Assembly (NCBI GenBank): GCA_017634475.1
Contig: JAGBNH010000101.1
Location: 1 to 44,312 of the forward strand
DNA: 44,312 bases
Direction of reading: 5' to 3'
Origin: Eubacterium sp.
Lineage (GTDB): Bacteria > Bacillota > Clostridia > Lachnospirales > Lachnospiraceae
The notes below the pieces were generated by a model that saw only the letters and a list, made by a program, of their open reading frames with translations, had not been told where the DNA came from and made no database searches. The translations under genes and the position numbers were made by a program. Shown in pieces: positions 1-44,312 of the stretch (within the stretch, counting starts at the first letter, position 1; each line of letters opens with the position of its first letter).

Positions 1-269
1 CCCAGATCTCCCAGGACCACATTTCCCGAAACCAGGAGCACACCCTCCGGATCCAGATAATAGGCATTTCCGTCCACCTCGATCATGGAGTCCGTAACGA
101 GATTACCCTCTTCATCACGATAATAGGTTTTCCCATCCTCCATATAGAATCCGGAGGAGGTTTCCTCTGCCATCACTGCCGGTCCTTCGGACATTGCAAT
201 GCCGGACATGGCTGCGGCCCCCACAGCCAAGGCTATGGAGATCCGAAATACATGAAATCTCTTTCTCAT
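1..269 (-). CDS. Secreted wall-binding repeat protein, 5' part only
   Basis: The first 89 codons of a minus-strand gene are visible; the rest lies beyond the left edge. The start ATG (267-269) has a purine-rich GGAAAGG ribosome site about 7 bases upstream. The product begins MRKRFHVFRISIALAVGAAA, a positively charged and then hydrophobic segment that looks like a signal peptide ending near residues 34-36 (VMAEE). After it come short motifs of the type FYMEDGKTYYRDEEGNL and YYLDPEG, the same aromatic/glycine repeat style found in the four other secreted proteins of this window. It lies 52 bases downstream of the Wzz-like gene and probably shares its transcript. The downstream domains, and hence the function, cannot be seen. 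Confidence 0.75.
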   Translation of the reverse strand, partial: MRKRFHVFRISIALAVGAAAMSGIAMSEGPAVMAEETSSGFYMEDGKTYYRDEEGNLVTDSMIEVDGNAYYLDPEGVLLVSGNVVLGDL

Positions 270-321
270 GAATCTGCCTTTCCTTTGTTCTTTTGTTCGC
301 ACCTTTGATCTGCCTGATCCC

Positions 322-1833
322 TTATTTGTTCACGATCCCGACTGCACCCAGCATGTTCACGTTGTTTTCCTTACAGAAGGTCATCAGCTTATCCATATTT
401 CTGAGCCGCGTCTTATGCATGGCTTCTGCCAGGATGACTCCGTCGGCATCCAGCAGCTTCTCTGCATCATCAGAGCTCTTCGGGAAGGCATCCACGGTGC
501 TCAAGCTGATGCCATCCTTCTTTGCCTTTTCTACCAGAGTTTTGATCCCTTCCACCTGATCCAGAGCGCCGGTGCTTACGATCACTGCGTTCTGTACCTC
601 CTGACGCCGGCAGGTTTCTCTCAGAGCCAGATAAAGATAAGCAGGATCTTCCTTATCCTCCGCATCGGGATATTCCGCCTGGTAAAGCTTTCCGGAGATG
701 CCGCTCTTCTTCTTCTCATGAAAGGCTCCCAGCACCTTTACGCCGTAGATCCCGGAGAAGTCCTTCATGAAGAGAAGCTTTCCGGAAAGAAGGTTTGCAA
801 AAAAGATCAGTACAAATGCCACTACCACACCGGCAACGCCGCCGATCAGGAGCATGGGCAGGAGTCTTCGCTTTGTGGGAAGATCCTCCTCTTCCGTTGC
901 CGCTGCCTTCTTCTTTGCCTGTCCCGCAACAACGATCTCGGTCACGGATTCCTCATCGGTTCCGTTCACCAGCATGTTATAGTAAGCGATCTGCATGCTG
1001 TTCAGTTTCTTCAGTGAAGCGTCGATCTTGGCCTGATCATTGGCTACGGCCTGACGCTGAGTCTCTATGGCGGAGTTCAGACCACTGTTATAGTAGTTGG
1101 CCTTGTGCACCTCTCCCAGCTCCAGATGAAGCCCCGGATAGATCTTGGCCAGTTCATCCCCGTAAGCGATAAAGGCTTTCACGATATCATCCGTCAGCGC
1201 TTCCGTTGCCGAAGACTGATATACGGTAAGCAGAAGATAATCATCATAGAAATCCTTGCCTCCGTCATTGATGGAGATCATTTCCGACAGGGATCTTGCA
1301 GTGATATCCAGATTCTTCTGTTCGATCAGATCATCCACCAGACCATTGAAGATCACATAGCAGCGAAGGGCATGGATATAGGAGTTAAAGGAAACCTGAT
1401 CGGCAAAAGCTGCGGTATCCCCCACGCCCTGTTCGCGGATCACACGGAACTCCAGATAGAGTGCATTGAAATCATAGGGTTCCATGGTGAGATAAAGGGA
1501 GTTCTCCATATAATCCCGCTTCATCTCACGTCCCTGATACCATGCGTAGGTATCCAGCACGTCCTTCAGGGCATTTCCCTTCAGCGTCTCTTCGCATTCC
1601 TTCCGGGTAAAGGTCTTCACCTCTACCTCATCCTGGGCCAGATATGCGGCGTACTCTTCCGCCTTCTTCTTCTTTTCCTCTGCCGCTGCGATCTCTTTGT
1701 CTACATTCTGATTATAGGAAACCGTACTTCTCCATCCACCGACTGCTCCCAGGATCCCCACCAGAATGATGAGGAACCAGTAGCGGATCCCGTCGATGAA
1801 CAGTTTTTTCAGTCCCACACTGCGTTTATCCAT
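322..1833 (-). CDS. Wzz/CpsC-like chain-length protein with P-loop-less BY-kinase-like C-terminal domain (copy 1)
   Basis: 503 residues. A membrane segment at about residues 18-34 and a second at about 326-351 flank a long extracytoplasmic alpha-helical region, the layout of Wzz/CpsC polysaccharide co-polymerases, which set chain length and partner a tyrosine kinase. After the second membrane segment, residues ~398-503 look like a shrunken CpsD/BY-kinase fold: ALRETC, then a beta strand (NAVIVSTG), then DADGVILAE, KTRLRNMDKL and a final NVNMLGAVGIV that matches the usual family ending. No Walker A (GKS/T) is present, so ATP binding is unlikely. The start at 1833 has AAGGAG about 6 bases upstream. 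It lies downstream of the phosphoglycosyl transferase gene. A paralogue with the same layout lies at 13238-14611. Family assignment is good; the pseudokinase reading is inference. Confidence 0.8.
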   Translation of the reverse strand: MDKRSVGLKKLFIDGIRYWFLIILVGILGAVGGWRSTVSYNQNVDKEIAAAEEKKKKAEEYAAYLAQDEVEVKTFTRKECEETLKGNALKDVLDTYAWYQGREMKRDYMENSLYLTMEPYDFNALYLEFRVIREQGVGDTAAFADQVSFNSYIHALRCYVIFNGLVDDLIEQKNLDITARSLSEMISINDGGKDFYDDYLLLTVYQSSATEALTDDIVKAFIAYGDELAKIYPGLHLELGEVHKANYYNSGLNSAIETQRQAVANDQAKIDASLKKLNSMQIAYYNMLVNGTDEESVTEIVVAGQAKKKAAATEEEDLPTKRRLLPMLLIGGVAGVVVAFVLIFFANLLSGKLLFMKDFSGIYGVKVLGAFHEKKKSGISGKLYQAEYPDAEDKEDPAYLYLALRETCRRQEVQNAVIVSTGALDQVEGIKTLVEKAKKDGISLSTVDAFPKSSDDAEKLLDADGVILAEAMHKTRLRNMDKLMTFCKENNVNMLGAVGIVNK

Positions 1834-1852
1834 GGTATCTCCTTATGTATAA

Positions 1853-1901
1853 GATCCTTCACTTCGTTCAGGATGACATTGAAAGTTTCGTTCAGGATGA
1901 C
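1853..1901. repeat. REP-like repeat (GATCCTTC...CAGGATGAC), one and a half copies
   Basis: The spacer between the phosphoglycosyl transferase and the Wzz-like gene contains a full copy of a dispersed repeat (1853-1876) and a partial second copy (about 1884-1901). The same family occurs at four other intergenic places in this window. It is imperfectly palindromic in its core (CTTCGCTTCG-like). Confidence 0.75.
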
Positions 1902-1903
1902 AA

Positions 1904-2599
1904 TTATCGTATGACAGCTATAACCGTCCTAACTAATATAACCAAGTCATGAAGAAGTGTAAAGTGTTTTATATCCTTCAGGTTGTACTCCATTTTCTCC
2001 GGGAGGATGTGCTCCACATAGGCCCGGTCCACGGAAAGTCCCAGATCCGTGTACCTCCGGAGGGTCTCGTCCTCATCCCGGTACAGAACACTGGCAGTGG
2101 ATGTGACCCCTGCCGGAAGCAGCAGGGTCGCCCGCCATTCCGGGGCATACTGATGTACATACTCCGGCACCTCCGGCCGGGTTCCGGTAAAGGACATATC
2201 CCCCTTCAGAATGTTGAAGAGCTGGGGCAGTTCATCCAGCCTTAAGTCCCGGATCCTTCTCCCCACCCGGGTGATCCTGGGATCCCGGTCTGCGGTAAGC
2301 TTTGCTCCAAGCTGCTCCGCATCGGTCCGCATGGTTCGGAACTTACAGATACGAAAGTGTCTTCCGAAGGCTGTCACTCTCTCCTGCCGGAAAAAAACCG
2401 GTCCCGGAGAGTCCGTCCGGATCCAGATAGCGATCCCGAACATCACCGGGGCAAGAAGAAGAAGAAGGACAATCGATGCGAAGATATCAAATCCCCGTTT
2501 GAGAAGAAGCCTTCCCCGTCTGCGATATAAGATTTCATAATAAGGCCTCACCTCCGGACACTGAAGCTCCGGCGGCAGATCCTTCCAGGGTACGATCAT
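1904..2599 (-). CDS. Phosphoglycosyl transferase (bacterial sugar transferase, PglC/EpsL type)
   Basis: 231 residues from the preferred ATG at 2599, which has GAGAGG six bases upstream; an in-frame TTG at 2620 has no good ribosome site. It transfers a sugar-1-phosphate from a UDP-sugar to undecaprenyl phosphate, the first membrane step of repeat-unit assembly. Visible landmarks are the KRGFDI start of the domain, a single hydrophobic re-entrant helix (residues ~40-60), SPGPVFFRQERV, the KFRTM motif (86-90), the catalytic Asp-Glu pair in LDELPQL (D122, E123) and GTRPEVPEY. It has only the monotopic catalytic domain, like PglC, and not the extra membrane helices of WbaP. Because PglE-like and PglF-like functions are encoded nearby, a diamino-trideoxy sugar is a plausible substrate, but this is inference. 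Confidence 0.9.
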   Translation of the reverse strand: MIVPWKDLPPELQCPEVRPYYEILYRRRGRLLLKRGFDIFASIVLLLLLAPVMFGIAIWIRTDSPGPVFFRQERVTAFGRHFRICKFRTMRTDAEQLGAKLTADRDPRITRVGRRIRDLRLDELPQLFNILKGDMSFTGTRPEVPEYVHQYAPEWRATLLLPAGVTSTASVLYRDEDETLRRYTDLGLSVDRAYVEHILPEKMEYNLKDIKHFTLLHDLVILVRTVIAVIR

Positions 2600-2644
2600 C
2601 CTAAGCCTCTCTCTTTCCAATCCTACTGTGTGATATCGACCCGG

Positions 2645-2771
2645 TCAGCCATACCTGCCCCGCAGATTATCGCTGATGCCGGTTCCGTCAGTCAAACCTG
2701 CCCTGCAGGTCATCAAATGCCGATTCCGGTCCGCTCAGTCATATCTGACCCGCAGATCATCGCCGATGCCG
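2645..2771. repeat. Degenerate tandem repeat, about 43-47 bp unit
   Basis: Three diverged copies begin at about 2645, 2688 and 2735. Each has a TCAGYCAWAYCTG-like start followed by CCGCAGATYATCGC- and GATGCCG-like blocks. A fourth, more diverged start (TCAGTCAAACG) begins near 2775 and runs into the last codons of the WbpB-type gene. The array fills the spacer between that gene and the phosphoglycosyl transferase. Confidence 0.7.
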
Positions 2772-2772
2772 A

Positions 2773-3849
2773 TCAGTCAAACGTTCCCTGCATATCCGTG
2801 CTGGCGAAATCCGTTAACGGAAGCTTTACCGGGCAACCTTCCTTCATGCTTTTATAAATGGCCAGCACCAGCTCCAGGGCGTTCCGACCGGCCACCGCAT
2901 CCACATAAGGCTCACGATCCTCTTCGATGGCTTCGATCACATCCCGGAAAAGGCTTGTATGTCCATTGCCGTATACATTGCTGGTCTGTTCCTTCAGACC
3001 CTTATTTTCCTTATCTTCGTCCTTCTCATCCATGAAATCCCAGACGTCGATATTATTGGTAGAGGTTCCGCCGATCTTCACGGTTCCGGTCTGGCCGAAG
3101 ACATAGAGGGTCTCCTCCAGATTCCTCGGATAGACATTTACCGTCCCCTCAATGGTGGCAATAGCTCCGTTCTTAAAACGGACAAGCGCCATACCCACGT
3201 CTTCAGCCTCAAGATAAGGATGCTCCACCTGCCGGGTGAGTCCGTATACCGTATCCACCGCATCACCGAAGGTCCATCGCAAAAGATCGATCCCGTGGAT
3301 GCACTGGTTCATCAGCGTTCCGCCATCCTCGGCCCAGGTTCCCCGCCAGGGAGCCTGATCATAATAGTCCTTATTCCGGTTCCACCGGATATGGACAGAA
3401 CCATGGGAGAGGGTCCCGAAACGCCCGTCTTCCAGGGCCTTTCGCATCTTCTGTACCGCCACATTAAAGCGGTTCTGATGACAGGCGCTGACCTTAACGC
3501 CCTTCTTCCTTGAACGACGGATGATCTCCTCCGCATCGGAAATGGACATGGCCATGGGCTTCTCAATGATCACATGAATCCCCCGGTCAATGGCCTCCAG
3601 GGCGATCTCTGCGTGGGATCCGCTTTCCGTCGCGATACTTACCAGCTCCGGCTTCTCCTGATCCAGCAGTTCCTTATAATCCGTATATCTTCTGATCTTT
3701 GGATCCGACTGAAGGCCATGCTTTTCCAGCACCGCATCCATATGCTCCGACAGGACATCGCATACAGCAACGATCTCCAGTCCGTTATTTACAGCAGCCT
3801 TGATATGATTCGTGGAAATACGGCCGCAGCCGATCAACGCATAACGCAT
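2773..3849 (-). CDS. Gfo/Idh/MocA oxidoreductase, WbpB/WlbA-type (UDP-GlcNAc-uronate 3-dehydrogenase)
   Basis: 358 residues from ATG 3849, which has GAGGTG seven bases upstream and lies one base after the stop codon of the preceding gene. An upstream in-frame TTG overlaps that ribosome site and was not chosen. The N-terminal Rossmann fold shows MRYALIGCGRIS and VAVCDV, the family motif EKP lies at 96-98, and the catalytic-region His is in NQCIHGIDLLRW (H185). The CHQNRFNVAVQ and RWNRNKDYYDQAPWRGTW blocks resemble WlbA/WbpB enzymes, which oxidise C3 of UDP-GlcNAc-uronic acid. The upstream partner is a WbpA-type dehydrogenase that would supply the substrate, which strengthens the call. The matching aminotransferase could be one half of the fusion at 19952-22438 (inference). 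The last codons overlap a repeat array. Confidence 0.8.
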   Translation of the reverse strand: MRYALIGCGRISTNHIKAAVNNGLEIVAVCDVLSEHMDAVLEKHGLQSDPKIRRYTDYKELLDQEKPELVSIATESGSHAEIALEAIDRGIHVIIEKPMAMSISDAEEIIRRSRKKGVKVSACHQNRFNVAVQKMRKALEDGRFGTLSHGSVHIRWNRNKDYYDQAPWRGTWAEDGGTLMNQCIHGIDLLRWTFGDAVDTVYGLTRQVEHPYLEAEDVGMALVRFKNGAIATIEGTVNVYPRNLEETLYVFGQTGTVKIGGTSTNNIDVWDFMDEKDEDKENKGLKEQTSNVYGNGHTSLFRDVIEAIEEDREPYVDAVAGRNALELVLAIYKSMKEGCPVKLPLTDFASTDMQGTFD

Positions 3850-3850
3850 G

Positions 3851-5167
3851 TTACAGCACCTCAATATTCTCTCTCGGAGTGATATCTTTCATTACATTTT
3901 TCGTATCAAATATGGCAACGGCATTCTTCTGCACCATGGCATAATCCACATTGTGATGAGCCGCGGTCACCATGACCAGATCATAGCCCCTCACTACCTC
4001 GGGGGTAAGCTCGGGCAGCGACTCACCGCTGACACCATACATATTCTTAAACGAAGGAACCCAGGGATCGAAGTAGGAGACCTCAGCTCCCACCTTCAAC
4101 AGCTCCTTATATACCCGGATCGCCGGACTCTCCCGGTAATCATCGATATCATTTTTATAGGATACGCCCAGCAGCAGGACCTTCGCCCCGTTGATGGCCT
4201 TTTTGTGCCGGTTCAGGATATGCATGGCACGATCCACGCAGTACTCCGGCTGACTGTCATTGATCACCATACTGTTCTCGATCAGCGTGGTATGAAAGCC
4301 GTACTCCCTCGCCTTCCAGGTGAGATAATAGGGATCCAGTGGGATACAGTGTCCTCCCAGCCCCGGTCCCGGATAAAATGCCTGGAAGCCGTAGGGCTTG
4401 GTCTTCGCCGCATCGATAACTTCCCATACGGAAATGCCCATCTCATGACAGAGTCTTCCGATCTCGTTGATGAGACCGATATTGATATTCCGGTAGGTGT
4501 TCTCCAGGATCTTCTCCATCTCTGCAACCGCAGGAGAGGACACGGTGAAGACCTCACCCTCCAGCACTGCACGGTACATGGCAGAGATCACCTCACCGCC
4601 GTCCTTCGTCACAGCGCCTACCACCTTCGGAGTATTTTTTGTTTTATAGATCAGGTTGCCCGGATCCACACGCTCCGGACTGAAGCCCAGATAGAAGTCC
4701 CTTCCGCAGACAAGGCCGCTGCCCTCCTCCAGAAGAGGCTTGATCAGTTCCTCCGTGGTCCCCGGATAGGTGGTGGACTCCAGAACCACCATGGTTCCCT
4801 TCTTCAGATACCTGGAAATAGCCATCGTAGATTCACGTACATAACTGATGTCCGGTTCCTGATGGCTGTCCAGGGGCGTGGGTACACAGATCGCAACAAA
4901 GTCCACATCCCGGATAAAGCTGAAATCGGAGGTAGCACGAAGCTTTCCTGCCTTCACCAGCTCAGCCAGGTCCGAATCCACCACGTCACCGATATAATTA
5001 TGCCCGGCATTTACCATCTCCACCTTGGCGCTCTGTACATCGAACCCAATGGTGGTAAAGCCGGCCTTCGCCTTCTCCACCGCCAGAGGAAGTCCCACAT
5101 AACCAAGTCCCACAACGCCGGCCACCAATGTCCGGTCATTGATCTTCTGCAGCAATTCTTCTTTCAT
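3851..5167 (-). CDS. wbpA: UDP-N-acetylglucosamine 6-dehydrogenase (WbpA-type nucleotide sugar dehydrogenase)
   Basis: 438 residues. It would oxidise C6 of UDP-GlcNAc to the uronic acid with two NAD+, in the cytoplasm. The N-terminal NAD domain has GVVGLGYVGLPLAV (18-30); the central region has FSPERVDPGN and TPKVVGAVT; the catalytic cysteine is C274 in GGHCIPLDPYYL; the C-terminal UDP-binding domain has GVSYKNDIDDYRESPA. The LLQKI..RT start and PYGFQAFYPGPG block favour WbpA over WecC or Ugd. A GGAGG lies about 13 bases before the ATG, inside the end of the preceding glycosyltransferase gene, five bases from its stop. It is followed with almost no gap by the WbpB-type gene, so the two act as a pair. 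Confidence 0.85.
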   Translation of the reverse strand: MKEELLQKINDRTLVAGVVGLGYVGLPLAVEKAKAGFTTIGFDVQSAKVEMVNAGHNYIGDVVDSDLAELVKAGKLRATSDFSFIRDVDFVAICVPTPLDSHQEPDISYVRESTMAISRYLKKGTMVVLESTTYPGTTEELIKPLLEEGSGLVCGRDFYLGFSPERVDPGNLIYKTKNTPKVVGAVTKDGGEVISAMYRAVLEGEVFTVSSPAVAEMEKILENTYRNINIGLINEIGRLCHEMGISVWEVIDAAKTKPYGFQAFYPGPGLGGHCIPLDPYYLTWKAREYGFHTTLIENSMVINDSQPEYCVDRAMHILNRHKKAINGAKVLLLGVSYKNDIDDYRESPAIRVYKELLKVGAEVSYFDPWVPSFKNMYGVSGESLPELTPEVVRGYDLVMVTAAHHNVDYAMVQKNAVAIFDTKNVMKDITPRENIEVL

Positions 5168-5172
5168 GTCCT

Positions 5173-6423
5173 CTATCTTGCCTCCGTGTTAAAAAGCTCC
5201 GCAAAGTCCCGGGCCAGCTTCCGGTAGGAATACTTCTCCTCCGCAGCCCGTCTTCCGTTTCGTCCCATCTGTTCCAGCACTTCCGAAGAAGTAGTTTCCC
5301 ATGTTTCCAGCGCTTTGTCAATCTCCTCCGGCGAATCCGATGGGACCATGACCCCGCACCGGTTCTTCAGGATCAGGTCATCCGGTGTAGAGATGGCGCA
5401 GAGAATAGGTTTCCCTGCCATCATGGAATCAAAGATCTTATTCATGCACATACCGAAACGGTAAAGGGAGGAATTCTTCGCTCCCACGTAGGTTGCGTCA
5501 AACCCCTGCACCAGATTCGGAACCGCAAGCTTGCTTACCTTAGGCAGGAAATATACCTCCTTCAGCTTGAGCTTCTCCGCCTGCCTCATCAGTTTTTCCT
5601 TCTCCACTCCGTCACCCACAAGGACGAAGGATGCTCTGGAGTTCCTCTTCCCTGCACAGGCTGCAGCCTCCAGCAGCACATCCAGCGCATTGGAAATGGC
5701 ATGGCCGCCGAAGTAGCCCACGATAAATCGGTTTCTTTCCCGAAGGCTCGTAAGCAGCTTCGCATGCTCCTCCGGAAGGGGTTCCGGAGCCTGCCACTCC
5801 TCTTCCACGATACCATTGGGAATATGGCAGAATTTCTCCGGCTTCATTCCATGTTCGATCATATAGTCCTTTGCCAGAGGCAGAAGGGAAACCACCCTGT
5901 CACTGTGCCGGTATGCGGAATTCTCTCCCCACTGCATCACGACGCAGAAGGGATTGGACTTAGCCATCCCCCCTACCTCGATCAGCGTGGCCGGCCACAT
6001 GTCGTGGACTTCATGGATCAGCATAGCTCCGGAGGAAAATCTCCGGAGCCGCTGTCCCACAAACGTATCCAGCGGATAGGTAGAGGAAGCGATGATCACA
6101 TCCGGCTTCAGCCGTTTCGCGATACGCTTTGCCCAAAGGAACAGCTTTCCCACGAACTTAGCCATGGTAACCGCCCTTTTCACTCCGTTTCCGCTGTAGG
6201 TATTCGTATGCACCCAGTGATAATGGATCCCGTCGATCATTTCACTTTGCATATCTTTTTGGATCTTTGGATTCTTCACTCTGAGGTGAGAAAAATCCGC
6301 AGCAAGGATATCCACCCGATATCCCATACGCACCCATTCCCGGGCCATATAGTACGGGCGGAATTCCATGCCCATTTCCGGCGAACCGGCATAATGCTCC
6401 AGCATCAGAATCTTTTTTTTCAA
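5173..6423 (-). CDS. GT4-family glycosyltransferase (WbuB-like)
   Basis: 416 residues. The start is a TTG (6421-6423) with GGGAG about nine bases upstream; the first residues (KKKILMLEHYAGSPEMGMEFRPYY) match the usual start of WbuB-like transferases, so the rare codon is preferred over the ATG six codons in. A GT-B fold is indicated by REWVRMGYRVDILAADFSHL at the acceptor side, NRFIVGYFGG (domain junction, ~232), FVLVGDG, and the donor-site region with MMAGKPILCAI and MVPSDSPEEI. It would add a sugar to the lipid-linked repeat unit on the cytoplasmic face. It sits between the giant repeat protein gene and the WbpA-type gene. Eight A residues follow the TTG, a possible slippage run at the start. 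Confidence 0.85.
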   Translation of the reverse strand: MKKKILMLEHYAGSPEMGMEFRPYYMAREWVRMGYRVDILAADFSHLRVKNPKIQKDMQSEMIDGIHYHWVHTNTYSGNGVKRAVTMAKFVGKLFLWAKRIAKRLKPDVIIASSTYPLDTFVGQRLRRFSSGAMLIHEVHDMWPATLIEVGGMAKSNPFCVVMQWGENSAYRHSDRVVSLLPLAKDYMIEHGMKPEKFCHIPNGIVEEEWQAPEPLPEEHAKLLTSLRERNRFIVGYFGGHAISNALDVLLEAAACAGKRNSRASFVLVGDGVEKEKLMRQAEKLKLKEVYFLPKVSKLAVPNLVQGFDATYVGAKNSSLYRFGMCMNKIFDSMMAGKPILCAISTPDDLILKNRCGVMVPSDSPEEIDKALETWETTSSEVLEQMGRNGRRAAEEKYSYRKLARDFAELFNTEAR

Positions 6424-6451
6424 GTGCCGTTACTCCCATGCTTCTTAAGGG

Positions 6452-9400
6452 CTACTGATCGCACATTTTTCCTTCCGCGTCAAACAGATACAGCTTATTG
6501 CCAATGTATCTGTAACCGCGTACGGACCGCCCCTCATTATCAAAATAATACCAGCTTCCGTCAATCTGTTTCCAGCTGTTTACCAGGACCTCGCCGCCGG
6601 AAAGAATGTACACACCAAAGAGATCGATATACCCTTCTGAACAAAGTCCTTTCTCCATGAACATGTATAATTTTCCATTGATGAATGCCGTACCATATTC
6701 CACAGGTGTCCCGTTCACAAAATAGAACCATTGGCCATCCAGATACAGCCATCCATTGTCATGATGGATCTCCTTGATCAGAGCTCCATCGGCACCAAAC
6801 TGATAAACGGAGTCATAGATCGCGTAATAACCGGTGATCCTTCCTTCGGTGGGTGTGATATAATAGGTCTTTGTTCCGATCCGGGTCCAGCCGACTGCAG
6901 CTTTACCGCTGCCATCGAAATAGAACATTTTCCCGTTCTTGTTTACCCAGCCTCTGTTTCCGAGCTCTGCCTGTCCGTTTACTCCAAAATAGTAATAGGA
7001 CTCCCTATAAGACTCTCCGTCCAACTGATCGGCGGCCATGGATCCATCATAATTTATATAATAAATCTTTCCGTCCATCTGAAGGAGCCGATCTTCGGCG
7101 ATCTGTCCATTATATAAATAATACCATTTGCTTCCTGCGGCATACCAGCCATCATCCGGATTTGTCACCGTTTTGGTCAGTTTTCCGGAATCATCCAGCA
7201 GATAAAGCTTGTAATCCGTGTAAACCGCACCTGTCTGCATAATACCTTCTATATCAAAATAGTACCAGCTGTTTCCGATCTTCAGCAGTTCATCCTTCGC
7301 CGCCTTGCCGTCTGCCTTTACATAGAACCAGGAAACCGGATCCCCATAAGCATATCCGTAATACATGTAGGGTTCTCCGTTAACAAGGCGCTTCCATCCG
7401 GGTACAGTATCCTTTTTCCCGTTCTGGCCGACATAATACCCATTTGCAACTTCATTCCTGTATACATTTCCGTAACTTACATAGTAATCTCCGACCCAGC
7501 CGTAGTTTGTTTCGCCGTAATATTCCAGTTCCCCGTCATCCACGCCCCAGTCATCCGTGATCTCTGTTTCCGTGATCACTCCACTGGAATTTGTTCTTAT
7601 CTGATAATACTTGCCGCTGTTGTAATCGCGGCGAACCCAATCTCCTGTCCGCAGGCTTCCGTAATAGTCAAAGGCGTAGGATTTATTCCCGATGGTGATG
7701 GTTTCATTCATTGCCAGTTTTCCGGTTTCCGGCAATACATAGAACCAGGTGCCGTTCATATAGTACCAGCCGCCGGTGACACGCTTCCCGTCACTTCCGA
7801 ATAACATGCTTTCGGAAATGCTGTTTATTTTCATCTTTCCATTGGAATCAAAGTAATAATCCGTACCATTGATGGTGGCAAGACCCTTTACCAAAGCTCC
7901 GTCCTTCACGTAATACCATTTTCCGTTGATCAGGTTCCAGCTGTTATCCTTTGCCTCACCTATATAAATCCCATCATCACCGTATAAATAGTACTTTTTG
8001 TCGATCATCCGGATCCCGGTCTGCATGATTCCGGTAGTATCAAAATAATAATACTTTCCGCCCAGCCGCTGAACACCGGTGACCAGTTCTCCACTGCCCA
8101 GTGCATACCTCCAGTCGCCATCCTGATCGATAAACCATCCGTTTCTTATCAGCGTTCCATCCGCTCTGAAGTAATACATCTTGTCATCGATGGAATATGC
8201 ATCACCCTGTAACAGGGTAGCGTCGGATCTATGGTAATAATACTGATTATCAATGAACTCCCAGCCTTTTTCTTCCACAGGCTTTCCGTTCTTAATACAT
8301 ACGCCGTTCCTTGACGTTCCTACATAATAAATTCCGTCCTTTGTGACCTCTGTGGCAACGCCGTTGGAGGCGGTAAGATAGACCTTATCCCTTGCATAGC
8401 AGAGTGTATTCTTCTGCGCGATCCCGGAATAAAAATAGTAGTCCTTTCCATTCACAGTTTCAACGCCGTCATAAAAGCTTTTTCCATCTTCATCATAATA
8501 CTCGTAGCCGTACCACGTATTGGAAAGAAGTGTTCCCTTTGCGCCAGCCCGGATATACCGTCCATCGTAATATACCCGTCGGTTCTCGGCCATTACGCCT
8601 TTACTGTTAAAATAGTACTTCTCACCCCCAATGGTGGCAATAACACCCTTATACAGACCACCGCCGTAATTGTAGTACCATTTTCCGTCCACCCGAGACC
8701 ACTGTTCATCCGGGAGCAGTACTGCTGTGCCATCAGCCCTGACCAGCCATATCTCCCCATTTTTTTCGAGGGTTCCGCCGGTCATCATCCTGCCGCTCTT
8801 ATCAAAGGCATAATCCTTTGCTCCGATCTTCCGGATACCGGTAACCACGAATCCGTCTTCATCAAAATAATACCATTCCTCTGTTTCGGAAATTAAGTAC
8901 CAGGAATTCGTATACAGCGCTCCGCCTTTTTTCGCCGCGTGATACTTTTCTCTCCATGCGCCGTCGCTGTCCCTGTGGGTCATGGAAAAGAATTCATCGT
9001 CATACATCCGTCCGTTATCCCGGAAAGCATACAGGCTTTTGCCGATGGTAAGGATCTCATTTTGAACAATTTTCCCATCATGGATATAGTACCAGTACTC
9101 TCCTGCCTGATTCCAGCCCTCCTTATCCAACTTCACGGCATATCCGTTCTCATCAGCGCAATAACAGCATTCATCGTCATCATCGTATGTCACGTAATCC
9201 GTCATGATATAACCGGAGTCATAGAAGTAGTAATAATTCTTTCCTATCTTCTGATATCCCCGCTTGGCTGCACAGTCACTTCCATAGTAATACCAGTAAC
9301 CACCGACATTTGCCCATTCGTTTTTGTAAAGCTTACCGCCTTCTTTTGCACGATAATACTTCCATTCCGAGATCTCACTGTCATAAACGGATTCTGACTG

Positions 9401-10213
9401 GTCATGATCCAGCATCACGCCGTAACCACCAAAAAAGTATTCCGTCCCATTGATCTCCAGCTTACCCTTGCAAAGCTTTCCGTCCTTTAGATAAAACCAG
9501 ACGCCGTCCATCACATTCCAGCCATTTTTAAGCAGGCTCGGCCGGCCTTCCCCATCTGATGCGTAAACCTTACCGTCATATTCTATGGCTCTGTTATACA
9601 GAACCAGGCCGTTACTATCAAACAGGTATTCCTGTCCGTCTACCGTCTGAGGACCGTGAAATGCATAGCCGTTCTCCCCATAGTAATATCTCCGTTTCTT
9701 TGAGCCGGAGGAATCATCATACCATTCACTTCGATACAGCGTTCCATCTTCCTTTGCACGATAATAGACCATCGTCTCACCGATGTACATTGACCCTGCG
9801 ACGCCTTTCAACAGCCTTCCATCGTAACGGAAGGCATAAAGCTGACCATCGATCTCCATAATGGTTGACTTCACTTTATCTCCATCAATGTAATAGTAGG
9901 TATCCTCACCTTCGTTAACCCAGCCGTTCTCCCCCTCTGCAGGTACGTTCTGGATGGAAGAGTCGGCCTCAGTTTCGTCTGCAGTCTCAGTTGCAGTTTC
10001 TGCGGTACCATTTTCCTCTGCAGTTTCTGCGGCAGTTCCGGTGGCGTCAGTTTCGTTTGCAGTTTCAGCCGTATCTGCTTCCTGTTCGTCTGCATTTGCG
10101 GATATCACCGCTTTCTCTGTTGCTTCCTCGGCAAAAACCGTGCCGCCCGAAAAGACAGCGGATGCCGCGATTGCCGCAAGAATGATCCTGCGCTTTCCTT
10201 TACATCTTGTCAT
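6452..10213 (-). CDS. Giant secreted protein made of wall/glycan-binding repeats
   Basis: 1253 residues from ATG 10213, which has AAGGAGG seven bases upstream; an ATG at 10264 has neither a ribosome site nor a signal peptide at its start. Residues 1-29 form a signal peptide (RRIILAAIAASAVFSGGTVFAEE). Residues ~30-98 are a Thr/Glu/Ala-rich acidic linker. Almost all the rest is tandem repeats of about 20 residues, in pairs of about 40, of the form GWxxxxGxWYYxxxG and IxGxxYxFDxxGxM, as in choline- and glucan-binding (CW_binding_1) proteins. No enzymatic domain, transmembrane anchor or LPXTG motif is visible, so attachment would be through the repeats. Its place between a CAP-domain protein and a glycosyltransferase suggests a structural or adhesive role tied to the island's polymer; the ligand is unknown. 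Confidence 0.85.
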   Translation of the reverse strand: MTRCKGKRRIILAAIAASAVFSGGTVFAEEATEKAVISANADEQEADTAETANETDATGTAAETAEENGTAETATETADETEADSSIQNVPAEGENGWVNEGEDTYYYIDGDKVKSTIMEIDGQLYAFRYDGRLLKGVAGSMYIGETMVYYRAKEDGTLYRSEWYDDSSGSKKRRYYYGENGYAFHGPQTVDGQEYLFDSNGLVLYNRAIEYDGKVYASDGEGRPSLLKNGWNVMDGVWFYLKDGKLCKGKLEINGTEYFFGGYGVMLDHDQSESVYDSEISEWKYYRAKEGGKLYKNEWANVGGYWYYYGSDCAAKRGYQKIGKNYYYFYDSGYIMTDYVTYDDDDECCYCADENGYAVKLDKEGWNQAGEYWYYIHDGKIVQNEILTIGKSLYAFRDNGRMYDDEFFSMTHRDSDGAWREKYHAAKKGGALYTNSWYLISETEEWYYFDEDGFVVTGIRKIGAKDYAFDKSGRMMTGGTLEKNGEIWLVRADGTAVLLPDEQWSRVDGKWYYNYGGGLYKGVIATIGGEKYYFNSKGVMAENRRVYYDGRYIRAGAKGTLLSNTWYGYEYYDEDGKSFYDGVETVNGKDYYFYSGIAQKNTLCYARDKVYLTASNGVATEVTKDGIYYVGTSRNGVCIKNGKPVEEKGWEFIDNQYYYHRSDATLLQGDAYSIDDKMYYFRADGTLIRNGWFIDQDGDWRYALGSGELVTGVQRLGGKYYYFDTTGIMQTGIRMIDKKYYLYGDDGIYIGEAKDNSWNLINGKWYYVKDGALVKGLATINGTDYYFDSNGKMKINSISESMLFGSDGKRVTGGWYYMNGTWFYVLPETGKLAMNETITIGNKSYAFDYYGSLRTGDWVRRDYNSGKYYQIRTNSSGVITETEITDDWGVDDGELEYYGETNYGWVGDYYVSYGNVYRNEVANGYYVGQNGKKDTVPGWKRLVNGEPYMYYGYAYGDPVSWFYVKADGKAAKDELLKIGNSWYYFDIEGIMQTGAVYTDYKLYLLDDSGKLTKTVTNPDDGWYAAGSKWYYLYNGQIAEDRLLQMDGKIYYINYDGSMAADQLDGESYRESYYYFGVNGQAELGNRGWVNKNGKMFYFDGSGKAAVGWTRIGTKTYYITPTEGRITGYYAIYDSVYQFGADGALIKEIHHDNGWLYLDGQWFYFVNGTPVEYGTAFINGKLYMFMEKGLCSEGYIDLFGVYILSGGEVLVNSWKQIDGSWYYFDNEGRSVRGYRYIGNKLYLFDAEGKMCDQ

Positions 10214-10240
10214 GTAAAACCTCCTTACCAAATAACCCCC

Positions 10241-10262
10241 GATCCGGCAACCGTGCCGGATC
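10241..10262. other. Hairpin in the leader of the giant repeat protein gene
   Basis: A perfect 9-bp inverted repeat (GATCCGGCA / TGCCGGATC) with a 4-base loop lies between the CAP-domain gene and the giant repeat protein gene, 28 bases upstream of the chosen ATG. No T tract follows on the minus strand, so it is not a standard terminator. It could be a processing or stability hairpin. Confidence 0.5.
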
Positions 10263-10317
10263 ATATGTTTCCTTTTGTGCTAATGGATCTCGTGATCTGC
10301 AATGCTTCTTTCCGGAT

Positions 10318-11471
10318 CTACGGATTCAGGCACACCCCGGAAGAATTAAAGAAATAGAGCTTTCCCTTAATGTCCCTGCTTCCGGTGACCATAACTCCGC
10401 TTCCGTTCAGGAAATACCAGTTTCCACCGAAATTGAGCCATCCGGTCTTCATGGCTCCGCTATTCTGGAAATAGTACCAGACATTTCCGATCTTTCTCCA
10501 TCCGGTGACCATAGCTCCGCCGCCGGTAAAAAATACCAGGTTCCGCCGATCTTTTTCCAGCCCGTAGCCATGGCTCCGCCACCGGAGAAGTAATACCAGG
10601 TCCCGCCGATCTGCCGCCAGCCGGTCACCATTGCCCCGCTTGCGGCAAAGTAATAATACTTGCCGCCTACCTTGCTCCAGCCGGTTACCATGATCCCTGC
10701 AGCATCCATGAGATACCAGGTATTTTCTACCTTAAGCCAGCCTACCGCTGCCGTGCCGTCTGCCTGATAGTATTTCCATCCTGCAGCTTCCTTCTTCCAG
10801 CCTGCAGCTGCCTGTCCCGGATCCTTAAAGGAAACAACGGAATCATAGGAAGCAGACAGATCCTGCAGCTCGGCATAAACATCATTGCTTACATCTATGG
10901 TGAAGGTTTTCGCCAGATCTGCAGACTTCACTGCCTTTTCCGGTTCACAGTAACCGAATTCCTGCGCCCAGTAAACATAGTAGCCCGCGCCGCATTTCAC
11001 ACATCCGATACCGATACTGGTATATCCTTCCCGCAGGATATTCGCTCTGTGGCCGGAGGAATTCATCCAGTCATCCATAACCTCCTTCGGAGTACTCTGA
11101 CCGGCTGCTATGTTCTCTCCATAGGATCGGTCCTGGGTATCCAGATAGCGTTCTCCGTAATTGGTGGTATGGGACAGTCCACCGGTAGCTGCGATGGTGA
11201 TCACCTGATCCGCTGCACGCTGCATGGCAGCTTCCAGCAGGAGCTTATCCATGACCAGCGGGTCCAGTCCTTCAGCCGCACGCTCCTCATTCACCCTGTC
11301 CAGCACCTCATAGGCGTAGCTGTACATGGCGGTAACCTTAACATACACCTTCTTATCTGCCGCCGCTTCCACCTGTTTCCCGCCGGGCAGTATCGGGATC
11401 ACACCAATCAGCATGATCATAACAAGTAGTTTTGCCAGAAAAGTGCTTCCTTTTCGCATCCTGTCTTCCAT
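10318..11471 (-). pseudogene. CAP/SCP-domain secreted protein with wall-binding repeats, frameshifted
   Basis: The first frame (11471 down to 10449) encodes a signal peptide (residues ~1-37), a CAP/SCP domain (~50-160) and then wall-binding repeats. CAP landmarks are VNEERAAEGL, SHTTNYGERY, YGENIA, SGHRANIL, YTSIGIG and YWAQEFGY. In the fourth repeat after the CAP domain the reading frame is lost: WYF is followed by LPAAELWSPD instead of the expected FTGGGAMVTGW. The correct repeat pattern resumes one base away and continues to the stop at 10318-10320. Restoring one T in a run of six (A6 on the plus strand, 10528-10533) gives an intact product of about 384 residues. This could be a real mutation, a slippage site or a sequencing error. 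The start has AAAGGAG about six bases upstream. As read, the product ends after 340 residues with a foreign tail. Confidence 0.8.
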
Positions 11472-11520
11472 ACGCTTCTCCTTTTGCTACTCTGAATATT
11501 CGATTGTGGCTGTGTCCCCC

Positions 11521-11550
11521 TGTATATTTACCCCAATATAAATATGTCTA
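11521..11550 (-). promoter_or_regulatory. Candidate promoter of the CAP-domain gene
   Basis: On the minus strand there is a TAGACA at 11545-11550, an 18-base spacer and a TATACA at 11521-11526. It lies about 50 bases upstream of the CAP gene start and directly abuts the palindromic element at 11551. Confidence 0.5.
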
Positions 11551-11681
11551 TGAGCCATGCGCATCTCCGGACACAAAGTGTCCGTCGATGTCACGGCATT
11601 CGCCGTATAGTCCGACTTCAACATGGCTTTGTACGTGAGCAAGCTCACACAAAGCATGTTAAAGTCGGACTGCATGGCTCA
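11551..11681. mobile_element. MITE-like palindromic element with 10-bp terminal inverted repeats and a long internal hairpin
   Basis: The 131-bp stretch begins with TGAGCCATGC (11551-11560) and ends with its exact reverse complement (11672-11681). Inside are a small hairpin (GGACAC AAA GTGTCC, 11569-11583) and a long stem-loop: arms 11610-11632 and 11649-11670 (one bulge, one mismatch), closed by GTGAGC AA GCTCAC. The blocks left of the long stem (GTCGATGT, then TTCGCCGTATA) and right of it (TGCATGGCTCA) recur around a different hairpin at 30205-30311. No ORF or transposase is present. The right end overlaps the stop codon of the GH5 gene. Confidence 0.65.
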
Positions 11682-13085
11682 CTGCTCACGCATCATATTT
11701 CTGAACCATACGCCTGTTTCCGACAGATCACTCACGGTCCAGCCGCTGTGCTTGGAACAGGAGCTTTTGATCAGTGCCGATGTTTCGTTCTTATTGCTCA
11801 GGGACCAGCAGGCATAGGACAGATTGTTATCTTTGATCACCTTTTTCCATGCTTCCGCAGAGCTATAGTCTATGGTTCCGCTTCCGTCGGATGCACAGAT
11901 GCTGCATTCCGTAATGAAAACGGGCGTTCCCGCTTTCCTGGCAGCCACCACCCGGTTCCGAAGGAATTCCCCATGGGTGGTTGCATAGAAATGTACAACA
12001 TACATGACGTTCTTCTTCAGTGCCACGGGATTTGCCGCCACCTGATCCACGCGCTGTGACCATTCCGGCGTACCTACGAGGATCACCGCATCATCATCAT
12101 TTTCCCGGATGATGGGAATGATGGTATCCGCATACTTCTTGATCTCGGCCCAGGTGGTACTGCCGTTGGGCTCGTTACAGATCTCATAAAGCACATTGTC
12201 ATAATTGGAATACTTGTAGGACATATCCGCAAAGAACTGTTTCGCCTCGTTCAGGTGATTATTGGGATTGTTGTCCTGAAGGATGTGCCAGTCGATGATG
12301 ATATACATTCCCAGCTGCGTGGCGTAGTTCACTGCATTTTCAATGGTTTTCTTCAGCGTCTCCGTCTGAACCTCGTCCCAGTCGATACAGTATCCGCCGT
12401 ATTCCTCCGTATAGACCGCAAGGCGGATCATATTCGCCTTCCAGTCGGTTTTCAGTGTGTTGAAGGCCTCCTTGTTGATGTTGTACCGTCCATCGTCCCA
12501 GATGATACCGAAGGTACTTGCGCCCTTAAGCTGCACCTTGGTCCCCTTGGAATTGCAGAGATCCGTTCCCACCACCTTCAGGGCCCCACCGTAAGCTACG
12601 GGAGACTTGGCCGGATAGGTCGGTACCGGAAGCTGTTGGGTCGCCGGCTTTACAATAGGCGATGTACTTGTTCTGGTTTTCGTCCATGCACCGGTTTTGT
12701 CCACGTAATACCTCCCGATCCATTGATTGGCCGCCATATATCCCCTTGCATCAAAGTAATAGCTCTTCCGGTCAATGGTCAGCCACTGGTTTTTGGGATA
12801 CCAGGAACCTGCCTGGAACCACCAGCCCGTACTGTTCACCTTCCAGCTGCCGTTCCACTTCGGTTCATACCAGCCTTTACTGTTCAGCCAGTAGCCCCCG
12901 ATGTACTCATTCTTTGCATAGGAGCCATCCGGGAACTGAAACCACCAGCCGCGGCTGTCCTTGATCCATTTGCCCTGTACCGCCGCTTCGCTCTCGGTGG
13001 ATGTCTGCCACAAAGTCAGCATTAGGATCACCAGTGCGAGCACCGCCATAAGGCCCTTCTTCATGCTCTTCTTTTTTGTCCCCAT
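11679..13085 (-). CDS. Secreted GH5 endoglucanase-like enzyme with N-terminal wall-binding repeats
   Basis: 468 residues. A signal peptide (about 1-35, ending ESEAA) is followed by repeats of the GWWF / GWYPKNQWL / YYFDARGYMA type (37-135), a Pro/Thr linker (~138-168) and a GH5 catalytic domain (~170-468). The acid/base Glu is E305 in YEICNEPNG and the nucleophile is E393 in FITECS; HFYATT (H365) fits the family's conserved His. Such enzymes cut beta-1,4-glucan or related backbones. Inside an export island, a wall-held glucanase often trims or releases the polymer, but its substrate here is not known. AAGGA lies about six bases before the ATG. The stop codon lies within the end of the palindromic element at 11551-11681. 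Confidence 0.88.
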   Translation of the reverse strand: MGTKKKSMKKGLMAVLALVILMLTLWQTSTESEAAVQGKWIKDSRGWWFQFPDGSYAKNEYIGGYWLNSKGWYEPKWNGSWKVNSTGWWFQAGSWYPKNQWLTIDRKSYYFDARGYMAANQWIGRYYVDKTGAWTKTRTSTSPIVKPATQQLPVPTYPAKSPVAYGGALKVVGTDLCNSKGTKVQLKGASTFGIIWDDGRYNINKEAFNTLKTDWKANMIRLAVYTEEYGGYCIDWDEVQTETLKKTIENAVNYATQLGMYIIIDWHILQDNNPNNHLNEAKQFFADMSYKYSNYDNVLYEICNEPNGSTTWAEIKKYADTIIPIIRENDDDAVILVGTPEWSQRVDQVAANPVALKKNVMYVVHFYATTHGEFLRNRVVAARKAGTPVFITECSICASDGSGTIDYSSAEAWKKVIKDNNLSYACWSLSNKNETSALIKSSCSKHSGWTVSDLSETGVWFRNMMREQ

Positions 13086-13182
13086 AGGATTCCTTCTCCG
13101 TTTCCGCTTACGTCCCCAATCGTGAGCTGTTGTTTTTGTTTCCCCCAGAGTTAATATTAAAACCTTGGTTTTCTATCCAAAA

Positions 13183-13230
13183 GATTCTTCGCCTTCGGCT
13201 GCGCTTCGCTTGCCTGCAGCTCAGAATGAC
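13183..13230. repeat. REP-like repeat, expanded-core version
   Basis: GATTCTTCGCC at 13183 and GCTCAGAATGAC ending at 13230 bracket a longer core than in the other copies. It lies in the spacer between the second Wzz-like gene and the GH5 gene. Confidence 0.65.
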
Positions 13231-13237
13231 ACCGAGC

Positions 13238-14611
13238 TTATTCCCTGTTTCCAAGGGTGAGCTCTGCCACGCCCAGGGCGCCGATGACCTCAACCTCGTT
13301 CTCCTTACAGAACTGCAGGAGCTCTGCCATCTTCTGCCGGTTTCCTCCGTGGAGGCTTTCCAGGACAATGCTCTTCTTCACCGAAAGCAGCTCTGAAAGT
13401 GCCTTGCTGTCCGTAGCCAGACTCTCCGTAAGATGCAGCTTGATGCCGTTCTTTGAAAGGGCCTGTCCCAGAGAAGCTGCCGCTTTTTCAATGGAGTCTG
13501 TATTCACGGAGCTGAGTACCGCAAGCTCACTGATCTCGTGGGATTTGCAGTAGGTACTGATCCGGATGGCTGCATAGTCGGTACTCTCCTGATTGGTGGG
13601 AAAGAGGTTCTGCTTCAATTCCCGGCGAAGCATTCCGCCGGATCTCTTACCGGGCAGGAACAGCATGCCGAAATTGCGAAGCCCCACATTTTCTGAATAA
13701 TCTGCGCTGGATGCGTGCTTCAGCGAGAGATACAGCATAAGGATCAGCAGTCCCAGGCCCATGACCGCACCCACGAAGCCGCCTACGATGGCATATTTCC
13801 AGGAGATCTTTGCCTTCTTGACAGAGGCCGCTTCCTCACCCTTGCCGGTGAGCTGATCGAAGTAAGCCTGCTGGGAAGTGGTGAAGGCTGCGTAGGCATT
13901 GGCCACTGCTCTCCGGTAGGAGATCACGTTGGCGATGGCGTTCTTCTTCGCAGTATCCGTAGTGCCGTCGTAGACATTGAATGTGGCTTCCTTCATGGCC
14001 TCAATGGAGAGACCCGGTTCCTCAGCCATCAGCTTGTTCATATATGTCTCCACCGACTCACGGACATCCTTTGCCAGATCCGGGAACTTCTTATACTCGA
14101 TCACACCCAGGGAGAACTCACCGCCGCCGCTTGAGTTACACCACACCAGTTCCTTCATGAACACGAAGTCCTTGTAGGCTTCGTTCTTTTCCATGACCTC
14201 GGGGATATACATACCATCGTTGATAAATGCCCGGAGCAGCTGCAGATAGGTCATTTCCACGGTGCCGTTGCTCTGCTCCGTCCCCTGGTTCTTCAGCAGG
14301 ATCCGGTATTCCACCAGGGTCTGCACTTCACTCTGAGCGCTTTCCGCCATCAGCGGTGAACTCTTGTAGTAGTTCTCCGCTTCCTGCAGATAGATATACT
14401 GCAGATAGGAATTCTCCACATCCCTCTTCTCATCCTCGGTAAGCCCCGAGCCGTCACTGTTCTTTGCGGCAGACTTCTCGGCGGATCTGTCCTTATAGAA
14501 CTTATATCCGGCCAGAAGTACGGCAAAGCCCACGGCCATGGCGCATATGATCCAGAATTTTCTCAGGATGTACCAAAATAAACTGTGCAGACTGATCCTG
14601 CGGGTATTCAT
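13238..14611 (-). CDS. Wzz/CpsC-like chain-length protein with P-loop-less BY-kinase-like C-terminal domain (copy 2)
   Basis: 457 residues with the same plan as the gene at 322-1833. Membrane segments lie at about 16-36 and 273-297, and a largely helical extracytoplasmic region lies between them (LQAEAxxYY-like heptads, YLQYIYLQEAENYYKS). The cytoplasmic tail (~345-457) begins YAAIRISTYC and includes ELAVLSSVNTDS where a Walker A strand and loop would be, then VKKSIVLES and NEVEVIGALGV. GKS/T is absent. The start ATG has GGAGG about nine bases upstream. It lies between the NeuB-type gene and the GH5 gene. It differs enough from copy 1 to be an old paralogue. Two such proteins may form a hetero-complex or set different lengths; this is inference. 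Confidence 0.8.
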   Translation of the reverse strand: MNTRRISLHSLFWYILRKFWIICAMAVGFAVLLAGYKFYKDRSAEKSAAKNSDGSGLTEDEKRDVENSYLQYIYLQEAENYYKSSPLMAESAQSEVQTLVEYRILLKNQGTEQSNGTVEMTYLQLLRAFINDGMYIPEVMEKNEAYKDFVFMKELVWCNSSGGGEFSLGVIEYKKFPDLAKDVRESVETYMNKLMAEEPGLSIEAMKEATFNVYDGTTDTAKKNAIANVISYRRAVANAYAAFTTSQQAYFDQLTGKGEEAASVKKAKISWKYAIVGGFVGAVMGLGLLILMLYLSLKHASSADYSENVGLRNFGMLFLPGKRSGGMLRRELKQNLFPTNQESTDYAAIRISTYCKSHEISELAVLSSVNTDSIEKAAASLGQALSKNGIKLHLTESLATDSKALSELLSVKKSIVLESLHGGNRQKMAELLQFCKENEVEVIGALGVAELTLGNRE

Positions 14612-14652
14612 GTTAAAAAACCTCCGTTAACTGTTTCCAAATAAAATGACTG

Positions 14653-15696
14653 CTATACCATTTCCCAGGTGAGGATGGTATCTTCGGCCAGATCCTTCTT
14701 CACGGCCCGTCCGATGACGATATCCGTATACACCGGTGAAATGCCCGTTCCCGGCCGTTTCGGCATCAGGTCGGCAACCTGTATGATCTCTCCCGCCTTC
14801 ATATCCCGGGTCAGCACCAGGGAGCGTCTTGCCTCCCGTCTTGGTACCTGCTCGCAGGGAAGTACGGTTTTCTCCGGGGAACCCAGCACCGTGTCGATCC
14901 ACTTGAAGTTGGCGATGGCCTTCTTGAAATCCTCCGGATCTCCGGCGTGGTAATGATCATTTCCCGGCAGGGTCTTATCCAGGGTGTAATGCTTCTCGAT
15001 GACCTCCGCACCCAGGAGATAGGCCGTTGCCAGAGTCATCATGGTGTCATCCGGCGCCACATGATCACTGAAGCCCACCCGCACGTCCGGGAAGTCCTTC
15101 TTCAGCGTCTCGATGATCCGAAGATTTGCGTTCTCCGGCGCCGTGGGATAGGACAGAACACAGTGGAATACCACGATATCCCCGCATCCGGAATCCTTCA
15201 GTGCCCGAATGGCCTCGTCCACCTCGGAGAGGTAGGCGGCGCCTACGGAGATGTAAACCGGCTTACCCTTTGCACCGATATACCGGATAAAAGGCAGGTT
15301 GGACAGATCCGAGGATGAGATCTTATAGAAGTCCACCATATCCTCCAGATAGTCCGCAGAGGCGTAATCGAAGGGAGTGGAGGTAAAGTCCATACCCTTG
15401 CTGTGGGTGTAATCGCAAAGCTCCCGATACTCCGCCTCTCCGAAATGATCAAACTTCAGGAACAGCTCATACTGGGTCTTGGTAGCTTCCTTTGTAGTAT
15501 CCCAGTAGGCCGGTGAATTTTTGGAAACGATGGTCCCCGCCTTGTAGGACTGGAACTTGGCGCAGTCGATGCCTGCCTCCGCCGCCTTGTCGATATAGAG
15601 CTTTGCGGCCTCCAGCGGGGTAATGCCCATAACCCGGGCGGTGTCATAGAAATTAACTCCCATCTCGGCGATGAGATACGGTCTTGTGGTTCGCAT
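14653..15696 (-). CDS. neuB: NeuB-family nonulosonic acid synthase (sialic/legionaminic-type)
   Basis: 347 residues, the family's usual length. It would condense phosphoenolpyruvate with a six-carbon amino sugar to form a nine-carbon nonulosonic acid. The TIM-barrel part (about 1-280) shows IAEMGVNF (E11), AKFQSYKA, STPFD, KISSSD, HCVLSYPT, FSDH and EKHYTLD...GNDHYHA with candidate metal-binding His (H236, H248). The C-terminal SAF/antifreeze-like domain (~288-345) has ARRSLV and KRPGTGISP, a form closer to NeuB/LegI than to PseI. The exact product cannot be decided from sequence alone. AAGGAG lies seven bases before the ATG. It follows the cytidylyltransferase-PseG fusion gene in the same direction, as expected for one pathway. 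Confidence 0.88.
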   Translation of the reverse strand: MRTTRPYLIAEMGVNFYDTARVMGITPLEAAKLYIDKAAEAGIDCAKFQSYKAGTIVSKNSPAYWDTTKEATKTQYELFLKFDHFGEAEYRELCDYTHSKGMDFTSTPFDYASADYLEDMVDFYKISSSDLSNLPFIRYIGAKGKPVYISVGAAYLSEVDEAIRALKDSGCGDIVVFHCVLSYPTAPENANLRIIETLKKDFPDVRVGFSDHVAPDDTMMTLATAYLLGAEVIEKHYTLDKTLPGNDHYHAGDPEDFKKAIANFKWIDTVLGSPEKTVLPCEQVPRREARRSLVLTRDMKAGEIIQVADLMPKRPGTGISPVYTDIVIGRAVKKDLAEDTILTWEMV

Positions 15697-15771
15697 GGGG
15701 TTCTCCTTACTTGTAAATGTACATGATTCCGGGGCTGCTGTACTCTTCCCCCGGCTGATGCTCCGTGTGGA

Positions 15772-17373
15772 CTACAGATTCTCGATCAGTCCCATCACTC
15801 TCCGTCTTCCGCCCTTCAGATCATGCTTTAGCATGGTATCCTGGAAATGCTGGCGGCTGCTCCTGGAGAGCTCCAGATACATCCGGAGGTTACTCTCGAT
15901 GATCTCATCTGCAGGATCCAGGCCGATATAGGTAAAGCCGTTCTCGTTGCTGACGAAACCGTGACGTTCCTCCCGCTCATTCTGGGCCATGGCGATGGTG
16001 GGGATACCCAGGATCGCCAGCTCGTAGCCGGTACGTCCCCGTGAGGTAAGGGCCATATCGCATTTGGTCATCAGCTCCGGCATATTGGCCACATCATGGA
16101 AGACTTCGATATTCGGAAGCTCATTATACTTCATGAGCTGGTCCACATTTTGCTTGGCCCGTCCCAGGACCACAGTAAACTGAACGTTGCTGTATTCGGG
16201 CCTGGAAATGATGGCCAGGATCCTGTCCGTATAATTCCGCGGATCCGCTCCGCCGAAGGTTACCAGCACCCGCTCCACCTTCTCCCGGATGGGAATGGGA
16301 TTATACATAAGGAAGGTCTTTCCCGCGATATAATACTTCTCTCCCGCCCGAACCTGCGGAAGATCTGATTTGCTGTACAGGGCGTTGAACACCAGATCCG
16401 CCTTCATGACGCCCTCGCCGTCGTCTTCGAAATTTACGATCCTTGCCTTGGGGAGCACGGACCGAAGGCCGATCATGTAATCGATGGAGGTGGACAGGAT
16501 GTCATTGATCAGGATGTCATACTGTTTCTCCCTGCAGCGGTCGAAAAGCTCCGCGATACCGTTCACCGGGATCAATGTATGGGTGGTCTTCCCAAATACT
16601 GCAGGATCCGTCTGATTGGAATCATAATAAATGTCGGGCTTGGAGAAGAACTCATCCGCGATCTCCAGCGCACGGTAGATATGACCGGTTCCCCGCTGAT
16701 TGTTGCCGTTCACATAGATGGCCACCTTCTTCTGGTTCAGGGAAGCGGCAACCACCATAAGGTCCTGGAAATTATCCACATCCACGGATTCGTTCTCCGG
16801 CACCTCAAACACGTCCACCTTCTGGCCGATGCGGGTCTTCTCCGTCACCACGGAGGCTTTGGATACCACGAAGGCTCCGGTCTCCAGATAGTTCGGCGGA
16901 AGGTACTGACGGTTGAGACGCTCTTTATAATTCGGCACCTTCTTCCCGTCCTTTACTCCCCAGGACAGATGAGGCGCATTGATGGCTGAGATCAGCGTAT
17001 CCAGATCATTTTCAATGGCGTAGGCAATGGCCCGGTCCAGGGTATCCACCGAAAGGGTGGGGGATGTGGGCTGCATGGTGACCACATAGTCCCAGTCCAC
17101 GGAACGGTCCACCGCGTCGTCGATCACCGCATCCAGGGTGACCTCATCCCGGCAGAGGCGTTCGTCACGCCAGCGGACAGAGGCGCCCATCTGGGTGGCA
17201 ATGATCCTTACCGCATCGGAATCCGTGGTGACCACGGTATCCGTGATGTATTTCGAAGAGATCGCATTGTTGATGGAATAATAGATCAACGGTTTTCCGC
17301 CGATGATCCGGATATTCTTATTGGGTATTCCCTTTGATCCGGCCCTTGCCGGAATGACTGCAAGTATTCGCAT
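15772..17373 (-). CDS. Fusion of CMP-nonulosonate cytidylyltransferase (NeuA/PseF-like) and PseG-like UDP-sugar hydrolase
   Basis: 533 residues from ATG 17373, which has AGGAG seven bases upstream; an in-frame start ten codons earlier was not chosen. Residues 1-213 are a cytidylyltransferase: VIPARAGSKGIPNKN (CTP loop, 6-20), TDSDAV, MQPTSP (100-105), ETGAFVV and VDNFQDL. It would activate the nine-carbon sugar with CTP. Residues ~216-533 match PseG: the catalytic-loop GTGHIYRALEIA with H231, NFEDDGEG, VTFGGADPRN and SRGRTGYELAILGIPTIAM. PseG removes UDP from a 2,4-diamino-trideoxy sugar just before the synthase step. The fusion therefore carries the steps on either side of the synthase encoded by the next gene. 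Both domains look complete. Confidence 0.87.
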   Translation of the reverse strand: MRILAVIPARAGSKGIPNKNIRIIGGKPLIYYSINNAISSKYITDTVVTTDSDAVRIIATQMGASVRWRDERLCRDEVTLDAVIDDAVDRSVDWDYVVTMQPTSPTLSVDTLDRAIAYAIENDLDTLISAINAPHLSWGVKDGKKVPNYKERLNRQYLPPNYLETGAFVVSKASVVTEKTRIGQKVDVFEVPENESVDVDNFQDLMVVAASLNQKKVAIYVNGNNQRGTGHIYRALEIADEFFSKPDIYYDSNQTDPAVFGKTTHTLIPVNGIAELFDRCREKQYDILINDILSTSIDYMIGLRSVLPKARIVNFEDDGEGVMKADLVFNALYSKSDLPQVRAGEKYYIAGKTFLMYNPIPIREKVERVLVTFGGADPRNYTDRILAIISRPEYSNVQFTVVLGRAKQNVDQLMKYNELPNIEVFHDVANMPELMTKCDMALTSRGRTGYELAILGIPTIAMAQNEREERHGFVSNENGFTYIGLDPADEIIESNLRMYLELSRSSRQHFQDTMLKHDLKGGRRRVMGLIENL

Positions 17374-17430
17374 GTTGATTCTCCTGCATACAGATGAAAC
17401 CATCTGTTGATTATTTAAAGCCCCTGTGCA

Positions 17431-18606
17431 CTACAGGGCCCGGCTTTTCGACATCCTCTCCTTCGCTTTCAGGACGTCGGGAATAAGGATCAGCGCCAGG
17501 ATCACCACGGTAAGACGGTTAACGCCGAACACATGATCCGTTAGCCCGCGGAACATGAAGGCAAGGAGACTGAATACATAGACCCACATTTTCCTTCGGA
17601 TCCCCACCACGATGGCTCGGATCAGCATGCCCATCAGGAAAAGGAACCCGAAGATCCCCAGGAAGGCATGCACAAACAGATAGGAGTTATGCAGATTTCC
17701 TTTATAATGTACCACCCATCCCACTTCATAGAGCTCGGTGCCGAAGAGGAACCGCGTGACGGACATCATGGATTTCTCGATATATTCGGCCCAGCAGGCG
17801 AGACGTCCGCCGCCGTCCAGTCCCTTATCCAGGAACCGGGTCACCACGTACAGTCCGTTAAAGCGGCTGGCGAAAACCTGCAGCAGAAGGAACAGCAGGG
17901 GGATCAGGATCACCACCAGAAGGCATCCCAGCAGCACTCTCTCCCGCCTGGTCGCTTCATCCTCCAGATAACGGTGCAGGATGATGCCTCCCAGAAGGAT
18001 CGTTGCGGCAAGCAGGCCGCCCCGGCCTCCCGCCACAAGGCTGAGAACCCAGACCACGATCCCCGGGATCAGGGGGATCTTCTTTCCGCGGATATTCAGC
18101 AGGCTGTAATACAGCACGGCAGGTGCCAGAAGATGTACCGATACGTAGTTATTCGAGGCCTCCACATATACCGGAGCGGACAGCCCGTGCATGGCGATCT
18201 TTACTGCCACCACTGCGGCATTGAGATAAACGGCGATGAGAAATGCCCGCTCATCCGTCATGTCATCCAGCATCACCGCTGCCATGAGAAAGGACATGAA
18301 GAGGATCCCCGTTTTGATCCAGGTCATGTTCCCAACAAAGATCACATTGCAGGCGGCCAGCAGGAAGGAGCCCGCCGCATAGAGCAGCACCGGTTTCATG
18401 GTAAGGGCACGTTTCGTTGCAAAAAAGACCACTGCCGCCAGCGCCAGAACTCCGTAATAAAAGGCGCTGAAGATAATGCTCTTCACCTGGTTCACCGCAA
18501 TGATGGAAATGAAATATAACAGTCCCACCAGGGAGAAGGCCAGGCGCGGAAGGTCGATATAGCCGGCTTTCAGGTATTCAGTTTTCAGTAATTCTCTTTC
18601 TTTCAC
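17431..18606 (-). CDS. Wzy-like polysaccharide polymerase (O-antigen ligase/polymerase family)
   Basis: 391 residues with about ten or more hydrophobic membrane segments, beginning LPRLAFSLVGLLYFISIIAV and ending with a short basic tail. A larger extracytoplasmic loop around residues 240-300 (FLDKGLDGGGRLACWAEYI, HYKGNLHNSYLFVHAFLG) is the usual place of the conserved HNxYL-type motif (here LHNSYLF) of Wzy/WaaL proteins. It would join lipid-linked repeat units on the outer face of the membrane. The start codon is GTG (18604-18606) with a CGGGGAA-like ribosome site. It lies 15 bases from the preceding transferase gene, consistent with one operon. Primary sequence in this family is poorly conserved, so polymerase versus ligase is decided by context only. 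Confidence 0.75.
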   Translation of the reverse strand: MKERELLKTEYLKAGYIDLPRLAFSLVGLLYFISIIAVNQVKSIIFSAFYYGVLALAAVVFFATKRALTMKPVLLYAAGSFLLAACNVIFVGNMTWIKTGILFMSFLMAAVMLDDMTDERAFLIAVYLNAAVVAVKIAMHGLSAPVYVEASNNYVSVHLLAPAVLYYSLLNIRGKKIPLIPGIVVWVLSLVAGGRGGLLAATILLGGIILHRYLEDEATRRERVLLGCLLVVILIPLLFLLLQVFASRFNGLYVVTRFLDKGLDGGGRLACWAEYIEKSMMSVTRFLFGTELYEVGWVVHYKGNLHNSYLFVHAFLGIFGFLFLMGMLIRAIVVGIRRKMWVYVFSLLAFMFRGLTDHVFGVNRLTVVILALILIPDVLKAKERMSKSRAL

Positions 18607-18621
18607 GACAGGGTTCCCCGT

Positions 18622-19758
18622 TTAGATGGCCGACCGGATCTCCTGGATCAGCCGGTTCAGCTCCTCTTCGGAATCCGGTATGCACAGCCGACCGGGATCA
18701 CGATAGGTCTCTCTGGTGAGATCGAAGAAACGATCTCTGTCTGCATCATCCCCCTCCAGTCTGTGGAACAGGTGATACAGGAGAATGATCATGGGCTCTT
18801 CGTCCAGAAGCAGCTTCGGCATAATCGTGGCCGTGGAAAGCAGGGTGATCAGCACCATGTTCTTCGGCTCGGATGCCAGACAGGTCACTTCAAAGGGAAG
18901 AGTGGTATAGGGATAGGTGCGGATGGGATTCGCATACTCCCGGGTATCCCTGGGATGGCGTTTCACGATCACCTTATCCTCACCGAACTCTGCCTGCAGA
19001 CGATCATAGAGCTTGACGATCCGTTCATCATCCTCCGGGGAAAGCACAACCTCCTTCAGACAGTCCAGGATGATCACCGGTTCGGTGATCCCCTTCTCGG
19101 GCGTGATCTCGAACACTTCCTCGATCACCCGCCGAACCGTGGGATTGGCGTTGAAATTCGGAAGCTGGTACACCGGGATCTTATTCTCCGGATGCATTTT
19201 CATGAAGAGATCCGGGGAATACATATAATACCGGCGGCATCCCCGTAGCTTTTTTGTGCCCAGGATCACACGCTTGGCCATCTTGTCCAGGCTGCCGGTC
19301 CGGAAGATATCCTTGTTGTCGTAGCTTCCTTCTCCGTCGTCAAAGTAATAGATCTTCGTTTTGATATCCCTTTTGGAGAACCAGAGCATCAGCAGGTTCG
19401 CCAGAAAAACATTATGGGTGGCGTACATCCGCTCATAGGTTCTTCCGGGAAGCAGGATCTGGGCTGCGGTTTCATCGATATGCCGGTACAGGCTCAGGAT
19501 CGCCTTGATCCTCTCCTTCTTTCGCGGGGCTTCCCGCACCATCCGGATGGGGCGGATCCCCTCCAGGACCACCACCTCATGGAAGGCGCCGGTTTCCCGT
19601 ACCTTATCTCCGAGCTCGGCGGCCCCGTCAAACTGGGCGTCGATGTAAAGGTCTGCCCGTTCTTTGTTATTGATCACAAGGCTCAGTGCCGACATCACCT
19701 GAAAGGGTGTAGTACAGATGTACAGGGCATCCAGCCGGTTTTCTCTGGGTTCGTTCAT
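18622..19758 (-). CDS. Sialyltransferase-like glycosyltransferase (GT52-type)
   Basis: 378 residues with no membrane segment. It carries the marks shared by bacterial GT-B sialyltransferases: an N-terminal LYICTTPFQVMSAL (12-25), a D/E-D/E-G motif at D140-D141-G142 (YYFDDGEGSY), an HP motif at H268-P269 (VKRHPRD) and a Ser/Thr pair in LLSTATIMPKLL (308-309). These residues bind and activate CMP-activated nonulosonic acid donors. With a synthase and a cytidylyltransferase two genes downstream, the likely role is transfer of the CMP-nonulosonate to the repeat unit. Acceptor and linkage are unknown. AGGAAAG lies about eight bases before the ATG. The upstream spacer holds a tandem REP-like array. 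Confidence 0.8.
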   Translation of the reverse strand: MNEPRENRLDALYICTTPFQVMSALSLVINNKERADLYIDAQFDGAAELGDKVRETGAFHEVVVLEGIRPIRMVREAPRKKERIKAILSLYRHIDETAAQILLPGRTYERMYATHNVFLANLLMLWFSKRDIKTKIYYFDDGEGSYDNKDIFRTGSLDKMAKRVILGTKKLRGCRRYYMYSPDLFMKMHPENKIPVYQLPNFNANPTVRRVIEEVFEITPEKGITEPVIILDCLKEVVLSPEDDERIVKLYDRLQAEFGEDKVIVKRHPRDTREYANPIRTYPYTTLPFEVTCLASEPKNMVLITLLSTATIMPKLLLDEEPMIILLYHLFHRLEGDDADRDRFFDLTRETYRDPGRLCIPDSEEELNRLIQEIRSAI

Positions 19759-19786
19759 GGTTTCTTTCCTGTGTTGGTGTTTGTAG

Positions 19787-19949
19787 GATTCTTCGCTGCG
19801 CTCAGAATGACACGGATCTCGTTACATTTCGGCGTTATAAAAGATTCTTCGCTGCGCTCAGAATGACATGGATCTCGTTACATTTCTGCGTTATAAAAGA
19901 TTCTTCGCTGCGCTCAGAATGACACGCTTTCCTTGCGGCTCAGAATGAC
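19787..19949. repeat. Tandem REP-like array, 56-bp period
   Basis: Copies of GATTCTTCGCTGCGCTCAG begin at 19787, 19843 and 19899, exactly 56 bp apart, with nearly identical spacers (GGATCTCGTTACATTTC). A fourth, broken copy (GCGGCTCAGAATGAC) ends at 19949. The array fills the spacer between the aminotransferase fusion and the sialyltransferase-like gene and may attenuate or stabilise the transcript. Confidence 0.8.
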
Positions 19950-19951
19950 GA

Positions 19952-22438
19952 TCACTCGAAACATCTATGGATCAGCTCGATCACGACCTCCTGTTCGGTG
20001 GGGGTCATCTTGTTGTCACTGGGCAAGCAGAGGCCTCTCTCGAAGAGGTCGGTTCCCACATCGGAGATCTTCTTCTCTTCGATGTAGGCGTTGCTTCTGG
20101 CTCTTCCGTTTCCGGTGGCGGTGATGTAGGGATGGGACTGATAGATGGGCTGCAGATGCATGGGCTTCCACAGGGGCCGTCCCTCAGCGTTATAACGCTC
20201 CAGCGTATCCAGGATCTCCGAAGGGGAGCTCTTGCCCGGCTCGGTGAGATACAGCACATCCCGGTCTCCGCGGACATGTCTTGCCATTGCCTCGGGCCGG
20301 ATGGTGATGCAGGACAGCCAGAAGTTTGGCTCTGTGTAATCCAGGAAAGGATTCATATCCACAGGCAGGTCCTTCAGGCCTTCCTTGTAACGGTAATAGA
20401 TCTCCTTCTTCTGGGAAATGTGTTCCTCCAGATAGGGCAGCTGACCGCGGATCACGCCGGCGATGACGTTGCTCATCCTGTAGTTGTAACCCAGTTCCTC
20501 ATGCTGATACCAGGGCGCGTCTTCACGGCTCTGGGTGGACCATTTCCGAACCTTGTTGGCCAGCTCTTCATCATCCGTCAGCAGCATGCCGCCGCAGGAA
20601 CCGGTGATGATCTTGTTTCCGTTGGCGCTGAGGATACCTGAGGGTTCGCCGAAGCTTCCCGTCTGTCTTCCGCGGTAGGTGGCACCGAAGGACTCGGCCG
20701 CATCCTCCACGATCAGGGCACCATGCCGTTTGCAGATCTCACAGATCTCATCCATCTTGGCCGGAGTCCCGTACAGGTGGACCAGCATAACGATCTTTAC
20801 GTCCGGATAGATCCGGAAGGCATTCTCCAGAGCCACAGGATCCATATTCCAGGTATCCCGCTCGGAATCGATAAATACAGCCTCACCGCCTTCATAAGCG
20901 ATGGGGTTCACTGTTGCGTCAAAGGTCACATCCGAGCAGAACACCTTATGTCCTGCCAGAGCTCCGCGGATGGGATCCGCCTGGCCGTAAACCTGCTCGG
21001 CCGCAAGCTTAATGGCCAGATGCAGTGCGCCGGTTCCGGAGGAAAGACCCACACAGTATTTCCGTCCCACCTTCTCTGCCGTAAGCTTCTCCACCTCGTT
21101 GATGTTCTCACCCACAGTGGACATCCAGTTGGTGGCAAAGGCCTGCTGGATGTAGGCCATTTCCGGTCCGTGCATGGTGGGGGAAGAAAGCCATACCTTC
21201 TTCTCGAACCGTTTGATCTCTCTCTTCGCCCTGGGGGCGGGGGTTGCTCCCAGAACCTTCCCCAGGGAGCTGATCACATATTCCACCTCTTCATCCGTCA
21301 TGCAGGTATTGAGGGGCAGGGTGATCTCATTTTTATACTGATCGTAGGAATTCGGATAATCCTCCATCCGGAAGCCCTTGTTCTGATAAGCTGTATACAT
21401 GGGCAGCGGCTTATAATGCACATTGCAGGCCACCCCCAGTCCGGACATATCCTTGATCAGGGCATTTCTCTTCTTCTCATCGATGCCGTTCACACGGATC
21501 ATGTACAGATGCTTACTGGATTCCACGGAAGCCTCGGGAGACTGGATGCACTGGATCGGGAAATCCCGGAACGCCTCATTATACCGGTCTACGATCTCCT
21601 GCCGGCGATTCAGTGTAGAGGCATAACGCTCCAACTGGGTGAGTCCCGCTGCCGAAGCCATGTCCGTCATATTGCATTTATAACCGGGTTCCAGGATGTC
21701 ATATTCCCATCCCCCCAGCTGGGACTTCTCCAGAGCGTCCTTGCTCTGTCCGTGGAGGGTCATGACCATCAGCCTGCGGTAGATCTCGTCGTCCCTGATC
21801 CCCGGGATGCTCCGCCATACCAGGGCGCCGCCCTCGGCGGTGGTGAGATTCTTCACCGCATGGAAGGAAAATGTGGTAAAATCCGCGATCTCTCCGCACA
21901 TTTTGCCGTTCCGCTTTGCCCCGAAGCTGTGGGCGGAATCCGCAGTGACCACCACCCGTCCGATGGCTTCCTGGAGCTTGCCCACCGGATGGAACAGAGC
22001 CTTCTTCTCTTCCACAATCCGGAAGATCCGATCATAATCACAGACGATGCCGGCCAGATCCACGGGGATGATGGCCTTCGTCCGTTCGGTGATGGCATCC
22101 GCCAGCTTGTCGTAATCCATTTCGTAGGAATCCTTCTTCGTATCCACGAGAACAAGCGTAGCCCCCACATGGTAAACTACGCTTGCACTGGCTGTAAAGG
22201 TATAGGCCGAGGTGATCACCTCATCTCCGGGGCCGATGCCCAGGATACGGAGCGCCATCTCCAGACCGGCTGTTGCGGAAGTAAGGCAGACAGCCCTTGG
22301 GGTATGCACGTAAGACGCGATCTTCTCTTCAAAAAGCTTGGTCTTGGGCCCTGTGGTGATCCATCCGGAACGAAGTGCTTCCGAAACTGCAAGTATATCT
22401 GTCTCCCGGATATCCGGGGGTGAAAAAGGTACATTCAT
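19952..22438 (-). CDS. Tandem fusion of two DegT/DnrJ/EryC1/StrS sugar aminotransferases
   Basis: 828 residues, twice the usual ~380-400 for this PLP-dependent family. Domain 1 (1-396) begins VPFSPPDIRETDI and has GWITTGP, the PLP-region ADSAHSFGA (D167) and the Schiff-base lysine K196 in FHAVKNLTTAEGG. A short basic linker follows (397-414). Domain 2 (415-828) begins KVWLSSPTMHGPEMAYIQQA and has SSGTGALHLA, VEDAAESFGA (D579), lysine K609 in ANGNKIITGSCGG, and ELGYNYRMSNV, close to PglE (UDP-4-keto-6-deoxy-GlcNAc 4-aminotransferase). Both active sites look intact. AGAGGG lies seven bases before the ATG and a promoter lies upstream, so this is the first gene of the island. Domain 2 fits the dehydratase at 22605-24464; domain 1 might serve the WbpA/WbpB product or the nonulosonate pathway (inference). 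Confidence 0.88.
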   Translation of the reverse strand: MNVPFSPPDIRETDILAVSEALRSGWITTGPKTKLFEEKIASYVHTPRAVCLTSATAGLEMALRILGIGPGDEVITSAYTFTASASVVYHVGATLVLVDTKKDSYEMDYDKLADAITERTKAIIPVDLAGIVCDYDRIFRIVEEKKALFHPVGKLQEAIGRVVVTADSAHSFGAKRNGKMCGEIADFTTFSFHAVKNLTTAEGGALVWRSIPGIRDDEIYRRLMVMTLHGQSKDALEKSQLGGWEYDILEPGYKCNMTDMASAAGLTQLERYASTLNRRQEIVDRYNEAFRDFPIQCIQSPEASVESSKHLYMIRVNGIDEKKRNALIKDMSGLGVACNVHYKPLPMYTAYQNKGFRMEDYPNSYDQYKNEITLPLNTCMTDEEVEYVISSLGKVLGATPAPRAKREIKRFEKKVWLSSPTMHGPEMAYIQQAFATNWMSTVGENINEVEKLTAEKVGRKYCVGLSSGTGALHLAIKLAAEQVYGQADPIRGALAGHKVFCSDVTFDATVNPIAYEGGEAVFIDSERDTWNMDPVALENAFRIYPDVKIVMLVHLYGTPAKMDEICEICKRHGALIVEDAAESFGATYRGRQTGSFGEPSGILSANGNKIITGSCGGMLLTDDEELANKVRKWSTQSREDAPWYQHEELGYNYRMSNVIAGVIRGQLPYLEEHISQKKEIYYRYKEGLKDLPVDMNPFLDYTEPNFWLSCITIRPEAMARHVRGDRDVLYLTEPGKSSPSEILDTLERYNAEGRPLWKPMHLQPIYQSHPYITATGNGRARSNAYIEEKKISDVGTDLFERGLCLPSDNKMTPTEQEVVIELIHRCFE

Positions 22439-22482
22439 CTCTTTTCCCTCTTGTTTTCATATAGATTTGCACACTTGGCAAG

Positions 22483-22488
22483 ATTATA
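22483..22488 (-). promoter_or_regulatory. Extended -10 promoter of the polysaccharide island
   Basis: On the minus strand a perfect TATAAT is preceded by TGG, an extended -10 element (TG-N-TATAAT). No good -35 lies 17 bases upstream, as is common for extended -10 promoters. It is 44 bases upstream of the aminotransferase fusion start and just after the terminator of the preceding unit. Confidence 0.65.
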
Positions 22489-22512
22489 CCACATACATCA
22501 TGTAAATGCACG

Positions 22513-22555
22513 AAAAAAGAAAGATCCGCCCCACATTTTCGGGACAGATCTTTCT
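22513..22555 (-). terminator. Rho-independent terminator after the 4,6-dehydratase gene
   Basis: On the minus strand a stem formed by AGAAAGATCTGTCCC and GGGGCGGATCTTTCT (one G-T pair and minor mismatch) is followed by a T6 run (plus-strand A run at 22513-22518). It lies about 50 bases past the stop of the dehydratase gene and separates that unit from the island promoter. Confidence 0.85.
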
Positions 22556-22604
22556 AATTTATGCCCTGATTTTAAGCACTGCTTCAGCGCCTCTTCAGAG
22601 TGGT

Positions 22605-24464
22605 TCAGTTTTCCTTCTGCTGCGGATGATAGGTAGGCACCATACGCTGTACCACCTCACGGATATCGTAGGGTTCCTGCACCACATACTCGCTGAGCTT
22701 CTCCAGATCCTCCAGGAACTTGTCCTCATCCATCTCAATGGGCTTTCCGATGTGGATCAGCTTGTTGGCCGTATCCTGCATGCCCTCTTCTTTCATGAGC
22801 ATCTCTTCATACAGCTTCTCTCCCGGCCGGAGTCCGGTAAATACGATCTTGATATCTTCATCCGGCTTATGTCCGGAAAGCAGGATCAGGTTGCGGGCCA
22901 GATCCAGGATCTTCACCGGTTCACCCATGTCCAGCACGAAGATCTCACCGCCCTTGGCATAGGCTCCCGCCTGAAGCACCAGGGATACCGCTTCGGGAAT
23001 GGTCATGAAGTACCGGATGATGTCCGGATGGGTGACCGTCACCGGTCCGCCCTCGGCGATCTGCTTCTTGAAGAGCGGGATCACGCTTCCGTTGGAACCC
23101 AGCACATTTCCGAAACGCACAGCCACGAAATTGGTCTCGGAGATCTTGTCATAGGTCTGAATGATCATCTCGCAGATCCGTTTGGAGGCTCCCATGATGT
23201 TGGTGGGGTTCACGGCCTTATCGGTAGAGATCATCACAAATTTCTTTACCTTCCAATGGTCTGCGGCCCGGACGATCTTCCAGGTACCCAGCACATTGTT
23301 CTTGATGGCCTCATTGGGGCTGTCCTCCATCAGCGGTACATGCTTATGGGCAGCCGCATGGTAGACGATATCGGGACGATAGGTCTCGAAGATCTGATCG
23401 ATACGCTTTGTATTCCGGACAGAGGCAATGAGCACCACCAGATCCAGATCCGGATAGGTCTTTCTCAGCTCGTTCTGTACATCATAGGTGGTATTCTCAT
23501 AAATGTCGATGATGATGAGCTGCTTCGGCTGATGACCGGCGATCTGCCGGCACAGCTCGCTTCCGATGGAGCCGCCTCCGCCGGTTACCACCACCACCTT
23601 ATCCTTTACGTACCCCATGATGGAATCGATATTTACCTGAATGGGCTCACGTCCCAGCAGGTCGTTCACATCCACCTCGCGAAGATCGGTGACCCGCACC
23701 TCTCCCGTAACAAGCTGATAGATACCGGGCATCTTCTTCAGTTCACAGCCGGTCTCCTTGCAGATCTGCAGGATGTCATGGATCTCTGTGGACTTGGCGG
23801 AAGGCATGGCAAGAATGATCTCCTCTGCCCGGAGCTTCTCTGCCATTTTCGGGATATCATGCCGAGTACCCACAACCTTTACGCCGTGGATATAATTTCC
23901 TACCTTGCCGGGGTTATCATCAATAACGCCCACGGCCTTCATGGGCAGAAGACGGCTGTTCTTGATCTCGCGGATCAGTTCATTTCCCGCTTCACCGGCT
24001 CCAATCACCAGCACCCGCTTCTTCTCCTGCTTGTTGGTGGATACCTTCTTGGACACGGCAAAAAAGGTCTTGTAGAAATACCGGCTGATCAGGGTCAGTG
24101 CCAGCAGGAATACGAAGAACAGGATATAATAGCTTCGCGGAAGAGGAACCGTCACATCCTTGTTCAGCAGCATGACCGCCGCCATGTTGAGGAGGCTGGC
24201 CACCGCACAGGACAGGACGATATTAAAGAATTCCGTGGCACCGGCGTAGGTCCACAGACTGGTATACAGTCTGAGCATAAAGAACACGAATACCGTGATC
24301 AGGATCGTTGCCCAGAGGTTCTTCTTCATGACGGACAGATACTCGTCCGGCACCCGGGAGAACTGCAGGTCAAAGCGCATGAGAAGCGCAAGGACGCTGG
24401 CCGCCGCCACCGCCGCCACGTCATATATGATCAGAAACAGTTTTGTCAGAAGATTCTTCTTCAT
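22605..24464 (-). CDS. Membrane-bound UDP-GlcNAc 4,6-dehydratase (PglF/CapD/WbpM type)
   Basis: 619 residues. Four hydrophobic segments within residues ~8-130 anchor it in the membrane. A CoA-binding-like Rossmann domain follows (VLVIGAGEAGNEL, 151-163), then the SDR catalytic domain with TGGGGSIGS (294-302), HAAAHKHVP, STDKAVNP (413-420) and GASKR with K428. The enzyme removes water from UDP-GlcNAc to give UDP-4-keto-6-deoxy-GlcNAc, the substrate of PglE-type aminotransferases, one of which is fused in the next gene. It is the last gene before a strong terminator and lies 34 bases from CvpA, so it seems co-transcribed with leuA and the three genes between, not with the island it serves. The 5-epimerising PseB type is unlikely, since PseB is short and soluble. 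Confidence 0.9.
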   Translation of the reverse strand: MKKNLLTKLFLIIYDVAAVAAASVLALLMRFDLQFSRVPDEYLSVMKKNLWATILITVFVFFMLRLYTSLWTYAGATEFFNIVLSCAVASLLNMAAVMLLNKDVTVPLPRSYYILFFVFLLALTLISRYFYKTFFAVSKKVSTNKQEKKRVLVIGAGEAGNELIREIKNSRLLPMKAVGVIDDNPGKVGNYIHGVKVVGTRHDIPKMAEKLRAEEIILAMPSAKSTEIHDILQICKETGCELKKMPGIYQLVTGEVRVTDLREVDVNDLLGREPIQVNIDSIMGYVKDKVVVVTGGGGSIGSELCRQIAGHQPKQLIIIDIYENTTYDVQNELRKTYPDLDLVVLIASVRNTKRIDQIFETYRPDIVYHAAAHKHVPLMEDSPNEAIKNNVLGTWKIVRAADHWKVKKFVMISTDKAVNPTNIMGASKRICEMIIQTYDKISETNFVAVRFGNVLGSNGSVIPLFKKQIAEGGPVTVTHPDIIRYFMTIPEAVSLVLQAGAYAKGGEIFVLDMGEPVKILDLARNLILLSGHKPDEDIKIVFTGLRPGEKLYEEMLMKEEGMQDTANKLIHIGKPIEMDEDKFLEDLEKLSEYVVQEPYDIREVVQRMVPTYHPQQKEN

Positions 24465-24498
24465 TTTTTCTCTATCTCCAGTTATCGGTTATGAGATT

Positions 24499-25218
24499 CT
24501 ATTTCAATGCGATCTTCATGAGAACGTTGTTGTCATGAAGCCACTGCAGCATTCCGTTGCCCTTGATCAGCTCCGTATAGGATTGGGCATTCATGGCCAG
24601 GGACAGGATGAACATAAAGACCCAGACAATGATGCCTCCCAGGAGCACACCGGCAGCAGCCCCGCCGATCTGATCCACCAGCCTAAGGATCGAGATGGAA
24701 CCCACAGCCTTGCTGATCATCAGATTGGCGAACAGCAGAAGAATACGCGCCACCAGAAAGGCAAGAAGCGCCGCAGCTATATTCAGAGCCACCACAGCCA
24801 CCTTACGGGCGATATACCGGTAGACCGTATTCACCCCCATGGCCTTGTAGCCCTCTTCATTGTTATTATCCAGAAGCATATCGCGAATGAAATCCGGGAT
24901 CCCAAGCTCGCGGATCAGACTTACCTGCTCCTGCTTGCCCGGGTTCTCTTCCATCTTCCTTGCGATCTCTTTCTTCGTCCCCGTTACGGTTTCCGCCACC
25001 TTGGATTCCACGGCCGCATATACCTTCCCTTCGACCCATTCATCCAATCCGGTGTTGTTCTGCAGAAACCGGCTCATGGTCGGTGTCAGGATATAGGCCA
25101 GTACCAGAGCCAGGATAGTCGCACAGGTTCCCAGAACAGACTTCACCAGTCCCCGCTTATAACCGATAAAACCAAAAAGCAGCAGACAGAGGATCACAAA
25201 AACAAAAAGCCAGTTCAT
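24499..25218 (-). CDS. CvpA-family membrane protein
   Basis: 239 residues. The second of two adjacent ATGs (25218) is preferred because AGGAGG then sits six bases upstream. Two N-terminal membrane segments (NWLFVFVILCLLLFGFIGY, then SVLGTCATILALVLAYILTP) with the family's GFxxGxxKG-like turn (GYKRGLVKSVLG) are followed by a polar stretch (~60-145) and two more membrane segments near 150-175 and 190-215. This is the CvpA (colicin V production) layout. The family's biochemical role is unsettled; it is linked to envelope homeostasis. Gaps of 39 and 34 bases to its neighbours suggest one transcript. Confidence 0.8.
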   Translation of the reverse strand: MNWLFVFVILCLLLFGFIGYKRGLVKSVLGTCATILALVLAYILTPTMSRFLQNNTGLDEWVEGKVYAAVESKVAETVTGTKKEIARKMEENPGKQEQVSLIRELGIPDFIRDMLLDNNNEEGYKAMGVNTVYRYIARKVAVVALNIAAALLAFLVARILLLFANLMISKAVGSISILRLVDQIGGAAAGVLLGGIIVWVFMFILSLAMNAQSYTELIKGNGMLQWLHDNNVLMKIALK

Positions 25219-25260
25219 CATTTTCCTCCTGTTTATCTTCCTGTTTATCTTTCCGTCTGT

Positions 25261-26964
25261 TTATTTATCTTCCATCCGGAGGCCGATCTTCTCCGTCTTC
25301 CCTTCAAAGGTAACGATATATTCGTTACTGCTGGATGTGGGGATCATGTTCCGGATGGTGGTGTCGAAGGCATAGCGGAACTTCACTCTGCCCTTCTTCG
25401 TGACGATCAGACACTGATTTCCTCCGGTCAGGATGATCTCCTCCTTTCCGGCATGGATGTTGTCATAAGCCATGTTGAAGGCATAGTGGAACAGCTCATC
25501 TCCGTCATGTCCGTACACCCGCATCACATATCCGGTATTATCCTCTGCATCCGAGGTCCGCTCGATAGTTCCCAGATAGGAATCCGTGAAGAAGATGCTC
25601 TGGATCTTCGGCTGCTGATATTTGATGCGACAGCGTTCCGAAGGCGTCTCCTTCATGTCATACAGGATCACCTCCGTATCCGCAAAGGCCGCCACCAGAT
25701 TGTTGGATAAAAACTGCACCCGGGTGACCAGCTCGCCCTGCAGACTGAAGCCACCCACGATACGGTCCGCATTGGCATTCTGTCCCACGGAGCCGAAGTT
25801 ATAAGCGGTAAGATTATTCTTCGTTTCGATGCCCTCCACAAAGAAATAACTGGTAAAGAGCTTCTGTCCGTCATCCGAGATGGAAATGTCCAGCGGATAT
25901 CCGCTCTTATCAATGGAGGTCTGCATCTCGTAGATCTGGGTCCCGTTCTTGTCGTACATATTTACGTAGTTGGTAGTGTCGCTCTCCAGGATCACCACAA
26001 AGGCCCCCTGAGTCGCCACATCACAGTCCAGCACCTTATAGGGCATGGTCAGATTGCTGACTGCGCCCTCCGTATTGAACACATGCACGCCGTTTCCGCC
26101 CTTGTCTGCCACAACCGCCCAGTTGCCCCGGGTGGCGGAGATGGGGATCTTCAGATCCGCGCCGGCGGTCCACACCACATTTCCGTTGGGATCGATATAA
26201 GACACACCCTCAGAGGTGATCTTCAGCAGATTCCCGCCGAATTCGGTATACTCTGCATTTGCCTCATATACCGTATTGGTGCTGGCCAGCACCTTGTAGC
26301 CCTTATATTCACGAATGTTGTTATACACAAACCATGCTGCGCCGGCCACAATGAGGAGTACGATCACAAGAACGAAGAGCCGTCCCCGGCTGGAGGCTCT
26401 TTTCTTTGCCCTGGCCAGATTCTCTTCCCTGAGCTCAGCGTCTCCGCCCACACGGATGATATTATCCCGGCGCTCGCGCCGATCCTCCTCTTCCGGTTCC
26501 TCAGACTTTTTCCGTCTGCTGAAAAACGGCTTTCCAGGTTTCTTTTCTTTCTTTTTCCGTGAGGATCCCTTCTCGGCCTTCCGGACCTGAAAAGGATTCA
26601 CATCCTCCTCTTCCTCATGGGAATCGGCAGGCTTTCCGGGTTCTTCGGAGAAATCCTCCTCCGGCTCCTGATACCGGATCGGAGCGTCATACGCCTCATC
26701 TTCACGGATCATTTCATCCAGATCATCATACCCGGGATCCGGATCCACGGTCCTCTTTGCACGATAAGAAGCCGGGGTACCACGATCGGATCCCGGCTTG
26801 TTTTTTCTTTTTTGGGAGTTTCCTGAGGATCCGTAGCCGAAGGAACCTTCGGCAAAGATATCCTCATCATCCTCTTCCTCCTCCTGCCCGTTTTGTTCAT
26901 ACTCCGGGACATAGGATGAGGTTCGGTCTCCTCTTAGATTGTCATGTCTGTTACGTCTTGCCAT
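25261..26964 (-). CDS. DUF5711-like membrane-anchored beta-propeller-like protein
   Basis: 567 residues. Residues 1-190 are highly charged and probably disordered (runs of Glu/Asp, then KKKEKKPGKPFFSRRKK). One membrane helix (~194-213, LFVLVIVLLIVAGAAWFVY) would leave the first part in the cytoplasm. The outer part (~220-567) is beta-rich, with repeated blade-like units such as GNLLKITSEGVSYIDPNGNV, WAVVADKGGNGVHVFNTEG and VVILESDTTNYVNMYDKNG, as in the DUF5711 proteins common in Lachnospiraceae. No catalytic motif is visible. It may be an envelope sensor or scaffold. The ribosome site (CAGGTTAG) is weak. It sits in the leuA-to-dehydratase run. Confidence 0.75.
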   Translation of the reverse strand: MARRNRHDNLRGDRTSSYVPEYEQNGQEEEEDDEDIFAEGSFGYGSSGNSQKRKNKPGSDRGTPASYRAKRTVDPDPGYDDLDEMIREDEAYDAPIRYQEPEEDFSEEPGKPADSHEEEEDVNPFQVRKAEKGSSRKKKEKKPGKPFFSRRKKSEEPEEEDRRERRDNIIRVGGDAELREENLARAKKRASSRGRLFVLVIVLLIVAGAAWFVYNNIREYKGYKVLASTNTVYEANAEYTEFGGNLLKITSEGVSYIDPNGNVVWTAGADLKIPISATRGNWAVVADKGGNGVHVFNTEGAVSNLTMPYKVLDCDVATQGAFVVILESDTTNYVNMYDKNGTQIYEMQTSIDKSGYPLDISISDDGQKLFTSYFFVEGIETKNNLTAYNFGSVGQNANADRIVGGFSLQGELVTRVQFLSNNLVAAFADTEVILYDMKETPSERCRIKYQQPKIQSIFFTDSYLGTIERTSDAEDNTGYVMRVYGHDGDELFHYAFNMAYDNIHAGKEEIILTGGNQCLIVTKKGRVKFRYAFDTTIRNMIPTSSSNEYIVTFEGKTEKIGLRMEDK

Positions 26965-26991
26965 TAAACTAACCTGTAGTATTGATTATTG

Positions 26992-28296
26992 TTACTCCTG
27001 CGGAGGCTGATCCTGGGGAGGCACATTTTTCTCCAGCTGATCGATCTCCGGCCCCGGTACAAAGGGATCCGGGATCTCAGGCTTCATCGGTTCCGCTGCG
27101 GGAGCGGGTGTCTCTGAAGCGGCCTGCGCCTGTCTGGTCACCGGTTCCCGGTTGGGGTTCTTAAACACACTGATGGCCTCGGAAACCGTGCTTGCCTGTC
27201 CCGACTGGATGATGGCGATAAGCTCGTCCAGCCTGTCCTGCCGGAGCATATCCTCGCCGATATGGGAGGCATAGTCCCGGGAAATGACCAGACTCGTTTC
27301 CTTAAGCTTACTCTCCGCCTGTTCGATCTGCTGAGCCAGACTATTGCGGTTTTCCTTCATTTCATTCAGCTTCGGATTACGACGATCTTCGATCTCTCTG
27401 CGGATATTCTCCGCCGTCTGGTCATCAAAATCCTTCAGCGCATTATGCATCTCCTCACGGACATTTTCCTCTTCATCGGTGATCTCCCGGATACGCTGGT
27501 CGAATTCACCTACGTCATAACGACTCTCATCCGCATCCTTCTCAATGGATTTCTTCACATTTCGGATCTGCTTGTCATTCTCCGCCACAGCCCGGCGATA
27601 TTTTCTTCCCTGCTGCAGCACGATGGCATGGGGCACCTTCACCTTCACGTAGATCAGGAAGATGGCGCCGGCAAGAAGCAGCACCAGAACTGCCGCGATC
27701 ACGACGGTAAGGAAGGTCTTCGTTCCGTCACTCATGGTGGAGTGATTGATGGCAGTTTTCCGGATCAGCAGAGTGATCAGCCCCGGGACGCCGATAAAGA
27801 GAAGGGCATAACCCACCACCATCATCAGTGTCTGGACCGGTCCCTCCGGCATGAACATCACATAGAAGAACTTGGATCTGCAGAAGCCGGGTACCTTGTT
27901 CTGGCGGAACAGCTTCTTCAGCTCCTTCTCCGCATCCCTGGAATCCGACACAATGCCCTTGGTCTCATCCTTGATCCGGGAGGCCTTCGCCTGATCGATC
28001 TTCTTCTCCTTCTCCGATTCTACCTTCTTCCGCTTGGAAATGATCTGGGACAGCTGCTTATCGTACTCATCCTCCACATCATTCCGGCGTTTCTTGATCG
28101 TCGTGGAGATCTCGTCCTGGATATCCTTGTTCTCCGAGGAAATGCCCTTATCCATGCGCTTCAATTCCCCGTTCATTTCGGATATCTGCTGTTCCAGATT
28201 CAACTTGGCATTCACCGCATCCCTGACACGGATCAGAAAGTCTCCACCCTCATTGAATACATTCTCTGCCACAGGCGCTTCCCCCTTTTCATACAT
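26992..28296 (-). CDS. Coiled-coil protein with two membrane helices, unknown function
   Basis: 434 residues, no family recognised. Residues ~25-130 are a charged coiled coil (ISEMNGELKRMDKGIS, KKRRNDVEDEYDKQLSQI). Two membrane segments at about 163-185 (MMVVGYALLFIGVPGLITLL) and 197-221 form a hairpin, so both coiled coils would lie on the same side, most likely the cytoplasm. A second coiled coil spans ~230-360, and the last 50 residues are Pro/Glu-rich. The shape recalls membrane-bending or scaffolding proteins, but nothing specific supports that. The ATG at 28296 has no good ribosome site; a GTG at 28272 (residue 9) has AGGGGG about eight bases upstream and may be the true start. It lies 31 bases from leuA and 27 from the DUF5711-like gene. 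Confidence 0.7.
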   Translation of the reverse strand: MYEKGEAPVAENVFNEGGDFLIRVRDAVNAKLNLEQQISEMNGELKRMDKGISSENKDIQDEISTTIKKRRNDVEDEYDKQLSQIISKRKKVESEKEKKIDQAKASRIKDETKGIVSDSRDAEKELKKLFRQNKVPGFCRSKFFYVMFMPEGPVQTLMMVVGYALLFIGVPGLITLLIRKTAINHSTMSDGTKTFLTVVIAAVLVLLLAGAIFLIYVKVKVPHAIVLQQGRKYRRAVAENDKQIRNVKKSIEKDADESRYDVGEFDQRIREITDEEENVREEMHNALKDFDDQTAENIRREIEDRRNPKLNEMKENRNSLAQQIEQAESKLKETSLVISRDYASHIGEDMLRQDRLDELIAIIQSGQASTVSEAISVFKNPNREPVTRQAQAASETPAPAAEPMKPEIPDPFVPGPEIDQLEKNVPPQDQPPQE

Positions 28297-28327
28297 GAGC
28301 TGCTATTCACGTCATCCCATAAAGACG

Positions 28328-30010
28328 CTATTTCACATTCTCGGCAATAAGCGATTTGTTCACCGCTGAAATAAGAGCGTATGTAGAAGCAACAATGATG
28401 TCATCCTGTATGCCTGCACCCCAGTATACCTTACCGGACCCGGTCATCTGGATCCCCACGTAAGCACAGGCCTTGGAATTCGATCCTCTGGTGATCGCGT
28501 GCTCTTCGTAGGTGATCAGCGAATAGTCGATGTGGAAATGCCGCTTCAGTGCGTTACTGATGGCATCCAGACGACCATTGCCCTGTCCGTGATATACCTT
28601 ATGAACCCCGTTCCTCTCCAGTGTGATCTCACAGCGGATACCATCGATCTGCTGGAAATGGCACTCCAGATATTTTATAGGGGAATCAAGGTTTACATAA
28701 TCCTGCTTAAACAGTTCCACAACCTCATCCGGCTTCAGTTCCTTATGCTGATGATCGGAATAGCCCTTTATGGCATATCCCACATCCTCCTTCATGGCCT
28801 TGGGAAGCAGGAAACCATACTTGGTCTCCAGCAGGAAGCCGATACCTCCCTTTCCGGACTGGCTGTTGATCCGTATCACATCTCCGTCGTAGGTCCTTCC
28901 GATATCCTCCGGATTTAACGGCAGATAAGGAACGGTCCACATCTGATCGGGATCCTCCTCACGCCACTTCATTCCCTTGGCGATGGCGTCCTGATGTGAT
29001 CCGGAAAATGCAGCGAAGACCAGTTTTCCGCAGTAGGGTTCGCGGGGATAGATCTCCATTCCGGTGAGACGCTCGTAGGTTGCCTGAATCCTGGGCATAT
29101 CCGAGAAGTCCAGCTCAGGATCTACACCGTGGGTATACATATTCATGGCAAGTGTGATCACATCCACATTTCCGGTACGCTCTCCATTTCCGAAGAGGGT
29201 TCCCTCGATACGGTCAGCCCCTGCCAAAAGTCCCAGCTCCGCATCCGCTACGCCGCAGCCGCGGTCATTGTGAGGATGAAGGGAAAGAACCACATTTTCG
29301 CGGTACTTCATATTCTTATGGAAATACTCGATCTGACTTGCATATACATGCGGAAGAGACATTTCCACCGTGGCCGGAAGGTTGATGATGGCCGTCCGGT
29401 CCGGGGTAGGCTGCCATACGTCCAGTACGGCGTTCACCACTTCCAGTGCATACTCCGGCTCGGTTCCGGTAAAGCTTTCCGGACTGTACTCGAAACGATA
29501 GGGCGCACCGTCTTCATCTGCGAGACGCTTCAGAAGCTCTGCTCCGTCGGTGGCGATCTTCTTGATCTCATCCTTTGATTTCTTAAATACCTGCTCCCGC
29601 TGTGCGACTGAGGTTGAGTTATAGACATGAACGATAACATTCCTGGGATTTGCTCCCCGAACGGCCTCGAAGGTCTTCTTGATGATGTGCTCTCTTGCCT
29701 GGGTCAGTACCTGAATGGTCACATCCTCGGGGATCAGGTCATCCTCGATCAGACGACGGCAGAATTCGTATTCCGTTTCGCTGGCTGCGGGGAAACCGAT
29801 CTCGATCTCCTTAAAGCCTACCCGGATCAGTTCTTTATAGAATTCGATCTTCTCATCCAGACTCATGGGAACCACCAGCGCCTGGTTACCGTCCCGCAGG
29901 TCTACGGAGCACCATATCGGTGCATGATCGACATATTCCTTGTTCACCCAGTCCGTGCACGGAACCGGCGGCATATAATAGCCTCTTCTGTAATGCTCGA
30001 AATTCTTCAT
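28328..30010 (-). CDS. leuA: 2-isopropylmalate synthase
   Basis: 560 residues from ATG 30010, with GGAGG eight bases upstream; the in-frame TTG at 30025 overlaps that site. It condenses 2-oxoisovalerate with acetyl-CoA, the first committed step of leucine synthesis. The catalytic TIM barrel has DLRDGNQAL (R39, D40, Q43), EIGFPAAS, the metal-binding HPHNDRG, and GNGERTGN (the family's GxGERxGN). The C-terminal leucine-binding regulatory domain follows (about 420-560; ECHFQQIDGIRCEITLERNG, TRGSNSKACAYVGIQM). Length and start match the actinobacterial-type (LeuA type 2) enzymes. A leucine T-box lies upstream, separated from the gene by about 330 bases of repeats. Confidence 0.93.
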   Translation of the reverse strand: MKNFEHYRRGYYMPPVPCTDWVNKEYVDHAPIWCSVDLRDGNQALVVPMSLDEKIEFYKELIRVGFKEIEIGFPAASETEYEFCRRLIEDDLIPEDVTIQVLTQAREHIIKKTFEAVRGANPRNVIVHVYNSTSVAQREQVFKKSKDEIKKIATDGAELLKRLADEDGAPYRFEYSPESFTGTEPEYALEVVNAVLDVWQPTPDRTAIINLPATVEMSLPHVYASQIEYFHKNMKYRENVVLSLHPHNDRGCGVADAELGLLAGADRIEGTLFGNGERTGNVDVITLAMNMYTHGVDPELDFSDMPRIQATYERLTGMEIYPREPYCGKLVFAAFSGSHQDAIAKGMKWREEDPDQMWTVPYLPLNPEDIGRTYDGDVIRINSQSGKGGIGFLLETKYGFLLPKAMKEDVGYAIKGYSDHQHKELKPDEVVELFKQDYVNLDSPIKYLECHFQQIDGIRCEITLERNGVHKVYHGQGNGRLDAISNALKRHFHIDYSLITYEEHAITRGSNSKACAYVGIQMTGSGKVYWGAGIQDDIIVASTYALISAVNKSLIAENVK

Positions 30011-30068
30011 GATGTCAACCTCCAATCTATTATTCTACTATATTGTGTATAATTTAGCAACCTATCAT

Positions 30069-30224
30069 TCGCCATGCCTGCGTACGCTTCGCCATGCCAA
30101 CATCGACCTCCGCTTCGCTCCCGTCGATGTTGCGGCTTCGCCCCCGTCGGTGTTGCGGCGATCACAGCATTCGCCATGCCAACATCGACCTCCGCTTCGC
30201 TCCCGTCGATGTTGCGGCTTCGCC
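30069..30224. repeat. Structured repeats left of the 30.2-kb hairpin
   Basis: A 55-bp unit beginning TTCGCCATGCCAACATCG occurs at 30088-30142 and again, unchanged, at 30170-30224 (82 bp apart), with partial starts at about 30069 (TTCGCCATGCC) and a diverged end near 30144 (CGTCGGTGTTGCGG). Each full unit folds by the pair CAACATCGAC / GTCGATGTTG. The block lies between leuA and its T-box. Confidence 0.75.
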
Positions 30225-30353
30225 GTATACATCTTCGTAGTCATTGTTTTGCCTGCAAGCAAGCTTGCGCAAAACAATGACTACGAAGATGTGCATGGCT
30301 CATTGGACGCACAAAACAATGACAACGAAGATGTGCATGGCTCATTGGACGCA
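30205..30353. mobile_element. MITE-like palindromic element, second copy, with 42-bp tandem duplication
   Basis: A perfect long stem (arms 30230-30251 and 30270-30291) is capped by GCAAGC AA GCTTGC. Left flank GTCGATGTTGCGGCTTCG followed by CCGTATA and right flank TGCATGGCTCATTG match those of the element at 11584-11684, but the stem sequence itself is unrelated. The right arm plus flank (30270-30311) is duplicated in tandem at 30312-30353 with one base change. No coding capacity. It lies between the leucine T-box terminator and leuA. Confidence 0.65.
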
Positions 30354-30354
30354 C

Positions 30355-30387
30355 AAAACGCCTCTGCGGGGGAACCCCACAGAGGCG
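30355..30387 (-). terminator. T-box intrinsic terminator
   Basis: On the minus strand CGCCTCTG and CAGAGGCG (30380-30387 and 30359-30366 on the plus strand) form a GC-rich stem extended by inner G/C pairs, followed by TTTT. It directly follows the T-box sequence, the standard attenuation arrangement. Confidence 0.85.
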
Positions 30388-30650
30388 TAATTACACGCTG
30401 TACCACTCTGCTTTACTTCATCGGCAGGCGCCGGCTGAAGCCTCATTATCGATACGGATCACATTTCATGATCTTATATCTTTCCGATGTATCGGTCGGA
30501 ACCCGTCTTCAACTACTCTCCCAGGATTTTGCCGAAGCCGCTCGGCGGTCAGTTCATCATGATTCCGTCACCGTCTCGCACCAACCGACAGCTCTCTGTA
30601 AGACTTTCTCACGACTACTACTCCGCGTCAGACGCGTTTGGTATGAAATT
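30355..30650 (-). promoter_or_regulatory. Leucine T-box leader controlling leuA and probably downstream genes
   Basis: Read on the minus strand, the leader has the AGAGAG / GGTTGGTGCGAG stem I landmarks, then GAACTGACC (plus 30547-30555), where CTG at 30550-30552 is the probable specifier codon for leucine followed by the usual A. Further on lies the T-box AGAGTGGTACAGCG (plus 30396-30409), which pairs with the uncharged tRNA acceptor end, and then the terminator. Uncharged leucyl-tRNA would favour read-through into leuA. The specifier call is by position and codon; the T-box motif itself is near certain. Confidence 0.88.
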
Positions 30651-30656
30651 AATGTA

Positions 30657-30685
30657 AAAATATCACCAACGCAAAGCGTTGTCAA
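30657..30685 (-). promoter_or_regulatory. Promoter of the T-box-leuA unit
   Basis: On the minus strand a perfect TTGACA (plus 30680-30685), a 17-base spacer and TATTTT (plus 30657-30662). The spacer is largely a palindrome, CAACGCAAAGCGTTG (30667-30681 on the plus strand), which could be an operator. Confidence 0.8.
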
Positions 30686-30708
30686 GACTCAATTTTGCTT
30701 TTTCACTG

Positions 30709-32511
30709 CTAGATCTTGACGGTCAGGTTATTTAGTCCAAGGGAGTTAACATACTTCACATCCTTAACCATCTTGAATACCATGCGGATACCGATATGTC
30801 TGGCAGGATCGTTCATGTCCGGCTTCGCCATCTCGTAGTAATTCACCGGATCGAAGCCTTCGCAGTTATCCCGGATACGAATGATCAGATCGTCATTTTC
30901 CTTCCGGACAAGGCGAATATCGATACGATTGTTCTTTCCATCCTTGAAACCATATTCCAGGATGTTGTTGGCCATCTCCTCAATACACAGGGAGGTATAC
31001 ATTGTCTTCTTTGCATTTTCTCCCTTGTTTTTGCAGAATTCCGTTGCCGCTACCGCTGCAGCTCCAACATCCTCCGGCTTTGTGATCACCATTTCCAGAG
31101 ATTCGCCCTTTGCGGCACCGAAGCCGGCAGGGAGACAAGCGAAGCTGTCCAGTGAACAGAACTTATGGCCGGACTTTTTCTTAACGTAGATTGCGATAAA
31201 AAGGAGGGTCAGCGTCTCGCCGATCACATAGCTCAGCCATACGCCGATGGTTCCAGCATTTGCACCCCAATTGGCATGGAAGATGTTTCCGAGGGAAAGA
31301 ACCACGAGGGCCGGAAAGGCAAGGTTCTGTACCACTGACAGGATCTCGGAGAACCGGATCTGCCCGATGGCCTGATAGTATTTTTTAAATGCTGCATTGA
31401 TGGAGCTGGGGATCAGACAGATGGCAAACATCCTGAGTCCCACAGTGGCATAGCTTACCGTCTGCTCCGCTCTGAGGATCTCCTCCGGGGTATCTCCCGG
31501 GAACACAAAGAGCTTTGCCAGAAGTCCCGCGAAGATCAGGAACAGCACCATGACCGCGGCATCGATCACCACCGCAAACCAGGTCTGCTGCTTTACGATC
31601 TCCTTCAGATTTTTTTCATCTTCCTCGATATAGAAGATTCCCGTAAGCATCAGAGAAACCTCCGAGATACCGTTTCCGAGGCAGTATCCCAGGTTAGCAA
31701 CCGTGGATACTACAGAGTAGGCAGCAACAGCCGCTGCTTCACCAACCCGAAGCATGGTACGGTTGATAATGAATACCAGAAGCACAAGACTGATCTGATT
31801 GACCACCGTGGGGATACCGCCCATGGCCATTTCCTTGAACAGTCCATTTCCAAGATCCTTTCTGGTAAACTTATATACACATTTTTTCTGGAAGAAATAG
31901 ACCACGCCGATGCACACGGCCACAAAGTAGCTTAAGGTTGACGCAAGTCCCATACCGAGGGTATCCCATTTAAATACAAATACATTCAGAAGATCAGCAA
32001 TAATATCTACTACGGTCATGGTAAGCACCGCAGTCACCAGTCGAACACGCTGGCCGGACATCTGCAGGAAGGGCACCAGGATCTGTGCGCCGACAAATGC
32101 AGGGGCGCCGATGACAAAACCGATGAGGTAACGTTTGGTCAGACGATATACCTCCGTTCCTTCTTCAGCACCGAGGAGCGAGGTGAGCTGTCCGGAGAAG
32201 ATCAGAACCACCGCTACACCGATCAGCGAGAATACAACAGCAACAATGATCGACAGGGAGAAGCAACGATTGATCTTCTGTTCATCACCGGTTCCCATGG
32301 CCTTGCTGCAAACCACCTGGATCCCTGTGGAAAGGAGGCTTCCGAAGGCGGCGAAGGCCAGAAGCACCGGGTTGGTCAGGCTGTAGGCTGCCATGGCGTC
32401 TACGCCCAGAAAGCGTCCGATCATGATACTGTCGATCAACAGGCAGAGGGTGACCGCCATGGCGGAAACGATCTGTGATGCTACCATTTGCTGAAATAGT
32501 TTTCTGATCAT
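30709..32511 (-). CDS. MATE-family efflux transporter fused to an RsbW-like HATPase domain
   Basis: 600 residues. Residues 1-450 form about twelve membrane segments in two halves, as in MATE multidrug/sodium antiporters (MVASQIVSAMAVTLCLLIDSIMIGRFLG at the start). Residues ~470-600 are a soluble GHKL ATPase like the RsbW/SpoIIAB anti-sigma kinases: N-box CIEEMANNILEYGF (N515, N516), G1 box IRDNCEGFDP (D548) and G2-like HIGIRMV (~572-578). It appears able to bind ATP. The role of this domain in a transporter is unknown; it could gate transport or act on a partner protein. The start has AAGGAG 11 bases upstream. It is divergent from ung. Confidence 0.88.
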   Translation of the reverse strand: MIRKLFQQMVASQIVSAMAVTLCLLIDSIMIGRFLGVDAMAAYSLTNPVLLAFAAFGSLLSTGIQVVCSKAMGTGDEQKINRCFSLSIIVAVVFSLIGVAVVLIFSGQLTSLLGAEEGTEVYRLTKRYLIGFVIGAPAFVGAQILVPFLQMSGQRVRLVTAVLTMTVVDIIADLLNVFVFKWDTLGMGLASTLSYFVAVCIGVVYFFQKKCVYKFTRKDLGNGLFKEMAMGGIPTVVNQISLVLLVFIINRTMLRVGEAAAVAAYSVVSTVANLGYCLGNGISEVSLMLTGIFYIEEDEKNLKEIVKQQTWFAVVIDAAVMVLFLIFAGLLAKLFVFPGDTPEEILRAEQTVSYATVGLRMFAICLIPSSINAAFKKYYQAIGQIRFSEILSVVQNLAFPALVVLSLGNIFHANWGANAGTIGVWLSYVIGETLTLLFIAIYVKKKSGHKFCSLDSFACLPAGFGAAKGESLEMVITKPEDVGAAAVAATEFCKNKGENAKKTMYTSLCIEEMANNILEYGFKDGKNNRIDIRLVRKENDDLIIRIRDNCEGFDPVNYYEMAKPDMNDPARHIGIRMVFKMVKDVKYVNSLGLNNLTVKI

Positions 32512-32598
32512 GAGAATGAGAACTCCTTGGTTTTGTTATATGTCAACAGTCAAAAATGTACACGGAAAACGGGGTCTTCATGCACCCATACAAAATTT

Positions 32599-32627
32599 AT
32601 TTTAACATGAACCACAGGGTTTTACAA
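32599..32627 (-). promoter_or_regulatory. Candidate promoter of the MATE-HATPase gene
   Basis: On the minus strand TTGTAA (plus 32622-32627), a 17-base spacer and TAAAAT (plus 32599-32604). Its -35 overlaps the candidate -35 of the divergent ung promoter. Confidence 0.45.
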
Positions 32628-32661
32628 GGAAGATTTCCATAGACAGAATCCCTGTTCTGTC
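32621..32661 (+). promoter_or_regulatory. Candidate ung promoter with overlapping LexA-like palindrome
   Basis: TTTACA (32621-32626), a 17-base spacer and CAGAAT (32644-32649). A 7-bp inverted repeat, GACAGAA / TTCTGTC (32642-32648 and 32655-32661), covers the -10 and contains GAATCCCTGTTC, one base away from the Gram-positive SOS-box form GAAC-N4-GTTC. Weak as a promoter, suggestive as an operator. Confidence 0.35.
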
Positions 32662-32735
32662 GGGAAGAATACTGGAAAATGCACAGTGAATGCGGTATGA
32701 TAATAAGTACTGATGAAGAAAAGAGGTGTGACGCC

Positions 32736-33401
32736 ATGGCACAGGTAACCAACGACTGGGCTCCTATCCTTCAGGAGGAATACGCCAAGCCCTATTATAA
32801 GCAGTTATATGAATTCATTCACAGAGAATATGCCGAGAGGGTGATCTATCCGCCTGCAGAGGACATCTTCAACGCCCTGCATCTTACGCCCCTTTCCCGG
32901 GTGAAGGTGGTGATCATCGGTCAGGACCCCTATCACGAACCGGGGCAGGCTCACGGGCTCTGCTTCTCGGTACAGAAAGGGGTGGATATCCCACCCTCCC
33001 TGCAGAATATCTACAAGGAGCTGCATGACGATGTGGGGTTCGAGATCCCGGATCACGGCTGTCTCACTCCCTGGGCCGAACAGGGCGTACTCCTGCTGAA
33101 CGCCGTACTCACCGTCCGGGCCCATGCCGCTGCATCCCACCAGAACAAGGGCTGGGAGCAGTTCACGGATGCCATCATCCGTGCCGTGAATGAAGTGGAC
33201 CGGCCGGTGGTCTTCCTGCTCTGGGGCGGCTTCGCCAGAGGCAAGCGCAGCATGCTGAACAATCCGAAGCATCTGGTGCTTGAGGCTCCCCATCCCAGTC
33301 CGCTGTCCGCTTATCGGGGCTTCATGGGCTGCAGGCATTTCTCACAGGTGAATCGGTTTCTTACGGAGCATGGGGAAGAGCCGGTGGACTGGAGTCTGTA
33401 A
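32736..33401 (+). CDS. ung: Uracil-DNA glycosylase, family 1
   Basis: 221 residues from ATG 32736, with GAGGTG seven bases upstream; an earlier in-frame ATG (32679) would add a non-conserved extension. It cuts uracil from DNA in base excision repair. The water-activating motif GQDPYH (D64), CFSV, LLNAVLTVRAHAAASHQNKGW and the DNA-intercalation motif HPSPLSAYRGF (H186) are intact, and length is typical of the family. It is the first plus-strand gene in the window and stands alone, with a repeat-derived hairpin and T run downstream. Confidence 0.96.
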   Translation: MAQVTNDWAPILQEEYAKPYYKQLYEFIHREYAERVIYPPAEDIFNALHLTPLSRVKVVIIGQDPYHEPGQAHGLCFSVQKGVDIPPSLQNIYKELHDDVGFEIPDHGCLTPWAEQGVLLLNAVLTVRAHAAASHQNKGWEQFTDAIIRAVNEVDRPVVFLLWGGFARGKRSMLNNPKHLVLEAPHPSPLSAYRGFMGCRHFSQVNRFLTEHGEEPVDWSL

Positions 33402-33405
33402 TTTA

Positions 33406-33553
33406 GATCCTTCGCTTTGCTCAGGATGACATGAAAAAAAAGATCCTTCGCTTCGCTCAGGATGACATGGGATATGAAAAAAGATCCTTCGCTTCGCTCA
33501 GGATGACAATCTTCCATGTCATCCTGAGCCGAAAGGCGAAGGATCTTTTTTTT
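33406..33553 (+). terminator. REP-like repeats forming a large hairpin and likely ung terminator
   Basis: Three direct copies of GATCCTTCGCTTCGCTCAG + GATGAC begin at 33406, 33442 and 33483; an inverted copy spans 33518-33545. The third and fourth copies pair into a long stem followed by a T8 run (33546-33553), so the repeats seem to act as the rho-independent terminator of ung. Confidence 0.75.
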
Positions 33554-33563
33554 CTGAGAGCCG

Positions 33564-33635
33564 CAAGCACCCTTTTCCTCAAGGCTTCAAGCACCCTTTT
33601 CCTCAAGGCTTCAAGCACCCTTTTCTTCAAGGTTC
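33564..33635. repeat. 24-bp tandem repeat, three copies
   Basis: CAAGCACCCTTTTCCTCAAG + GCTT occurs at 33564-33587 and 33588-33611, with a third, slightly changed copy at 33612-33635, in the spacer between the convergent ung and putP genes. No gene was found over it. Confidence 0.8.
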
Positions 33636-33670
33636 CTTTTTCGAAGGCGGAAATGATTTTTTTCGGAAGG

Positions 33671-35215
33671 TTACATAGCCTTCACTTCATCGAACTCCTT
33701 CTGGATCTCCTCTTCCGGAGCCTTGGTGAGAAGGCTTACGACCACGATAAAGATGGCGGATACTGCAAATGCAGGGGCCAGCTCATACAGGTCCCAGCCA
33801 CCGCCCATGGGACGGACCAGATATTTCCATACGAATACCATGATCCCGCCGGAAAGCATGCCCGCAATGGCGCCCCATTTATTGGTCCTCTTCCAGAAAA
33901 GGGAGAACAGCATGATCGGTCCGAATACCGCGCCGAAGCCGGCCCAGGCAAAGGACACGATGTTAAATACGGAGCTGTCGGGATTCCATGCAATGATCAC
34001 ACCCAGAACCGCAACGACGATCAGGGTAAGACGTGCAGTCAGCATGGCCGCCTTATCGCTCATTTTGATCTTGAAGGTATCACGGAAGATATTCTCGGAA
34101 ACCGCACTGGATGCTGCGATCAGCTGAGAGTCGGCGGTGGACATGGTAGAAGCAAGAATACCGGCAATGATGATACCACCGATCAGGGCGTATCCGAAAC
34201 CGTTATCCGCAATATGCTTGGCCAGTACCACGATCAGGGTTTCTGCCTTGGAAGCGCTGGTGGGATCCTCGATCAGACTGTCCAGGGCTCCTACCTCGGT
34301 CATGGCACGTCCTACCACACCCAAAAAGATGGCTACAGTAAGGGAGATCACTACCCAAACAGAAGCAACCCTGCGGGACAGCTTCAGCTCCTTTGCATTG
34401 CGGGCAGCCATGAAGCGCAGAAGGATATGGGGCATGCCGAAATAACCGAGACCCCAGCAGAACATGGTGATCTTGTTGAAGAGACCGTAAGCATCTGCTC
34501 CTCCCGTAACATTGTTATGGGTTGCAGACAGATCCAGATACCCTGCCAGGTTATTGGCATTATCCAACACTGCGCCGAAGCCGCCGGCATGGTAGACCCC
34601 ATAGCCCAGCACGATGAACAGCGCGATGGTCATTACGATGGACTGAACGAAGTCCGTTCGGGATGCAGCCAGGAAGCCGCCGGTGGTGATATAGGCAATG
34701 ATCACCACAGCGGAGATCACCATAGCCACCTCATACTTCACATCGAACAGATTCATGAATAGCTTGCCGCAGGCGGAGAAACCGGAAGCGGTATAGGGAA
34801 CAAAGAAAATGATGATGGCAAGAGCGCCGATCAGCAGAGTGATATTCTTGTCATCACGGAAACGCTTCTTGAAGTATTCCGGAATGGTGATGGCATTGAT
34901 CCTCTCCGAATAATTCCGAAGGCGCTTGGCCGTAAAGAGCCAGTTAAGATAGGTACCCACCGCCAGACCGAAGATCGTCCAGCCCGCATCAGCGATACCC
35001 GAAAAATAAGCAAGTCCGGGAACACCCATCAGGAGGTAGGAGCTCATGTCCGATGCCTCCGCGCTCATAGCGGTAACAAAGGGACCGAGCTTACGTCCGC
35101 CAAGGTAGAAATCCCCTACATCGTTGGTATTTCTGGATGCCATAAAGCCGATGATGAGCATGCCCACCAGATAGACACCGATCGCAACGATGATTCCGAT
35201 TTGTGACGTTGTCAT
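33671..35215 (-). CDS. putP: Sodium/proline symporter (SSS family)
   Basis: 514 residues from ATG 35215, with AAGGAG about seven bases upstream; E. coli PutP has 502. About thirteen membrane segments. The N-terminal FYLGGRKLGPFVTAMSAEASDMSSYLLMGVPGLAYFSG region holds the sodium-site Asp-Met-Ser motif and is characteristic of PutP. NAITIPEYFKKRF and the WGLGYFGMPHILLRFMA block also fit. It imports proline with sodium. It is divergent from the GH2 gene and has its own good promoter. Confidence 0.9.
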   Translation of the reverse strand: MTTSQIGIIVAIGVYLVGMLIIGFMASRNTNDVGDFYLGGRKLGPFVTAMSAEASDMSSYLLMGVPGLAYFSGIADAGWTIFGLAVGTYLNWLFTAKRLRNYSERINAITIPEYFKKRFRDDKNITLLIGALAIIIFFVPYTASGFSACGKLFMNLFDVKYEVAMVISAVVIIAYITTGGFLAASRTDFVQSIVMTIALFIVLGYGVYHAGGFGAVLDNANNLAGYLDLSATHNNVTGGADAYGLFNKITMFCWGLGYFGMPHILLRFMAARNAKELKLSRRVASVWVVISLTVAIFLGVVGRAMTEVGALDSLIEDPTSASKAETLIVVLAKHIADNGFGYALIGGIIIAGILASTMSTADSQLIAASSAVSENIFRDTFKIKMSDKAAMLTARLTLIVVAVLGVIIAWNPDSSVFNIVSFAWAGFGAVFGPIMLFSLFWKRTNKWGAIAGMLSGGIMVFVWKYLVRPMGGGWDLYELAPAFAVSAIFIVVVSLLTKAPEEEIQKEFDEVKAM

Positions 35216-35283
35216 GTTATATCTCCTTCCTAATCCTTTCGTCCCTTCCGGTGTATGCCGGACAGGGCATGACATACAGAGAA

Positions 35284-35312
35284 AGTATAATTCAAAACCA
35301 CGGTCATTTCAA
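35284..35312 (-). promoter_or_regulatory. putP promoter
   Basis: On the minus strand TTGAAA (plus 35307-35312), a 17-base spacer and TATACT (plus 35284-35289), about 70 bases upstream of the putP start. Confidence 0.75.
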
Positions 35313-35453
35313 GTTATATAAAGGTATTCTTCTCTGATTTCTTATGTAGACGGAGCACCCCAAAAAAGGTAAAATGGAAATGATTGCATTTATCCTTACA
35401 CAGGATCTGTACACCATAATCATTTACGCGACTCAACACCGGAGGTATCCTAA

Positions 35454-38400
35454 ATGCGAACATTGATCAATGATAAATGGTCCTTTGCCGAATTCCCGGC
35501 AGGAACCGAAGCTGCCGTAGTCCTGGATGTGCTGAAGGGTTCCGCCGATCCGGCGCTTCCCTCATTTCAGCCTGTAGATCTGCCCCACGACTGGATGATC
35601 ACCGATACGAACAACCTCTACCGTTCCTCTGTGGGCGCCTATACCAGGCTGCTTGATCTGGACGCGTCAAAGCATAATTCCCTGTATTTTGAAGGCGTTT
35701 ACATGCGGACCACCGTGTATCTCAACGGCGAGAAGATCTTCTTCTGGCCCTACGGCTATACCTCCTTTGAGGTGGATCTTACTCCATGGCAGAAGGAGGG
35801 TGAAAATGTGCTGATGGTCCATGTGGACTACCGGTGTCCCAACACCCGCTGGTACTCCGGCGCCGGGATCTTCCGGGATGTCTGGCTTCTGGAGAAGGAT
35901 CCGGTGCATATCACCGAAGGAGGGATCTATTTCCATGCCGATCCCTGTGAAGGCACGGTGGACGGTCCGGAGCTGGTGACCGCCTTCCGCATCACCATCG
36001 ACACTGAGATCGTTGCCCCCGCCCCTGTTCCGGGAGGGGTCGCTGTACGCCATATCCTGCGGGACCAGCACGGCAAGGTAGCCGCCGAGTCCCAGGCTGC
36101 GCAGCAGCTCTATGCCGAACCCACTACAGGTACACAGAGCTTCATTTTCAACGGCGCAACCCTCTGGGATATCGACAATCCTTATCTGTATACTCTGGAG
36201 ACCACCGTTTACTGTCAGGGTAAGTTCCGGGACAGCTTCACCCAGAAGGTGGGCTTTCGAACCCTGGGCTTCTCCCCGGACAAGGGCTTCTTCCTGAACG
36301 GTCAGCATATGAAGATCAACGGCGCCTGCATGCACCACGATCTCGGGGCCCTGGGAGCGGCATTTAACCGGAAGGCTGCCCGCCGTCAGCTGGAGAAGCT
36401 TCGTTCCATCGGCATCAACGCCATCCGAACCAGTCACAATCCTCCGGCCCCAGGCCTGATGGAGCTGGCAGACGAGATGGGCTTCCTTGTTAATTCAGAT
36501 GCCTTCGACATGTGGGAAATGCCCAAGACCGAAAACGATTACGGCATCTTCTTCCATGAATGGTGCGAGCGGGATGTGGACTCCTGGATCCGTCGGGACC
36601 GAAATCATCCCTCCGTCATTATGTGGTCCTGCGGAAATGAGATCCCGGACACCAACAATCCCGCGGCCATGTCCATAGCCACCCGGCTGAAAAAGGCCAT
36701 CCGCCGGAACGATCCGCGGCACAACGCCTATACCACCATCGCATCCAACTACGTAGCCTGGGAAAATGCCCAGAAGATTCAGGATCTCTTTGAGCTTTCG
36801 GGCTATAACTATCTGGAATCCGTTTATGACGATCACCATGTCCTTTTTCCGCATTGGTGCATCTACGGAAGCGAAACTGCTTCCACCGTACAGAGCCGGG
36901 GGATCTACCATTTCCCCAAGAGCCGCCGGATGCTCACCTACGACGACGGACAATGCTCCGGACTGGATAACTGCTCCACCAACTGGGGAGCAAAGAGCGT
37001 GCATAAATTCATCACGGATGACCGTGACAGGGAATTCTCTGCAGGCCAGTTCATCTGGACCGGCTGGGATTATATCGGCGAACCCACGCCGTATTTCTCC
37101 AAGAATTCCTTCTTCGGCCATATCGATACCGCAGGCTTCTACAAGGACACCGCCTATATCCTGAAGGCCGCGTGGGTACCGGTTACCGACGATCCCTTCG
37201 TGCATATCGCTCCCTACTGGGATTTCAACGAAGGACAGATCATCGATATCGATCTCTACTCCAACGCCCCTCTGGTGAAGCTCTTCTTTAACGACGCGCT
37301 TGTGGGCGAAGCCGCTTTGGATCAGAAGAAGGATAAGGATTTCTCGGCACATTTCACTCTTCCCTATACGAAGGGCGCGCTCCGGGCGGAAGCCTATGAC
37401 CGCAAAGGAAAATGCATTGCTTCGGATGTGACGGAAAGCTTCGGAAATCCGGCATCCATACGCCTCACACCGGAATACGATACCCTGCTTGCCACCGGCG
37501 AGGATCTGCAGTTTGTGGAGATCACCGTGCTGGACGAAGAAGGGCACGAGGTACGGAACGCAAGGAACCGCGTTCAGGTAAGCATAACCGGCGCGGCACG
37601 GCTGGTGGGCATGGATAACGGCGACAGCACGGACTATGATCAGTACAAATGTAACTCCCGAAAGCTCTTCTCCGGAAAGCTCCTGGCGATCCTTGCCTCC
37701 ACCCGGGAAGCCGGCGAGGTGAAGATGACCGTTACTTCCCCGGGGCTTACCCCCGCAGAGCTAACCTTCTCCACCGTTCCCGCTCCGGGGCGGGAGGGAA
37801 GCTGCAGCAGCTACCGTATTCCGGACACTTCACTTTCAGGCTTGGGAGAAACGGTCCCGGCGGATGTAAGTGAGGTTCCCATCCGGAAGCTCAGCCTTAC
37901 CTCTACCCTCTCCGGCACAGTCTTAAACAAGGAGCAGCCGGAGACAGAGGTCACCGCAGTGATCGAACCGGCGAACGCCACCCATTCGGATGTACGGTTC
38001 AAAGCCGTTACCGCTGAAGGGATCGAAAGCCGCGCTGTTCAGATCGAGGTTCTGGAGCAAACCGGAAACCGGATCCGGGCAAAGGTCACGGCCGTAAGCG
38101 ACGGAGAGTTCCGTCTGGTGGCATCCGCCAACAACGGAAAGGACCATCCGGAGATCCTGTCGGACATGGAGCTTTCGGTGGAGGATTTCGGAAATGCAGC
38201 GCTGGATCCTTATAAATTCGTCTTCGGATGTCAATTTGCGGAAAGCACCAGAGAATCCCTTCTCTCCTTCCAGGGCAGCGTAAACTTCGGCGACGGAAAT
38301 ACCATCCGTTTCGACAATGTGGATTTCGGGGATTTCGGTTCGGACGAGCTGTATCTCTCCCTCTTCTCCTTCCGGGAGAACGAGGATGTGGAGATCTGGG

Positions 38401-38948
38401 ACGGGGAACCGGAGAACTCCGATCTGCTCTGCAGGGGCACCTACTCCGTGAAGAGCCTGTACAATGTGCTGCAGGAGGATCATTTTAAACTGAACCGACG
38501 GCTGAAGGGAGTCCGGAGCATCACCTTCCGCTTTAGGCAGGGCTTTGTTCTTGGCGGCTTCCGTATGGAGAAACAAGAGAAGGCCTACAGCCGGATCAAT
38601 GCCTCCGAGCTGAACCAGATCGCCGGTGACTCCTATGATGTTCGGGCCGACGGGGTATACAACATCGGTAACAATGTGGATATCGAATTTAACAACATGA
38701 ACTTTACCCGGGGAGTATCCGCCGTAACCATTACCGGCAAGGCCAGGAAGGCCACGAATCCCATCCACATCCGCTTCTTCTCCGGAGAGGATGTGGTGAA
38801 ACAGATCGTGGAATTCCCGGTTTCCGAGGAGCCTCAGACCCTGACCTTCCCCCTGGAGGACCTGCGGGGGGAAGGAAAGATCAACTTCATCTTCCTTCCC
38901 GGGGCGGATTTTGATCTGATGGAGTTTCAATTTGCTGAGAGAGTTTAG
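35454..38948 (+). CDS. GH2 beta-galactosidase-like glycoside hydrolase with C-terminal CBM6-like modules
   Basis: 1164 residues. GGAGG lies eight bases before the ATG, and the product starts MRTLINDKWSF with no signal peptide, so it acts in the cytoplasm on imported oligosaccharides. The sugar-binding domain (~1-160; DLPHDWMI, YSGAGIFRDVW), Ig-like domain (~170-275) and TIM barrel (~275-600) are in the usual GH2 order. Acid/base E396 is in SCGNEIPD; the nucleophile is E474 in YGSETAS; GWDYIGEPTPY follows. Beyond ~640 lie Ig-like segments and two beta-rich CBM6-like modules (~905-1035 and ~1045-1164; INASELNQIAG, FNNMNFTRGVSAVTITG). Beta-galactosidase is the likely activity; beta-glucuronidase or others of the family cannot be excluded. 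An AAATG-ATTG-CATTT palindrome near 35380 could be its operator. Confidence 0.85.
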   Translation: MRTLINDKWSFAEFPAGTEAAVVLDVLKGSADPALPSFQPVDLPHDWMITDTNNLYRSSVGAYTRLLDLDASKHNSLYFEGVYMRTTVYLNGEKIFFWPYGYTSFEVDLTPWQKEGENVLMVHVDYRCPNTRWYSGAGIFRDVWLLEKDPVHITEGGIYFHADPCEGTVDGPELVTAFRITIDTEIVAPAPVPGGVAVRHILRDQHGKVAAESQAAQQLYAEPTTGTQSFIFNGATLWDIDNPYLYTLETTVYCQGKFRDSFTQKVGFRTLGFSPDKGFFLNGQHMKINGACMHHDLGALGAAFNRKAARRQLEKLRSIGINAIRTSHNPPAPGLMELADEMGFLVNSDAFDMWEMPKTENDYGIFFHEWCERDVDSWIRRDRNHPSVIMWSCGNEIPDTNNPAAMSIATRLKKAIRRNDPRHNAYTTIASNYVAWENAQKIQDLFELSGYNYLESVYDDHHVLFPHWCIYGSETASTVQSRGIYHFPKSRRMLTYDDGQCSGLDNCSTNWGAKSVHKFITDDRDREFSAGQFIWTGWDYIGEPTPYFSKNSFFGHIDTAGFYKDTAYILKAAWVPVTDDPFVHIAPYWDFNEGQIIDIDLYSNAPLVKLFFNDALVGEAALDQKKDKDFSAHFTLPYTKGALRAEAYDRKGKCIASDVTESFGNPASIRLTPEYDTLLATGEDLQFVEITVLDEEGHEVRNARNRVQVSITGAARLVGMDNGDSTDYDQYKCNSRKLFSGKLLAILASTREAGEVKMTVTSPGLTPAELTFSTVPAPGREGSCSSYRIPDTSLSGLGETVPADVSEVPIRKLSLTSTLSGTVLNKEQPETEVTAVIEPANATHSDVRFKAVTAEGIESRAVQIEVLEQTGNRIRAKVTAVSDGEFRLVASANNGKDHPEILSDMELSVEDFGNAALDPYKFVFGCQFAESTRESLLSFQGSVNFGDGNTIRFDNVDFGDFGSDELYLSLFSFRENEDVEIWDGEPENSDLLCRGTYSVKSLYNVLQEDHFKLNRRLKGVRSITFRFRQGFVLGGFRMEKQEKAYSRINASELNQIAGDSYDVRADGVYNIGNNVDIEFNNMNFTRGVSAVTITGKARKATNPIHIRFFSGEDVVKQIVEFPVSEEPQTLTFPLEDLRGEGKINFIFLPGADFDLMEFQFAERV

Positions 38949-39048
38949 ATCCTTCGCTGCGCTCAGGATGACAGGGGTTCTCAGGATGACAGGATTTCTC
39001 AGGATAACAGGCCTTTGTCATTCTGAGGAGCGTAAGCGACGAAGAATC
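38948..39048. repeat. REP-like repeats in inverted orientation
   Basis: A GATCCTTCGCTGCGCTCAGG copy starts on the last base of the GH2 stop codon (38948-38972). Two partial CTCAGGAT copies follow, and an inverted copy (GTCATTCTGAGGAGCG... to GAAGAATC) spans 39017-39048, so the two ends can pair. Confidence 0.75.
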
Positions 39049-39067
39049 CTGTGCCCGGAGGGCACAT

Positions 39068-39104
39068 AAAAAGACGACTGGTCGATCGGCCAGTCGTCTT
39101 ATTG
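39068..39104. terminator. Bidirectional terminator between GH2 gene and glgB
   Basis: A perfect 11-bp stem (AAGACGACTGG, 39071-39081; CCAGTCGTCTT, 39090-39100) has A residues on the left and TTATT on the right, so it can end both the plus-strand GH2 transcript and the minus-strand glgB transcript, which converge here. Confidence 0.85.
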
Positions 39105-39161
39105 TATATATGGTATTTCTACCCTTCTATATGTTTTACCCGCTTGCTTAGTTTACTCGCT

Positions 39162-41441
39162 CTATTTCCCTGTTTTTTTCGCCTCTCCATCCTTGTAATC
39201 GTACTTGAATACCGATACCGAAAGCGGCGGTACGTCGATCACCATGGAGTTTTTCATTCTGTCACAGGGCACAGCCTCTGCCTTCACAGCCTTCTTGTTG
39301 TTCCGTCCGAGTCCGCCGTATTTCGGATCATCGGAGGAAAGGAGCTCCTTATAGGTGGTAATGCACGGAACGCCAATACGATAATCCTTTCGTTCTACGG
39401 GAACGAAGTTGCAGACGAAGAACAGCTGATCCTTCGCTGTGCTTCCCCGACGGATGAAGGCCACGATACCGGACTCGGCATCATCCACCTTGGTCCACTC
39501 AAAGCCCATCACGTCATTATCGTTGTAATACAGCGCATCGTACTTCGTATACATATGGTTCAGATCCTTCACGAACTCCTGCATACCCTTGTGCTTCGGA
39601 TCATCCAGCAGGAACCAGTCCAGACTCCGTGCCTCGGACCACTCACGAAGCTGTGCGAATTCCTGTCCCATAAAGAGCAGCTTTTTGCCCGGATGTCCGC
39701 ACATAAAGCCATAGGCCGTACGCAGGTTTGCAAACTTGTCGAATTCCAGTCCTGACATCTTGTTCAGCATGGAGCATTTCAGATGCACTACCTCATCATG
39801 GGAAATGACCAGGATATAATTCTCGGAATAGGTATAGGACAGACTGAAGGTCAGCCGGTTGTGGTTAAACTTACGGAACCAGGGATCCAGCTTCATGTAC
39901 TCCAGGAAGTCGTTCATCCATCCCATGTTCCACTTGAACAGGAAGCCCAGGCCCTTCATATCCGCCGGCGCAGTAACCCCCGGCCATGCCGTGGAGTCCT
40001 CGGCGATCAGGTATGCTCCCGGATTCCGCTCCTCCATTACCTTGTTGATGTTCTGCAGCAGCTCGATGGCCTCAAGATTCTCCTTGCCGCCATCCTTATT
40101 GGCTACCCATTCACCATCCCGTTTGCCATAATCCAGATACAGCATGGACGCAACCGCATCCACACGGAGACCGTCGATATGATACTTCTCCACCCAGAAC
40201 AATGCGTTTGACGTAAGGAAGTTTACCACTTCATTTCTGCCGTAATCGAAAATGTAGGTGCCCCAGTCCGGATGCTCCCCCTTCCGGGGATCCGCATTTT
40301 CATAAAGCGGCATACCATCGAAACGGCCCAAGCCATGGGCGTCTCTGGGGAAATGTGCCGGTACCCAGTCCAGGATCACGCCGATGCCCCGCTTATGCAT
40401 CTCATCCACGAAATACATAAAGTCCTGAGGCGTACCGTAACGGGAGGTGGGGGCATAGTAATTGGTCACCTGATATCCCCAGGAACCGTCAAAGGGATAC
40501 TCTGCGATCCCCATCAGTTCGATGTGGGTATAGCCCATTTCCTGGATGTAATCTCCCAGCATCTGCGCCAGCTCCCGGTAATTGTAGAACCCGAAGTCCG
40601 AGTTCTCATCCTTCTTCTTCCAGGAGCCCAGATGACATTCATAAATGGACATGGGCTGCTTGATCCGGGATACGCGATCCACGGTCTTCCTTTTCTCGAT
40701 CCATGCGTCATCCTTCCAGGTATAGGAAAGATCCGCAACGATATTCGCATTGTCCGGGCGAACCTGATCCTGATTTCCATAGGGATCGGCCTTGTACAGG
40801 ATATCCCCGAAGCGGGTAAGGATCTGGAACTTGTAGACCGCTCCCGGAAGCACATCCGGAATGAACAGCTCATAGATTCCCGAAGCCGAATGGATCTGCA
40901 TGGGATTCAGCGCGCCGTCCCACATGTTGAAGTCACCCACTACGGACACGCGCCGTGCATCCGGCGCCCATACCGCAAAGTAGGTACCCTTCACACCATC
41001 AATGGTCATGGGGTGTGCCCCCATCTTGTTATAGATATCGTAATTCTTACCCTCGGCAAAAAGGTAAGCATCATAATCCGTGATCAGTCCGTCAAAGCTG
41101 TAGCAGTCAGCGGTTTCCACGGTGGTTCCGTCAAAGTAGGACGTAACCAGACGGTATTTGCTGCCAACGATCTTCTTCTTCGGGAAATAAATGCCATACA
41201 GGCCGTCATCACCGATCTTCACCAGCGGAGTCAGTGACTTTCCTCCCGGAGTCTTAATAGAAACATCTGAGGAATGCGGTTTGTAACAGGTGATCACCTG
41301 ACCCTCGCCGTAATCATGATTTCCCAGAAGGTGTCTGGGAGCGTTGATCTTCCCCTCCATCAGCTCGTCATAAAGAATCCAGTTGATCCAGTTTCTTAAT
41401 CTGGTCTCCACCTGAGCCCCTGTCAGTTTTGCTTCACTCAT
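39162..41441 (-). CDS. glgB: 1,4-alpha-glucan branching enzyme
   Basis: 759 residues. It cuts alpha-1,4 chains of glycogen and rejoins them as alpha-1,6 branches. A CBM48-type N-terminal domain (SVVGDFNMWDGALNPM, ~165-180) precedes the GH13 barrel: ELMGIAEYPFDGSWGYQ, DWVPAHFP, nucleophile Asp in DGLRVDAVASMLY, acid/base Glu in LIAEDST and the third Asp in SHDEVVH. The GH13 C-terminal beta domain closes the protein. AAGGA lies five bases before the ATG. No other glycogen gene is visible nearby, so it stands as a single gene with its own promoter. Confidence 0.95.
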   Translation of the reverse strand: MSEAKLTGAQVETRLRNWINWILYDELMEGKINAPRHLLGNHDYGEGQVITCYKPHSSDVSIKTPGGKSLTPLVKIGDDGLYGIYFPKKKIVGSKYRLVTSYFDGTTVETADCYSFDGLITDYDAYLFAEGKNYDIYNKMGAHPMTIDGVKGTYFAVWAPDARRVSVVGDFNMWDGALNPMQIHSASGIYELFIPDVLPGAVYKFQILTRFGDILYKADPYGNQDQVRPDNANIVADLSYTWKDDAWIEKRKTVDRVSRIKQPMSIYECHLGSWKKKDENSDFGFYNYRELAQMLGDYIQEMGYTHIELMGIAEYPFDGSWGYQVTNYYAPTSRYGTPQDFMYFVDEMHKRGIGVILDWVPAHFPRDAHGLGRFDGMPLYENADPRKGEHPDWGTYIFDYGRNEVVNFLTSNALFWVEKYHIDGLRVDAVASMLYLDYGKRDGEWVANKDGGKENLEAIELLQNINKVMEERNPGAYLIAEDSTAWPGVTAPADMKGLGFLFKWNMGWMNDFLEYMKLDPWFRKFNHNRLTFSLSYTYSENYILVISHDEVVHLKCSMLNKMSGLEFDKFANLRTAYGFMCGHPGKKLLFMGQEFAQLREWSEARSLDWFLLDDPKHKGMQEFVKDLNHMYTKYDALYYNDNDVMGFEWTKVDDAESGIVAFIRRGSTAKDQLFFVCNFVPVERKDYRIGVPCITTYKELLSSDDPKYGGLGRNNKKAVKAEAVPCDRMKNSMVIDVPPLSVSVFKYDYKDGEAKKTGK

Positions 41442-41515
41442 TATCCTTAACGTCCTCCTCGCTATTCAGGCCATAACCCTCTGCCCATATTCGTACCTAA
41501 AAGCACATCACTAAT

Positions 41516-41544
41516 ATTTTACCATCTGCTTTCTTTTTCTTCAA
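41516..41544 (-). promoter_or_regulatory. glgB promoter
   Basis: On the minus strand TTGAAG (plus 41539-41544), a 17-base spacer and TAAAAT (plus 41516-41521), about 75 bases upstream of the glgB start. Confidence 0.7.
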
Positions 41545-41630
41545 TGTATTTTCCGCCTTTGTTTCCGTCTGTTTTTTCATCTTACGCAAAATGTGCATTC
41601 AGGAAAGAACCACAACGGATCTTCCATCAG

Positions 41631-41658
41631 AAAACGGCGCCGGAATGCTCCGGCGCCG
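41631..41658 (-). terminator. Terminator after the duplicated-module surface protein gene
   Basis: A perfect 10-bp GC-rich stem (CGGCGCCGGA / TCCGGCGCCG, 41635-41644 and 41649-41658) with a 4-base loop, followed on the minus strand by TTTT (plus A run 41631-41634). It lies about 55 bases past the stop of the gene at 41714. Confidence 0.8.
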
Positions 41659-41713
41659 CCCCCATCTCGCTTAATCTGCGAAAACTGTTATCCCACATTT
41701 CCGGGATACGATC

Positions 41714-44312
41714 TTACTTCATGTAACCCCTCGCGTTGAAGGAATAGGATTTTCCGTCGATCACGATGGTGGTGTTCTTTGCGTACCAGCCTGAGGTATC
41801 TCCGAACCAGTAGCCCGTGGAATCCTTATGCCAGCTTCCCTTCGGCTTATAGCTCCATACACAGTTTGCGCCGATCCAGTAGTAGCCCTTTACCCATTCG
41901 TTCTTAGCCGCATAGCCATTTGCCTTAAAGTAGTAGTACTTACCATCGATCTTCGCCCAGGTGTTCTGCAGGTACTTACCGCCCGGAAGAGAATACCACC
42001 AGCCCCTGGTCGCATTGCCCTTCCACTGTGCCTTGCCCTTGCCGTCCCAGGCGCCGCTCTTTGTCAGATAGTAGCCGTCGATGTACTCATCCGCCGCCAT
42101 ATATCCATTGGCATCGAAATAGTAATCCTTTCCGTCGATCCTCTGCCAGCATTTCTTTGCATACCAGCCCTTTGTATCACCGAACCAGTAGCCCCTGGCA
42201 TTATGCCTCCAGGTGCCCCTGGGCTGGTAGGTCTGGGTGCCGTCAGCATTGTACCAGACACCGTTCTTCCACTCGTTTCTGTAGGGGTAGATCACCTGCT
42301 TTGCCTTATAGGTATTCGTAAGCTCAACCTTAGCCGTAACTCCGTCTTCAACCATGACGCCACCCACCAGGGTTATGGAGCTTTCCGGAACCAGATCATA
42401 GCCGTTTACTGCCGCAGAAGCTTCATTTTCGACGATATTGTAGCAGCCAAGAGGAAGATTCTCGATGGTAAATGTTCCCGGAGTAACGGTAACCCATTTA
42501 TTCGCTGCAGAAAGCACATTTCCGGAAAGATCATAATACGTGGATTTTTCCCGGTTGTAGATATAGATCTGCGGTGCCACGGGGGTTGCCCCCTCTGTCT
42601 TAAAGCTTACCGAGATATTGCTTGTGGCAAATCCAATGCCCGGAACAAAAGCGATCTCTGCCGATCTTTCCTCATGCTCTTCTCCGACCACTTCACCCAT
42701 TTCATCATACCACTCGGAATCGATCCGGTACTTCACATCCAGAGTAAATTTCCCGTCGTAATCCTTATTGGGAACCTTCGTGATCACTACCTTCGCTGTC
42801 CCATCCTCATTCTTTGTGATGGTAACGAAATCCGGGTTCTCCACACCCATAACGCTCACATCCGTCACATTAGACGACATTTTGCCTCTTTCATCTCCGA
42901 TATACACGCCGGCGATATAATACTCCAGCTTCTCCGGCTGATACTCAACATCGAGACCTGCCAGCGATTCATCGGAGAATTCATCATCGTCATAAACAGC
43001 AAGGATCGGAGGATCTACCCAGACCTTGACCCAGTTCTGGCAGATCGTATCTTCCACTTCCTCATCTACAGCCATATCGCCGTCATAGTAGAGATAGTGG
43101 ATTCCCTGCTGCAGGAATCGGATCTCGTAGATATAATCCCCATTGTCCTGCATCTCGATCTCGTAGGGCACTTCATTTCCATTTTCGTCCAGAACCTTGA
43201 AATAACTGATAAAGTCATCCTGACGGATCTGCACTTCATTACCTTCCACATCTCTCCAGCCGAATACAAGCGCATTTCCGTAAAGCTCGAAGAAGCCATC
43301 CAGATACTGCTGCATGTCGCCCATGGGGCCGCCTTCTTCCTTCGGCTTCGGGAATCCCGCAACAAGGCCGTAATGCAGGATCTCCTTGGGCCAGAAGTTG
43401 AGCATCCTCTCATCTGTCCAGGTGTCGGTGTCGTCTACCCATTGCTTCTCATCATGATCATAATACTTGTTCGTGGAGAAAAGCTCCGTCACGAGATCAA
43501 AGCCCAGTTCGGTATCCTCGGCAACCGTCAGCTTCAGTGTATGATCGTTCACCTTTTCTACGGTCACGGTATTCTCCGCCTCGTCCTCAAAGCCATAGGG
43601 CATGATCACCCTGTAGCTCTTGATGGTCCGTGTGACAATGTTCTCAAAATCCTCATGATCTGCAGAGATCACATAGAATACCCGGTCATCCTGATCAAAG
43701 ATAACATGTTCACCGATCAGTGCATCGTCCGACCTGGTGCTCTCACTGTAGATCCCCACGTCCGGATACTCTACATCGAACTCGCACGCATCGGTAACCG
43801 CCATTCCCTCCGGAGCCTCTTCGCCGGAGATATCCTTATCGTATCGGATCACATATGTGCCGGTACCCGGGAAAGCAACCTCAAACATTCCCTCGATACC
43901 AAGCTCAACTTCCTCGCCATCCTTCCATGTCTTGGGATAGCGGATCCAGTCGCCGGTCACTTCATTTCCGTCCGGATCGTAAAGGTGGAATTTATCAATA
44001 TCTGCAAGGGGGATGGGCGTTATCTCTCCCTCAGCGCTCTTCCAGCCGAAGCAGAGGGTTCTGTTCGCCTTTGCCTCCATACCCATGGCGGTAAAGAGCT
44101 CATCTGTAAATTCTGGAAGACTTTCTTCTTCGAACCGGGGCCAGCCCACGCCGAGACCGTAGTATTCCGGCTCCCAATACTCAAAATCGAACCAGTAATC
44201 TCTGTCCCATTCGCCGTCTTCGATCCACTCCTCGCCCTCCAGGCGATACTGACTGTTATGAATGAATACACGAAGGTTGAAATGTTCTGTGAATCCGTCA
44301 CTGATCTCAACC
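41714..44312 (-). CDS. Large secreted surface protein with duplicated module, SpaA-like domain and wall-binding repeats (5' end missing)
   Basis: The frame stays open to the right edge, so the start and any signal peptide lie outside; at least 865 residues are visible. A module of about 255 residues occurs twice: the part around EYYGLGVGWPRF, LCFGWKSAEGEI, DPDGNEV and GTYVIRYD is matched later by LHYGLVAGFPKP, LVFGWRDVEGNEV, DENGNEV and GIHYLYYD. After the second copy comes a collagen-binding B/SpaA-like beta domain (about GATPVAPQIYIYNREKS to AKVELTNTYKAKQ) with FTIENLPLGCYNIVENE. The last ~190 residues are repeats of the types GYWFGDTKGWYAKKCWQRI and YYFDANGYMAADEYIDGYY, ending at YMK. It would be wall- or glycan-attached. 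It lies outside the island but carries the same repeat class as the GH5 protein. Confidence 0.82.
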   Translation of the reverse strand, partial: VEISDGFTEHFNLRVFIHNSQYRLEGEEWIEDGEWDRDYWFDFEYWEPEYYGLGVGWPRFEEESLPEFTDELFTAMGMEAKANRTLCFGWKSAEGEITPIPLADIDKFHLYDPDGNEVTGDWIRYPKTWKDGEEVELGIEGMFEVAFPGTGTYVIRYDKDISGEEAPEGMAVTDACEFDVEYPDVGIYSESTRSDDALIGEHVIFDQDDRVFYVISADHEDFENIVTRTIKSYRVIMPYGFEDEAENTVTVEKVNDHTLKLTVAEDTELGFDLVTELFSTNKYYDHDEKQWVDDTDTWTDERMLNFWPKEILHYGLVAGFPKPKEEGGPMGDMQQYLDGFFELYGNALVFGWRDVEGNEVQIRQDDFISYFKVLDENGNEVPYEIEMQDNGDYIYEIRFLQQGIHYLYYDGDMAVDEEVEDTICQNWVKVWVDPPILAVYDDDEFSDESLAGLDVEYQPEKLEYYIAGVYIGDERGKMSSNVTDVSVMGVENPDFVTITKNEDGTAKVVITKVPNKDYDGKFTLDVKYRIDSEWYDEMGEVVGEEHEERSAEIAFVPGIGFATSNISVSFKTEGATPVAPQIYIYNREKSTYYDLSGNVLSAANKWVTVTPGTFTIENLPLGCYNIVENEASAAVNGYDLVPESSITLVGGVMVEDGVTAKVELTNTYKAKQVIYPYRNEWKNGVWYNADGTQTYQPRGTWRHNARGYWFGDTKGWYAKKCWQRIDGKDYYFDANGYMAADEYIDGYYLTKSGAWDGKGKAQWKGNATRGWWYSLPGGKYLQNTWAKIDGKYYYFKANGYAAKNEWVKGYYWIGANCVWSYKPKGSWHKDSTGYWFGDTSGWYAKNTTIVIDGKSYSFNARGYMK

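Follow-up and report, generated by a model that had tools for sequence, protein, structure and literature searches.

The aminotransferase Spr1654 of Streptococcus pneumoniae is described in PMC5936713 as a homodimer with active sites shared between its subunits; the same source names the residues around the cofactor and a modelled UDP-AATGal and predicts UDP-AATGal as the product. AATGal is the first sugar of the mitis-group teichoic acid, via Spr0092, Spr1654 and Spr1655, according to PMC4649388. For the WcfR/WcfS pair of Bacteroides fragilis capsule A, PMC13063421 describes amination of the PglF product by WcfR to UDP-AATGal, followed by transfer of AATGal-phosphate by an initiating transferase. 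PglE of Campylobacter jejuni, as described in PMC8040287, makes UDP-2-acetamido-4-amino-2,4,6-trideoxy-D-glucose together with PglF, and a Gly two residues before the lysine and Tyr219 are tied to its binding mode. Searches of open-licence papers listed no DegT-family enzyme that is doubled or fused, although one may be in print elsewhere.

The window, by which we mean the whole 44,312-nt stretch analysed here with positions counted from its first letter, contains on its minus strand an open reading frame of 828 residues without a stop (Table 1). The plus strand of the same interval has stops in the frame shown; the first-pass annotation had not given the strand. That annotation had described two complete DegT-family aminotransferases in one chain, and a domain search of each half by itself, one of the checks it had suggested, gave the same picture. 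Scored separately against Pfam PF01041 (DegT/DnrJ/EryC1/StrS aminotransferases; cut-off 19.8 bits), the N-half reached 318.5 bits and the C-half 234.2 bits. The PLP Schiff-base lysines K196 and K609 and the aspartates D167 and D579 that go with PLP N1 were present where it had placed them, and all four are kept in 13 of 13 fusions from the genus. Mean pairwise identity among the fusions was 0.774 for the N-half, 0.848 for the C-half and 0.574 for the linker. Within the linker (codons 397-412) no start codon is common to all 13 fusions, indicating that the fusion is most likely made as one polypeptide; over codons 386-425 the sole start codon shared by all is ATG 422, which lies within the C domain. 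An AlphaFold2 model of the fusion, computed with alignment A2 (21 sequences), had a mean pLDDT of 70.4 and a pTM of 0.55, too poor for a view of domain packing.

Table 1. Positions of the fused aminotransferase, its parts and the surrounding genes in the window
Feature	Position	Strand	Basis
Fused double DegT aminotransferase, 828 residues	19952..22438	minus	Translation; 13/61 genus genomes; dN/dS
N-half, residues 1-396, Spr1654-like, probable UDP-AATGal-forming by sequence	21251..22438	minus	6ewj 512.9 bits, 391 residues aligned, no gap
K196 codon (N-half)	21851-21853	minus	
Linker, residues 397-412	21203..21250	minus	Lower conservation; no start codon common to all fusions
C-half, residues 413-828, PglE/LegC-like, probable UDP-4-amino-4,6-dideoxy-GlcNAc-forming by sequence	19955..21202	minus	1o61 216.6 bits; G607, Y644
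K609 codon (C-half)	20612-20614	minus	
Membrane nucleotide-sugar 4,6-dehydratase (PglF/Spr0092 type)	22605..24464	minus	PF02719 410.9 bits; would likely provide the 4-keto substrate of both halves
Terminator-like hairpin separating the dehydratase and fusion genes, with a stem of 16 pairs and a T run	22518..22555	minus	
Alpha-2,8-polysialyltransferase-like glycosyltransferase	18622..19758	minus	PF07388 26.0 bits, cut-off 23.3
Wzy-like polymerase, weak match	17431..18606	minus	PF04932 24.1 bits, below cut-off 31.7
CMP-nonulosonate synthetase and PseG-like hydrolase fusion	15772..17403	minus	TIGR03584 and TIGR03590 both under cut-off; PF02348 passed
NeuB-type nonulosonate synthase	14653..15696	minus	PF03102 239.5 bits, cut-off 22.1
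Nucleotide-sugar 6-dehydrogenase, WbpA-like	3851..5167	minus	TIGR03026 418.4 bits, cut-off 189.8
GFO/IDH/MocA oxidoreductase, WbpB-like	2773..3864	minus	UDP-GlcNAc 3-dehydrogenase model 133.9 bits, below cut-off 450
Initiating phosphoglycosyltransferase, PGT-A clade	1904..2620	minus	Tree, 29-row clade, SH-aLRT 99

We consider it likely that the fusion is a bifunctional UDP-sugar C4-aminotransferase, which would make two C4 epimers from a single 4-keto sugar, one for each of two initiating phosphoglycosyltransferases (PGTs). The membrane dehydratase encoded next door would make UDP-4-keto-6-deoxy-GlcNAc, the N-half, of the Spr1654 type, would convert it to the D-galacto epimer, UDP-AATGal, and the C-half, of the PglE/LegC type, would aminate this ketone as well, giving the bacillosamine precursor, which is the D-gluco epimer. 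PGT-A, encoded in the window, and PGT-B, encoded next to the fusion or at another place in the genome, would each draw on one of the epimers, and one chain would thereby supply the first sugar of two surface polymers; some of either product might also enter the nonulosonate genes. The halves would pair as N:N and C:C. From the family and kept residues of each half, the product predicted for Spr1654 and those described for WcfR and PglE, the halves should share one ketone and form opposite C4 epimers. The substrate and the two products are inferences, and so are the flow of each product to its PGT and the pairing of the halves. If this is true, joining two C4 aminotransferases that are opposite in stereochemistry would place an amino-sugar branch point in a single enzyme, and two initiating transferases, hence two surface polymers, would be tied to one gene. 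The reactions and the families are already known; their fusion, with its probable stereochemical fork, did not appear among the open-licence papers listed.

The best PDB match of the N-half was Spr1654 (6ewj), and the gap-free alignment runs through both insertions that mark Spr1654. The next structure, an ArnB, scored 203.5 bits, and 2fn6, whose sister entry 2fnu is PseC, scored 136.1 bits. With residue numbers mapped through the 6ewj alignment, the counterparts of the Spr1654 ligand and cofactor residues, namely G25, I27, H170, S191, H193, Q231, K233, K238, Y246, N339, H341 and Y342, were kept in all 13 fusions. Among these, G25, I27, Q231 and Y246 correspond to Gly28, Ile30, Gln234 and Tyr249 of the partner subunit of Spr1654, and standalone N-type relatives keep the same partner-subunit residues as the fused N-half. 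Tyr84 of Spr1654 is a Phe (F81) in 12 of the 13 fusions, as in PseC, and a Tyr in the remaining one (G025). These results suggest that the N-half is probably a UDP-AATGal-forming aminotransferase. The Spr1654 system also resembles that of the fusion in its trio of dehydratase, aminotransferase and initiating transferase; it differs in that Spr1654 is a standalone homodimer, whereas the N-half is a domain fused to a second aminotransferase, and the product is predicted in both cases. The likeness of WcfR/WcfS to our proposal lies in the described reactions, and WcfR and WcfS are encoded by separate genes.

The C-half had its best PDB match in 1o61, which, like 4ztc, we take to be PglE of C. jejuni; the lysine number in 1o61, 184, fits. 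G607, two residues before the lysine, and Y644 are the counterparts of the Gly and Tyr219 of the PglE binding mode, and both are invariant in the 10 fusions of alignment A1 and the 21 rows of alignment A2. The C-half is thus probably a UDP-4-amino-4,6-dideoxy-GlcNAc-forming aminotransferase, as judged from its family and these residues. PglE differs in being standalone, the match of the C-half to it reaches only the modest score given in Table 1, and the matches to PglD/NeuD-type acetyltransferases found in all 13 fusion genomes include none over the cut-off. The first-pass annotation had assigned the halves to different subgroups and called the second PglE-like, which agrees with these assignments, and its link to the 4-keto-6-deoxy-GlcNAc of the adjacent dehydratase is supported as well. 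The dehydratase gene immediately precedes the fusion in the window, as it does in each of the 12 sister loci read, where the copies of G025 and G446 are truncated at the contig edge. Terminator-like sites numbered five in the window, compared with 4.1 expected from shuffles, and the one between dehydratase and fusion has the longest stem, suggesting that the two genes may not share every transcript.

The names PseC and LegC were considered for the halves and dropped. The best NCBIfam model was TIGR03588 (PseC equivalog) for the N-half and TIGR04181 (LegC family) for the C-half, yet each half alone falls short, at 307.4 bits against a cut-off of 423.5 and at 279.4 bits against a cut-off of 420, respectively. 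The whole chain passes both cut-offs, with 471 and 436.8 bits, because two domain scores add up. This is a pitfall in naming, as the summed scores lift the fusion above the PseC and LegC cut-offs though neither half qualifies.

Median dN/dS among the fusions was 0.093 in the N-half and 0.072 in the C-half, over the 69 and 73 of 78 pairs, respectively, in which it is defined, and the linker gave 0.26 (42 of 78 pairs). The low values in both halves indicate that each is kept by purifying selection. These values bear on a different and fairly unlikely explanation, in which one half does the catalysis while its partner has a chiefly structural or regulatory role in an intramolecular pseudo-dimer. 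The idea has its source in the DegT family itself, whose active sites take residues from two subunits, as described for the Spr1654 homodimer (PMC5936713). It is opposed by the constraint on both halves and by their lysines and aspartates, kept in every fusion, and the N-half retains the partner-subunit residues of its own family, which fits N:N pairing.

Reading along the minus strand, the window carries the dehydratase, the fusion, the polysialyltransferase-like gene, the Wzy-like gene, the PseF-PseG-like fusion, NeuB and a gene of 457 residues, followed by choline-binding-repeat proteins, a glycosyltransferase, the WbpA-like and WbpB-like genes and PGT-A. The 457-residue gene had no Pfam match, and we take it to be Wzz-like. 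The fusion is followed by NeuB, PseFG and a polysialyltransferase-like gene in the window and also in G020, G035, G446 (the same record as L053) and G448. This arrangement favours an unlikely variant in which both halves use the same ketone but their products part ways, one chiefly supplying PseFG and NeuB, the nonulosonic acid genes of the cluster, and the other starting the polymer. At the fusion locus of G002, G011, G017 and G036, however, no window-like NeuB or PseFG was found, indicating that the fusion does not depend on the nonulosonic acid genes, and the lack of a PglD/NeuD-type acetyltransferase over the cut-off in the 13 fusion genomes also speaks against this variant.

A LicD-family-like gene, similar to that of L034, was present at the fusion locus in 10 of 12 sister genomes, adjacent to the fusion or within ~6 kb, and was not found in the window; the gene of L034 alone was tested with Pfam, and the others were called by similarity. 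In LicD, the choline-binding repeats and the proposed AATGal-type starter there is a resemblance to the pathway of mitis-group teichoic acid outlined in PMC4649388. On one 35-kb contig of G446, the fusion, LicD, the nonulosonate genes, WbpA, WbpB, PGT-A and a WbpE-like gene occur together.

Because amination is reversible, the pair of halves could also act as a PLP-based C4-amine epimerase, which would shuttle the amine between the D-galacto and D-gluco forms via the 4-keto sugar and would also set the ratio of the two polymer starters. We regard this reading as quite doubtful.

The bifunctional aminotransferase that we favour would serve two PGTs, and among standalone relatives of the halves the N-type genes mostly pair with PGT-A and the C-type genes with PGT-B as neighbours. 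A PGT was scored when it lay within 1.8 kb downstream of a standalone N-type or C-type gene. One was in reach at 27 of 28 N-type loci (that of L244 lay farther off) and at 55 C-type loci; 18 standalone C-type loci, some of them on cut contigs, had no PGT match, and others had a PGT out of reach. By best match, the adjacent PGTs were 22 A and 5 B for the N-type genes and 0 A and 55 B for the C-type genes; the rows are not independent, and the Fisher value for this table can serve only as a guide. Another 16 PGT rows, which lay more than 1.8 kb away, on the upstream side or next to neither type of gene and include that of L244, were classed as other and kept outside this comparison. In the PGT tree, from which L056 and L261 were left out as too short, the PGT-A clade contained 22 of 26 N-adjacent rows, together with L244 and six PGTs from fusion genomes (that of the window among them), but none of 54 C-adjacent rows. 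The other four N-adjacent PGTs fell in another clade. A 70-row clade (SH-aLRT 95) contained the five PGTs beside fusions, five more from fusion genomes and 49 of the 54 C-adjacent rows.

The two PGT types also accompany the fusion across the genus. At a minimum of 60% identity, PGT-A was found in 11 of the 13 fusion genomes and in none of the 48 other genus genomes, and PGT-B in 12 of 13 and 1 of 48; in the window genome, PGT-B has just 46% identity to the reference. PGT-A was missing from G010 (75% complete) and G019 (85%). At identities of at least 44%, PGT-A was present in 7 of 11 N-only genomes, 2 of 8 C-only genomes and 4 of 29 genus genomes with neither gene, and PGT-B, at 54% or more, in 0 of 11, 4 of 8 and 0 of 29, respectively. 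PGT-A-like genes of 44-50% identity occurred in six genus genomes lacking an N-type match, two of which have standalone C-type genes. These genes and the divergent PGT-B of the window genome speak against the proposed scheme, as do the two fusion genomes lacking PGT-A, the N-only and C-only genomes lacking the expected PGT, the four N-adjacent PGTs outside the PGT-A clade, the scores of the single halves below the NCBIfam cut-offs, the lack of PglD/NeuD matches over the cut-off and the hairpin behind the dehydratase gene. For G440, G446 and G448, which have both PGT types, the fusion was predicted beforehand and was present in all three, of which only two are new, G446 being the known L053. 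The two newly predicted genomes, G440 and G448, fall inside the fusion clade and the rows share ancestry, so kinship explains part of the agreement. The pairing offers a rule, open to testing, for interpreting such clusters in this taxonomic order, with N-type aminotransferases going with PGT-A and C-type with PGT-B.

The first-pass annotation had further suggested a split of labour, in which one half may act on the C4 ketone and its partner on the 3-keto uronate of the WbpA/WbpB route. WbpA-like and WbpB-like genes are indeed present in the window, but against WbpE structures the halves scored only ~89 bits (N-half) and ~105 bits (C-half), compared with 354.6 bits to WbpE (3nyu) for G000:C115, a separate DegT enzyme of the same genome. 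Genes 72-76% identical to G000:C115 lie in the PGT-A cluster of G002, G017, G035, G036 and G446; WbpA and WbpB are in the same clusters of G002, G017, G036 and G446, and the G035 contig ends first. Service of the 3-keto uronate by one half is thus very improbable, and we dropped it. Nothing in the analysis pointed to the halves working in succession at C4 and a second position, which the first-pass annotation had offered as an alternative.

Of 61 genomes examined from the genus, 13 contain the full-length fusion; one is the genome of the window, and the copies in the other 12 are 77-83% identical to its fusion. G446 and L053 are one record (CADAXW010000047.1, Lachnospiraceae RUG13730) and were counted once. 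An assembly or frameshift artefact that joined two genes, which the first-pass annotation had named as one of two findings that would overturn its reading, has next to no chance of being correct, because the same 828-codon frame recurs in these independent assemblies, among them the single-contig genome G002, scored 100% complete, and ten of the fusions align without gaps. Outside the genus, no full-length fusion was seen in overlapping samples of the order (392 genomes), the family (397) and the phylum (398), and in a scan of genome contigs the best 80 loci included a single full-length copy, L053. All 1028 best matches in plasmid records were below 60% identity, and the 20 listed included no full-length fusion. 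A scan of viral contigs for N-type relatives gave 53 loci. In the order sample, standalone genes of either type are common.

An aminotransferase tree of 96 rows was made by a quick method. It kept 29 of 88 standalone C-type rows and had 14 fusion rows per half, with one record in twice (L053, L296). Of the 43 N-type rows listed for the order sample, 20 were retrieved, next to G043, G049 and G370. The fused N-halves formed one clade inside the standalone N-type group and the fused C-halves another inside the standalone C-type group, each with an SH-aLRT of 100. This topology indicates that the halves are two old paralogues joined a single time, not the result of a tandem duplication; internal gene duplication was ruled out by the distant clades in which the halves sit. 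Unfused arrangements were also observed. In G429 the order is dehydratase, a broken C-type fragment, an intact N-type gene and PGT-A, and G370 has an intact N-type gene back to back with an intact C-type gene.

In the window, the NeuB gene adjoins a fusion gene whose product combines a CMP-nonulosonate synthetase with a PseG-like hydrolase, and a PglF-type dehydratase accompanies both. A search of the window's genome yielded no PglD/NeuD-type acetyltransferase over the cut-off. The gene set is a putative unusual nonulosonic acid route. The double aminotransferase fusion reached the NCBIfam whole-protein cut-offs for PseC and LegC only when two sub-threshold domains were added, and such summed scores may cause fusions of this kind to be misnamed PseC or LegC.

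The window also encodes several choline-binding-repeat proteins, and in sister genomes the fusion locus includes a LicD-like gene (L034-L041, L053 and L295). Together, these genes suggest that the genus perhaps makes a teichoic-acid-like polymer bearing phosphocholine. The final choline-binding repeat of the CAP-domain protein closes with unlike residues, as if the reading frame had been lost close to its end.

Coordinates of features in the window
Feature	Position
Choline-binding-repeat protein	6452-10264
Choline-binding-repeat protein (CAP-domain)	10449-11471
Choline-binding-repeat protein	11679-13085
NeuB	14653-15696
CMP-nonulosonate synthetase/PseG-like hydrolase fusion	15772-17403
DNA repeats	29900-30800
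Choline-binding-repeat protein	41714-44149

The DNA repeats consist of a 55-nt direct repeat with identical copies, together with a 42-nt tandem pair and a 31-nt inverted repeat, and are flanked by genes that we take to be LeuA-like on one side and MATE-like on the other.

Locus L293 (contig 13 of genome G429) contains a dehydratase gene, a broken C-type aminotransferase fragment lacking the PLP lysine (about 10628-11239), an intact N-type gene and then PGT-A, in this order. Two C-type genes were found in the single locus L082 and on one contig, G437:C37 (loci L299 and L300).
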